Assembly (NCBI GenBank): GCA_029066805.1
Contig: JAIEFT010000032.1
Coordinates: forward strand, 12,718 to 55,892
Direction: 5' to 3'
Length of the DNA stretch: 43,175 nucleotides
Source: Clostridiales bacterium
Lineage (GTDB): Bacteria > Bacillota > Clostridia > Christensenellales > Pumilibacteraceae
Shown here: in pieces, positions 1 to 43,175 of the stretch
Layout of the letters: the number at the start of each line of letters is the position of its first letter
Position numbering within the stretch: the stretch's first letter is position 1
Notes under the pieces: model-generated
Database searches by the model: none
What the model was told of the DNA's origin: nothing
The model's input: the letters and a program-made list of their open reading frames with translations, nothing else
Translations under genes and position numbers: made by a program

Positions 1-3000
1 CTCAACGCCCAGTCCGCAACGATAAAGCGTCCGCTTTCGTCAAAGCACATTTCGATGTCGAGAGCGCCGTCAGCAAGCGCTTTAATAAGCGCGGCACGCG
101 AATACCACCTACCCTCGACGTAGAAGTGCAAGTCCACAACGTTGTTATCGTCCGTTCCGTTAGGACCGCCGGGTGCGTACCAAACGTTGTACTCGCCGTT
201 CTCGTTGGTAACGGTAGCCGTCGTTCTGGTAAACACAGTTACAGCCGCATACCGCTCGCCAAAGCTTGTGCCGTCGAGCACGTTGGGAACGACTGCTCCA
301 AGCCCGTCCTCGGTGATGTTTTCCATATCGAGCGTGCTGTAGTGATACTCTGTTTTGCCATTGACCGTATCGGCGGAAACCTGAGAAAGCACGGTCTTGT
401 TGTGCTCGCCGTCGTCGTCAACCGCGATAAGCTTGATGTCGATATCAAGCGCGGCGTTGTTGAGCGCGGTCGTCTTGCCGCTGTTAATCTCTTGTGCGGC
501 AAGATCCGAACCTACTATATACCTGTTGCGCGTTATGTCCGCATCGCTTGCCGATTTTATGTACCACAGCGGATTGCTCGCATTAAATCCGTTCTCATCG
601 GACTCGTTCAGCACGGGCGCAGTGTTTAGCACCTCGATACGCGCATAACCAAGCGACGTACCGCCGTTGTTGTCCGTTACGAAGAACACAACGTACACGC
701 CGCCGGCTATCGCCTTGGTAGAGCTTATAGCCTTTACCGTAATCTCGCGGCGGCTGATTACCTCCGCCGTTATGTAGTTGGTAACATTAACGCTGTATTC
801 ATCGGTTATTTGAATTTCGGTGTAATTTGTATTGAGGTTGTCAAACGACGCAAATACAAGATTGTCAACTCTGTTTCCGGCTGCGTCAACTAAAATATTA
901 GCATTAAAATCGTCGATAAACGCCTTGTTAACAACCGCAACGCCGCGCGACACCATGTATTCGGGCACGTCGCTGTCGTGATCGACCATAATACCCGTGT
1001 TGTTGCCGTTGCCGTTGGCTAACAGCGAAACAACATTGGGCGTGATTATATCCTCGCCCTTGCCTATGGGCTTGACAGAAAGCTCGCTATAGAACGCAGG
1101 ATTTTTCACATTGGGCTTGGTGTTTACAACCTCTATGATTATGCGCACCGCAGAATAGCTTGAAACATCGGACGAACCGTTGCCGTAGCGGTCGCGTATA
1201 GCAAGGTCGATAACGGCAGGCTGTGTCGTACGGTTGAGCGCCGTAAGCATGACAAAGTCCACGGAATATTCAAGACTGCCCATCTTTACCTTCGTGCCGA
1301 AGTTAACGTCCACGAAGTTGGTGGTGTTTGCTCTGCTGTTGTAAAAATTATTGAACGTTGTGGGATTGTACGTATACGCGTCTGTTCCGGCGGAAGTGCG
1401 ATCAAAGAACAATCTGTCGCGCGGTACATTCTCGGTAGAAATGCCGCTGTTTGCAGCAGTTCCCGCCGCGCCCGAGCTAACTCTGGGAACAGCGGTGTTA
1501 GCCCTAATCGAGCCGAGGAAGTCTGACGCATTTTTATTATACGGCGTTTCGTCCGTGTTGCCGAACAGACCGGCAAACTGCCTATCTCCGTCCGCCGCAT
1601 TGGTTGAGCCCGTGGTAAACATGCCCGTGGTCGTGCTGTAACGACCGCTGTAGCCGTTGAGGGTAAAGCCACCTGTTACCTCGTTTACGCCGCACACGGT
1701 CATGTCGTAGTCAAGCGCAAAGTCGTACGGCGTTATCATAACAGTGCCGCCAAGCGGGATTTTATATGTGAATGTGGGAATGTCGCCGTCGGCTGAATAC
1801 GAGTATAGGCTGTATGCGCTGTCGCGTTCGGGATCACCGAATTTGGCGACGTTGCCGCTGTCGTCCTTAAGCACATGAAGCGCAGTATTGTTAACACGAA
1901 CGGCTATATTAATGTTGCTTATACCGTTGCCCGTTATGTCTGTCACGCCCGCTTGCGCATAAACATATCTGTTCATTGTAGCGGATTTGAGCGTAATCTT
2001 AAGTCCGTTTACCATGTAGTAATCGGAATCGTCGGAATCGGCAAGCGTAACAAAATAATATCCGTTAGCGTTTGTGCCGCTACCTACCACTACGCGTCCG
2101 CCGCCGAATACGGAAGTTGCAAACTTGTTCTTTTCTATATATATAGGTAGATATTCCGCTTTGAAATACTGGTTTTCCCAAACGTTGGCGGAAATCTGCT
2201 TACACTCGTTTGCCGGGCAAACGCTTTTGACAACGCTTTCCGGTGTAGCGGAAAGCAGAAGTAAATCGTTGAGCTTGTTGGCGGTAGCGCCGTAGCTGCC
2301 CCAGCTAGCAAGACCGTTGGTTGTAGCAAAGCTATCGCCGTCGATAGCGAGCGGCTGTAAGCCGTCGGAAGTGAGCGCACCCGTGTTGTTACCGTTTGCG
2401 TCCGCCGCTCTGTACTTGCCTACAACGTGCGAGCCGCTGTAGTTGATTGCCATAGGCGCAAAGTAGAAGCTGTCGCCCACCGCGCCAGCCGCCGTCGGGA
2501 AAGTCGTAACCGCAGTTTGCGCCGTTACCGAATGCGGCGCTGTGACGGTAGCCAAAGGTTTGTGCGAATTACTTGCGGAATCACCCACGGTAAACGCGAG
2601 CGGCAACCAAATACCGTTATCGAGCGCGTCGCAATTATCCTTGATATGCAACATCAAATAGAAGTGTCCGGGCGCGTTGGCACGTGCGGGCGTATACTGC
2701 GAAAAGCTCGCTCTAAGTCCTGTCACGGTAAGCGTATCGCCCGAATACGTATAGCTCATAAACGCCTCGCGCTGGTTGATACTGCCGGGCGACGTGGTGT
2801 AATAAACTATATTATCCTTAAATTCCGTTGTAGTACTTGTTTGCGCCGAGCTTGTGAACGCGTCGGATTTTTTTGTGCCCTTATTGTAATAGCTAGCGTT
2901 TGGCGACGCGAGCGCAACGGTGTTTTCCAGTCTGTCAAGCGCGATAAACTCATTTTTAGGCACAATCACGTCGGTGATTGTGTGAGTAGCAGACGTGATG

Positions 3001-5126
3001 CCCGCAGAGTTATCGATATCGGAGAAGTAAGTGCCAAGCTTGAGCGCCGTAGTAGTGCCCACGCCGACGTTTACGATATTACTCACGCCCGATTTAAGGA
3101 CGGGACGTGTATTTTCCATTTTAAACACTACTTGGAACGAATACGACTGTGTCGTAACAGTATCCCACAACGCAACGTTTGTGCCGTTGCACGCAGCCTT
3201 TTCAACAAGATAAACCGTAACAGGCAAAAACTGATATCCGGGCGTGGGAGTAACGCATTCAAGCGAGATTTGGCTGAACGCGTTGGCTATCGAGCCGCTG
3301 CCCGACGCCGGAATAGAGGCAACCTTATCCGTAGAGCTATCGACCTGCGTCACCTTAAACAGTCTGCTTGCTCCCGTTATTTTGGAAGTGTCGGGGATCG
3401 AAATAACAGCCTGATCGTATGTCGTAGAAAAACCGCTTAACAAATTCGCCGCGGAAATAGTTATTTTTCCGCCGAGCATAAGCGTTTGTTTAACAAACAG
3501 CGTTTGCACACCGCCGCCGTTGGGGTTGTAAATGCTGGAAGCCGTAGCCGCCGTAGGATCGCCGTGAGCCGGTGCGTTTGCAGCCGAAGCTCCGACTAAA
3601 CACCCTATCGTGCTAGCTGTGCCTGCCGAATTGACTACCGTAGCGTTTGGCGCACTGTTTTGCGTTATGGTTTCCCTCGGCACTTTCAGCGTAAATGAAA
3701 TAGTGCTGCACGCTCGCGTGGAAGTCCCCGTGCCGTAAGTATCGCGTATCTTGGTATACAGCGTTACCGTATTACCTGTGGTAGAAGTAGCCGTAACGCC
3801 GGTCTGCCCCGCTCTCGGGTACTTAATCGGCTTTATAGTGAACGACGTATTGCCGCTTGTGGTCCAGGAGAAATACTTGCTTGCGCTGACCGTGCAAGCA
3901 GAATCCAAATACAAACCGCTGTTGGTCGTAAACTTGCTGTACGTATCGTATGCGCCCGACGTGCCGTCACTGAAAGCAAGCGCGGTTTTATTTGTGTCGG
4001 GATCTGTTGCAAGGTTGTTCACCGATATGGTGGTCGAAGACCCGGATGCTCGCGTTCCCAACGTAGCCGAATAGTTATTACCGGTAGGAGGTTGGTTGAT
4101 AACCGTTATTACAGCCTTGCCGTCGCCCGTCCACGCCGTCTGCGTGGTGTTAGACAAAACGGTAAGACCGCTCTTTATATAGTTGCAACCGCCGCCCGCA
4201 GGTCCGCCGTTACAGCTTGCTGTCGTATAACCGCCCGCGCCGCCGTAGTAACCGCCGCCGCCGCCGGCACCGCCCGCGCCGCTTGCTACCGAACCGCCCG
4301 CGCCGCCTTGCCCAAACGAACCTGCACTGCCGGCAACAGTAAATGACGACCAGTGCGTCGTTCCATTGGAACACACGCCGCCGCCGGACGTTGTGCCGCC
4401 GCCTGCCGTGTCGGTATACGACGCGCTGTATGTAGCGCTTCCGCCGCTCGGCCCGCCTGAACCGCCTACTGCTGTTGTTGCGGCATAACCGCCGCCGCCA
4501 CCGCCGCCGCCTACAATCAAAACCGCGCCGGTGTTGCCGGAGAGTGAACTAAGTAGTCCAGAAGCTGTAGCAATATGCGTAGCGCCGCCGCCTGAACCTG
4601 TTCTATGACTGCACGTTCTTCTGTATTGAGTCTGTCCGCCGCCGTTGTATCCGCCCGAAGTGACCGCATTTTGGGTAGCAGTCGCAGTTACACCCTTGCC
4701 GCCGACATAAATATAAAGTGTGGTTGTAGACGTAATAGTGTATGTAGCTTTTGCATAACCGCCGTATCCGCCCAAAATGGTGGTGGTAGTACCCGTACCG
4801 CCTTGCGCACCCCAAACCTCGAGGTTGTATTTACCAACCGGCAATGTAACACCGTAATAATTGCCCGTACCTGTAAAAGTAAAAGTATCGCCGTCGACTA
4901 ATGCAGTGCTGGCATAATTGGTAGTCGTACCTATTGTAGGAGTACGGTTAGTAGCGGACGTTTTTATCTCGCCCTGCTCCGCATTGTCTACACTCGCTCG
5001 CCTCGCACCGTCGAATCCGAGCGCAAACGTAAGCGCCAGCGCGAGCGCGGCTATAATAGCCATAGTCAATATCACTACGCGCTTTAAAATTCTATTATTC
5101 TTATCGGGACTGTTTGATCGCTTCAT
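1..5126 (-). CDS. Giant glycine-rich cell-surface protein, N-terminal part (runs off the window)
   Basis: An open frame of about 1,708 codons runs without a stop from ATG at 5126 to the window edge, so the C-terminus is missing. GGAGAGG lies six bases before the start. Residues 16-37 form a hydrophobic signal or anchor segment behind a basic N-terminus. Residues ~75-320 look like the glycine-rich domain of the ALK/LTK family (Pfam Gly_rich/ALK_LTK_GRD): they contain LEVWGAQGG, GGYGGYA, LYIYVGG, GGYNGGG, GGGATHI and VGGGGGGGGG. The rest is Thr/Ser/Asn-rich, beta-type sequence. Segments beginning NTRPVL (~671), NTKPN (~1335) and NTAPVL (~1499) resemble starts of cadherin-like or bacterial Ig-like modules. 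A role in adhesion or the surface layer is inferred, and no catalytic motif is visible. It is transcribed away from the PadR-membrane gene. Any cell-wall anchor would lie outside the window. Confidence 0.8.
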   Translation of the reverse strand, partial: MKRSNSPDKNNRILKRVVILTMAIIAALALALTFALGFDGARRASVDNAEQGEIKTSATNRTPTIGTTTNYASTALVDGDTFTFTGTGNYYGVTLPVGKYNLEVWGAQGGTGTTTTILGGYGGYAKATYTITSTTTLYIYVGGKGVTATATQNAVTSGGYNGGGQTQYRRTCSHRTGSGGGATHIATASGLLSSLSGNTGAVLIVGGGGGGGGYAATTAVGGSGGPSGGSATYSASYTDTAGGGTTSGGGVCSNGTTHWSSFTVAGSAGSFGQGGAGGSVASGAGGAGGGGGYYGGAGGYTTASCNGGPAGGGCNYIKSGLTVLSNTTQTAWTGDGKAVITVINQPPTGNNYSATLGTRASGSSTTISVNNLATDPDTNKTALAFSDGTSGAYDTYSKFTTNSGLYLDSACTVSASKYFSWTTSGNTSFTIKPIKYPRAGQTGVTATSTTGNTVTLYTKIRDTYGTGTSTRACSTISFTLKVPRETITQNSAPNATVVNSAGTASTIGCLVGASAANAPAHGDPTAATASSIYNPNGGGVQTLFVKQTLMLGGKITISAANLLSGFSTTYDQAVISIPDTSKITGASRLFKVTQVDSSTDKVASIPASGSGSIANAFSQISLECVTPTPGYQFLPVTVYLVEKAACNGTNVALWDTVTTQSYSFQVVFKMENTRPVLKSGVSNIVNVGVGTTTALKLGTYFSDIDNSAGITSATHTITDVIVPKNEFIALDRLENTVALASPNASYYNKGTKKSDAFTSSAQTSTTTEFKDNIVYYTTSPGSINQREAFMSYTYSGDTLTVTGLRASFSQYTPARANAPGHFYLMLHIKDNCDALDNGIWLPLAFTVGDSASNSHKPLATVTAPHSVTAQTAVTTFPTAAGAVGDSFYFAPMAINYSGSHVVGKYRAADANGNNTGALTSDGLQPLAIDGDSFATTNGLASWGSYGATANKLNDLLLLSATPESVVKSVCPANECKQISANVWENQYFKAEYLPIYIEKNKFATSVFGGGRVVVGSGTNANGYYFVTLADSDDSDYYMVNGLKITLKSATMNRYVYAQAGVTDITGNGISNINIAVRVNNTALHVLKDDSGNVAKFGDPERDSAYSLYSYSADGDIPTFTYKIPLGGTVMITPYDFALDYDMTVCGVNEVTGGFTLNGYSGRYSTTTGMFTTGSTNAADGDRQFAGLFGNTDETPYNKNASDFLGSIRANTAVPRVSSGAAGTAANSGISTENVPRDRLFFDRTSAGTDAYTYNPTTFNNFYNSRANTTNFVDVNFGTKVKMGSLEYSVDFVMLTALNRTTQPAVIDLAIRDRYGNGSSDVSSYSAVRIIIEVVNTKPNVKNPAFYSELSVKPIGKGEDIITPNVVSLLANGNGNNTGIMVDHDSDVPEYMVSRGVAVVNKAFIDDFNANILVDAAGNRVDNLVFASFDNLNTNYTEIQITDEYSVNVTNYITAEVISRREITVKAISSTKAIAGGVYVVFFVTDNNGGTSLGYARIEVLNTAPVLNESDENGFNASNPLWYIKSASDADITRNRYIVGSDLAAQEINSGKTTALNNAALDIDIKLIAVDDDGEHNKTVLSQVSADTVNGKTEYHYSTLDMENITEDGLGAVVPNVLDGTSFGERYAAVTVFTRTTATVTNENGEYNVWYAPGGPNGTDDNNVVDLHFYVEGRWYSRAALIKALADGALDIEMCFDESGRFIVADWAL

Positions 5127-5151
5127 AAGCTACCTCTCCGTAATGAACTTG

Positions 5152-5212
5152 TTAACAATTTGTTCACAATTACATGGATATACATAATAATATTAACAAT
5201 TTGTTCACAATT
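5152..5212. promoter_or_regulatory. Paired 20-bp repeats, probable operator
   Basis: The 20-base sequence TTAACAATTTGTTCACAATT occurs identically at 5152-5171 and 5193-5212, 41 bp apart (about four helical turns). Each contains the palindrome AACAA-T-TTGTT. One copy sits in the -35/-10 spacer of the giant-gene promoter and the other lies downstream of the predicted start site. Cooperative repressor binding is an inference; the binding protein is unknown, though the divergent PadR gene is an obvious candidate. Confidence 0.5.
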
Positions 5213-5218
5213 TGTCAA
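5190..5218 (-). promoter_or_regulatory. Sigma-A promoter of the giant surface protein gene
   Basis: On the minus strand TTGACA (5213-5218) is followed by a 17-base spacer and TAATAT (5190-5195). This places transcription start near 5183, giving a leader of roughly 55 nt before the ATG at 5126. The spacer overlaps one copy of a 20-bp direct repeat, which suggests repression at this site. Confidence 0.75.
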
Positions 5219-5281
5219 TACTTTTAAGGCAAATAGTTTACTATAATGTAGAAAAGTGAGGAATCTCTTCCTTATTTAATT

Positions 5282-5338
5282 CTGCATTCTGCATTCTACA
5301 TTCTGCATTCTGCATTCTGCATTCTACAATTCTGCATT
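5282..5338. repeat. Heptamer tandem repeat (CTGCATT)8
   Basis: Eight consecutive units of CTGCATT are present. Units 3 and 7 read CTACATT (unit 7 with one extra A). It follows a half-site, GTGAGGAATCTCTTCC at 5257-5272, that resembles the ends of the palindromic elements at 8704 and 41596. It lies between the divergent promoters. Confidence 0.85.
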
Positions 5339-5394
5339 ATCTTCCCTTTTCGCTAAAAATAGCGGTTATACACTACATAAAACTCAAAAAAACA

Positions 5395-5423
5395 TTGACA
5401 TATTTTTATTTATATTGTATACT
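5395..5423 (+). promoter_or_regulatory. Sigma-A promoter of the PadR operon
   Basis: A perfect TTGACA (5395-5400) is separated by 17 bases from TATACT (5418-5423). The expected start near 5430 rules out a TTG at 5415 as the translation start and supports the ATG at 5469, about 40 nt into the transcript. Confidence 0.85.
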
Positions 5424-5468
5424 ATACTTTGTATATTGCTATTAGTGTACGCATACATAGAGGTGACC

Positions 5469-7193
5469 ATGGCAGAAAGCGATTTGATTCGCGGCAACGT
5501 AGATACCATAATCCTTAAAGTTCTGTACGAGGGAGACCGCTACGGCTATGATTTGATCAGGCAAATCAATGCGCGCAGCGACGGGCAGTGGGAAATTAAA
5601 CAGCCCACCGTTTACGCTTGCCTGAAACGATTGGAAAAGCAGGGCTTTATCACGTCGTATTGGGACTCCTCCGAATCGGACGGCGGCAGACGCAAATACT
5701 ACTCTCTTACCGAAAGCGGCAGAGAGGTTTTCCTTAAGTACAAAAGCGAGTTCGAGCGCGCCAATGCGCTGTTTGGCGGTTTAATATCCGGCAGCGAACC
5801 TACGGTATTCATTCAGCCCACCGACGACTATTCTGACGTCGAGGAGGAGGGCTATTCCCTGCCCAAGCGCAAACCTAAGCGCGCGCCCAAAAAGCAGGCA
5901 GAGGACAAGGATGACAAAAAAGCAGAGCAAAAGAATGAAGCTGCTGCGGACACGCCTATTCAGCCTATAGTGCAAGAACAGCCCGAGCAACCCGCTCAGC
6001 CGGTCACGCCGACCGAGCCCGCCGCAGAGCAGGAAGAAAAAAAGACAGCGGCGCAAACGTTGTTCGAGCTTGCCGAACAACAACAGGTCAAGCAGGATGT
6101 GCCTGTCACAAAAAAGGAAAAGCCGACCGAGGCTCGCGAGGCGCTTGACCCCAAACTCATAATAGAACAGTATTTCGCCGCCGAAACGGGCGAAAGCTAT
6201 TCCGATATTCAGCGTAAAAACACATTCTCATCGGCAGAACCAATCGCGTCGGCAGAACGCAAGGTCGTCGTTCCACCGCCCGCGCGGACAGAGCAAAAGC
6301 CTGTCGCGCCTGCGCCCGCGCCCGTTCAGCCTAAACAACCCGCGCAGACAGCGCCTGTACAGCCTGCCCCCGCACGCCCTGCACAACCGACGCTTCCCAC
6401 ACCTACTCCCGATCGTCCTATGCTTGTGCCGGCGGCTATACCGGGGTTTGAATCCTCGCCCGCGCTGTCCGAGCAAAAGGCTGCTGCGCCCGCCGTCGGG
6501 TTTGCCGCAGAAGAATCGCCCGCACGCCGTGAGTACAAAACGGTACTCGAAGACCTTGTGGATAGGTTTGAGGTAGCTACGCCCGATATTCGCACTACGG
6601 CGACTACTGCGACGCAAGAGCAAGCGGCTACCGCCGAGCTTGCGGAAAACAGACAGCTCGGCAAGGTCGAACAAGCCGTACGCGAACTCGGCAACGACGT
6701 AACGATTCGCAATCACAACAATTCCGCTAAGGAATACACCGGCAAAAACTTCTACTACTGCAACCGACTTATGATGACGCACTACACCATTATGTGCGCA
6801 ACAATGTTTTTGGTCGGGCTTATATTGTTCCTCACCTTCCGCATGGGATTGGGCATGACAATGCAGTACGACTATGCTCTGTATATCTGCGCAGGACTGC
6901 TGCCGATATTCATGTTCATAACCGCTGTCATCTGCTACGCCAACAATCCCGACAAAACAAAGCGCATCAACATTAACTTTAAGTTCTCGCTGATTATTCG
7001 CTTTGTAATAATGCTTCAGGTAGACGTTATAGTATACTGCATGAACCTTATGTTCAATATGCCGATAACATTCTCGCTGTATTACGTTCCGTCAATCGTT
7101 CTGCCTTGCGCCTATGCCCTATTCATTCCGATCAGCGAAATCATTTTCATCACGCTGTTGCGCTCGGGCAAATATTCGGACACGACAAAATAA
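5469..7193 (+). CDS. PadR-family winged-helix regulator fused to a C-terminal membrane domain
   Basis: The 574-residue protein starts at ATG 5469 behind AGAGGTG; a longer reading from TTG 5415 would begin inside the promoter. Residues 1-105 form a PadR-type winged helix with a recognition stretch of the form KQPTVYACLKRLEKQG and a wing ending GRRKYYSLTESGREVF. Residues ~120-380 are a Pro/Gln/Glu/Ala-rich low-complexity linker. Residues ~435-566 hold about four hydrophobic segments (near 436-458, 464-489, 502-530 and 536-566). Typical PadR proteins are soluble and 100-200 residues long, so this is a membrane-tethered variant. It leads a unit with a tyrosine recombinase (18-bp gap) and a Spo0A-like protein, and it is divergent from the giant surface protein gene. 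Control of that gene, or of its own promoter, is inference. No signal-sensing domain was recognised in the membrane part. Confidence 0.85.
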   Translation: MAESDLIRGNVDTIILKVLYEGDRYGYDLIRQINARSDGQWEIKQPTVYACLKRLEKQGFITSYWDSSESDGGRRKYYSLTESGREVFLKYKSEFERANALFGGLISGSEPTVFIQPTDDYSDVEEEGYSLPKRKPKRAPKKQAEDKDDKKAEQKNEAAADTPIQPIVQEQPEQPAQPVTPTEPAAEQEEKKTAAQTLFELAEQQQVKQDVPVTKKEKPTEAREALDPKLIIEQYFAAETGESYSDIQRKNTFSSAEPIASAERKVVVPPPARTEQKPVAPAPAPVQPKQPAQTAPVQPAPARPAQPTLPTPTPDRPMLVPAAIPGFESSPALSEQKAAAPAVGFAAEESPARREYKTVLEDLVDRFEVATPDIRTTATTATQEQAATAELAENRQLGKVEQAVRELGNDVTIRNHNNSAKEYTGKNFYYCNRLMMTHYTIMCATMFLVGLILFLTFRMGLGMTMQYDYALYICAGLLPIFMFITAVICYANNPDKTKRININFKFSLIIRFVIMLQVDVIVYCMNLMFNMPITFSLYYVPSIVLPCAYALFIPISEIIFITLLRSGKYSDTTK

Positions 7194-7211
7194 GCAATAA
7201 CGTAAAATATA

Positions 7212-8315
7212 ATGAGTAATTATTTTGACGAAAGAAACGAAAAAACCTTAGCCGCTATCGAAGATATACTCGACACTATGCCCGAATTTGCTCGGGAGTT
7301 CAATGTAGGTATTTCCATGCGGACTATGCCGCTTACAAGGCTCGGATATCTAAGAGATATTCGGGTCTTTTGCGATTACCTGACTAAGCGCAAGTTCAAG
7401 CACGACAATCTGATGATTATAGACCTCACCGTCAATCACCTAGCCAAAATCACACCTACAGATATCGAAGCATTTATAGACTACCTATCGTCGTACACCG
7501 TGGACGGAAAAAAGCATTCCTGCAAAGAGCACGCCAAAGAGCGCAAAGTGTCGTCATTGCGCGCGCTGTTTAAGTATTTCTATAAACGCGAAAAAATAGA
7601 CCACGACGTAATGACCAAAGTCGACACGCCCAAAATCCACCTAAAACCCATAGTTCGCCTCGACGTGAACGAGGTTGCGGATATTCTCGACGAAGCCGAA
7701 ACAGGCGACAACCTTGTCGGCAGGCAAAAGTCATTCCACGACGCAACCGCCGTGCGCGACGAGGCTATGCTTTCCCTGTTTTTGGGCACGGGCATTCGTA
7801 TCAGCGAGTGCGTTGGGCTAAACCGCACCGACGTCAACTTCGAGGACAACAGCTTTATGGTCACGCGCAAGGGCGGAAACACATCCGTTCTGTATTTTTC
7901 GGAAGAAGTTGCGGACGCGCTTCGCAAATACATAGACTGGCTGGACGGGCAAATTGCCGAAGGCACGCCGTTCGGCAAGCGCGTGCACGACCCAGACGCT
8001 CTGTTTATTTCGGGCAAGGGCGGACGCATGACCCCGCGCGCCGTGCAATTGATGGTTAAAAAATACGCGAAGGTCACTACCCCGTTTAAAAAAATCACCC
8101 CGCACAAGCTGCGCAGCACATACGGCACAAACCTGTACCACGAAACGCACGACATATTTGTGGTGGCGGACGTTTTGGGGCACAAGGATGTTAACACCAC
8201 GCGCAAGCATTACGCCGCCATGAGTGACGATATACGCCGCGACGTGGTAAATAAGGTCAAGCTTCGCGACAAGGACAAGATAGACGCCAATAAGGACGGC
8301 GACGATGACGAATAA
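7212..8315 (+). CDS. Tyrosine recombinase (XerC/XerD-like integrase)
   Basis: This 367-residue site-specific recombinase has an N-terminal SAM-like DNA-binding domain (~40-130) and a C-terminal catalytic domain (~150-340). The catalytic set is complete: Arg196 in GTGIRISE, Lys220 in RKGG, His298 and Arg301 in HKLRST, His324 in GHKD, and the nucleophile Tyr334 in RKHYAAM. The last ~30 residues are charged (KDKIDANKDGDDDE). Length is somewhat greater than the ~300 of XerC/XerD. The upstream RBS is weak, suggesting translation coupled to the PadR gene 18 bp away. It could be the chromosome-dimer recombinase or a dedicated recombinase. No attachment sites or phage genes were seen around it, so a resident Xer-like role is more likely than a prophage integrase. 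Confidence 0.9.
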   Translation: MSNYFDERNEKTLAAIEDILDTMPEFAREFNVGISMRTMPLTRLGYLRDIRVFCDYLTKRKFKHDNLMIIDLTVNHLAKITPTDIEAFIDYLSSYTVDGKKHSCKEHAKERKVSSLRALFKYFYKREKIDHDVMTKVDTPKIHLKPIVRLDVNEVADILDEAETGDNLVGRQKSFHDATAVRDEAMLSLFLGTGIRISECVGLNRTDVNFEDNSFMVTRKGGNTSVLYFSEEVADALRKYIDWLDGQIAEGTPFGKRVHDPDALFISGKGGRMTPRAVQLMVKKYAKVTTPFKKITPHKLRSTYGTNLYHETHDIFVVADVLGHKDVNTTRKHYAAMSDDIRRDVVNKVKLRDKDKIDANKDGDDDE

Positions 8316-8700
8316 CGATATGTCGCTGCTGTTAAACGACCAAATAATAAACAGACTAACAGATATTTACTTGGATTTTATCGGCGCGCAAAGGAACAGC
8401 CTGCCCTACCGCAGACTTAAAAACGCAGTCATCCTAAGCGCATTTAAATACGACAATATGCAGGAAGTTTACGCCGAGCTCGAAAAGATAGACGATATTT
8501 CCGCCGGCGAGATAGAACGCGAAGTAACAGGCTTGATAGAGAACCTTACTAAGCCTATCGAGGACCTGTTCAACAACGCGTACTGCTCCGAAGCGCATTG
8601 CGGCTTTATGCCACGGCATAAAACCACTAACGATAAAGTCGCCTTCCTAGGTAAAACTTTGCTGTATATACTGGAAACGAATTACCGTACCTCTATATAA
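8305..8700 (+). CDS. Small protein resembling the Spo0A C-terminal DNA-binding domain
   Basis: This 131-residue protein overlaps the end of the recombinase gene by 11 bp, with AAGGACGG as RBS, so the two are translationally coupled. Its pattern follows the Spo0A effector domain. An N-terminal IGAQRNSLPYRRLKNAV stretch matches the region of Spo0A that leads into YLRDAI. A central segment, AGEIEREVTGLIENL, sits where Spo0A has the recognition helix around SRVERAIRHAIE. The tail, TTNDKVAFLGKTLLYIL, is comparable with PTNSEFIALIADKL. No receiver domain precedes it. The DNA-contacting residues are poorly conserved, so this may be a divergent or non-binding relative. The assignment rests on my pattern recognition and is not certain. 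Confidence 0.5.
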   Translation: MTNNDMSLLLNDQIINRLTDIYLDFIGAQRNSLPYRRLKNAVILSAFKYDNMQEVYAELEKIDDISAGEIEREVTGLIENLTKPIEDLFNNAYCSEAHCGFMPRHKTTNDKVAFLGKTLLYILETNYRTSI

Positions 8701-8703
8701 AAA

Positions 8704-8780
8704 GGATGAGATCCATCGTTCCTCGGGATAGCCTGCGGCTGCTACGTAGGATATTCCGAGCACAGTGAGGAATCTCATCC
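8704..8780. repeat. Palindromic interspersed element, also a probable bidirectional terminator
   Basis: The ends GGATGAGAT and ATCTCATCC are inverted repeats, and an inner pair CTCGG/CCGAG brackets a C/G-rich core. It lies between the convergent Spo0A-like and thrS genes and is followed by TTATTTATTT on the plus strand. The same termini recur at 41596-41679 and a half copy lies at 5257-5272. Confidence 0.65.
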
Positions 8781-8816
8781 TTATTTATTTCTTATTTCCG
8801 CATTCTTAATTCCGAA

Positions 8817-10751
8817 TTAATTAATCGCTTTAGTGTCGATTTCCTCGCGGATCTTGTGGTAGAATTCGTCAAACGTCATAGTGCCGAGGTTGTCGTTGCG
8901 GTGACGGACGGAAACGAGGTTTTGCTCGGCTTCCTTGTCGCCTATTACCAGCATGTACGGCACTTTATCCACCTGCGCCTCGCGAATCTTGTATCCGATT
9001 TTTTCATTGCGGTTATCTTCCGTCGCAAGGATGCCGCGGCGTTTGAGTTCGTCGGTAATCTGTTTGCACTTGTCGGCAGTGCGCTCGGTAAGCGACATTA
9101 CGCGCACCTGTTCGGGAGAAATCCACAGCGGGAACGCGCCGCCGAACTTTTCGATGAGTAGCGCAAGCGTGCGCTCGTAGCAACCTATAGAGCTGCGGTG
9201 AATTATATACGGCGTTTTCTTTTCTCCGTTTTCATCGATATACGTCATATCGAATTTTTCAGCAAGGAACATATCTACCTGTATGGTGAGCAATGTATCC
9301 TCCTTGCCGTACACGTTGCGCGACTGAATATCAAGCTTAGGTCCGTAGAACGCCGCCTCGCCTATGCCCTCCACGTAGTTCACGCCAAGGTCGTCGAGTA
9401 TGGTCTTCATAGTCTTTTCCGCTTCCTTCCACTTGGCGGGATCTTGAATATACTTGTCTTTGTCCTTAGGATCCCAGCGCGAAAAGCGATAGAATATATC
9501 GTCGTGCAAGCCGAACGTGTTAAGCATATACTCGCACAGATCCAAGCAGCCTTTAAACTCGGCTTCAAGCTGCTCGGGCGTGCAGATGATATGCCCTTCG
9601 GCAAGCGTGAACTGCCTTACGCGTGTAAGCCCGTGCATTTCGCCGCTCGATTCGTTGCGGAACAGCGTGCTCGTTTCGTTATAGCGGCACGGAAGATCGC
9701 GGTAGCTTTTAAGTCCGTTCTTATAAATCATATACTGGAACGGGCAAGTCATGGGGCGGAGCGCAAGCACTTCGTCGTCCATAACCTCGTCGCCTATTAT
9801 AAACATGCCGTCGCGGTAATGATCCCAGTGCCCGCTCAGCTTGTAAAGATCGCTCTTTGCCATGTACGGCGTTTTTGTGAGCATGTATCCGCGGCGCTGC
9901 TCCTCGTCCTCCACAAACCGTTGCATGGTCTGTATCATCTTTGCGCCCTTGGGCATGAATAGCGGCAAGCCTTGACCGATACGCTCCTCGGTCATGAACA
10001 ATTGCATATCGCGACCCAGCTTGTTGTGATCGCGCTTTTTTGCCTCGGCAAGCTTTTGCAGGTATTCCTCTACCTCCGACTTTTTTTCAAACGCCACGCC
10101 GTATATGCGCGTCAGCATTTTGTTGTGTTCGTCGCCCTTCCAGTATGCGCCCGCTATCTGAATAAGCTTGACGTGCTTGACCTTGCCCGTGCTGGGCAGA
10201 TGCGGACCTCTGCACAGATCGACAAAGTTACCTTGGCGGTAGAACGTTATTTTGCTGCGCGCCGGCAGCTCTTCTATCAGCTGCATTTTGTAAACTTCGT
10301 CATAGCCCTGCATTTGCGCCATAGCGGCTTTGCGCGCCACGACCTCGCGCTCGATGGGAAGATCTGCCGCGATTATGCGGTTCATCTCGGTTTCCACCGC
10401 TACAAGATCGTCCATGGTAATCGCAAACGGCAGATCCACGTCGTAGTAAAAGCCCGTCGCCGTCGCAGGACCTATAGCGAGCTGTGCCGCAGGGTATACA
10501 GTCTTAATAGCCTGCGCCAAAATATGCGACGCCGTGTGACGGTACACCTCCCGCCCTTCCTCGTCGCGGTACGTAAGTATCTCGAGCGTAGCGTCAGAGG
10601 TTATCGGGCTTTTAAGGTCAACAAGCTCACCGTTCACCTTAGCGACAAGCGCGGCTCTAAATAGATTGTCGCTTATGCTCTTGGCAATCTGCTCCGCCGT
10701 CGTGCCGTTTTCCACTTCTATGACGCTTCCGTCCTTAAGTGTGATTTTCAT
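8817..10751 (-). CDS. thrS: Threonine--tRNA ligase
   Basis: This 644-residue class II synthetase charges tRNA-Thr. It has a TGS domain (~1-61), an editing domain (~65-225) with HTASH and CRGPHLPST motifs, and a catalytic core (~270-530). The core shows MTCPF, FRNE and IIHRSSIGCYER, which supply the zinc-binding Cys/His/His and motif 2 and 3 residues. The anticodon-binding domain is ~535-640. Length and order are standard. GGAGG lies nine bases upstream of the ATG. Expression is controlled by the T-box leader immediately upstream. It stands alone between the converging PadR operon and a VTT membrane protein gene. Confidence 0.98.
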   Translation of the reverse strand: MKITLKDGSVIEVENGTTAEQIAKSISDNLFRAALVAKVNGELVDLKSPITSDATLEILTYRDEEGREVYRHTASHILAQAIKTVYPAAQLAIGPATATGFYYDVDLPFAITMDDLVAVETEMNRIIAADLPIEREVVARKAAMAQMQGYDEVYKMQLIEELPARSKITFYRQGNFVDLCRGPHLPSTGKVKHVKLIQIAGAYWKGDEHNKMLTRIYGVAFEKKSEVEEYLQKLAEAKKRDHNKLGRDMQLFMTEERIGQGLPLFMPKGAKMIQTMQRFVEDEEQRRGYMLTKTPYMAKSDLYKLSGHWDHYRDGMFIIGDEVMDDEVLALRPMTCPFQYMIYKNGLKSYRDLPCRYNETSTLFRNESSGEMHGLTRVRQFTLAEGHIICTPEQLEAEFKGCLDLCEYMLNTFGLHDDIFYRFSRWDPKDKDKYIQDPAKWKEAEKTMKTILDDLGVNYVEGIGEAAFYGPKLDIQSRNVYGKEDTLLTIQVDMFLAEKFDMTYIDENGEKKTPYIIHRSSIGCYERTLALLIEKFGGAFPLWISPEQVRVMSLTERTADKCKQITDELKRRGILATEDNRNEKIGYKIREAQVDKVPYMLVIGDKEAEQNLVSVRHRNDNLGTMTFDEFYHKIREEIDTKAIN

Positions 10752-10760
10752 GTCGTAATG

Positions 10761-10995
10761 CCTCCAAAAGAAAAATCCTTAACAAAATAATGTTTGTTAA
10801 GGACGATAATTATACCGTGGTTCCACCTTAGTTTGCGCTAAATTTAAGCGCCTCGTTTTCTTGCCAAACTGCAAGCCGTTTCCATAACCCTGCGGTGGTT
10901 TCGCTTGGCGCGGCTCATGCGAGGTTTCCAGCTACCCCTCGCTCTCTGTAAATCACCAACGCGGCTACTTGTCCGCTACGGAATATTCAATTACA
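10761..10995 (-). promoter_or_regulatory. T-box riboswitch (threonine) of thrS
   Basis: Read on the minus strand, the ~235-nt leader has stem-I landmarks (AGAGAG followed by GGTAGCTGGAAACC). A GAAACCA specifier loop has the Thr codon ACC at 10897-10899. The T-box sequence AAGGTGGAACCACGG is at 10815-10829. A terminator follows: the 10-bp stem CCTTAACAAA/TTTGTTAAGG (10777-10802) then ATTTTTCTTTT. Uncharged tRNA-Thr should stabilise the antiterminator and allow thrS transcription. Confidence 0.93.
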
Positions 10996-10998
10996 CTG

Positions 10999-11027
10999 AG
11001 TTTAGCACTCATTTAAACATTTGTCAA
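10999..11027 (-). promoter_or_regulatory. Sigma-A promoter of the thrS T-box transcript
   Basis: TTGACA (11022-11027), a 17-base spacer and TAAACT (10999-11004) on the minus strand place the start near 10992, just before the T-box stem I. Confidence 0.85.
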
Positions 11028-11034
11028 GCAATTC

Positions 11035-11103
11035 CGTACTTCTTTTGAAAAAGAAGTACGCAAGAAAACTATACATTTTTATTTATCTAATAGTTTTTTT
11101 TGT
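11035..11103. other. Intergenic hairpins, possible terminator of the VTT gene
   Basis: Two inverted repeats lie between the VTT gene and thrS. GTACTTCTTTT pairs with AAAAGAAGTAC around 11036-11060. AAACTAT pairs with ATAGTTT (about 11077-11101), the latter followed by T residues on the plus strand. Read on the minus strand the second ends ATAGTTTTCTT and could terminate the upstream gene weakly. The remaining bases up to 11152 show nothing else I recognise. Confidence 0.4.
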
Positions 11104-11152
11104 CATTCTGAATATGTGTGTTTTTCGCGCATTGAATAATCTAAAATTATTT

Positions 11153-12028
11153 TTAATTCTGCATTCCCTTCCTGCCCTCTATTTTTGATTTAATCCCGCC
11201 GATAACAACGAATACGACAAACATCAAACACGCTATGGAGATCCACACGGGAATGCCCCAGCCGGAAAACGGAATCACACCGCTGCCGAGATATGCCGTC
11301 AGCCCTATCATTACCGGACGCGGCACAAGACATATGACTGTAAAATAAGCGTATGACATTGTGGTTATGCCGGCTATCATGCAAAGCATATCGTCGGGGA
11401 ACGCGGGAAACAACAGCATAATGATGAACAAAAACCTGCCCTTTTCATTCATGATTTTGGCATACTTTTCCGTATTTTCTTCCCCGAACATCCAATTGCA
11501 CAGCCGCCGCCCGAATACCTTGCCGAGCATAAACGATATGAGCGAGCCTATGATCGTTCCTATCACGGACAGGATAAAACTCGTAGTCGCACCGTAGATT
11601 GCTACGCCCAACAGAATTGTAACCGCCTCCGGTATGGGCAAAACCACTACTTGAAAAACGGTCAGACCTATAAATATAGCAACGCCCCAAAAACCGCTGC
11701 CGCGTATGTAAGATGTAAGCGACGAAAAGTCGGAAAATTTGTCCGAAAGCCCTGTCGTGTAATACAGAACGTAGCATACAACAACCGCCACTGCGATTAT
11801 CGTCGCCACCATCACCGTTCGCGAAAAGTGCTTGTACTTATCCTTATCCACCGCGCAGTACACGACAGGACAGACGGAAAGCGCAGCAACTGCGATGTAG
11901 TACAAAACCTCGCCACGGTTTTTCATGAATATTTCGCACAGAATAACAGTGCCGATACATACCGCGCAAAGTATAACGCAGGACAGCATCGATTTTGTTT
12001 GAGTCTTCACGCTATATATTATGCGCAA
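11153..12028 (-). CDS. VTT-domain (TVP38/TMEM64, DedA-like) membrane protein
   Basis: This polytopic membrane protein of up to 291 residues has three or so N-terminal hydrophobic segments, then a VTT/SNARE-associated domain (~105-270). The domain carries the family features: a re-entrant LPIPEAVTILLGVAIYG stretch, a G..IGSLISF.LGK.FGRR helix, and FPAFPDDMLCMIAG. Proteins of this family act in lipid or undecaprenyl-phosphate transport and membrane homeostasis; the substrate here is unknown. The start is uncertain: TTG 12028, GTG 12010 and ATG 11989 are all possible and none has a clear RBS. It follows the nucleotidyltransferase gene by about 40 bp in the same direction. Confidence 0.85.
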   Translation of the reverse strand: MRIIYSVKTQTKSMLSCVILCAVCIGTVILCEIFMKNRGEVLYYIAVAALSVCPVVYCAVDKDKYKHFSRTVMVATIIAVAVVVCYVLYYTTGLSDKFSDFSSLTSYIRGSGFWGVAIFIGLTVFQVVVLPIPEAVTILLGVAIYGATTSFILSVIGTIIGSLISFMLGKVFGRRLCNWMFGEENTEKYAKIMNEKGRFLFIIMLLFPAFPDDMLCMIAGITTMSYAYFTVICLVPRPVMIGLTAYLGSGVIPFSGWGIPVWISIACLMFVVFVVIGGIKSKIEGRKGMQN

Positions 12029-12069
12029 ATATTGTCGAAAAATTAAGGCGCAACCTTATCTGCCGTAAG

Positions 12070-12861
12070 CTAATTATTTTTCAGAACCTTTTCAAGATTG
12101 TCAGTAATACGCTCGATATCGCCCATTACCGCCGCGCTATCCGTAAACATATCCGAAAACAACCGCTCCAAATTTGCTTTGAATTCATATGGCAATAACG
12201 TGCAATTTTTCTCGCACAGCGCAACAAGCCGCTTTTCGCCCGGGTGCGTCTGCTTGTTCATCGCGAAAATTATATCGAAGTATGACGCCAAAAATTCTGC
12301 AACACGGTGATTAATGCTAACACTGTCGCCGCGCTCTACAGCCTTTTGTATTTGCGTAGCGTATGCAGGCATGGAATAGCGCAATAGCTTCATGTTCCTG
12401 TTTATAATGTTAGCCTGTAGCCTATCGGAATACTCGCAGTCATACTTATTTTTCAGCGCGGTCAGCCGTCCGTCGCGGTCGTATATAATTTTGCATGTTC
12501 TAAGGTTGTGCCACATGCAAGTTGTGTAGCCATTGCTCGCATTGCAGTCATCCACCACGCGCGATATACTCGCAGCGAAATCGTCAAGGTCGCGATACAG
12601 AATATCCATGTCTATACCATTGTTCAGTACGCAGTTATCCTCGTACTCCCAAAAGCTATTGCCCATCTCTATGCGATTGCAGAACCTTTCGAGAAGCGTT
12701 CGTCTAGCGTCATCGGGCACAGGCGCAGTGCAGTACAAATACACGTCGTAGTCCGACTTTTCGTCATATACCTCGCCCGCACGCGACCCGCCTAATGCAA
12801 TCGCCTCGATCTCCGGAAAAGAGCTGAGTCCATCAAAAAGTTTGTTTATATTGTCGTTCAT
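12070..12861 (-). CDS. Nucleotidyltransferase-fold protein (DUF4037-like)
   Basis: ATG 12861 is chosen because GGGGAAG precedes it and because a longer reading would run into rnhA. The 263-residue product begins with a pol-beta-type nucleotidyltransferase motif: GGSRAGEVYDEKSDYDVYLY gives the G-S and D-x-D metal ligands, with a third acidic site in GIDMDILY (~90-97). The C-terminal half is helical and includes the KQTHPGEKRL stretch that resembles DUF4037 proteins. Relatives transfer nucleotides to small molecules such as aminoglycosides or lincosamides, but no substrate can be assigned. It lies 13 bp downstream of rnhA in the same orientation. Confidence 0.8.
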   Translation of the reverse strand: MNDNINKLFDGLSSFPEIEAIALGGSRAGEVYDEKSDYDVYLYCTAPVPDDARRTLLERFCNRIEMGNSFWEYEDNCVLNNGIDMDILYRDLDDFAASISRVVDDCNASNGYTTCMWHNLRTCKIIYDRDGRLTALKNKYDCEYSDRLQANIINRNMKLLRYSMPAYATQIQKAVERGDSVSINHRVAEFLASYFDIIFAMNKQTHPGEKRLVALCEKNCTLLPYEFKANLERLFSDMFTDSAAVMGDIERITDNLEKVLKNN

Positions 12862-12874
12862 AAAGCTTCCCCTA

Positions 12875-13312
12875 TTATAGTTTTGCGATTTCCGCGCGCG
12901 CGGCTTTGTCGCAACGGTTGTTGTATTCATTGTCGGCGTGCCCTTTGACCTTGATAAAAGTCACGTTGTGAGCAAGCATAAGACTAGAAAGCTCTTGCCA
13001 CAAGTCTTGATTTTTTACCGGCTTATTGTCGGCGGTACGCCAAAAGTTTCTCTGCCAGTTGTTGAGCCAATGCTGTTCTATGGCGTTTACAAGGTACGCG
13101 GAATCGGAATACAGCTTGACGGCGCAACGCTCTTTAAGCGCCGACAGTCCCGCTATTGCGGCATAAACTTCCATGCGGTTATTGGTGGTTTCTTGTTCCC
13201 CGCCCGCAAGAATCTTCTCCTTGCCGCCGTATAACAGAATAGCGCACCACCCGCCCTTGCCGGGATTGCCGCTGCACGCGCCGTCCGTATAGATTTCCAC
13301 TGTTTTAAGCAT
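12875..13312 (-). CDS. rnhA: Ribonuclease HI
   Basis: This 145-residue enzyme cleaves the RNA strand of RNA:DNA hybrids. The catalytic residues are all present: Asp10 (YTDGACSGNPG), Glu48 (NNRMEVYA), Asp70 (YSDSAYL), His125 (VKGHAD) and Asp135 (CDKAARAE). Length matches bacterial RNase HI. A basic/aromatic handle stretch, HWLNNWQRNFWRT, is also present. AAGGATCGG precedes the ATG. It lies downstream of tRNA-Trp and a structured spacer, and upstream of a nucleotidyltransferase gene. Confidence 0.96.
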   Translation of the reverse strand: MLKTVEIYTDGACSGNPGKGGWCAILLYGGKEKILAGGEQETTNNRMEVYAAIAGLSALKERCAVKLYSDSAYLVNAIEQHWLNNWQRNFWRTADNKPVKNQDLWQELSSLMLAHNVTFIKVKGHADNEYNNRCDKAARAEIAKL

Positions 13313-13364
13313 ACCGATCCTTAATAACTAATATGTATTCTAAACAAAATCCCGCCATACGGAA

Positions 13365-13520
13365 AGACGCGACTGCCCGCGAACAACGCGGGCGGGCTTT
13401 GGCTACCGCCAATCGCCTAGCGAACATTGCACCGAAGCTACTTATAAGCAATCATGAAATATAGTTCTTTTCTGTGTTAATCGCTAATCATGTTATACGC
13501 GGTGCAATACTCGTCGCGCT
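13365..13520. other. Structured intergenic stretch, candidate non-coding RNA
   Basis: Three inverted repeats are nested in a region with no gene. CGCGAC (~13368) faces GTCGCG (~13513). GCCCGCG faces CGCGGGC around 13375-13393. ATTGCACCG (13426-13434) faces CGGTGCAAT (13500-13508) with no mismatch. I could not match this to 6S, SRP or tmRNA. It lies between rnhA and the tRNA-Trp terminator, and either strand could be the sense strand. Confidence 0.4.
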
Positions 13521-13532
13521 CTACTGTAATGT

Positions 13533-13564
13533 TAAACCCCCACCCGAAAACGTGTGGGGGTTTA
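13533..13564 (-). terminator. Probable terminator after tRNA-Trp
   Basis: TAAACCCCCAC and GTGGGGGTTTA form an 11-bp stem directly downstream of the tRNA on the minus strand. The trailing T-run is short, so termination efficiency is uncertain. Confidence 0.65.
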
Positions 13565-13566
13565 CA

Positions 13567-13642
13567 TGGCAGGGGAGACGCGACTCGAACACGCGACCAA
13601 CGGTTTTGGAGACCGCGACTCTACCAACTGAGCTACTCCCCT
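13567..13642 (-). tRNA. tRNA-Trp (anticodon CCA)
   Basis: A 76-nt cloverleaf can be drawn on the minus strand. The acceptor is AGGGGAG/CTCCCCT, the D arm GCTC...GAGT, and the anticodon stem GCGGT/ACCGT with loop CTCCAAA and anticodon CCA. The T arm contains TTCGAGT. The discriminator is G and the 3' CCA is encoded. It is the only tRNA found in the window. Confidence 0.97.
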
Positions 13643-13735
13643 AAGCAAGAATATTCTATCATTTTAATTTAGCAAAGTCAATGATTTACGCAAGGTTTAT
13701 CAAAAAAATCTGCCAATCGCTCCAATTCCCCTTTT

Positions 13736-14230
13736 CTACTTCAATCCCCGCTTTACGCCCTGCGCGGATAATGCGTGGCAGATTGCCGCGGCTAGCGCGT
13801 CGGCGGCGTCGTCGGGCTTGGGCGTTTCTTTAAGTCTTAACAGATTTTTTACCATAAACTGCACTTGAGTTTTGGCGGCTGTGCCGTTGCCCGTTACTGT
13901 GGACTTAATCTGTAGCGGTGTGTACTCGAACAGCTTGTCGCAGATTTTAGCACATGATAATAATATTACTCCGCGCGCCTGCGCGACCTTTATACCTGTT
14001 GTAATATTGGTGTTAAAGAACAATTCTTCCACCGCTATCTCGTCGGGCTTGATTTCGTTGACAAGATCGGCGATTTGCGTTTCTATCCTTTTAAGCCGCT
14101 CTACAGTGGACAGCTTGGCGGGCGTTTCCACCGCGCCGTAGTCGAGCGGGCGAAGCTTTCCGTTTTCGCTTTCTATAATTCCGTACCCGACTATCGCATA
14201 GCCGGGGTCGATTCCGAGTATTCGCATCAC
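13736..14230 (-). CDS. ruvC: Crossover junction endodeoxyribonuclease RuvC
   Basis: This ~164-residue nuclease resolves Holliday junctions together with RuvAB. Acidic active-site residues are visible: Asp8 in LGIDPG, Glu68 in VEELFF, and Asp141/Asp144 in PDDAADALA. The start is GTG 14230 or ATG 14227; both follow AGG within the last codons of the ygjP gene, only three bases away, so translation is probably coupled. It ends a co-directional block ruvA-ruvB-queA-tgt-ygjP-ruvC. That unites all three resolvasome genes but leaves ruvC separated from ruvAB by three other genes. Confidence 0.97.
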   Translation of the reverse strand: MMRILGIDPGYAIVGYGIIESENGKLRPLDYGAVETPAKLSTVERLKRIETQIADLVNEIKPDEIAVEELFFNTNITTGIKVAQARGVILLSCAKICDKLFEYTPLQIKSTVTGNGTAAKTQVQFMVKNLLRLKETPKPDDAADALAAAICHALSAQGVKRGLK

Positions 14231-14233
14231 AAA

Positions 14234-16076
<1,843 letters not shown>

Positions 16077-16108
16077 TTACAAGAAGCAAGCAAGAGCAGG
16101 AAGTCCGA

Positions 16109-16157
16109 GTGCCGACCGACGGGAGTGTAGAACCACCTACATGACCGAGGGGGGCAC
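16109..16157. repeat. Small palindrome between queA and tgt
   Basis: Outer GTGCC/GGCAC and inner TGTAG/CTACA arms enclose the loop in the spacer between queA and tgt. C-tract bulges interrupt the stem. It might be an RNA processing site or an interspersed repeat; there is no T-run for a classic terminator. Confidence 0.45.
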
Positions 16158-16182
16158 GACGGCTGACGAACTATTGCGCCGC

Positions 16183-17205
16183 TTATTGGAAGAAACAGGC
16201 ATCTCCGAAAGAGAAAAATCTATACTTTTCCTCAACAGCCGTCTTATAAATTTCGAGAGTTTTTTCTCTGCCTAACAGCGCGCTGACAAGCATTATCAAT
16301 GTTGATTCGGGCAAGTGAAAGTTGGTTATCAGTCCGTCCACCGCCTTGAACTTGTACGGCGGATAGATAAAAATACTTGTGTCGCCATGCCCCGCGTGTA
16401 CTATTCCGTCGAGCGTAGAGCTCGATTCCAGCACGCGCACCGACGTTGTACCTACGGCTATAACTCGCCTGCCGCTTTTTCTTGCATTGTTTATCTTGTT
16501 TGCCGCTTCGTCCGTCACACAGTAGTATTCGCTGTGCATTTTGTGGTTTTCCACCTCGTCGGTCTTTACCGGCAAAAACGTACCCAAGCCGACATGAAGC
16601 AGCACCTCGGCAAACTCCACGCCCTTGGCTTTTAGCTCGTTTATCAGTCTGTCGGTAAAGTGCAAACCCGCCGTGGGTGCGGCGCTTGAGCCTACGTCGT
16701 GCGCGTACACTGTCTGATATCTATCGATACTCTTCAGCTGTTTATGAATATAGTGCGGAAGCGGCACTTCGCCTATGCGATTGAGGATAGTCTCAAACAC
16801 GCCGCTGTAGCTGAACCTAAGCGTCCTTGCGCCGTCCTCGCCTTCCTTTATTACCTCGCCTGTCAAGTCGTCGGCAAAAGTAAGCATCGTGCCTTTTTTT
16901 GCGCGCTTTGCGGGGCGACACAGCGTTTCCCAAGTATCTCTGTCTATGCGCTTGTGCAGCAAGAACGATATTTTTGCGCCCGTGCCCTCTTTTATTCCCG
17001 TGACGCGCGCGGGTAAAACTTTGGTGTTGTTTATTACGAGCAAGTCGTCCGGTCTGAGCAGCTCGGGCAAATCAAAAAAATGCCGATGCGTGACCGTATC
17101 GGAATTTTTGTCATACACAAGCAGCCTCGAGCTGTCGCGCGGCTCTATGGGAGTTTGCGCTATAAGCTCGCTCGGCAAGTCGTAGTAAAAATCGCTCTTG
17201 TTCAT
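16183..17205 (-). CDS. queA: S-adenosylmethionine:tRNA ribosyltransferase-isomerase
   Basis: This 340-residue enzyme converts preQ1-tRNA to epoxyqueuosine-tRNA using the ribosyl group of SAM. Family motifs include [12 protein letters not shown] at the N-terminus, [39 protein letters not shown] and [16 protein letters not shown]. Length is normal. Its ATG overlaps the ruvB stop (ATGA), showing tight coupling. The typical Firmicute order ruvA-ruvB-queA-tgt is kept. Confidence 0.98.
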
Positions 17206-18245
17206 TTGTCGCCGTCCGTGTCTAAGAATGAAAGCTGAGTTACCGCCTTTTTAGACGGCTTTACGCCCAAATGATCGAACGCCGCTTTTAGCGCTATCCT
17301 GCCGCGCGGCGTGCGCGCTATAAAGCCGAGCTGTATAAGATACGGCTCTATTACGTCTTCTATAGTGCCCGCGTCCTCGTTGATAGCGGCGGCGAGAGTA
17401 TCAAGCCCCGTCGGACCGCCGTCGAACTTTTCCACAAGTGCCGACAGCAGTTTTTTGTCGTTGTAGTCAAGTCCCAACGGGTCGATTTCCATGTCGTTAA
17501 GCGCCTTGACTGTTATCGGAAGAGTTATGTTTCCGTCGCCGATTACCTGCGCAAAGTCGCGCACGCGCTTGAGTAATCTGTTAGCTATTCGGGGCGTGCC
17601 GCGAGAGCGCGAAGCGAGCTCTGCCGCCGCGTCGTCGTCGATCGTGATTTTGAGAAGCTTTGCCGAGCGTTTGATTATGCGCACCAGGTCTGTAGGAGAA
17701 TACGGTTCTAGCCTGCAAATAACGCCGAATCTGTCACGTAACGGTCCGGTCAGCATGCCCGCTCTTGTCGTCGCGCCGATCAGCGTAAACTTGTTTAAGT
17801 TAAGTCTTATCGAGGTTGCACCTGCACCCTTGCCTGTGGAAATGTCCAGAACAAAGTCCTCCATTGCGGGATACAGCACTTCCTCTATCGAGTGGTTGAG
17901 CCTGTGGATCTCGTCGAGGAACAGCACGTCACGCTCTTGCAGATTTGTAAGCAGCGACGCGAGGTTGGCGGCGCGCTCAATGCCCGGTCCGCTCGTAACC
18001 TTAATTTCCACACCCAATTCCGCGGCTATAATATGCGCGAGCGTAGTCTTGCCTAAGCCAGGCGGTCCGTACAGCAAAACATGGTCGAGCGCCTCGCCGC
18101 GCGCCTTGCTTGCCGCAACGTATACCTTGAGGTTGGCTTTGACCTTGTCCTGCCCGATATAATCGTCAAACGTAGTCGGACGGAGCGAAACATCTCCGTC
18201 GTCGGTGACTAGTTCCTTGTTTGTGATAAAACGATTGTTTTCCAT
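17202..18245 (-). CDS. ruvB: Holliday junction branch-migration helicase RuvB
   Basis: This 347-residue AAA+ motor drives branch migration with RuvA. It shows [11 protein letters not shown], Walker [10 protein letters not shown] (~60-68), Walker B LDEIHRL, sensor and arginine-finger stretches ([19 protein letters not shown]), and a C-terminal winged helix ending with TPRGR. It starts seven bases after ruvA without a strong RBS and overlaps queA at its end. Confidence 0.98.
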
Positions 18246-18252
18246 AGTTTAA

Positions 18253-18828
18253 TTATAAGTTACGCAAAGCCGCCAAAACAATATCTTCCGTAGTCATGTC
18301 GGGTTTGGAAACCTTTTTGACTGCGGCTTCCGCTTCCTTGCGCTCGTAGCCCAATCCTATAAGCGCGAGAACAGACTTTTCGTCCGGCAACTGTTCGGGT
18401 ACGACCGGAACACCGCCGTCGCCTGCCGTCGGTGCGACCTTGCCCTTAAGCTCCAATACAATGCGCTCCGCCGTCTTTTTGCCCACGCCCTTAATGGTGG
18501 AAAGCGCGGCGGCATTGCCTGAAGCTATTGCCGAAGTAAGCCTGTCCGCCGCCATGCCGCTTAGTACAGCAACGGCGAGCTTTGGACCTACGCCCGACAC
18601 GCCGATGAGCAGCAAAAACAACTCACGCTCGGCATAAGAAGAAAATCCGAACAGCTCCAACGCATCGTCGCGCACGGCGAGGTACACGGGCATTTTGACT
18701 TCCTGTTTGCGACTCGCATCTGCGCAAGCAAAAGCGGACGCCGTGAGCGAAAAACCCACGCCGCCGCAATCTATCACTACTTTATTTTCACTTACCGCGG
18801 CAACCTTGCCCGATATGTAGTCGAACAT
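18253..18828 (-). CDS. ruvA: Holliday junction DNA helicase subunit RuvA
   Basis: This 191-residue junction-binding subunit has an N-terminal OB fold (MFDYISGKVAAV). Two helix-hairpin-helix motifs follow (IGVSGVGPKLAVAVLS and IKGVGKKTAERIVLELK). A C-terminal UBA-like domain (ALIGLGYERKEAEAAV) contacts RuvB. AAAGGTG lies nine bases upstream. It is the first gene of the ruvA-to-ruvC block and sits 55 bp after recA. Confidence 0.97.
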   Translation of the reverse strand: MFDYISGKVAAVSENKVVIDCGGVGFSLTASAFACADASRKQEVKMPVYLAVRDDALELFGFSSYAERELFLLLIGVSGVGPKLAVAVLSGMAADRLTSAIASGNAAALSTIKGVGKKTAERIVLELKGKVAPTAGDGGVPVVPEQLPDEKSVLALIGLGYERKEAEAAVKKVSKPDMTTEDIVLAALRNL

Positions 18829-18883
18829 AAATTTTTACACCTTTTACAAAAGCAACGCACGGCTATGCCGGCACGCACAAGGT

Positions 18884-19963
18884 TTACTCTTCGTCGGTAT
18901 CCGTGTCAGAGCCTTCTTCAAACGGCAAACCGCCTTTTTGCGAGATAAGCTCTCTGATTTTGCCGTCAAGCTCCTCGAGTAGCTCGGGGCGCGACAAGAT
19001 GATCTGTTTGACCGTTTCTCTGCCCTGACCGAGCCGCTCGTCGTTATACGAGAACCACGACCCACTCTTGACGATAAGTCCTTGGTCAATAGCCATATCG
19101 AGAATGCAACCTTCGTTGGAAATGCCCTTGCCGAATATAAGGTCGAACTCTGCCGTCTTGAAAGGCGGTGCAAGCTTGTTCTTTACTATCTTGACCTTGG
19201 TGCGGTTGCCTATAACGTTGCCGCCATCCTTTAGCGCTTCGCCTTTGCGTACGTCGAGCCTGACGCTGGCGTAAAACTTGAGCGCTTTACCGCCGGGCGT
19301 AACCTCGGGATTGCCGTACATAACGCCTATCTTTTCGCGAAGCTGGTTTATGAATATTATGCAGGTCTTGGTCTTGTTGCAAACGCCCGCAATCTTGCGC
19401 AGCGCTTGCGACATGAGACGTGCCTGAAGTCCTACGTGACTCTCGCCTATCTCGCCATTGATTTCCGCTTGCGGCGTGAGCGCGGCAACCGAGTCGATTA
19501 CGACAACGTCCATAGCGCTTGAACGCACCAAAGCTTCCGCAATATCGAGCGCCTGCTCGCCGTTGTCCGGCTGACAGATATAAAGCCTTGATAAGTCAAT
19601 ACCCAAGTGTTGAGCATACACAGGATCGAGAGCGTGCTCCGCGTCGATAAACGCTACCATACCGCCCGTCTTTTGCGTTTCCGCGATCACGTGCAAAGCG
19701 AGCGTAGTTTTACCGCTTGACTCCGGACCGTACACCTCCACTATTCTGCCGCGAGGAAGTCCTCCGATGCCGAGCGCGAGATCGAGCGCAAGACAGCCTG
19801 TGGGAATGGCGTCCACCTGCGTGGCAACCGAATCGGTCATGCGCATGATAGAACCCTTGCCGTAAGTCTTTTCGATTTGAGCAATGGTCTCCGCAAGCGC
19901 CTTCTCTTTTTCGGACTGCGTCATTTCGGTGTTGTAAACCTTGAATTTTTCCTTCTTATCCAT
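18884..19963 (-). CDS. recA: Recombinase RecA
   Basis: This 359-residue strand-exchange protein and SOS co-protease has Walker [10 protein letters not shown] and Walker [11 protein letters not shown]. The L1/L2 DNA loops and the [19 protein letters not shown] region are conserved, and the C-terminal tail is acidic (SDTDTDEE). The N-terminus is about 15 residues longer than in E. coli RecA. AGAGGT precedes the ATG. I saw no GAAC-N4-GTTC LexA box in the 43-bp gap from the cinA-like gene, so any SOS control would act further upstream. Confidence 0.99.
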
Positions 19964-20006
19964 AATATACCTCTTATGAGTTTTTTAGCTTAAAAAGTGT
20001 TACAGC

Positions 20007-21299
20007 CTAATTATTGTCGCCGTCGTTGGGAGACACTATCGTAGGCGCAAACGGCGCAATAGGCGTGGTGTATTGCGGCTGCACGGGTTGCTGTACAGGC
20101 GGCACGCCTGCCTGCTGTTGCTGTTGTATCGGCTGTTGGACGGGCTGCTTGCTTGGTTGTTGGGGTGCTACCGGCGGAACAGACTGTGCTGCCGATTGCA
20201 TTTGGGTTTGGACCTGAGCCTGCGCTTGAGCAGCCATTTGGCGCTGCTGTTGTTGCTTTTGCCGTCTGTAGCTTATAAGGCTTTCGTACAATAGGAACAT
20301 GGCGTTTTTTACGCCGCTCTTTATGTTGTGGTCGCGGTCGCCGTCAAACACGTATTTGATCACGGCTATGCTCTTTTGCGAGGTTATGCCGAGCGCGACG
20401 TAGCAAAGCCCGAGCGTGCCGCTCTGCACAGACGGACCTGCGTTGCCCGTAGTGGCAATGGCTATATCGCAGTCCCCGCTTGTCATTAACCCGAGCGCCA
20501 TGTTATACGCGGTATCGCCGCTGACAACGCCCTTTTCGGCAATGGTTTCAAAAGGCACGCCAAGTCTTTTGTGCTTGGACACGACCGAATATGTTACGAC
20601 GTCCTCTATAAGATAGTCGCTTGCGCCGGCAATAGACGTGAACGCCGCGCCGAGCGCACCGCCGGTAAACGATTCGGCAATCTTGATTTTAAGCCCTTCG
20701 GCTTTGAGAATTTGCGCAACGCGCTGAACTATAGAGATATCCTCATAAGCGTAAGTGCAACTACGCAATAGCTCCACCAAGCGTTCCGATATACCGTTCA
20801 TGTCCTCTTTGGCAATGCTTGTGGCGCAACGTGCGTGAACCTCGCATTCCAAAAAGCTATCAAAAAATCCGAACTGAACCTTGCTCTTTTTTGTCATGTA
20901 TTCCTTGAGCATGGTCTTGAGCTCGTCAACAGTTTTTCCGTATGTTTTGAACACCATTACGGCATAGCGTTTTTTAATCTTTTTGTTGAGGAGCGGGATA
21001 AACTTATCCGTCAAAAACTTGGCGTCGACTTTTGCCGTAACACTGTGCAGCTTTCCGTCCAGTTCAAAGTGGTCGGGTCTAAACGACAGTGTGTCCTTGT
21101 ACATCTCGTAAAACGCGTCCACATTGCCGTCAATGACAATGGCGTCGCACGCGGCGCGGAGCATGCCCAACGCGCCGTCTATTTCCGAGCTTTCCGCCGT
21201 GACAAAAATATCAGCGGAATGCCCGCTGTCGAACAATGCCATTTTTGCGGCACGGGCGTCCACCGTTTGTTTTTCTACCGATAAAAAACCTACTTTCAT
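20007..21299 (-). CDS. cinA: CinA-like protein with intact C-terminal amidase domain and a Gln/Pro-rich tail
   Basis: The C-terminal domain (~195-340) has the PncC/CinA nicotinamide-mononucleotide amidase motifs AESFTGG, a conserved Lys in SKHKRLGV, GVVSGDTAYNMALG and TTGNAGP. The middle (~110-190) resembles the CinA KH-like domain. The N-terminal ~110 residues do not show the MoCF-type motifs of ordinary CinA. Residues ~345-430 are an unusual Gln/Pro/Ala-rich extension. The ATG follows GGAGG inside the last codons of pgsA, four bases after its stop. The pgsA-cinA-recA order is the usual Firmicute one, which supports orthology. Pyridine nucleotide salvage is the expected role of the intact domain. 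Confidence 0.85.
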   Translation of the reverse strand: MKVGFLSVEKQTVDARAAKMALFDSGHSADIFVTAESSEIDGALGMLRAACDAIVIDGNVDAFYEMYKDTLSFRPDHFELDGKLHSVTAKVDAKFLTDKFIPLLNKKIKKRYAVMVFKTYGKTVDELKTMLKEYMTKKSKVQFGFFDSFLECEVHARCATSIAKEDMNGISERLVELLRSCTYAYEDISIVQRVAQILKAEGLKIKIAESFTGGALGAAFTSIAGASDYLIEDVVTYSVVSKHKRLGVPFETIAEKGVVSGDTAYNMALGLMTSGDCDIAIATTGNAGPSVQSGTLGLCYVALGITSQKSIAVIKYVFDGDRDHNIKSGVKNAMFLLYESLISYRRQKQQQQRQMAAQAQAQVQTQMQSAAQSVPPVAPQQPSKQPVQQPIQQQQQAGVPPVQQPVQPQYTTPIAPFAPTIVSPNDGDNN

Positions 21300-21303
21300 T
21301 CGG

Positions 21304-21894
21304 CTAATCCTCCAAAACCACCCTGTTCTTTACAATGTAATGTATGCCCGAAGTGACGGTGAGTATTGTCGCAAGCGACAGCAGGATAAATCCGCCGTAA
21401 AAGAACACAATGCCCGCAAGCTCGTTCCACACGACAAAGTCAGCTATCGGTAACAACGCGAAAAGCGCCATCATTTGCACAAGCGTCTTTATCTTGCCGA
21501 ACATATCCGCGGCAAGCACGACTTTTTTGTCCGCCGCGATCGTACGGAAAACGCTTATCATCAGCTCGCGCGACAATATGAGCATTGTACAAACCGCAAT
21601 AACAATCTTATACACCCACGCAGGCTCGACAATCGGGTCGGTAACGCATATGGCAACAAGCGAGCAAGCGATAATCATTTTGTCGGCTATCGGATCGATA
21701 AACTTTCCGAAGTTGGATACAAGGTTGTTTTTGCGTGCCAAGTAGCCGTCAAAAAAGTCTGTCAGACACGCAAAAAAGTACACGAGCGCAGCGGCAAGCC
21801 TATGCCCCTCGAACTCGACAAAGAACAAAACTATCAGTATGGGTATCATCAGTATTCTGATGATCGTTAAAATATTGGGGACATTCTTCTTCAT
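21304..21894 (-). CDS. pgsA: CDP-diacylglycerol--glycerol-3-phosphate 3-phosphatidyltransferase
   Basis: This 196-residue integral membrane enzyme makes phosphatidylglycerophosphate. The CDP-alcohol phosphatidyltransferase signature is complete: Asp46, Asp49-Gly50, Ala53-Arg54, Gly63, Asp67 and Asp71 in the run TDFFDGYLAR...GKFIDPIADK. Several hydrophobic helices flank it. GGAG lies twelve bases upstream of the ATG. It is followed within four bases by the cinA-like gene and preceded by rimO. Confidence 0.97.
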   Translation of the reverse strand: MKKNVPNILTIIRILMIPILIVLFFVEFEGHRLAAALVYFFACLTDFFDGYLARKNNLVSNFGKFIDPIADKMIIACSLVAICVTDPIVEPAWVYKIVIAVCTMLILSRELMISVFRTIAADKKVVLAADMFGKIKTLVQMMALFALLPIADFVVWNELAGIVFFYGGFILLSLATILTVTSGIHYIVKNRVVLED

Positions 21895-21936
21895 TGCCGT
21901 ATGAATCTCCTTGCGATAAGAACGTAGTATTTTAGC

Positions 21937-23277
21937 TTAATTCTTGCTTACTATTTTTCCGTACAGGTCGTACCTAGTGCTTTTGGTGATTTCCACGTCA
22001 TAGTACTTGCCTACCTCGAGTCCGCTACCCTTTATGTACACAACTCCGTCAACATCGGGAGCTTGGAAGTCCGCGCGCCCGACAAACATGTTTTTGTCGA
22101 AGTCGACGTCCTCGTACATGACGCGCAATGTTTTGCCCACCTGTTTAGCATTAAATTCCTTGGTAACGGCGGCGCACACCCTGCCGAGAGCGTTGACGCG
22201 CTTGACCTTGTCCGACTTTTTTACCTGACCGGGCAACCACGCCGACGGCGTGTCGTCCTCCTTTGAATACGCAAACACTCCGGCATACTCGGGCTTGACT
22301 TTATTTACAAACGCGCACAGCTCGTCAAACTCCTTTTGCGTTTCGCCGGGGAATCCGACCATGAGCGTTGTGCGCACCACTATCCCGTGCGCATGTAGCT
22401 TCTTTATAAGCTTTTCCAGCGCAGAGCGGGACGTTTTTCTGTTCATCAGCTTGAGTATTTTTTCCGAACAGTGCTGAATCGGAATGTCGATATACTTGGC
22501 GATTTTGTCCGAAGCTGCGATTTTTTCTATCAGCGCGTCGGTTATACGCTCGGGATAGCAATACAAAAGTCTAATCATCACCGGCAGTTTTTCAAGCTCA
22601 TTCAGAAGCTCTACTAGCGACGAGCCTATATCACAGCCGTAGCGCGACACGTCCTGAGCCACAAGTATAAGCTCCTTCACGCCGTCCGCCGACAGCTTTT
22701 CGGCTTCGGCATAAATATCGGCAATAGGACGGGATCTGTACGCGCCGCGAATGGACGGGATTGTGCAAAACGTGCATTTATTGTTGCAGCCTTCCGCTAT
22801 TTTGAGGTACGCGACATGCGGATATGTGGTGAGTAGTCTGCCGCAGTTTTCGGCTTGATAAAAAACATTATCGTCGCTTTCGGCGTTGCCTGTTGCAACC
22901 GCTTCTGAGTCGCTTTCTTCGCGCTCGATTTCATTTCCTTTTACGATATCGACAATGTTCTCGTATTCGTAAGTGCCTAAGAACGCGTCCACTTCGGGCA
23001 GAGCTTTGACCAACTCGTCGCGGTATTTTTGCGGGAGACAGCCTGTTACGATCAGCTTTTTGCAGTTGCCCGTTTTTTTGAGTTCGGCATAGCCGAGAAT
23101 GGTGTCTATGCTCTCCTCGCGCGCGCTTTCGATAAACGCGCAAGTATTTACTATTATAACGTCTGCATCGCCTACATCGCTCACAGCAAAGCCGCCCTGA
23201 ACCAATCGGTACAGCATGTGCTCGGTATCTATTCTGTTCTTGTCACAACCAAGTGAAATAACCGCGACGTTTTCCAT
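21937..23277 (-). CDS. rimO: Ribosomal protein S12 methylthiotransferase RimO
   Basis: This 446-residue radical SAM enzyme methylthiolates an aspartate of ribosomal protein S12. It has an N-terminal UPF0004 domain with cysteines for a second Fe-S cluster (ISLGCDKN, VNTCAF, VTGCLPQ). The radical SAM CxxxCxxC is in CNNKCTFC near residue 165, and a C-terminal TRAM domain runs from ~380. The SLGCDKN start distinguishes RimO from MiaB. The ATG has GGGGAG upstream. It lies between ftsK and pgsA in one direction. Confidence 0.96.
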   Translation of the reverse strand: MENVAVISLGCDKNRIDTEHMLYRLVQGGFAVSDVGDADVIIVNTCAFIESAREESIDTILGYAELKKTGNCKKLIVTGCLPQKYRDELVKALPEVDAFLGTYEYENIVDIVKGNEIEREESDSEAVATGNAESDDNVFYQAENCGRLLTTYPHVAYLKIAEGCNNKCTFCTIPSIRGAYRSRPIADIYAEAEKLSADGVKELILVAQDVSRYGCDIGSSLVELLNELEKLPVMIRLLYCYPERITDALIEKIAASDKIAKYIDIPIQHCSEKILKLMNRKTSRSALEKLIKKLHAHGIVVRTTLMVGFPGETQKEFDELCAFVNKVKPEYAGVFAYSKEDDTPSAWLPGQVKKSDKVKRVNALGRVCAAVTKEFNAKQVGKTLRVMYEDVDFDKNMFVGRADFQAPDVDGVVYIKGSGLEVGKYYDVEITKSTRYDLYGKIVSKN

Positions 23278-23309
23278 TGTATCTCCCCGATATGTAAAGT
23301 TTTTCTGCG

Positions 23310-26300
23310 TTAATTATCATCAAGGTCGTGCCCAAACACTTCCTTGTACTGCTCGACTGTCATCAAAACATCGCGCGGCTTGTTGTTGCCCGTAATAGGT
23401 CCGATGTACCCCACCGCTTCCATATTATCTATAATGCGCGCCGCTCTTGCATAGCCTATAGAGAACCTGCGCTGAACGACCGACGTGGATATCTGTTTCG
23501 CTTTGATAGCGTGCGCCATGATCCTCGACGACAACGGGTCGAGCTCGCCGCCGCCTTCGCCGCCACCGCCGCCGCCCGAGCTTCCGCCCGAGACAAACTT
23601 TTCGGCTTCCACGTCAAAGTCGCACTCGTAGTTTTCCTTGAGATGGTTGACGACCGAAAGCACTTCCTCGCCGCTGACAAACGAGCCCTGCACACGCTTG
23701 GGCGCGTACGCGTCCTGCGGATAGAACAGCATGTCGCCGTCGCCGGTAAGCGCTTCCGCGCCTACGACGTCGATAATGATACGGGAGTTAGTCGCATCGG
23801 GAACTTTAAACGCTATACGGCTTGTCAGGTTTGCTTTGATCGTGCCGGTAATGACGTCCGCCGAAGGACGCTGCGTAGCCACAATAAGGTGAATACCTGC
23901 GGCACGCGCAAGCGCCGCGATACTGCTTATTTTGCTTTCTATCTCGCCCGACACGGAAGACTGCATTAGGTTGGCAAGCTCGTCGATTATTATTACAATG
24001 TGCGGAAGCTTTCCTATTTTGCCGCTCTTTACGTCCGGCATGCTGTTGTATTCCGCAAGCTTGCTGCACGCGTACTTTTGGAGCACGGTGTAGCGCCTGT
24101 TCATTTCCTTGTCCGCCCACTTGAGCGCGTTTAACGCTTCGCCGGGCTCGGTTATGGTCTTTTCAAACAACAAATGCGGCATTCCGCGGAACTTACTGAA
24201 CTCCACGCGCTTGGGGTCGATAAGAATAAACCTCAAGTCATCGGGACTGGATTTGTACAAAAGACTTACAATAAGGCTGTTAAGCCCTGCGGATTTACCG
24301 CTACCGGTCTGTCCCGCAATCAGCAGGTGCGGAACTTTTTCCAAATCGCATACGACCAGCTCGCCGCCTATGTCCTTACCTACCGAAAACACCATAGGCG
24401 ATTTATGCTTGACAAATATCGGCGAATCCACAACCTCGCGCAAGCCGACTATTGCCTTGCTCTTGTTGGGAACTTCTATACCTACCGCACGCTTGCCGGG
24501 TATGGGCGCTTCTACGCGCACGCCGCTGACGGCTGCAAGCTCGTAAGCAATATCCGCACAACGCGACTCAATCGCCTTAACCGACGTGCCGGACGGAACT
24601 TCCAGCTCGTACCGCGTGACCTGCGGACCGGGCACTATATTAATAACATGCACCTGCGTCTTTAAGAACCGCGACACTACGTCCTCGAGCGTCTGCGCGT
24701 TGGCTTGCAGCTCTTCCTGTGCCGAATCGACCTTGTCGTATATCTTAAGAAGATCGTACGGCGGAGATTTGTAGTTGTACTGTCTGTACTTTTTGCCGTC
24801 CTGCAACGGAACAACCGTGTTAGCCGCCTGCTCCTGCAATACGCCCTGTATAGTCATCTGATTTTCGAGCGGCGCATTGCTCTTACGCTGTCTTGCGGGC
24901 TTTACGGGCTCTACAGCGGGCTTAATCGGCGCGTCTGCCGAAATATACATACCGGACAAATCCTCGCCTGTAAACACGTCTCCTTCGTCAAAACTGTTTT
25001 CGCTAAGGTCGATAGCCGGCTCGTCCGATATCCTAAGTCCGTCGAGTATACCGTCGTCGATATCCACATCGGGCGCGATTTCCTCTATGTCCGACTGACC
25101 GTACGTCGGTTCATACGGCTTGCTGCCGTCCAATATCTCCTCTTGCTCCTGAAGCGCACCGCCGCCCTGTCCGACGAACGGATTGAGCGCGTCGCTTGCG
25201 TCGAAAATATCTTCTTCTTTAAACTTGTCCGTCTCGAGCGGCGGAACACGCGTCGGCTCGGGCTCGACTATAGGTTGCAATTTCGACTCGAACTCGTTGC
25301 CCAAAAAGAAGTCTTCCGCGCTCTGTGCCGCGGGCATGATCGGGGCTTGCGTCGGAGCTTCGATTATGGTCTGTTGAACGGGCGCTTGCATCACGGGCTG
25401 AACGGGTTCGTTATGCACCGGTAACGTAACGGGCGACGCAGGCGACATGGGTTGTGATGCGTCGATTATAGGTTCAACGTGCTCAAGGCGCATATTTGTT
25501 TTGGGCATGCCAAACGCCGGACGATACACGTCGCTTCCGTCATATATCGGCTCGCGCGCGGGATCGGGCACGGGTTCTGTCTTTGGATGCTCGTCTACTA
25601 TAGTCTCTATACCGACGTCGTTGAAATGAATATTCTTGTCAGGCGGGAAATACAGCGCGTTCAAATTGTTGGGCATGCCATCGTAGTCCACCCTGCGCGG
25701 ACGCTCGGAAGATAGCGCGTCGTTGTATACTCGCGCCGCAGGCTCGATCGCTTCGGGCATGTACGACGCTGCGGGTTGTTCGGGTATAGGCTCGGGCGCA
25801 GGCTCTTGTTCCACAGGCTGCTGCGCCGCTGCATTTGCTTGGCGGAACTCTTCCGCGGCTTGGCGCATAATCGCCTCTTTATCGCTGTAAAGCCGCACGC
25901 GTGCCGCCGCCGCAACAGCGTTATGGTCGGCGGGCGCAGGCTCGTCAAACACAGGCGAGTCGGAATAGTCGCTTATCTTGCGCGCCGTGCTAATAGGTAT
26001 ATCGGACGCAGCGCCGGTATCAACCGAAATTTCGGGCGAACCGCGCTCGATAGTACCGGTAAACAGTCCGGGCAGCGGCGTTGCGTCCACCACCATTTGC
26101 GGACCTACGGGTTCGACAACAGTCTCCTGCTCGGGCTGTTCCTCTTTGGATTTTTTGTCGCCTCTGTTCTTGATGGCGGCACGAAGCTTTTTGAACGCCG
26201 ATGTCATCAGCAGAATATCCAAAATAAGCGCAAGCGAAAACAAAACATACGCCGCCGGTTCTGTGATAATCGCCTTAAAGCCATACGCAATAAGCCCCAT

Positions 26301-26699
26301 TATTACTCCGCCGACAGAGTACTTACAAGCATATACCGATTCGATATAGCCCGAAAAATTCTTGTTCAAAAACGCGTGCGTAGACGCAAGCTGCAAAATA
26401 ATCAAGCCGAAAATAACGGCAAAAGCGATCCCCACCTTTGTTTTAACATCAGCTTGAGCTTTGCGCCCGCCGAGAATAAAAATGCCCAAAATAAGCGTAG
26501 CAATAAGAATCGGGTACGACGCAATGCCGAACGTGCCGAGCAGCACGCCGAAAATAGCCTCACTGAAAACGCCGAGTATGGGCTTGATTACGATACACAG
26601 CAACAAAAATGCAGAGATGACGATTAGCGTCACCCCTAGTATATCATGACTTCCGTTGTTTGTCTTGTTCTTCTTTTTACGATTTCTATTGTGTGCCAC
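23310..26699 (-). CDS. ftsK: DNA translocase FtsK/SpoIIIE family
   Basis: GTG 26699 is used because GAGGGTAG lies just upstream. The product has 1,129 residues. Four membrane helices lie in ~20-165. A long acidic, Pro/Glu-rich linker spans ~190-620. The motor has Walker A GQTGSGKSAG (~794) and Walker B IVIIIDELANL (~900). A glycine-rich break (SGGSSGGGGGGEGGG) separates it from the DNA-reading winged helix (~1060-1129, with QRRFSIGYARAARIIDNME). It pumps chromosomal DNA at septa. SpoIIIE of B. subtilis is ~790 residues, so the long linker accounts for the extra length. Synteny with spoIIIE suggests the sporulation paralogue, but sequence alone does not decide this. Confidence 0.96.
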   Translation of the reverse strand: MAHNRNRKKKNKTNNGSHDILGVTLIVISAFLLLCIVIKPILGVFSEAIFGVLLGTFGIASYPILIATLILGIFILGGRKAQADVKTKVGIAFAVIFGLIILQLASTHAFLNKNFSGYIESVYACKYSVGGVIMGLIAYGFKAIITEPAAYVLFSLALILDILLMTSAFKKLRAAIKNRGDKKSKEEQPEQETVVEPVGPQMVVDATPLPGLFTGTIERGSPEISVDTGAASDIPISTARKISDYSDSPVFDEPAPADHNAVAAAARVRLYSDKEAIMRQAAEEFRQANAAAQQPVEQEPAPEPIPEQPAASYMPEAIEPAARVYNDALSSERPRRVDYDGMPNNLNALYFPPDKNIHFNDVGIETIVDEHPKTEPVPDPAREPIYDGSDVYRPAFGMPKTNMRLEHVEPIIDASQPMSPASPVTLPVHNEPVQPVMQAPVQQTIIEAPTQAPIMPAAQSAEDFFLGNEFESKLQPIVEPEPTRVPPLETDKFKEEDIFDASDALNPFVGQGGGALQEQEEILDGSKPYEPTYGQSDIEEIAPDVDIDDGILDGLRISDEPAIDLSENSFDEGDVFTGEDLSGMYISADAPIKPAVEPVKPARQRKSNAPLENQMTIQGVLQEQAANTVVPLQDGKKYRQYNYKSPPYDLLKIYDKVDSAQEELQANAQTLEDVVSRFLKTQVHVINIVPGPQVTRYELEVPSGTSVKAIESRCADIAYELAAVSGVRVEAPIPGKRAVGIEVPNKSKAIVGLREVVDSPIFVKHKSPMVFSVGKDIGGELVVCDLEKVPHLLIAGQTGSGKSAGLNSLIVSLLYKSSPDDLRFILIDPKRVEFSKFRGMPHLLFEKTITEPGEALNALKWADKEMNRRYTVLQKYACSKLAEYNSMPDVKSGKIGKLPHIVIIIDELANLMQSSVSGEIESKISSIAALARAAGIHLIVATQRPSADVITGTIKANLTSRIAFKVPDATNSRIIIDVVGAEALTGDGDMLFYPQDAYAPKRVQGSFVSGEEVLSVVNHLKENYECDFDVEAEKFVSGGSSGGGGGGEGGGELDPLSSRIMAHAIKAKQISTSVVQRRFSIGYARAARIIDNMEAVGYIGPITGNNKPRDVLMTVEQYKEVFGHDLDDN

Positions 26700-26754
26700 T
26701 TTTCTACCCTCGGAAAAAGTCAATAGGAAAATTACGCAATTCTACGCACTAACC

Positions 26755-26783
26755 ATTATAACATAGACCTTTCTACTTTTCAA
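26755..26783 (-). promoter_or_regulatory. Sigma-A promoter of ftsK
   Basis: TTGAAA (26778-26783), 17 bases, and TATAAT (26755-26760) lie on the minus strand 50-80 bp before the GTG start. It opens the ftsK-rimO-pgsA-cinA run. Confidence 0.85.
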
Positions 26784-26888
26784 GGCTTTTGGCACAATTT
26801 TTTTTGAACGACAAAAAAACTTTTTTATAGAAATGCAAAAAGGCGTTTTACAATCACTTGTACACGCATACTCTTGCAAAATTGAAAA

Positions 26889-27275
26889 TTACTTAACCTC
26901 GTAACCCTTTTTGCTCGACAAACCGTTTTGACGGTCATAGTTTTCCTTGTTCTTTTTTATGTAGATATCAAACAGCTCGTCGCTTGTCATGCCGCTGTCT
27001 ATGCACATACCCAAAAAGAAATGCAGCACGTCCACGATTTCTTCCTTTAGCTTTGCGTCGTCAATTTCGGTAGCGTTTTTCCACCATTTGTATTTGGCTT
27101 CGTCCACCACCTCGCCCAGCTCTACCATAAGCGCAAGCGCCTTTTTGCACACCCACTCGCCTTTTGTGTAGTCGAGGTTGCGCTTTTCGCGTATGTAAGA
27201 ATCCAAGCCCGCCTGCATTCTGAACAGAACGTCCAGCTTGTCCTCGCCATTTTGTATCGCCTCTTTGGTTTCCAT
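26889..27275 (-). CDS. All-alpha NTP pyrophosphatase, dUTPase_2-like
   Basis: This 128-residue helical protein has the metal-binding pattern of the MazG/dimeric dUTPase superfamily. LALMVELGEVVDE supplies ExxE-type residues (~48-60), YKWWKNA follows, and EEIVDVLHFFLGM supplies the second ExxD (~82-94). The C-terminus KKNKENYDRQNG is typical of dUTPase_2 proteins. Expected activity is hydrolysis of dUTP or a related nucleotide, which limits uracil incorporation. GGAGAT precedes the ATG. It lies directly downstream of the M16 peptidase gene. Confidence 0.82.
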   Translation of the reverse strand: METKEAIQNGEDKLDVLFRMQAGLDSYIREKRNLDYTKGEWVCKKALALMVELGEVVDEAKYKWWKNATEIDDAKLKEEIVDVLHFFLGMCIDSGMTSDELFDIYIKKNKENYDRQNGLSSKKGYEVK

Positions 27276-27297
27276 AATTATATCTCCGTTGAGTATT

Positions 27298-28551
27298 TTA
27301 ATTATTGTAAATATCTATTATTTTTGCCGACGGCTTCTTGCCCGCATACGCAAACGTAGGCATGCCTGTAAAAATCTCGTGCGCCATTGCATTTATCTTA
27401 TCGGGCGTGACCGCCTGAATTTCGGCAATCAGCTTGTCTATGTCGTAGGTCAGCCCCGCCATGACCTGCCAGCGCAAAAGCGCGAGCATGTAGTTCATAG
27501 GGTTTTCCTTGCTGAACAGCGACGTGACCTTGAGCTGCATTTTGGCTTTTTCGGTTTCCTCCGCCATAACGCCGTCTCTAAGTATCAGCTCGATTTCGTT
27601 TCTAACGGCGGCGACTGAGCTTTCCACATTGGCAACGTTCACGTTTACATTGACGGCGAACATGCCGTTGGTTCTGCCGTACCACGGCGAAGAATACACG
27701 CTGTACACAAGCCCCATTTTTTCGCGCAAGCGCTGGAACAGCCTCGAGCTCATGCCGCTACCCAGTATGCAGTCAAGCGCGGCGAGCGTGGAAGTGCGCT
27801 CGTCGGCAAACGTCAACGCAGGGAAAGCTATGGAAATCTCCGATTGCTCGTAGTCATGAATGTACTCGCCGTAACCGCCTTTGTACTGCTGTTTTCCAAG
27901 CGCGCGAGGCGCGGTATACTGCTGTGACACATATGCCGTCATATACCTTTCCACAAGCTCCAATGCTTGTGCTTCGGTAATGTTACCGACAAACGCGACG
28001 GCAGTATTGCTCGGCAAATAGTTGTACTTTTTGTACTCCAATATTTCGGGCTTATTAAAACGCCGAACATTGTCCTTTGTGCCGAGAATTTCCATGCCGA
28101 GCGAGCTTCCCTTGAACGCCGTTTTGTACAGCACGTCGTAGCACACGCCGTCAGGCTCGTCCTTGCTCATGTTGATTTCTTCTAAAATTACTTTGCGCTC
28201 GCGATCGAGCTCATCCTGCGCGTATGCCGCGTTCAGGAACAAATCCGAAAGCAGCTCAAAGCACTCGTCCAGCTTTTCGTCTATCGATTTAAAGTAAAAA
28301 CAAGTATACTCCTTGCCGGTGAACGCGTTGTAAGCCGCACCCGCGCGGTCAAACTGCGACACGATTTGCGCCGCACTGCGCGTAGCCGTGCCCTTAAACT
28401 GCATATGCTCTATAAAGTGCGATATACCGTTGTTTTCGGGCGTTTCAAAAAAACTTCCCGCTCCGACCATAATACCGGCCGTCACAGACCTTAACGCCGT
28501 GTTAGGCTCTACTATAACGGTCAAACCGCTTTCATACTTCTTTACTGTCAT
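27298..28551 (-). CDS. M16-family zinc peptidase (MlpA/YmxG-like)
   Basis: This 417-residue protein carries the inverted zinc motif HFIEH at 45-49. The third ligand, Glu125, is in ERKVILEEINM, 76 residues downstream. The second, non-catalytic half retains the R/Y motif region (MGLVYSVYSSPWYG). AAAGGAG precedes the ATG. Position after ylxY and pnp matches B. subtilis mlpA (ymxG), so it is probably the orthologue of that processing-type peptidase. The substrate is not known. Confidence 0.93.
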   Translation of the reverse strand: MTVKKYESGLTVIVEPNTALRSVTAGIMVGAGSFFETPENNGISHFIEHMQFKGTATRSAAQIVSQFDRAGAAYNAFTGKEYTCFYFKSIDEKLDECFELLSDLFLNAAYAQDELDRERKVILEEINMSKDEPDGVCYDVLYKTAFKGSSLGMEILGTKDNVRRFNKPEILEYKKYNYLPSNTAVAFVGNITEAQALELVERYMTAYVSQQYTAPRALGKQQYKGGYGEYIHDYEQSEISIAFPALTFADERTSTLAALDCILGSGMSSRLFQRLREKMGLVYSVYSSPWYGRTNGMFAVNVNVNVANVESSVAAVRNEIELILRDGVMAEETEKAKMQLKVTSLFSKENPMNYMLALLRWQVMAGLTYDIDKLIAEIQAVTPDKINAMAHEIFTGMPTFAYAGKKPSAKIIDIYNN

Positions 28552-28589
28552 ATTTCTCCTTTACGTTTACAATACTCTTTGACGAAGGT

Positions 28590-28671
28590 AACATATACCG
28601 CGCGTAAGCGCATATCGAACGTGAAGCGCATATCTTGCGGCACACGCCGCATATCGAAAATACGCAAAGCG
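28590..28671. repeat. Short interspersed repeat with GCATATC units
   Basis: GCATATC occurs at 28610-28616, 28628-28634 and 28649-28655, separated by GC-rich linkers with partial inverted symmetry (GCGGCACACGCCGC). It fills the 124-bp spacer between ylxY and the M16 peptidase gene. It looks like a small tandem element and not a promoter. Confidence 0.6.
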
Positions 28672-28675
28672 GATT

Positions 28676-29392
28676 TCACACCATGTCGCTTTCCAATACC
28701 TCGCTTACAGGCGCGACCTTCAGTCCCGCCTCGACAATCGTCTGAATAATGTTGTCAAGCGCTTTGACGGTGCTGTCGGTCGGGTGCATGAGGATCAAAT
28801 CCCCGCCCTTAATGTTTTTTACCGCGCGTTTGTAAATAAGATTGCTGTCGTGGTCGCGCCAGTCTATTGTGTCGCGCGTCCACATAATAGAACGGTAGCC
28901 CAATTCCTCCGCAACCGCCAGCGCGGTTTCGCCGAATGAGCCGGACGGCGGCGCGAACAGCTTCATGTCAATGCCGAGCACGCCCTTAACAGCGTCGTGC
29001 GCCGAGCCTATCTCCTTGCGGTTGTACGCGGCGTCCAGCTTTTTATGATCCTTGTGGTAATAGCCGTGATTGCCTATTTCGTGCCCCGCGTCCGCTATTT
29101 TCTTGAGCGTATCCGGACTGCCCACAACCCATGAGCCGCCGACGAAGAACGTCGTTTTAAAGCCATACCTATCGAATATGTCCAGCATTGGCTGAATGTA
29201 TTCCGTACCCCAGTACACATTGACCATAAGCGACACTTTTGTAGCGGACTTGCCCGAATATATAGGCTGACGCCCCTGCGCCGCGACCTTAGTGTCCCGC
29301 ACGTTTACCGACAACGCCAGGACGGCTACAACGGTGGCACATATCACTATGTTGCCCAAAATACGCAAAAACTTTACCTTACCACGCGACAT
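28676..29392 (-). CDS. ylxY: Polysaccharide deacetylase-like protein (YlxY-like), probably catalytically altered
   Basis: This 238-residue protein has an N-terminal membrane anchor or signal (~8-30) and a NodB-homology domain (~52-230). The metal His pair is present (His109 and His113 in GNHGYYHKD), as is a distal LILMHPTD. Motif 1, normally TFDDG or TFDxxWG, here reads LMVNVYWG, with Asn58 where the Asp should be. The FRPP motif is FAPP. Loss of the acidic residues suggests little or no deacetylase activity. Its place between pnp and the M16 peptidase gene matches B. subtilis ylxY. GAGGTG precedes the ATG. The protein should act at the outer face of the membrane. Confidence 0.9.
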   Translation of the reverse strand: MSRGKVKFLRILGNIVICATVVAVLALSVNVRDTKVAAQGRQPIYSGKSATKVSLMVNVYWGTEYIQPMLDIFDRYGFKTTFFVGGSWVVGSPDTLKKIADAGHEIGNHGYYHKDHKKLDAAYNRKEIGSAHDAVKGVLGIDMKLFAPPSGSFGETALAVAEELGYRSIMWTRDTIDWRDHDSNLIYKRAVKNIKGGDLILMHPTDSTVKALDNIIQTIVEAGLKVAPVSEVLESDMV

Positions 29393-29429
29393 ACAACACC
29401 TCGCAAAGCAATTATCGTGGCTTATAGAA

Positions 29430-29587
29430 AGACACGCTGATTAAGTGACGAGGCAAGATTGCGTTAGCGATTTGTTCCGTAAGCAGGACAGGCGGCGTGT
29501 TCGTAGCAGCGCTACGAGCGCGACGCGGCGACGCATTTACGGGACAAATCGGTAGCAAGATGCCGCACGAACTTATTCGGCGTGTCT
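29430..29587. repeat. Long imperfect inverted repeat (MITE-like)
   Basis: AGACACGC at 29430 and GCGTGTCT at 29587 begin two arms of ~78 bases. The arms match at roughly 70% along their length, including GATTTGTTCCGTAA against TTACGGGACAAATC. They meet at a tight hairpin GTAGC-AGC-GCTAC centred on 29509. It occupies most of the spacer between ylxY and pnp. No transposase or plausible coding frame is inside. Confidence 0.75.
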
Positions 29588-29593
29588 TATAAC

Positions 29594-29630
29594 AAAAGCC
29601 GCAAGACCACGATACGGTTTTGCGGCTTTT
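29594..29630 (-). terminator. Terminator downstream of pnp
   Basis: AAAAGCCGCAA and TTGCGGCTTTT form an 11-bp stem on the minus strand just after pnp and before the inverted repeat. The stem ends in TTTT followed by GTTAT. It would insulate ylxY from pnp transcripts at least partly. Confidence 0.8.
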
Positions 29631-29691
29631 GCCACTAAACGCCACTATTGCATTATATTCAACATGCTCGGTGTTTTAGTATTGTTTTAGA

Positions 29692-31914
29692 TTAATCCTT
29701 TTTTTCGCGGCGGGGTTTACGGTCGCCGTGCGGACGGTCGCCGTGGTCGCGGCGAGGTTTTCTTTCCCTCGGCTCTTCTTCGGCATTGTCCGCGCCTTCC
29801 GCTTTTTCGATCGGATCGCCGCTTAGCTTTTCTATAAGCTTAAGGTCGATCTTGCCCTGCTTGGTAAAGCTGACTACTTCGACCTTGACGGTATCGCCCT
29901 CTTTGAGCACTTCGGACACTGCGTTAAGACGCTTGCCTACGTACTTGCCGAGCTTGGCAATGTGAATCATGCCATCACGGCCGGGCGCAAGCTCGACAAA
30001 CGCGCCGAGCTCGTCTCTGACAGTAACAACAGGTCCGACGTACGTGTCGCCGATTTCGGGGTCTTTTACGATGTTGAGTATGATTTCCTTCGCCTTTTGG
30101 GTCATCTCTTGATCGATGCCCGCGATGAATACTCTGCCGTCTTCCTCGATATCGATCTTGACGCCTGTCTCGTCCACGATCTTGTTGATCGTCTTGCCGG
30201 ACTTGCCTATTACGTCGCCGATCTTTTCGGGGTCGATAGTGAACATTATGATCTTGGGCGCGTACTGCGAAAGCTCGGGGCGCGGCTTATCCAATACAGC
30301 TAGCATTTTGCCTAAGATATGCAGTCTGCCCACGCGCGCCTGTTCGAGCGCGGTGCGAAGAATCTTCTCGTCAATGCCCTTGATTTTTATATCCATCTGG
30401 ATAGCGGTAATGCCGTGCTCTGTGCCTGCCACCTTAAAGTCCATATCGCCGAGGAAGTCTTCCAAGCCCTGAATATCCGAAAGGATAGCTAAGCGGTTAT
30501 GCTCCTCGTCCTTTATAAGCCCCATTGCAATGCCGGCTACTGGCGCTTTGATGGGCACGCCCGCGTCCATAAGCGAAAGCGTAGAACCGCAAACGCTCGC
30601 CTGCGAGGTCGAACCGTTGGACGACAGAATTTCCGATACTACGCGAATGGTGTACGGGAATTCGTCCTCGGACGGAATGACGGGCTCGAGCGCGCGCTCT
30701 GCGAGTGCGCCGTGACCTATCTCGCGCCGACCGGGTGCGCGGAGCGGTTTGGCTTCGCCCGTCGAGTACGGCGGCATGTTGTACTGATGCATATAACGCT
30801 TGGTTTCCTCGTCGTCGAGGTTGTCAAGCTTTTGTGCGTCGCCTGCCGTGCCGAGCGTGCAGATAGAAAGCGCTTGCGACTGACCGCGGGTGAACACAGC
30901 CGAGCCGTGCGTGCGCGGAAGCACGCCCACTTCGCACCAAATATCGCGAATGTCCGTGGTTTTACGTCCGTCGGGACGAACGCCTTTGGCGAGGATTTTT
31001 TCACGTACCTTTTCTTTTGTCAAATAGTATAGCGCGTCGCCGATTTCGCGTTCTCTGCCCTCAAACTGCTCGGCAAAGTGTTCCATAACATCGGCTTGGA
31101 CAGCGTCCTGATTAGCTTGGCGCTCGGCTCTGTCAAACGTGTCAAGCGCTTTGTCAAGCTTTTTGTCGGCGTACTTGCGCACTGCCTCGTTGACGTCGTC
31201 GCCTATGTGGTACAGCTCGATTTCCATCTTGGGCTTGCCGACCTTGGCGACAATTTCTTTTATGAACTTGACCTGCTTTTTGATCTCCTCATGCGCAAAC
31301 AGTATGCCGCCGAGCATTTGCTCTTCCGATACTTCCTGCGCGCCCGCTTCCACCATCATTATGGCGTCGGCAGTGCCCGATACGTACACGTGCATGGTGC
31401 TCTTGGCGCGCTGCTCATTGTCGGGGTTGATAACATACTTGCCGTCTACGCAGCCGACCACAACCGAGCCCGTAGGTCCCATAAACGGTATGTCCGATAT
31501 GGAAAGCGCAATCGAGCTGCCCAGCATGCCGAACACTTCGGGCGGAATATTGGTGTCAACGGACAAGGCAGTAGCGACTACCGATACGTCGTTGAACAAG
31601 CCCTTGGGAAACAGCGGACGGATGGGACGGTCGATAAGGCGCGAAGTAAGTATCGCCTTGTCGCTGCCTCTGCCCTCGCGGCGCTTAAAGCTGCCGGGGA
31701 TTTTGCCTATCGCGTACAGCTTTTCTTCAAAGTCTACTCCGAGCGGGAAATAATCCATGCCCGGACGGGGCGCGTCTGCCATAGTCACGTTGGTCATAAC
31801 AACCGTATCGCCGCAGCGAATAATACACGAGCCGTTAGCTTGTCCCGCGTACTTGCCGGTTTCGACAGTGACCGTGCGCCCTCCGATTTCCGTTTGGAAA
31901 ACATTGCATTCCAT
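29692..31914 (-). CDS. pnp: Polyribonucleotide nucleotidyltransferase (PNPase)
   Basis: ATG 31914 is chosen because AGGAG stands just upstream; a further 42 codons upstream run into the rpsO hairpin and have no RBS. The 740-residue phosphorolytic 3'-5' exoribonuclease has two RNase PH domains (~5-225 and ~310-540), with the second holding FRRREGRGSDK-type and DRPIRPLFP motifs in the first half. A KH domain follows (~555-615, IGKSGKTINKIV) and an S1 domain (~625-695). The last ~35 residues are an Arg/Lys/Asp/His-rich tail (RKPRRDHGDRPHGD) unlike the compact end of many PNPases. It follows rpsO. Confidence 0.98.
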   Translation of the reverse strand: MECNVFQTEIGGRTVTVETGKYAGQANGSCIIRCGDTVVMTNVTMADAPRPGMDYFPLGVDFEEKLYAIGKIPGSFKRREGRGSDKAILTSRLIDRPIRPLFPKGLFNDVSVVATALSVDTNIPPEVFGMLGSSIALSISDIPFMGPTGSVVVGCVDGKYVINPDNEQRAKSTMHVYVSGTADAIMMVEAGAQEVSEEQMLGGILFAHEEIKKQVKFIKEIVAKVGKPKMEIELYHIGDDVNEAVRKYADKKLDKALDTFDRAERQANQDAVQADVMEHFAEQFEGREREIGDALYYLTKEKVREKILAKGVRPDGRKTTDIRDIWCEVGVLPRTHGSAVFTRGQSQALSICTLGTAGDAQKLDNLDDEETKRYMHQYNMPPYSTGEAKPLRAPGRREIGHGALAERALEPVIPSEDEFPYTIRVVSEILSSNGSTSQASVCGSTLSLMDAGVPIKAPVAGIAMGLIKDEEHNRLAILSDIQGLEDFLGDMDFKVAGTEHGITAIQMDIKIKGIDEKILRTALEQARVGRLHILGKMLAVLDKPRPELSQYAPKIIMFTIDPEKIGDVIGKSGKTINKIVDETGVKIDIEEDGRVFIAGIDQEMTQKAKEIILNIVKDPEIGDTYVGPVVTVRDELGAFVELAPGRDGMIHIAKLGKYVGKRLNAVSEVLKEGDTVKVEVVSFTKQGKIDLKLIEKLSGDPIEKAEGADNAEEEPRERKPRRDHGDRPHGDRKPRREKKD

Positions 31915-31980
31915 TTTTATATTTCTCCTAATTTGATAATACCCTAAATCATTAAACCCAAATACGTCTTCACATAAAGC

Positions 31981-32005
31981 AAGAGGCGCAAAAACTGCGC
32001 CTCTT
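31981..32005 (-). terminator. Hairpin between rpsO and pnp
   Basis: AAGAGGCGCA and TGCGCCTCTT form a 10-bp stem right after the rpsO stop. Only GCTTTAT follows, so it may be a partial terminator or an RNase III processing site, as is known between these genes in E. coli. Confidence 0.65.
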
Positions 32006-32014
32006 ACTATAACG

Positions 32015-32278
32015 CTACTTACGAAGTTCGAGTTTTGCAACCAAGCTGCGGTATCTTTCGATATCTATCTCTTTGAGATAGTTCAGCTGACTGCGGCGGC
32101 TACCTACCATCTGCAAAAGACCGCGGCGGGAGTGATGATCCTTTTTGTGAGTCTTAAGGTGTTCCGTAAGATGATTGATACGCCATGTAAGAAGCGCAAT
32201 CTGAACCTCGGGACTACCCGTGTCACCCTCGTGCGTTGCGTACTTTGCTATGATTTCCGCTTTAACCTGTTTGTCCAT
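32015..32278 (-). CDS. rpsO: 30S ribosomal protein S15
   Basis: This 87-residue protein of the small subunit binds 16S rRNA. It has the standard length and motifs: [36 protein letters not shown] and [14 protein letters not shown] lies just before the ATG. Transcription comes from a strong promoter ~90 bp upstream. The 5' leader could hold an S15 autoregulatory structure, as in other bacteria, but I could not define one. Confidence 0.99.
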
Positions 32279-32360
32279 TTTTTTACCTCCGACAAATTGA
32301 ATTCGCCTTAATCACAGAACTGCGTGGAGAGCGCAATACCGAGAATAAGGTACGTAAAGG

Positions 32361-32390
32361 ATTATAGCATACCCTTTCTGTGTTTGTCAA
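32361..32390 (-). promoter_or_regulatory. Sigma-A promoter of rpsO-pnp
   Basis: TTGACA (32385-32390), 18 bases, and TATAAT (32361-32366) with a TGC extended -10 lie on the minus strand. The transcript leader is about 75 nt. Confidence 0.87.
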
Positions 32391-32404
32391 ACGATTTTTA
32401 ATAA

Positions 32405-33637
32405 TTAAATCTTCATGTCCCCTTTTCGTATCCAGCCTTTTTTGCGCATAAGCTCGGATACGCCTAACGCAACGACAGCGGGCACGATAATATAGCAAAC
32501 AAGCACGGCAATGAGTACATACCACCAATCGATACCGTTCTGTATGGACGTCACAAACGTTTGTATAACGCCGACAAGCCCCGCAGTGCCCATGCCGCTG
32601 CCCGTTGCGTCGCACATTATTTTGAATGCCGCACTTGCAAGCGGTCCTGCCACTGCCGACGCCACGACCGCGGGAATAAGTATGCGCGCGTTTTTGCCGA
32701 GATTAGGTATTTGCAGCATGCTTGTGCCTATTCCCTGCGACACAAGTCCGCCCCATCTGTTCTCGCGGAAGCTGCAAACGGCAAACCCGACCATGTGCGC
32801 GCAGCACCCTGCGCACGCCGCTGCCGCGCCTATGCTCGCATTGTAAGCAAGCTCGGGCGTGTTAATAAGCGACGAATTGAATATCATCACGCCGAACGCC
32901 GCGCTCGACGTGGGAAGCGTGAGTAGCAACCCCATTACGACGGCGACCAAAATACCGAACGACACAGACTCCCAACCGATAGCGAGCGATACTGCCTTGC
33001 CGAGCAACGCAAACAGCATGCCAAACGGAATGCCGAGCGCAATGCCGCCAAATGTTCCACACGAAATGGCGCAAAGCGGCACTACAATAATATCGATCGG
33101 TGTTTTCCCCTCTACGTGGCGCGTGACCTCGATTGCCGCGACCGCCGCGACAAACGCGCCAACAGGATCGCCTATGGTTATAGACGGATTTGCCGAAGCA
33201 CCGTAAATACGGATACCGGACATGGCGAAAATGTTGGTTATGTTTGCGCCCACCATACCTGCGACGGCGGAAGAAAAGCTTGTAAGCTTGTTTGCCTTAA
33301 GGCTGTAAGCAATGCCTACGCCTATGCCCGCGCCCATAAGTAATTTTGCAACATAACCTATATAATACAGTATATTTCCGAACGCGTTTTTGCCGATAAG
33401 CGAACCTATCTGCCCTATAATAGTACCTATAATAAGCGTGCAAAACAGCCCGAGCGACATACCCGAAAACGCCTCGATAAAGTATCTGTGCGCAAAGTAT
33501 TTTACCCACTCTTTAGGCGTGCGTTTTTTGGGTGCAGACTCCGCCGTATTTCCCGCAACATTCGTCTCCGCTTGACTCTCGGCTTCGGTCGGCTGCGCGA
33601 TTGTGTCGTCTATTTTTTCTGGCTGAATTTCTGTCAT
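32405..33637 (-). CDS. PTS-type IIC membrane permease (PTS_EIIC_2 family)
   Basis: This 410-residue polytopic protein has about nine hydrophobic segments after an acidic, Gln/Glu/Ala-rich 40-residue N-terminus. Family-like stretches include YFIEAFSGMSLGLFCTLIIGTIIGQ, AGMVGANITNIFA, DPVGAFVAAVAAIE and LPTSSAAFGVMIF. No IIA or IIB domain is fused and none is nearby, so the phosphoryl donor and sugar are unknown. It could work as a transporter independent of the PTS. AGGAGTG precedes the ATG. It has its own promoter and ends 126 bp before rpsO. Confidence 0.87.
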   Translation of the reverse strand: MTEIQPEKIDDTIAQPTEAESQAETNVAGNTAESAPKKRTPKEWVKYFAHRYFIEAFSGMSLGLFCTLIIGTIIGQIGSLIGKNAFGNILYYIGYVAKLLMGAGIGVGIAYSLKANKLTSFSSAVAGMVGANITNIFAMSGIRIYGASANPSITIGDPVGAFVAAVAAIEVTRHVEGKTPIDIIVVPLCAISCGTFGGIALGIPFGMLFALLGKAVSLAIGWESVSFGILVAVVMGLLLTLPTSSAAFGVMIFNSSLINTPELAYNASIGAAAACAGCCAHMVGFAVCSFRENRWGGLVSQGIGTSMLQIPNLGKNARILIPAVVASAVAGPLASAAFKIMCDATGSGMGTAGLVGVIQTFVTSIQNGIDWWYVLIAVLVCYIIVPAVVALGVSELMRKKGWIRKGDMKI

Positions 33638-33673
33638 ATTGTTTCACTCCTGCAAAACAAATATTTCAAAGCA

Positions 33674-33702
33674 AGTATAACATTTGCCATAGCGTATGTC
33701 AA
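33674..33702 (-). promoter_or_regulatory. Sigma-A promoter of the IIC permease gene
   Basis: TTGACA (33697-33702), 17 bases, and TATACT (33674-33679) lie on the minus strand. The -35 starts only a few bases beyond the T-run of the upstream terminator. Confidence 0.87.
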
Positions 33703-33703
33703 A

Positions 33704-33742
33704 CAAAAAAATCGGAGACCTTCCATTAGAAAGCCATCGATT
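33704..33742 (-). terminator. Terminator after the frameshifted lipoprotein gene
   Basis: On the minus strand AATCG...CGATT arms with an imperfect inner stem are followed by seven T residues. It lies just after the stop at 33755. Confidence 0.6.
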
Positions 33743-33754
33743 ATTTTTGAGTTG

Positions 33755-36031
33755 TTAAGCGGTTATTTCCGACCAAGTTACGGTTGTATCGCCGTATGTG
33801 ATTGTTATTACGCACGTATCATTTACTTTCGACAACACAACTACAAAGGTTACTCCCTCAAATGAGGTACTTGCAACATGGATAATTTGATTAGGCGTAC
33901 TATCATCTACTAAAATAGATTGCCCTTGACTATTAGTAGTGGTATTAATCGAAGCCATAGAAGTGTAGTAAATGCTTACAACTATTGTACTGTCAAATTT
34001 TTTGGTTATGCTTGCCTTAAAAAATGTTTTCTCTTGACCAAGCGTATTACTTGCTTTAATAACATTATTACCGGCATCCGAAGCGCTGGCATACCCAAAG
34101 TTAACGCCTATATATTCGGAAATCAATCCCGTCGGCGTCGGAATCTCAACCGGAGGATTAATAACTGAATTTCCAAATACATACTCTGTACCGTCAATAG
34201 TGATTGTTACCTCTATCGTAAAGTCGGGATAATCGCCCTTAAACTCGATGTCGGAATATGTATTTCCGTCAAACACCAAGGTTATTGCCGCACCGTCGTT
34301 TACGAGAGTATATGTACCCTCGGCAGCGCCGAGCGTGGCCTTTCCAAAACCGTCAAATGTAAGCGTGGCGTTGTTAGCGGCGGTAAATGTAAAATTATTC
34401 ATGCCGTCTGCCGCTACATAAGTCTTTGCCGTATCGTTAAGTTTGACAGCCATCATATAGCCATCATAATCAATAACGATAATATCGCCGTTTCCGGTAT
34501 AGGAATAAGTATTACCGTCGTTTACCACTGTGCCGTTGTCAAGCACTGTAATCTTACCAATGTCACCCGTGTAGTCTATCGAGAACACCGGTGTAACGGT
34601 GGTGTTTTCGGCAACCGTTATCTGCGTTTCGGCTGCGCGAAGAGCATTGTAGCCGGTGACAGCCCAGCCTTTGAACGTCCAGCCGGCTTTGGCGAACTGC
34701 GTAGCCGCAGCAAGCGTGATTTGTTTGCCGCTTTCGATTGTTACGGCTTGGGGGATTTCGCCCGTTACGCCATTGGGCTTAACATAAGTTACGGTATACT
34801 CGGGCGTGGCGGGCGGAGTTGTGGTAAATTCGCCGTTTTCCAAAAGCTCGTCGTCTGAATTGCACAGATACAGTTTTGTAAAGTCGGAGTTTACTACAAA
34901 ATAATATCCCAATGCTCCTATCCTGCATTCGCCGTAATATTTAGCGCCGTCGCCGTAAGGATTTTCCTCAAGATTATTTAAATTTGCTGCGCGCACTCCG
35001 GTTACTTTATAATCTTTATCATCATTTATAAGATTATAGTATACCGTCAAACTTTGTAGATCGGCGTTGTCTATAATAATCTTAACTACAGTCTCTCCAC
35101 CGGAAACCGAACCGAACAAGCCTTTCTTTTCAGGCAAAGTGCAACTGCCGTAAAACTCGATACCGGAAATAGCGGGCGGCGCGGCGTCATCCCACAAAGG
35201 CTTGATCGTAAGTTTTTCGCCCGGATCTGCCATATATGTTGTGTTCACTTTATCTACAACAAGGTTGCCATTAGCGTCCTTTTTGTCGTTTATGTTCCAA
35301 CCCTTGAACACCTTGCCCTCGGGAGCAGTGTATGTGTTTAGCGGGAGCTTAAACTGATACAGTCCGGATTTATCATTATACTTAATATCCTCGTCTGCAA
35401 TTACAGGCGCACTACCAGTGCCGCCGTTTGCGCTAAACAAAATTTGCGGCTTGCCGATAGGCTGTTCTTGCGCCGCGCCGAATTTGAATACAGTGCTTGC
35501 ATATATTATTTGTACGGCGAGAAGTTTACCGTCGTATGTGCCGTTAAATGTGCTGCCGCCGATTGTAATTGCAATCGACGTGCCGCTTAACGTATATGTA
35601 AGCTTTACCTCATAATTACTATCATCCGCTTCGGAATAATAATCAAGCATACCCGTATTGTCGGCATACAGCAATATCGTGCCCTTATAATCGAGCTCAT
35701 ATGCAGTATAAATGGGTTGTTCGGGCTGCTCTTGCGCTTTGTCCTTCCACTGCGCTGTGAACGTTACCGCATTTTCGGGCATAGTGTACTCCGCACCCGC
35801 GTCGTACTTGTTAGCGCCGTCGCTCCAGCCGTCGAACTCCTTGTCGCCGTTGGTAAGTCCGTCAGCCTTGGCAAGATTGAACTTTTCACCCTTTGCTTTA
35901 TCGGTCTCGGTGGGCAACGTACCCGTACCGCCGTTAAGGTCGTACGTTACGGTGTACTTGACGGGCTTTTCGGGCTGCTCTTGCGCTTTGTCCTTCCACT
36001 GCGCTGTGAACGTTACCGCATTTTCGGGCAT
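33755..36031 (-). CDS. C-terminal part of a split Flg_new-repeat lipoprotein
   Basis: This open frame continues the lipoprotein that starts at 36546 but is one base out of phase with it. No credible start lies in it; ATG 36031 is internal to a repeat. The frame extends to about 36165. It holds one full and one partial copy of an InlB-type (Listeria-Bacteroides, Flg_new) repeat with YTVTYDLNGGTG and GWSDGANKYDAGAEYTMP. Further degenerate repeats and beta-rich modules follow, including a DGFGKATLG hairpin and a C-terminal Ile/Val/Thr-rich domain. If the frameshift is an assembly error, the intact protein would be about 930 residues. A role at the cell surface is inferred from the relatives of these repeats. 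Confidence 0.8.
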   Translation of the reverse strand: MPENAVTFTAQWKDKAQEQPEKPVKYTVTYDLNGGTGTLPTETDKAKGEKFNLAKADGLTNGDKEFDGWSDGANKYDAGAEYTMPENAVTFTAQWKDKAQEQPEQPIYTAYELDYKGTILLYADNTGMLDYYSEADDSNYEVKLTYTLSGTSIAITIGGSTFNGTYDGKLLAVQIIYASTVFKFGAAQEQPIGKPQILFSANGGTGSAPVIADEDIKYNDKSGLYQFKLPLNTYTAPEGKVFKGWNINDKKDANGNLVVDKVNTTYMADPGEKLTIKPLWDDAAPPAISGIEFYGSCTLPEKKGLFGSVSGGETVVKIIIDNADLQSLTVYYNLINDDKDYKVTGVRAANLNNLEENPYGDGAKYYGECRIGALGYYFVVNSDFTKLYLCNSDDELLENGEFTTTPPATPEYTVTYVKPNGVTGEIPQAVTIESGKQITLAAATQFAKAGWTFKGWAVTGYNALRAAETQITVAENTTVTPVFSIDYTGDIGKITVLDNGTVVNDGNTYSYTGNGDIIVIDYDGYMMAVKLNDTAKTYVAADGMNNFTFTAANNATLTFDGFGKATLGAAEGTYTLVNDGAAITLVFDGNTYSDIEFKGDYPDFTIEVTITIDGTEYVFGNSVINPPVEIPTPTGLISEYIGVNFGYASASDAGNNVIKASNTLGQEKTFFKASITKKFDSTIVVSIYYTSMASINTTTNSQGQSILVDDSTPNQIIHVASTSFEGVTFVVVLSKVNDTCVITITYGDTTVTWSEITA

Positions 36032-36136
36032 AGTGTACTCCGCACCCGCGTCGTACTTGTTAGCGCCGTCGCTCCAGCCGTCGAACTCCTTGTCGCCGTT
36101 GGTAAGTCCGTCAGCCTTGGCAAGATTGAACTTTTC
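35720..36136. repeat. Tandem DNA repeat in the lipoprotein gene (249-bp period)
   Basis: Positions 35720-35887 and 35969-36136 are identical over 168 bases; the sequence between them completes an 83-codon unit encoding one InlB-type repeat. Beyond the identical block the copies diverge at a few bases. The 36160 copy has lost one base. Confidence 0.9.
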
Positions 36137-36546
36137 GCCCTTTGCCTTATCGCTCTCGGTGGGGACTGGCCCGTACCACCGTTAAGGTCGTACGTTACAG
36201 AATATTTATCCAGAGGTTCTCCGCACATTGCCCACTCTGCGGTGAACACAACCGCCTTAGTGGGCATGGTGTATTCGTCGCCTGCCTGATATATAATGTT
36301 GCCGTCGCTCCAGCCCATAAAAGTCAAGTCGCCGTTGGTAATGCCGTCGGCGGACTTTATTATAAACTTTTCGCCGATTGCTTTGTTAGTTTCGGTAGGC
36401 ACTGTGCCCTGCGCGCCTTCGCCTAATACATACGTAACGGAATACGTAACGGCGGGCGCATTCTCGCCGTCGCATGCGATAAACGCAAACGCCATTGCAA
36501 GCGCAAGGATTGGCAGTAACAGTGTTTTTAACAATCGTTTGGTCAT
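36013..36546 (-). CDS. N-terminal part of a split Flg_new-repeat lipoprotein
   Basis: ATG 36546 follows GGAGAG. The N-terminus is a lipoprotein signal (MTKRLL..., hydrophobic core, FIAC lipobox with Cys at ~25). Residues ~33-105 form one InlB-type repeat (YSVTYVLGEGAQG ... GWSDGNIIYQAGDEYTMP ... FTAEW). The next repeat begins YDLNGGTG and then the frame breaks at about 36161-36172. There the sequence is one base shorter than the sister repeat. Beyond that the reading is out of frame and stops at 36013. Read with the frame restored, it continues into the feature ending at 33755. Confidence 0.8.
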   Translation of the reverse strand: MTKRLLKTLLLPILALAMAFAFIACDGENAPAVTYSVTYVLGEGAQGTVPTETNKAIGEKFIIKSADGITNGDLTFMGWSDGNIIYQAGDEYTMPTKAVVFTAEWAMCGEPLDKYSVTYDLNGGTGQSPPRAIRQRAKSSILPRLTDLPTATRSSTAGATALTSTTRVRSTLCPKMR

Positions 36547-36692
36547 GGTGTTCTCTCCTTTTATTTCAATTTTTAACAATAGAAAAACCCTTCGCACATC
36601 GTTGTGCAAAAAATAAATTAACGTATTGTATTAAATAATGTTGAGGCTCTTCGCGGCGCGCTTACGCGTTTGCTCTGAGTGAAAAAAATTTG
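36547..36692. other. Spacer between the two lipoprotein genes
   Basis: The spacer contains a small GCAC...GTGC hairpin followed by GAAGGGTTTTTC on the minus strand. A GC-rich patch (CGCGTAAGCGCGCCGCG) lies near 36650. No gene or convincing promoter was identified. Confidence 0.4.
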
Positions 36693-39600
36693 TTATGCTT
36701 TTGTGTAAGTATAAGCAAACGTCTTGTTATCCTCGGACACGATTACGGTAAACCTGTAAGTATCGCTACGGAATCGGAACGAGAATGTATACACATTTCC
36801 GTTTTGCTCCGCAAACACGCCCAAGCCGCTCGCTTCCGTCCAGTAGAGTGTGCGGTTTGTGTCAACCTCTATTTTTACAAACTCCGCCGTTTCGATATAG
36901 ATAAGATCGTTCTTGAACAGTATAGTAATCTTGCTGCCGTCTTCCGCCGTAAGCGCATATCTGATGGGAGAAAGCTTTTTGGTTATATCCAGCGCTTCGC
37001 CGTCGAACGATACGTAAATATCGTACAGCTTGCCGTCCTCGTCCTTAAAGTTGTAAATGATTTTGGTGTTGTAGCCGCTTACGAACAAATCGACTTCCTT
37101 GCCGTTGAACTTAACCTTAGCCGTGCCGCTGCTGCCCTCGTAGCTGTCGGGCTGAAGATCCAAGGGATCGCAAACAAGCGTATACTTGCCGTCCTTGGTT
37201 TTGTATGTCATTTCTTCCTTAAGCCGCACAAAATGTCTGGTTCTGCCGCCCAAAACAAAGGTGATCGTGTCGTTTTCGTAAGTGCCGGTAATAGTGGTGT
37301 AAGTCGACTCGTAGCTGTCGTATTCGTAGAACGTAATCTTGTTACCGTTAATTTTGTACATCCAAACGTACGACGATTGATAAAGCGCTCTGCCGTCCAA
37401 AACAAGCGTGTAGTCGCCGCTGATGTACATGCCTTTTTCTGCGCCCGACTCGATATACAAGTGGCTGCAATACGCATTCCAGGTCGCTTCCCTGTAGCAC
37501 TTGATAGCGACTTCTATGCTTTGCACTTTGAACCTGAACGCAATATTGCCGAGCGCGATCTTATTGCCCATAACAGGCGCTGTTTCGCCAAGCAATTCGA
37601 CAAACAGCGGCGGGTCGGCTTCGTAAACGTTGCACAGATAGAACGCGAAGTCGTCGATTTCCTCCAATCCTGTGCCGAGTTTTACAAGCCTAAGGCTCTC
37701 ACAACCGCTGAACGCGCTTTCGCCTATCGTTTTGATAGCGGGAAGAATCAATTCGTCTTTTGTGCCGCTGTTATTGAGCTTGTCGCACGCGGCAAACGCG
37801 AGCGCACCCACGCTTTCCACATTGGTGAACTTGACTTCGACCAAATCGGTGCAGCCGTAGAACGCACTGTCGCCCAATTTTTTCACATTATTGAGGTCTA
37901 CGCTCTTAATGCCGGTAAGACCGCGGAACACGTTGTCGGCGATTTCTGTTACGTCGTCGGGAATAACGACCTTGCCGTCTACCAAATCGTCGGGCTTGTT
38001 GTATTGAACAAGCACGCCGTTTTCGTCAACTACAAACTCGGGGAGCTTGCTCGCGTCGTCGCTGCCGATGATATAATCCGCATATTTTTCCCAAGCGGCT
38101 TTGTACACCGCGACCTTTGCTTGCGGCACGACTATCTTAAAGTCGCCCGCGCCCCAGCGGAACGGATCGCCGTCGTCCGTCGGATCGTCGTCGGTCAAAT
38201 CCAATTCGGCGGGAGTTTCGCCTAGGAATATAACGCGGCGAAGCGTGTAGTTGTTTTGGAACGCGTGTTTGCCTATTTTTGTCACGCTTGCGGGAACGGT
38301 GACCGACACAAGCGACACGTTGGTGTTGACGTAGTTAAGCGCATTCTCGGCGATTTCGGTCACGTCGTCGGAGATCTCTACGATCGTGGATTTGCCGTTA
38401 TATGTAGTGAGTACGCCGTTTGCGACTATAAACCCGCCTTGACTGATTGCAAACTTGCCGCCGCTTATGGTAAACATCATAACTTTACCGCTCTTGACAA
38501 GCTGACCGTTCTTTTCCTCAAGCTCTTCAAAAGTGACTATATCGACATTATTTTTAGTCTCTACAGAGCAAACACCGAGGTACAAAATGCCGTTAGACAT
38601 GTATTCCGCCATGCCGTAGCCGTCAATGTACAGCGTGCTCTTATCCCCGCTGTTTTCGGAAGTATACGTGCCGGCGACAGTTTCGTCGCATATGTAGAAC
38701 ACGGGAAGATATTCCGTTTGCGATACTTGAATTGCGTCAAGTATGAATTTGAGCTTATATTCTGCGTTGTTGTTATCTTGTGGAACAAACTGCCACTCGC
38801 CGGCGGTCGATTCGTAATAATCTGTTCCTTTATACAAGCCGGCTACGGTATCAAGTTCTTCTTGACCATTTTGGTCGTAAATATGAAGCAACGCGCCGCC
38901 GTAGCCGTTAAGCTCCATAATAAACGGATAACCGTCGTTGTTGACATACATTCCGTTTTCCACGCCGAGCATGGAGAATACTCCGTTAAACTCGGAGTCC
39001 TTAACTTCCTGCTTGTTTATTCTGAAGTATGCAACCTTGGGCTTTGCGCCGTTCTCGTCCGTATCCTCGGTAAACGTGAACACGTATTCGTTGTGCTCCT
39101 CGTCGTACTCGTAATCGCCGCTCGCGCTGACGTGGAGCATGTCGCCCGAAACGGTTATGTACGTGGCAAAGCCGAAGCCGTCAAGCGCCATAATGTAAAA
39201 ATTTCGTATCGTATCAAATGTGTAATCGTACTGAACGTACTGACCTTGAACGCCGTCGGCAACCGCGTACTTGCGCGTGGCGTACAGCCTGCCCGTAAAC
39301 TCGCCGCCGTCAAACTCGTCGCCGTAGAACGAAAACTCGTCATAACCCGATTCCGAATCGTCGCCGGACTTGACAAAGCCTTCTTTTACAAAGCCTTTTT
39401 TGTCGCCGTTATCCTCACGTACGAGCTTGGCAGCCTCCTTGCCTTTGCCTATCATAGGCGTATACACGTAAATTTTATCGGAATTAGCTTCGCGCATATC
39501 GGTGTATTCCACCGCCCACTGCGCGTAAAGCGTTATATTCGAGTCGGTAAGCGTTATCGTGTCGCCGGGATTATACTGACCTTCCTGCTTGACGTCTGTA

Positions 39601-40103
39601 ACCAGTCCGCTTTGGTATATAGACCAGCCCATAAACATATATCCGACCGCGCCGTAATCATTTCCGTCGGCAACGGTGACGGCGCTTCCGGCTTCCACCG
39701 TTACATTATCGATGTCGCCCGTATGCGGAGCTTTGCCGATATTGTATTCGTAAATAACCGAGTACTCGGTTTTGATAGGCTCGAACTTAGCGTAATACGT
39801 AACATTGTTATCGGGCATGATGTTGGGGATTTCCACAGCTTCGCCCGTAAACTTATCGTCGGCGTACCAGCCGGCAAAGGTGCTGCCCGCTTTTGTGGGA
39901 TTTTCCGGCACAAAAATCATACTGCCGCCAATCGCGCTTATCGGCTCGATTTCCGTTCCGCCGTCGGTCACAAACGATATAGTGTACGTTTTGGGCGGAG
40001 TGTAAGCGTTGTCGTCGCTGCCGCCGCACGATACGGCAAACAGCATTACCGCTGCGACAACCGCTAGTATGATCGACACAATTATTGGCTTGCGTGTTTT
40101 CAT
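36693..40103 (-). CDS. Lipoprotein with InlB-type repeats and BspA-like leucine-rich repeats
   Basis: This 1,136-residue protein has a lipoprotein signal ending AVSC (Cys ~26). Two Flg_new-type repeats (~38-200) include FAGWYADDKFTG and FMGWSIYQSG. A beta-rich region (~205-565) has repeated DG[FY]G motifs (LDGFGFATY, LNGYGGALLH, IDGYGMAEY). BspA-type LRR_5 repeats (~565-885) read VTEIAENAL, VTKIGKHAFQNN, KKLGDSAFYGC and IKTIGESAFSGC. A second beta-rich region follows (~890-1136). BspA-like proteins of other bacteria bind host or matrix proteins; binding here is inference. AAAGGTA precedes the ATG. It is transcribed divergently from argG. Confidence 0.88.
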   Translation of the reverse strand: MKTRKPIIVSIILAVVAAVMLFAVSCGGSDDNAYTPPKTYTISFVTDGGTEIEPISAIGGSMIFVPENPTKAGSTFAGWYADDKFTGEAVEIPNIMPDNNVTYYAKFEPIKTEYSVIYEYNIGKAPHTGDIDNVTVEAGSAVTVADGNDYGAVGYMFMGWSIYQSGLVTDVKQEGQYNPGDTITLTDSNITLYAQWAVEYTDMREANSDKIYVYTPMIGKGKEAAKLVREDNGDKKGFVKEGFVKSGDDSESGYDEFSFYGDEFDGGEFTGRLYATRKYAVADGVQGQYVQYDYTFDTIRNFYIMALDGFGFATYITVSGDMLHVSASGDYEYDEEHNEYVFTFTEDTDENGAKPKVAYFRINKQEVKDSEFNGVFSMLGVENGMYVNNDGYPFIMELNGYGGALLHIYDQNGQEELDTVAGLYKGTDYYESTAGEWQFVPQDNNNAEYKLKFILDAIQVSQTEYLPVFYICDETVAGTYTSENSGDKSTLYIDGYGMAEYMSNGILYLGVCSVETKNNVDIVTFEELEEKNGQLVKSGKVMMFTISGGKFAISQGGFIVANGVLTTYNGKSTIVEISDDVTEIAENALNYVNTNVSLVSVTVPASVTKIGKHAFQNNYTLRRVIFLGETPAELDLTDDDPTDDGDPFRWGAGDFKIVVPQAKVAVYKAAWEKYADYIIGSDDASKLPEFVVDENGVLVQYNKPDDLVDGKVVIPDDVTEIADNVFRGLTGIKSVDLNNVKKLGDSAFYGCTDLVEVKFTNVESVGALAFAACDKLNNSGTKDELILPAIKTIGESAFSGCESLRLVKLGTGLEEIDDFAFYLCNVYEADPPLFVELLGETAPVMGNKIALGNIAFRFKVQSIEVAIKCYREATWNAYCSHLYIESGAEKGMYISGDYTLVLDGRALYQSSYVWMYKINGNKITFYEYDSYESTYTTITGTYENDTITFVLGGRTRHFVRLKEEMTYKTKDGKYTLVCDPLDLQPDSYEGSSGTAKVKFNGKEVDLFVSGYNTKIIYNFKDEDGKLYDIYVSFDGEALDITKKLSPIRYALTAEDGSKITILFKNDLIYIETAEFVKIEVDTNRTLYWTEASGLGVFAEQNGNVYTFSFRFRSDTYRFTVIVSEDNKTFAYTYTKA

Positions 40104-40197
40104 GGTAGTACCTTTTACACATTACAACCGAATTTTTTGTACAGCAAAACGACCGTAAACGGCGTCGTTGCCGGTACAAGAAGTGTAATATTGATTT

Positions 40198-40227
40198 ATG
40201 ATAGCACTTTTTTAAAGGTTTTGTCAA
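40198..40227 (-). promoter_or_regulatory. Promoter of the LRR lipoprotein gene
   Basis: TTGACA (40222-40227), 18 bases, and TATCAT (40198-40203) with an upstream TGC lie on the minus strand. The leader is about 90 nt. Confidence 0.7.
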
Positions 40228-40307
40228 ACATTAATAATATAAAATTCCACCGATTTACTCAAAATACCGATTTTTTTGCGGGCTTACGCCAATGTGCGTA
40301 ATTTTGT

Positions 40308-40342
40308 TTGCTATTTGCCGCAAAATATTGTACAATACTTGC
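40308..40342 (+). promoter_or_regulatory. argG promoter with palindromic operator
   Basis: TTGCTA (40308-40313), 17 bases, and TACAAT (40331-40336) lie 40 bp before argG. The perfect palindrome TATTGTACAATA (40326-40337), flanked by GCAA/TTGC, covers the -10. It does not match the ArgR box pattern, so the regulator is unknown. Confidence 0.6.
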
Positions 40343-40375
40343 GTTATATATTTTACATTTAAGGAGTATTTACTT

Positions 40376-41587
40376 ATGGCAAAAATGCGCGTTGTTTTGG
40401 CGTATTCCGGCGGACTGGACACCACCATCATCATTCCTTGGCTCAAGGAAAACTATGACTGCGACGTTATAGCCGTCGCCGCCGACGTCGGTCAGGGCGA
40501 AGAGCTCGCTCCGCTCCACGAAAAAGCAAAAAAGAGCGGTGCGGAAAAACTCTATATCGAGGACCTCAAAGACGAGTTCGTCACCGACTGCATATTCCCC
40601 ACCATCAAGGCTGGCGCGGTGTACGAGGGCAAGTACCTGCTCGGCACGTCGTTTGCCCGTCCCGTTATAGCCAAACGCTTGGTTGAAATCGCCAAAAAGG
40701 AAAAAGCCGACGCTATCTGCCACGGTTGCACAGGCAAAGGCAACGATCAGGTTCGTTTCGAGCTTTCCATAAAGGCGCTTGCGCCCGACATGAAGATAAT
40801 CGCACCTTGGCGCATTTGGGATCTTAAGTCGCGCGACGACGAAATCGATTACGCCACCGCGCACGGACTGGACGTGCCCGTAACAAAAGAGCACAACTAT
40901 TCCATGGACCGCAACCTTTGGCATCTTTCGCACGAAGGCAGCGATCTCGAAGATCCCGCCAACGAGCCCAAGGACGAGATGCTGCTTATAAGCAAGCCCA
41001 TAAAGGACGCGCCAGACTCCCCCGAGTACGTTACTATAGACTGGGTAAAAGGCATTCCCACAGCTGTCAACGGCAAAAAGTTAGCGCCTGTCGCACTGAT
41101 CGAAACGCTTAACGAGATAGGTTCACGCCACGGCGTCGGCGTGGACGACATGGTGGAAAACCGCCTTGTCGGCATGAAGTCGCGCGGCGTGTACGAAAAT
41201 CCCGCCGGTTCTATACTTTACGCCGCGCACAAGAACCTTGAAGAAATCACGCTCGATCGCGACACCGCACACTTCAAAGAACATATCGCGCTCAAGTTTG
41301 CCGAGCTTGTTTACGACGGCAAGTGGTACACCCCGCTCCGCGAAGCGCTTTCCGCATTTGTCGATTCCACGCAGGAATACGTGACCGGCACGACCAAACT
41401 CAAACTGTTCAAGGGCAAAATCACGCCCGCAGGCATGGCGTCCCCCTACTCGCTTTACGACGAGGACATTGCCACGTTCGGCGAGGATGAGGTGTACGAC
41501 CAAAAGGATTCGGCGGGATTTATCAATCTGTTCGGATTGCCGCTCAAGGTCCGCGCCAAAATGTTGGAAAAAGCAAATAAGAAATAA
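40376..41587 (+). CDS. argG: Argininosuccinate synthase
   Basis: This 403-residue enzyme joins citrulline and aspartate using ATP in arginine synthesis. The ATP loop AYSGGLDTT lies near the N-terminus, and [17 protein letters not shown] and [14 protein letters not shown] supply further substrate sites. ATG 40376 has AAGGAG upstream; the frame upstream of it is not supported. It is followed by argH after a palindromic element. Confidence 0.98.
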
Positions 41588-41595
41588 TTTATTGC

Positions 41596-41679
41596 GGATG
41601 AGATTCCTCACTGCGTTCGGAATGACAAAATATAAAATCTACTCTTTTGTCATTTCGAGCAACGCGAGAAATCTCATCC
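41596..41679. repeat. Palindromic interspersed element between argG and argH
   Basis: GGATGAGAT...ATCTCATCC forms the ends of an 84-bp imperfect palindrome, with inner arms GAATGACAAAA and TTTTGTCATTTC. It is followed by TTTTTATTT, so it may also attenuate transcription toward argH. It is related to the element at 8704. Confidence 0.8.
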
Positions 41680-41714
41680 TTTTTATTTAATCCTGAATTC
41701 AATTCGAGGTAATT

Positions 41715-43088
41715 ATGAAACTTTGGTCGGGCAGGTTTACTGCCGAGCTCAACGATATAGCCGAGGAGTTTAACGACTCGCTCCCTTTTGACCGCCAAAT
41801 GTACAGGCAGGACATAAACGGGTCTATTGCGCACTGCCTAATGCTGGGTAAATGCGGAATCATTACGCAAGCGGAAGCCGAAACACTTTCCGTCGCGCTC
41901 AAGGCAATCCTTGCCGATATAGACAGCGGAAAGCTCGAACCCGTGGGCGCAGAGGACATTCACTCGTTTGTGGAGAACGAGCTTGTCTCGCGCGTGGGCA
42001 ACGTCGGCAAAAAACTGCATACCGCGCGCAGTCGCAACGACCAAGTGGCTACCGATATACGTCTGTATCTTCGCGACAGCATTGACGAGCAAACAGAACT
42101 GCTTAAAACGCTTGTTGTGACGCTTGCCGACAAAGCGGAAAAAGAAAAAGCAACCGCCATGCCCGCTTACACGCACATGCAAAAAGCACAGCCCACCACG
42201 CTCGGGCATTATCTGCTCGCGTATGCCAATATGTTTTTGCGCGACGCGGAGCGACTGAAGGACTGCCGAAAACGCTTGAACGTATTACCGCTTGGCAGTG
42301 GCGCGTGCGCTTCCACAACCTTCCCCATCGACCGCGAATATACCGCAAAGCTTTTGGGCTTTGACGGCATTACGCAAAACTCGCTGGACGGAGTCAGCGA
42401 CCGCGACTTTTCGATAGAATACCTGTCGTGCGCAGTGCAAGCCATGCTGCACCTGTCGCGAATAAACGAAGAATTTGTGTACTGGTCGGGCGAGGAGTTT
42501 GGATATTTGATTCTGCCCGACGCATTCAGTACAGGCTCGTCCATAATGCCGCAAAAGAAAAACCCCGACGTAAACGAGCTGCTGCGCGGCAAATGCGGTC
42601 GGGTCGTGGGCGATCTTGTAAGCATGATAACCGTCATGAAAGGCTTACCGCTCGCATACAACAAGGATATGCAGGAAGACAAAGAACCTCTGTTCGACGC
42701 GACGCATACCATATCGCTGTCGCTAAAGGTCTTTACGGCGTTTATGAATGCGGTCGAGTTCAACCGCGCAAAAATGAACGCGTCGGCTGCGGGCGGACAT
42801 TCGTGCGCTACGGAATGTGCGGACTACCTTGCCGACAAGGGCTTACCTTTCCGCGCCGCGCACGAGGTTACGGGAAAGATTGTGCTGTACTGCATAGAAA
42901 ACGGCAAGACGCTGCAAAACCTTACCGTTGACGAATATAAGAAGTTCTCCCCACTTTTCGAAAGTGATATACTTAAAGCCGTTCTGCCGCAAAACGCCAT
43001 AGCCCGCCGCAAGATAAAAGGCGGCTGCGCCGTCGAAGAAATAGAAAGGCAGTTAAAGGTTTTACGCAACGCACTGAATAATATATAA
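41715..43088 (+). CDS. argH: Argininosuccinate lyase
   Basis: This 457-residue enzyme splits argininosuccinate into arginine and fumarate. The fumarase/aspartase signature GSSIMPQKKNPDVNELLRGKC is present near residue 275, as are TARSRNDQVATDIRLYL and HMQKAQPTTLGHYLLAYA. GAGGT precedes the ATG. With argG it forms the last two steps of arginine biosynthesis. Confidence 0.98.
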   Translation: MKLWSGRFTAELNDIAEEFNDSLPFDRQMYRQDINGSIAHCLMLGKCGIITQAEAETLSVALKAILADIDSGKLEPVGAEDIHSFVENELVSRVGNVGKKLHTARSRNDQVATDIRLYLRDSIDEQTELLKTLVVTLADKAEKEKATAMPAYTHMQKAQPTTLGHYLLAYANMFLRDAERLKDCRKRLNVLPLGSGACASTTFPIDREYTAKLLGFDGITQNSLDGVSDRDFSIEYLSCAVQAMLHLSRINEEFVYWSGEEFGYLILPDAFSTGSSIMPQKKNPDVNELLRGKCGRVVGDLVSMITVMKGLPLAYNKDMQEDKEPLFDATHTISLSLKVFTAFMNAVEFNRAKMNASAAGGHSCATECADYLADKGLPFRAAHEVTGKIVLYCIENGKTLQNLTVDEYKKFSPLFESDILKAVLPQNAIARRKIKGGCAVEEIERQLKVLRNALNNI

Positions 43089-43101
43089 TATATCCAGAAA
43101 T

Positions 43102-43130
43102 GAAACTCCCCCGGCGAAGCCGGGGGTTTC
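43102..43130 (+). terminator. Terminator after argH
   Basis: CCCCCGGC-GAA-GCCGGGGG with flanking GAAAC/GTTTC is a stable stem starting 14 bases after the argH stop. Only TTTC follows it, so the T-run is weak. The last 45 bases of the window show no gene. Confidence 0.75.
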
Positions 43131-43175
43131 TCATGTGCGGGCAAAGCCCTAGTTGTTACTAGCCGCGCCTAAAGG

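Follow-up and report, generated by a model that had tools for sequence, protein, structure and literature searches.

In this work, the recombinase encoded by xer is best read as the single Xer of chromosome dimer resolution, and not as an adhesin switch. We consider it quite probable that the locus as a whole comprises a single XerS-like Xer/dif system for dimer resolution, with PadR-TM as a genetic partner, together with ORF3 and a giant surface gene as a neighbour. PadR-TM, in which a PadR domain, a long linker, and a four-helix membrane domain are combined, is the new element. The pairing of its gene with xer, the copy number of the dif-like site, the closeness of this site to the GC-skew turning point, the presence of FtsK, and the single copy of this Xer type were read directly from the sequences, whereas we infer the recombination at this site, its activation by FtsK, the co-transcription, and all roles of PadR-TM and ORF3.

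Organization of the locus

The window is the whole stretch of DNA that was analysed (43,175 nucleotides), and it contains the following features.

3..5126, minus strand: 5' part of the giant glycine-rich surface gene, which starts at 5126; N-terminal hydrophobic anchor and ALK_LTK_GRD domain
5152-5166 and 5193-5207, minus strand: two copies of the operator-like motif TGAACAAATTGTDAA, over and beside the giant promoter (region 5152..5218)
5213-5218 (-35) and 5190-5195 (-10), minus strand: giant promoter, hexamers read from the sequence
5395..5423, plus strand: padR promoter TTGACA-17-TATACT, read from the sequence (TTGACA 5395-5400, TATACT 5418-5423)
5469..7193, plus strand: PadR-TM, 574 aa; ATG at 5469 after gaggtg; PF03551 E 4e-22
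7212..8315, plus strand: xer, XerS-like single tyrosine recombinase; PF00589 E 4e-30; 18-bp gap after padR
8305..8700, plus strand: ORF3, 131 aa; 11-bp overlap with xer; putative remote relative of the Spo0A C-terminal domain
23310..26723, minus strand: ftsK, 1137 aa; gamma domain over the cut-off at about 23358-23546

The tight packing of the three plus-strand genes, described in an earlier sequence-only reading, was borne out by the gap, the overlap, and the coordinates of the open reading frames, and PadR-TM, xer, and ORF3 are probably carried on one transcript. The same reading called the sigma-A promoter perfect. TTGACA, the 17-bp spacer, and TATACT are indeed present, but the promoter is not quite perfect because TATACT differs from TATAAT by one base. 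TTGACA occurs upstream of padR in 16/17 loci of the genus and in 7/14 other loci. The proposed check of side-by-side co-occurrence in relatives was run, and the genes are co-inherited across the genus. PadR-TM lies directly 5' of xer in 19 of the 20 genus genomes; in L112 and L115 xer was overlooked by the gene caller, and the adjacency was taken from the data behind this count.

The recombinase and its candidate dif site

The residues R196, K220, H298, R301, H324, and Y334 of xer, which we take to be the catalytic ones, are invariant in 26 homologs. XerS is the best NCBIfam match of xer, but it is below the cut-off (180 vs 267 bits). This type of Xer was found in 142 of 151 genomes and is single in 141 of them, with an extra fragment in G054. 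In a search for XerD, no protein exceeded the family cut-off of 330 bits in any of 21 genomes. Other recombinases of 300-317 aa, with XerD scores of 208-219 bits, are present in 4/13 genus genomes (G001, G003, G004, and G012, the last with three copies). On the XerD profile, the xer of the window reaches 144 bits, which is less than these extra recombinases, and the other recombinases of its own genome are weak (58 and 41 bits).

The candidate dif in the relatives is a 28-bp palindrome of the TTCGYAAAA-N6-TTTTRCGAA type with a 6-bp centre. It was found exactly once in 47/61 and 111/151 genomes, compared with 6/61 and 13/151 for the reversed control. Among the 151 genomes, nine have two copies, one has three, and 30 have none; the exact palindrome is absent from 3/20 genus genomes. 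Outside the genus, it lies at xer in 57/73 named loci, mostly 30-2600 bp upstream of the gene, and in 15/20 loci of a second set. Within the genus it adjoins xer in 0/7 named loci and 0/17 loci, and it is located on another contig. The distance from the cumulative GC skew peak to the palindrome is 2.0 kb in the window's own genome (on a short contig), 2.0 kb in G013, and 15.5 kb in G017. In draft genomes such as these, the pattern may thus be of use as an easily applied marker of the terminus. In the three genus genomes examined, dif lies 11-28 kb from genes that we take, from their sequence, to be mutS-, mutL-, miaA-, and ynbB-like, and no xer or PadR-TM match was found in these dif/mutS-mutL stretches.

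The gamma domain of FtsK is over the cut-off in 20/21 genomes. The FtsK of the window, whose match to the NCBIfam FtsK equivalog is below the cut-off, is expected to be the Xer activator, and a review attributes control of the Xer dimer-resolution reaction to FtsK (PMC5357621). By comparing our system with those described in that review, XerS/difSL of streptococci and lactococci is alike in the single recombinase of about 356-367 aa, the best NCBIfam match to XerS, the presence of FtsK, and a site beside the gene, as in most non-genus loci here (PMC5357621). However, the XerS/difSL site has 31 bp with an 11-bp centre, against 28 bp here, where symmetric arms enclose a centre of 6 bp, and the xer of the window differs further in its score under the XerS cut-off, the adjoining PadR-TM, and the distant site in the genus. 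XerH/difH of Campylobacter and Helicobacter, as far as the same source presents it (PMC5357621), also includes a single recombinase close to its own site, but the site sequence differs from our palindrome, and the likeness is one of description. In the described single-recombinase modules the gene is near the site, whereas in the genus of the window xer is far from dif. We hypothesize that one XerS-like recombinase would act at the single 28-bp palindromic dif, which has a 6-bp centre, near the replication terminus, and that it would presumably be activated by FtsK. A dimer-resolution recombinase and its dif sequence are thereby proposed for this order, of which the genomes considered here are mostly metagenome assemblies.

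PadR-TM and its linkage to xer

The N-terminal part of PadR-TM is a PadR winged helix (about 5511-5732), followed by a long linker rich in Pro, Glu, Lys, and Ala and by the C-terminal four-helix membrane domain (about 6783-7127). Its first ~100 residues match the PadR/LmrR family regulators (PF03551; 78.4 bits vs the Pfam cut-off of 27) and resemble known repressor structures (PDB 3f8b and others); compared with that family, PadR-TM adds the linker of ~350 residues and the membrane domain. The membrane anchoring proposed earlier is upheld by prediction, with four or five hydrophobic segments at the C-terminus in all 31 members scanned. The fifth hydrophobic segment of the window's PadR-TM falls upstream of the real ATG. 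Searched against Pfam, the membrane domain gave only scattered single-member matches without a consistent family, and no HAAS domain was found in PadR-TM. In the available part of their description, the HAAS-PadR dyads of envelope stress, put forward as an alternative to two-component signalling, share with PadR-TM the coupling of a PadR regulator to a membrane protein (PMC11237479). There, a stand-alone PadR is encoded beside a membrane HAAS protein, whereas PadR-TM carries both domains in a single chain and, unlike the dyads, has xer as its neighbour (PMC11237479). MatP, which the available excerpts present as terminus-binding and membrane-touching, may be compared by analogy only, in DNA binding and membrane contact. 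Among the literature matches listed, neither a PadR-Xer pairing nor a membrane-bound DNA-binding protein of the PadR-TM type was described. GTATA/TATAC was also considered as a PadR operator and rejected: it is enriched in the genus but largely coincides with the -10 element, and it is hardly present outside the genus.

The PadR-TM membrane domain is single-copy in 69 of the 151 genomes and had no match in the other 82, so PadR-TM is not required for Xer. In Pumilibacter, the short locus L210 showed no copy of PadR-TM. Of its 69 genomes, 68 contain xer, on the same contig in 57 and on different contigs in 11. The same-contig distance is below 15 kb in 55/57 genomes (10 families) and below 5 kb in 51/57, and the remaining two genomes show 72 and 111 kb. 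By gene position, PadR-TM is a recurrent genetic partner of xer across the order (Christensenellales).

There is an appreciable, though less than even, chance that this linkage is one of synteny only, i.e., that PadR-TM, xer, and ORF3 have no functional relation and stay together in a terminus region where gene order changes slowly. Other gene families recur near xer as well. Three of them lie within 8 kb of it in 51, 36, and 31 of 93 loci, compared with 29/93 for PadR-TM, in a count that pools two collections and includes some genomes twice (xer is identical between L080 and L219 and between L086 and L208). These three families are commoner near xer than PadR-TM, and therefore some of the linkage reflects inherited gene order. 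Moreover, in family f1 PadR-TM lies up to 14 kb from xer, and once 111 kb. On the other hand, seven changes of arrangement are needed on the xer tree, whose rows take in PadR-TM as far as 13 kb from xer, while the two genes stayed close. In the genus, xer and PadR-TM jointly left dif and the mutSL-like genes. Furthermore, six f3 genomes have dif 29-55 kb from xer, yet PadR-TM remains within 5 kb of xer, as it does in 10/10 genomes compared, among the matches listed, in which dif is away from xer. The distance comparison covered 37 genomes among the matches listed with xer and PadR-TM on one contig, thus without the 11 genomes that have them on different contigs; G119 (two sites) was entered by the site that shares a contig with xer, G066 (also two sites) was excluded, and three f3 or f20 sites lie on contigs other than that of xer. 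By reading of the sequence, the commoner neighbour families include a LexA-like and a GTPase-like protein.

In the dimer-resolution reading, PadR-TM would most likely set the expression of xer, or the position of Xer or DNA, from a membrane signal. It is possible, though less likely than not, that PadR-TM serves the single-recombinase Xer system as a dedicated partner anchored in the membrane. Acting as a DNA-binding tether or as a switch that senses the membrane, it would hold the xer/dif region, or set the level of Xer, at the division membrane. If true, it would mean that a control layer for dimer resolution exists besides FtsK in many families of one Clostridia order, and through this second membrane factor dimer resolution would be coupled to the envelope in a new way.

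ORF3 and the giant surface gene

ORF3 was found in 19/20 genus genomes (own included) and in 0/41 others, and it is located away from this locus in 4/20 genus genomes. Its earlier Spo0A label stood in part: the profile of the ORF3 family resembles the Spo0A C-terminal domain (Spo0A_C, PF08769) in profile-profile comparison, but ORF3 itself had no significant Pfam, NCBIfam, or PDB profile match. One of 19 family members matches Spo0A_C, with E 0.22. By hhalign, the ORF3 profile gave 89% and E 2e-6 against stand-alone Spo0A_C and Spo0A sequences, and 77% and E 2e-5 against the smaller Spo0A_C set used for controls, in which the best E of 15 column-shuffled profiles was 0.06. Unlike Spo0A, ORF3 has no Spo0A_C match over the cut-off, and no receiver domain was found by Pfam in its 131 aa. 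ORF3 is probably a genus-restricted, remotely Spo0A_C-like protein.

The big glycine-rich surface gene was confirmed on the opposite strand, being divergent from PadR-TM in 14 of the 17 genus loci, with the other three too short. It runs beyond the window; on the contig it is followed by a run of 10 N and by a same-strand ORF that continues to 5783, so the length of the gene in this genome is uncertain. In three relatives it encodes 3877-3979 aa. Giant paralogs, several on other contigs, share one operator-like motif, of which 23 sites were counted and which was not found at the padR promoter. The motif is present in 19/20 genus genomes and 6/21 others, with boxes paired at an 11-bp period. 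We read the giant gene as a stable divergent neighbour in its own small regulon.

A role of ORF3, or of some other stand-alone Spo0A_C paralog, as the regulator that recognizes the tandem TTGTKAACAA boxes at the giant surface genes is unlikely. The distributions of ORF3 and motif in the genus and the 11-bp pairing would fit such a role, and tandem 0A boxes are known for Spo0A. However, the TTGTKAACAA box is presumably not a 0A box, and further stand-alone Spo0A_C proteins are present in these genomes. Where ORF3 sits elsewhere (4/20), its contig carries no motif site; moreover, G007 has the motif without an ORF3 match and G003 has ORF3 without the motif.

The locus was also proposed to be an adhesin control unit, in which an envelope-sensing PadR-TM acts as repressor or activator of the divergent giant gene and the recombinase switches this gene by inverting DNA. 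The divergent arrangement and the repressor-like PadR domain are compatible with it, as are two imperfect inverted pairs (84% and 89%; arms within genes; 4.3 and 4.6 kb apart) that span the giant promoter and may be due to chance. Switching by the recombinase was not supported, however: no closely spaced inverted repeats (at least 16 nt) were found at the giant promoter, and the single dif-like site of this recombinase type lies on another contig. In the non-genus loci read, PadR-TM adjoins xer without the giant gene, and the motif shared by the giant paralogs on other contigs was not found at the padR promoter, which makes such a unit very improbable. Apart from switching, PadR-TM or ORF3 may have some control over the giant gene.

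Finally, the palindrome could be an operator of LexA, PadR, or another regulator at the xer promoter rather than dif, as its position 5' of xer in the majority of loci outside the genus and a LexA-like gene downstream in some of them would allow, but this is hardly credible for a sequence that mostly occurs in one copy per genome near the GC-skew turning point and stays near that point in genomes whose xer moved away.

Organization of the three-gene unit and the nature of ORF3

Three genes were read as ORFs in the window:
5469 to 7193, plus strand: PadR-TM, a PadR winged-helix protein with a membrane domain (ATG at 5469)
7212 to 8315, plus strand: xer, the tyrosine recombinase gene
8305 to 8700, plus strand: ORF3, the third gene

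The sequence-only reading had described three packed plus-strand genes, and the coordinates, the 18-bp gap between PadR-TM and xer and the 11-bp overlap of xer with ORF3 are all as it stated. The promoter TTGACA-17-TATACT lies at 5395-5423 in the window sequence, and an upstream TTGACA was found in 16 of 17 loci of this genus. The co-occurrence looked for in relatives was seen across the genus: PadR-TM directly precedes xer in 19 of the 20 genus genomes (own included), and ORF3 follows xer in 15 of the 20, is located elsewhere in four (G001, G003, G013, G017) and was not found in G007. The PadR-TM/xer gap of G017 is 567 bp, and the contig of G006 ends within xer. Outside the genus, a search of 41 genomes gave no ORF3 match. 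Past ORF3 there is a 19-nt inverted repeat (8699-8785, ends GAGATCC/GAATCTC), resembling a sequence partly present ahead of padR (about 5255-5275); attctgc-like heptamers stand in tandem at 5278-5336, between the padR and giant-gene promoters.

The proposed Spo0A-like nature of ORF3 found no direct family match in Pfam and NCBIfam but did gain support from profiles: an alignment of the ORF3 family profile with Spo0A and the stand-alone Spo0A_C proteins from the same set of genomes reached a probability of 89% (E 2e-6). ORF3 is thus likely, as judged from sequence, a remote Spo0A_C relative. The genus genomes contain true Spo0A plus small stand-alone Spo0A_C-like proteins, some under the Pfam cut-off (fetched loci L293-L312; contig positions C8:63393 and C35:69978 in the own genome). 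On contigs G013:C22 and G001:C1, ORF3 homologs lie away from xer and close to genes that we take to be ParB- and RsmG-like, perhaps near the origin.

Recombinase and its candidate site

We read the recombinase as, most likely, an ordinary Xer in a housekeeping role. Its type was found in 142 of 151 genomes of the order, as a single copy in 141; the top NCBIfam match is XerS, under cut-off, and the six catalytic residues are invariant across 26 homologs. XerD was above its cut-off in none of 21 genomes, and FtsK-gamma was above cut-off in 20 of 21, the own copy being:
23310 to 26723, minus strand: ORF with FtsK-gamma

Other recombinases of the own genome score only weakly on XerD. In four of the 13 genus genomes of that search another recombinase reached 208-219 bits on XerD, so a second enzyme is possible in these four. 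Additional recombinases resembling XerD, about 300 aa long, occur on G001:C22, G003:C5, G004:C1 and in three copies in G012 (C26, C27, C72), and are perhaps mobile. The genes ruvC, ruvB, ruvA, recA and ftsK (13736-26723, minus strand) are all found no more than about 18 kb from xer, so that the window brings together genes for crossovers and for dimer resolution.

Outside the genus, a near-perfect palindrome, ACTATTCGCAAAA-N6-TTTTGCGAATAGT, lies upstream of xer and is the candidate dif. Of 61 genomes, 48 contain its core KCGYAAAA-N6-TTTTRCGM, 47 of them as a single copy; of 151 order genomes, 121 contain it, 111 as a single copy. The reversed control pattern was present in 6 of 61 and 13 of 151. 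The palindrome was present in 57 of 80 named xer loci (0/7 in this genus, 57/73 in others); a second locus set gave 15 of 20 outside the genus and 0 of 17 within it. In the own genome there is a single copy, on contig C56 at 27379. GC skew switches sign at the site; the cumulative curve peaks 2.0 kb from it in the own genome (32-kb stretch, the contig extending only 4.5 kb past the site), likewise 2.0 kb away for G013, and 15.5 kb away for G017 (180-kb stretches each). A dif close to the skew shift-point is the pattern described in PMC3025954. We infer that Xer recombines at the palindrome. The recombinase and site resemble the single-recombinase Xer/dif systems of XerS and XerH described in PMC5357621.

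PadR-TM as a recurrent partner of xer

PadR-TM has matches to PF03551 and to numerous crystal structures of PadR proteins, and the membrane anchoring claimed for it agrees with four predicted helices in a C-terminal membrane domain, which follows a long charged proline-rich linker. No Pfam family fits this domain consistently. In the order relatives G100, G135, G159 and G052 the frames reach about 980-1005 aa, and linker length therefore varies widely. The membrane-domain profile found one copy in 69 of 151 genomes (that of G028 being a contig-end fragment). Of these 69, 68 have xer, on the same contig in 57 and on separate contigs in 11. The same-contig pairs lie within 15 kb in 55 (10 families), within 5 kb in 51 and within 3 kb in 41; for the other two the distance is 72 and 111 kb. 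Within 5 kb, PadR-TM stands downstream on the same strand in 30, upstream and divergent in 20 (with dif in between in several) and upstream on the same strand in one, this genus. Seven changes of arrangement are required on the tree of 41 xer proteins, whose well-supported branches force at least two for each of the two common arrangements.

Two results count against a special bond between PadR-TM and xer: three other gene families recur more often near xer, and 82 of the 151 genomes gave no PadR-TM match. What is new here is PadR-TM as a recurrent partner, and no description of such a setting for Xer was found in the literature searched. The nearest published idea found is the HAAS-PadR dyad (PMC11237479), a pairing of PadR with a separate membrane protein.

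In this genus xer is not adjacent to dif. In the three genus genomes examined, dif lies 11-28 kb from genes that carry our own sequence-based labels mutS-, mutL-, miaA- and ynbB-like; such genes adjoin xer in several other genera, and these dif/mutSL-like stretches gave no xer or PadR-TM match. With dif kept near mutS-/mutL-like genes without either, xer and PadR-TM therefore left dif jointly. Ten of the genomes compared have dif away from xer (this genus, eight of family f3 and one of f20), and in all 10 PadR-TM lies within 5 kb of xer; genomes with these two genes on separate contigs had been excluded from the comparison beforehand.

Giant surface gene and its paralogs

The giant gene, a glycine-rich surface gene starting at 5126 on the minus strand, had been said to be read opposite to PadR-TM, and the same was seen in 14 of 17 genus loci (11 by gene calling, three more by BLAST). 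The contigs of the remaining three (L103, L107, L108) stop after about 0.6 kb or less; L107 does have a divergent fragment of 106 aa, for which BLAST gave no match. A hydrophobic anchor at the N-terminus and a glycine-rich ALK_LTK_GRD domain were recognized in the protein. Three relatives whose giant gene was read to its end show a C-terminal hydrophobic segment and then a short tail, and LPxTG was not found.

Among the 11 genus loci listed, the giant promoter carries two TGAACAAATTGTDAACAA-type elements, one copy being degenerate in some. A search allowing one mismatch found the motif in 19 of 20 genus genomes, with as many as six copies, and in 6 of 21 others. Counted by eye, 19 of 23 same-genus motif sites in fetched loci are followed by an ORF whose product has a signal anchor like that of the giants; at three (L317, L319, L342) the simple caller gave no long ORF, and at L321 the sequence stops at the site. 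Judged by their positions, about seven of the 19 are the copy next to PadR-TM and about 12 sit on different contigs, a few of which may be neighbours split off by contig breaks; C7:57324 of the own genome is a clear second giant locus. Given these giant-like ORFs behind a shared motif, the copies on other contigs and the second locus, the giant genes appear, on sequence grounds, to make up a small regulon by themselves. The paralogous giants of the genus share a double operator-like motif, TTGTKAACAA boxes at an 11-bp period, with sites at:
own genome, C7:57324, C26:17866 and, as a candidate with one mismatch, C61:30836 (L324 and others): motif sites of giant paralogs
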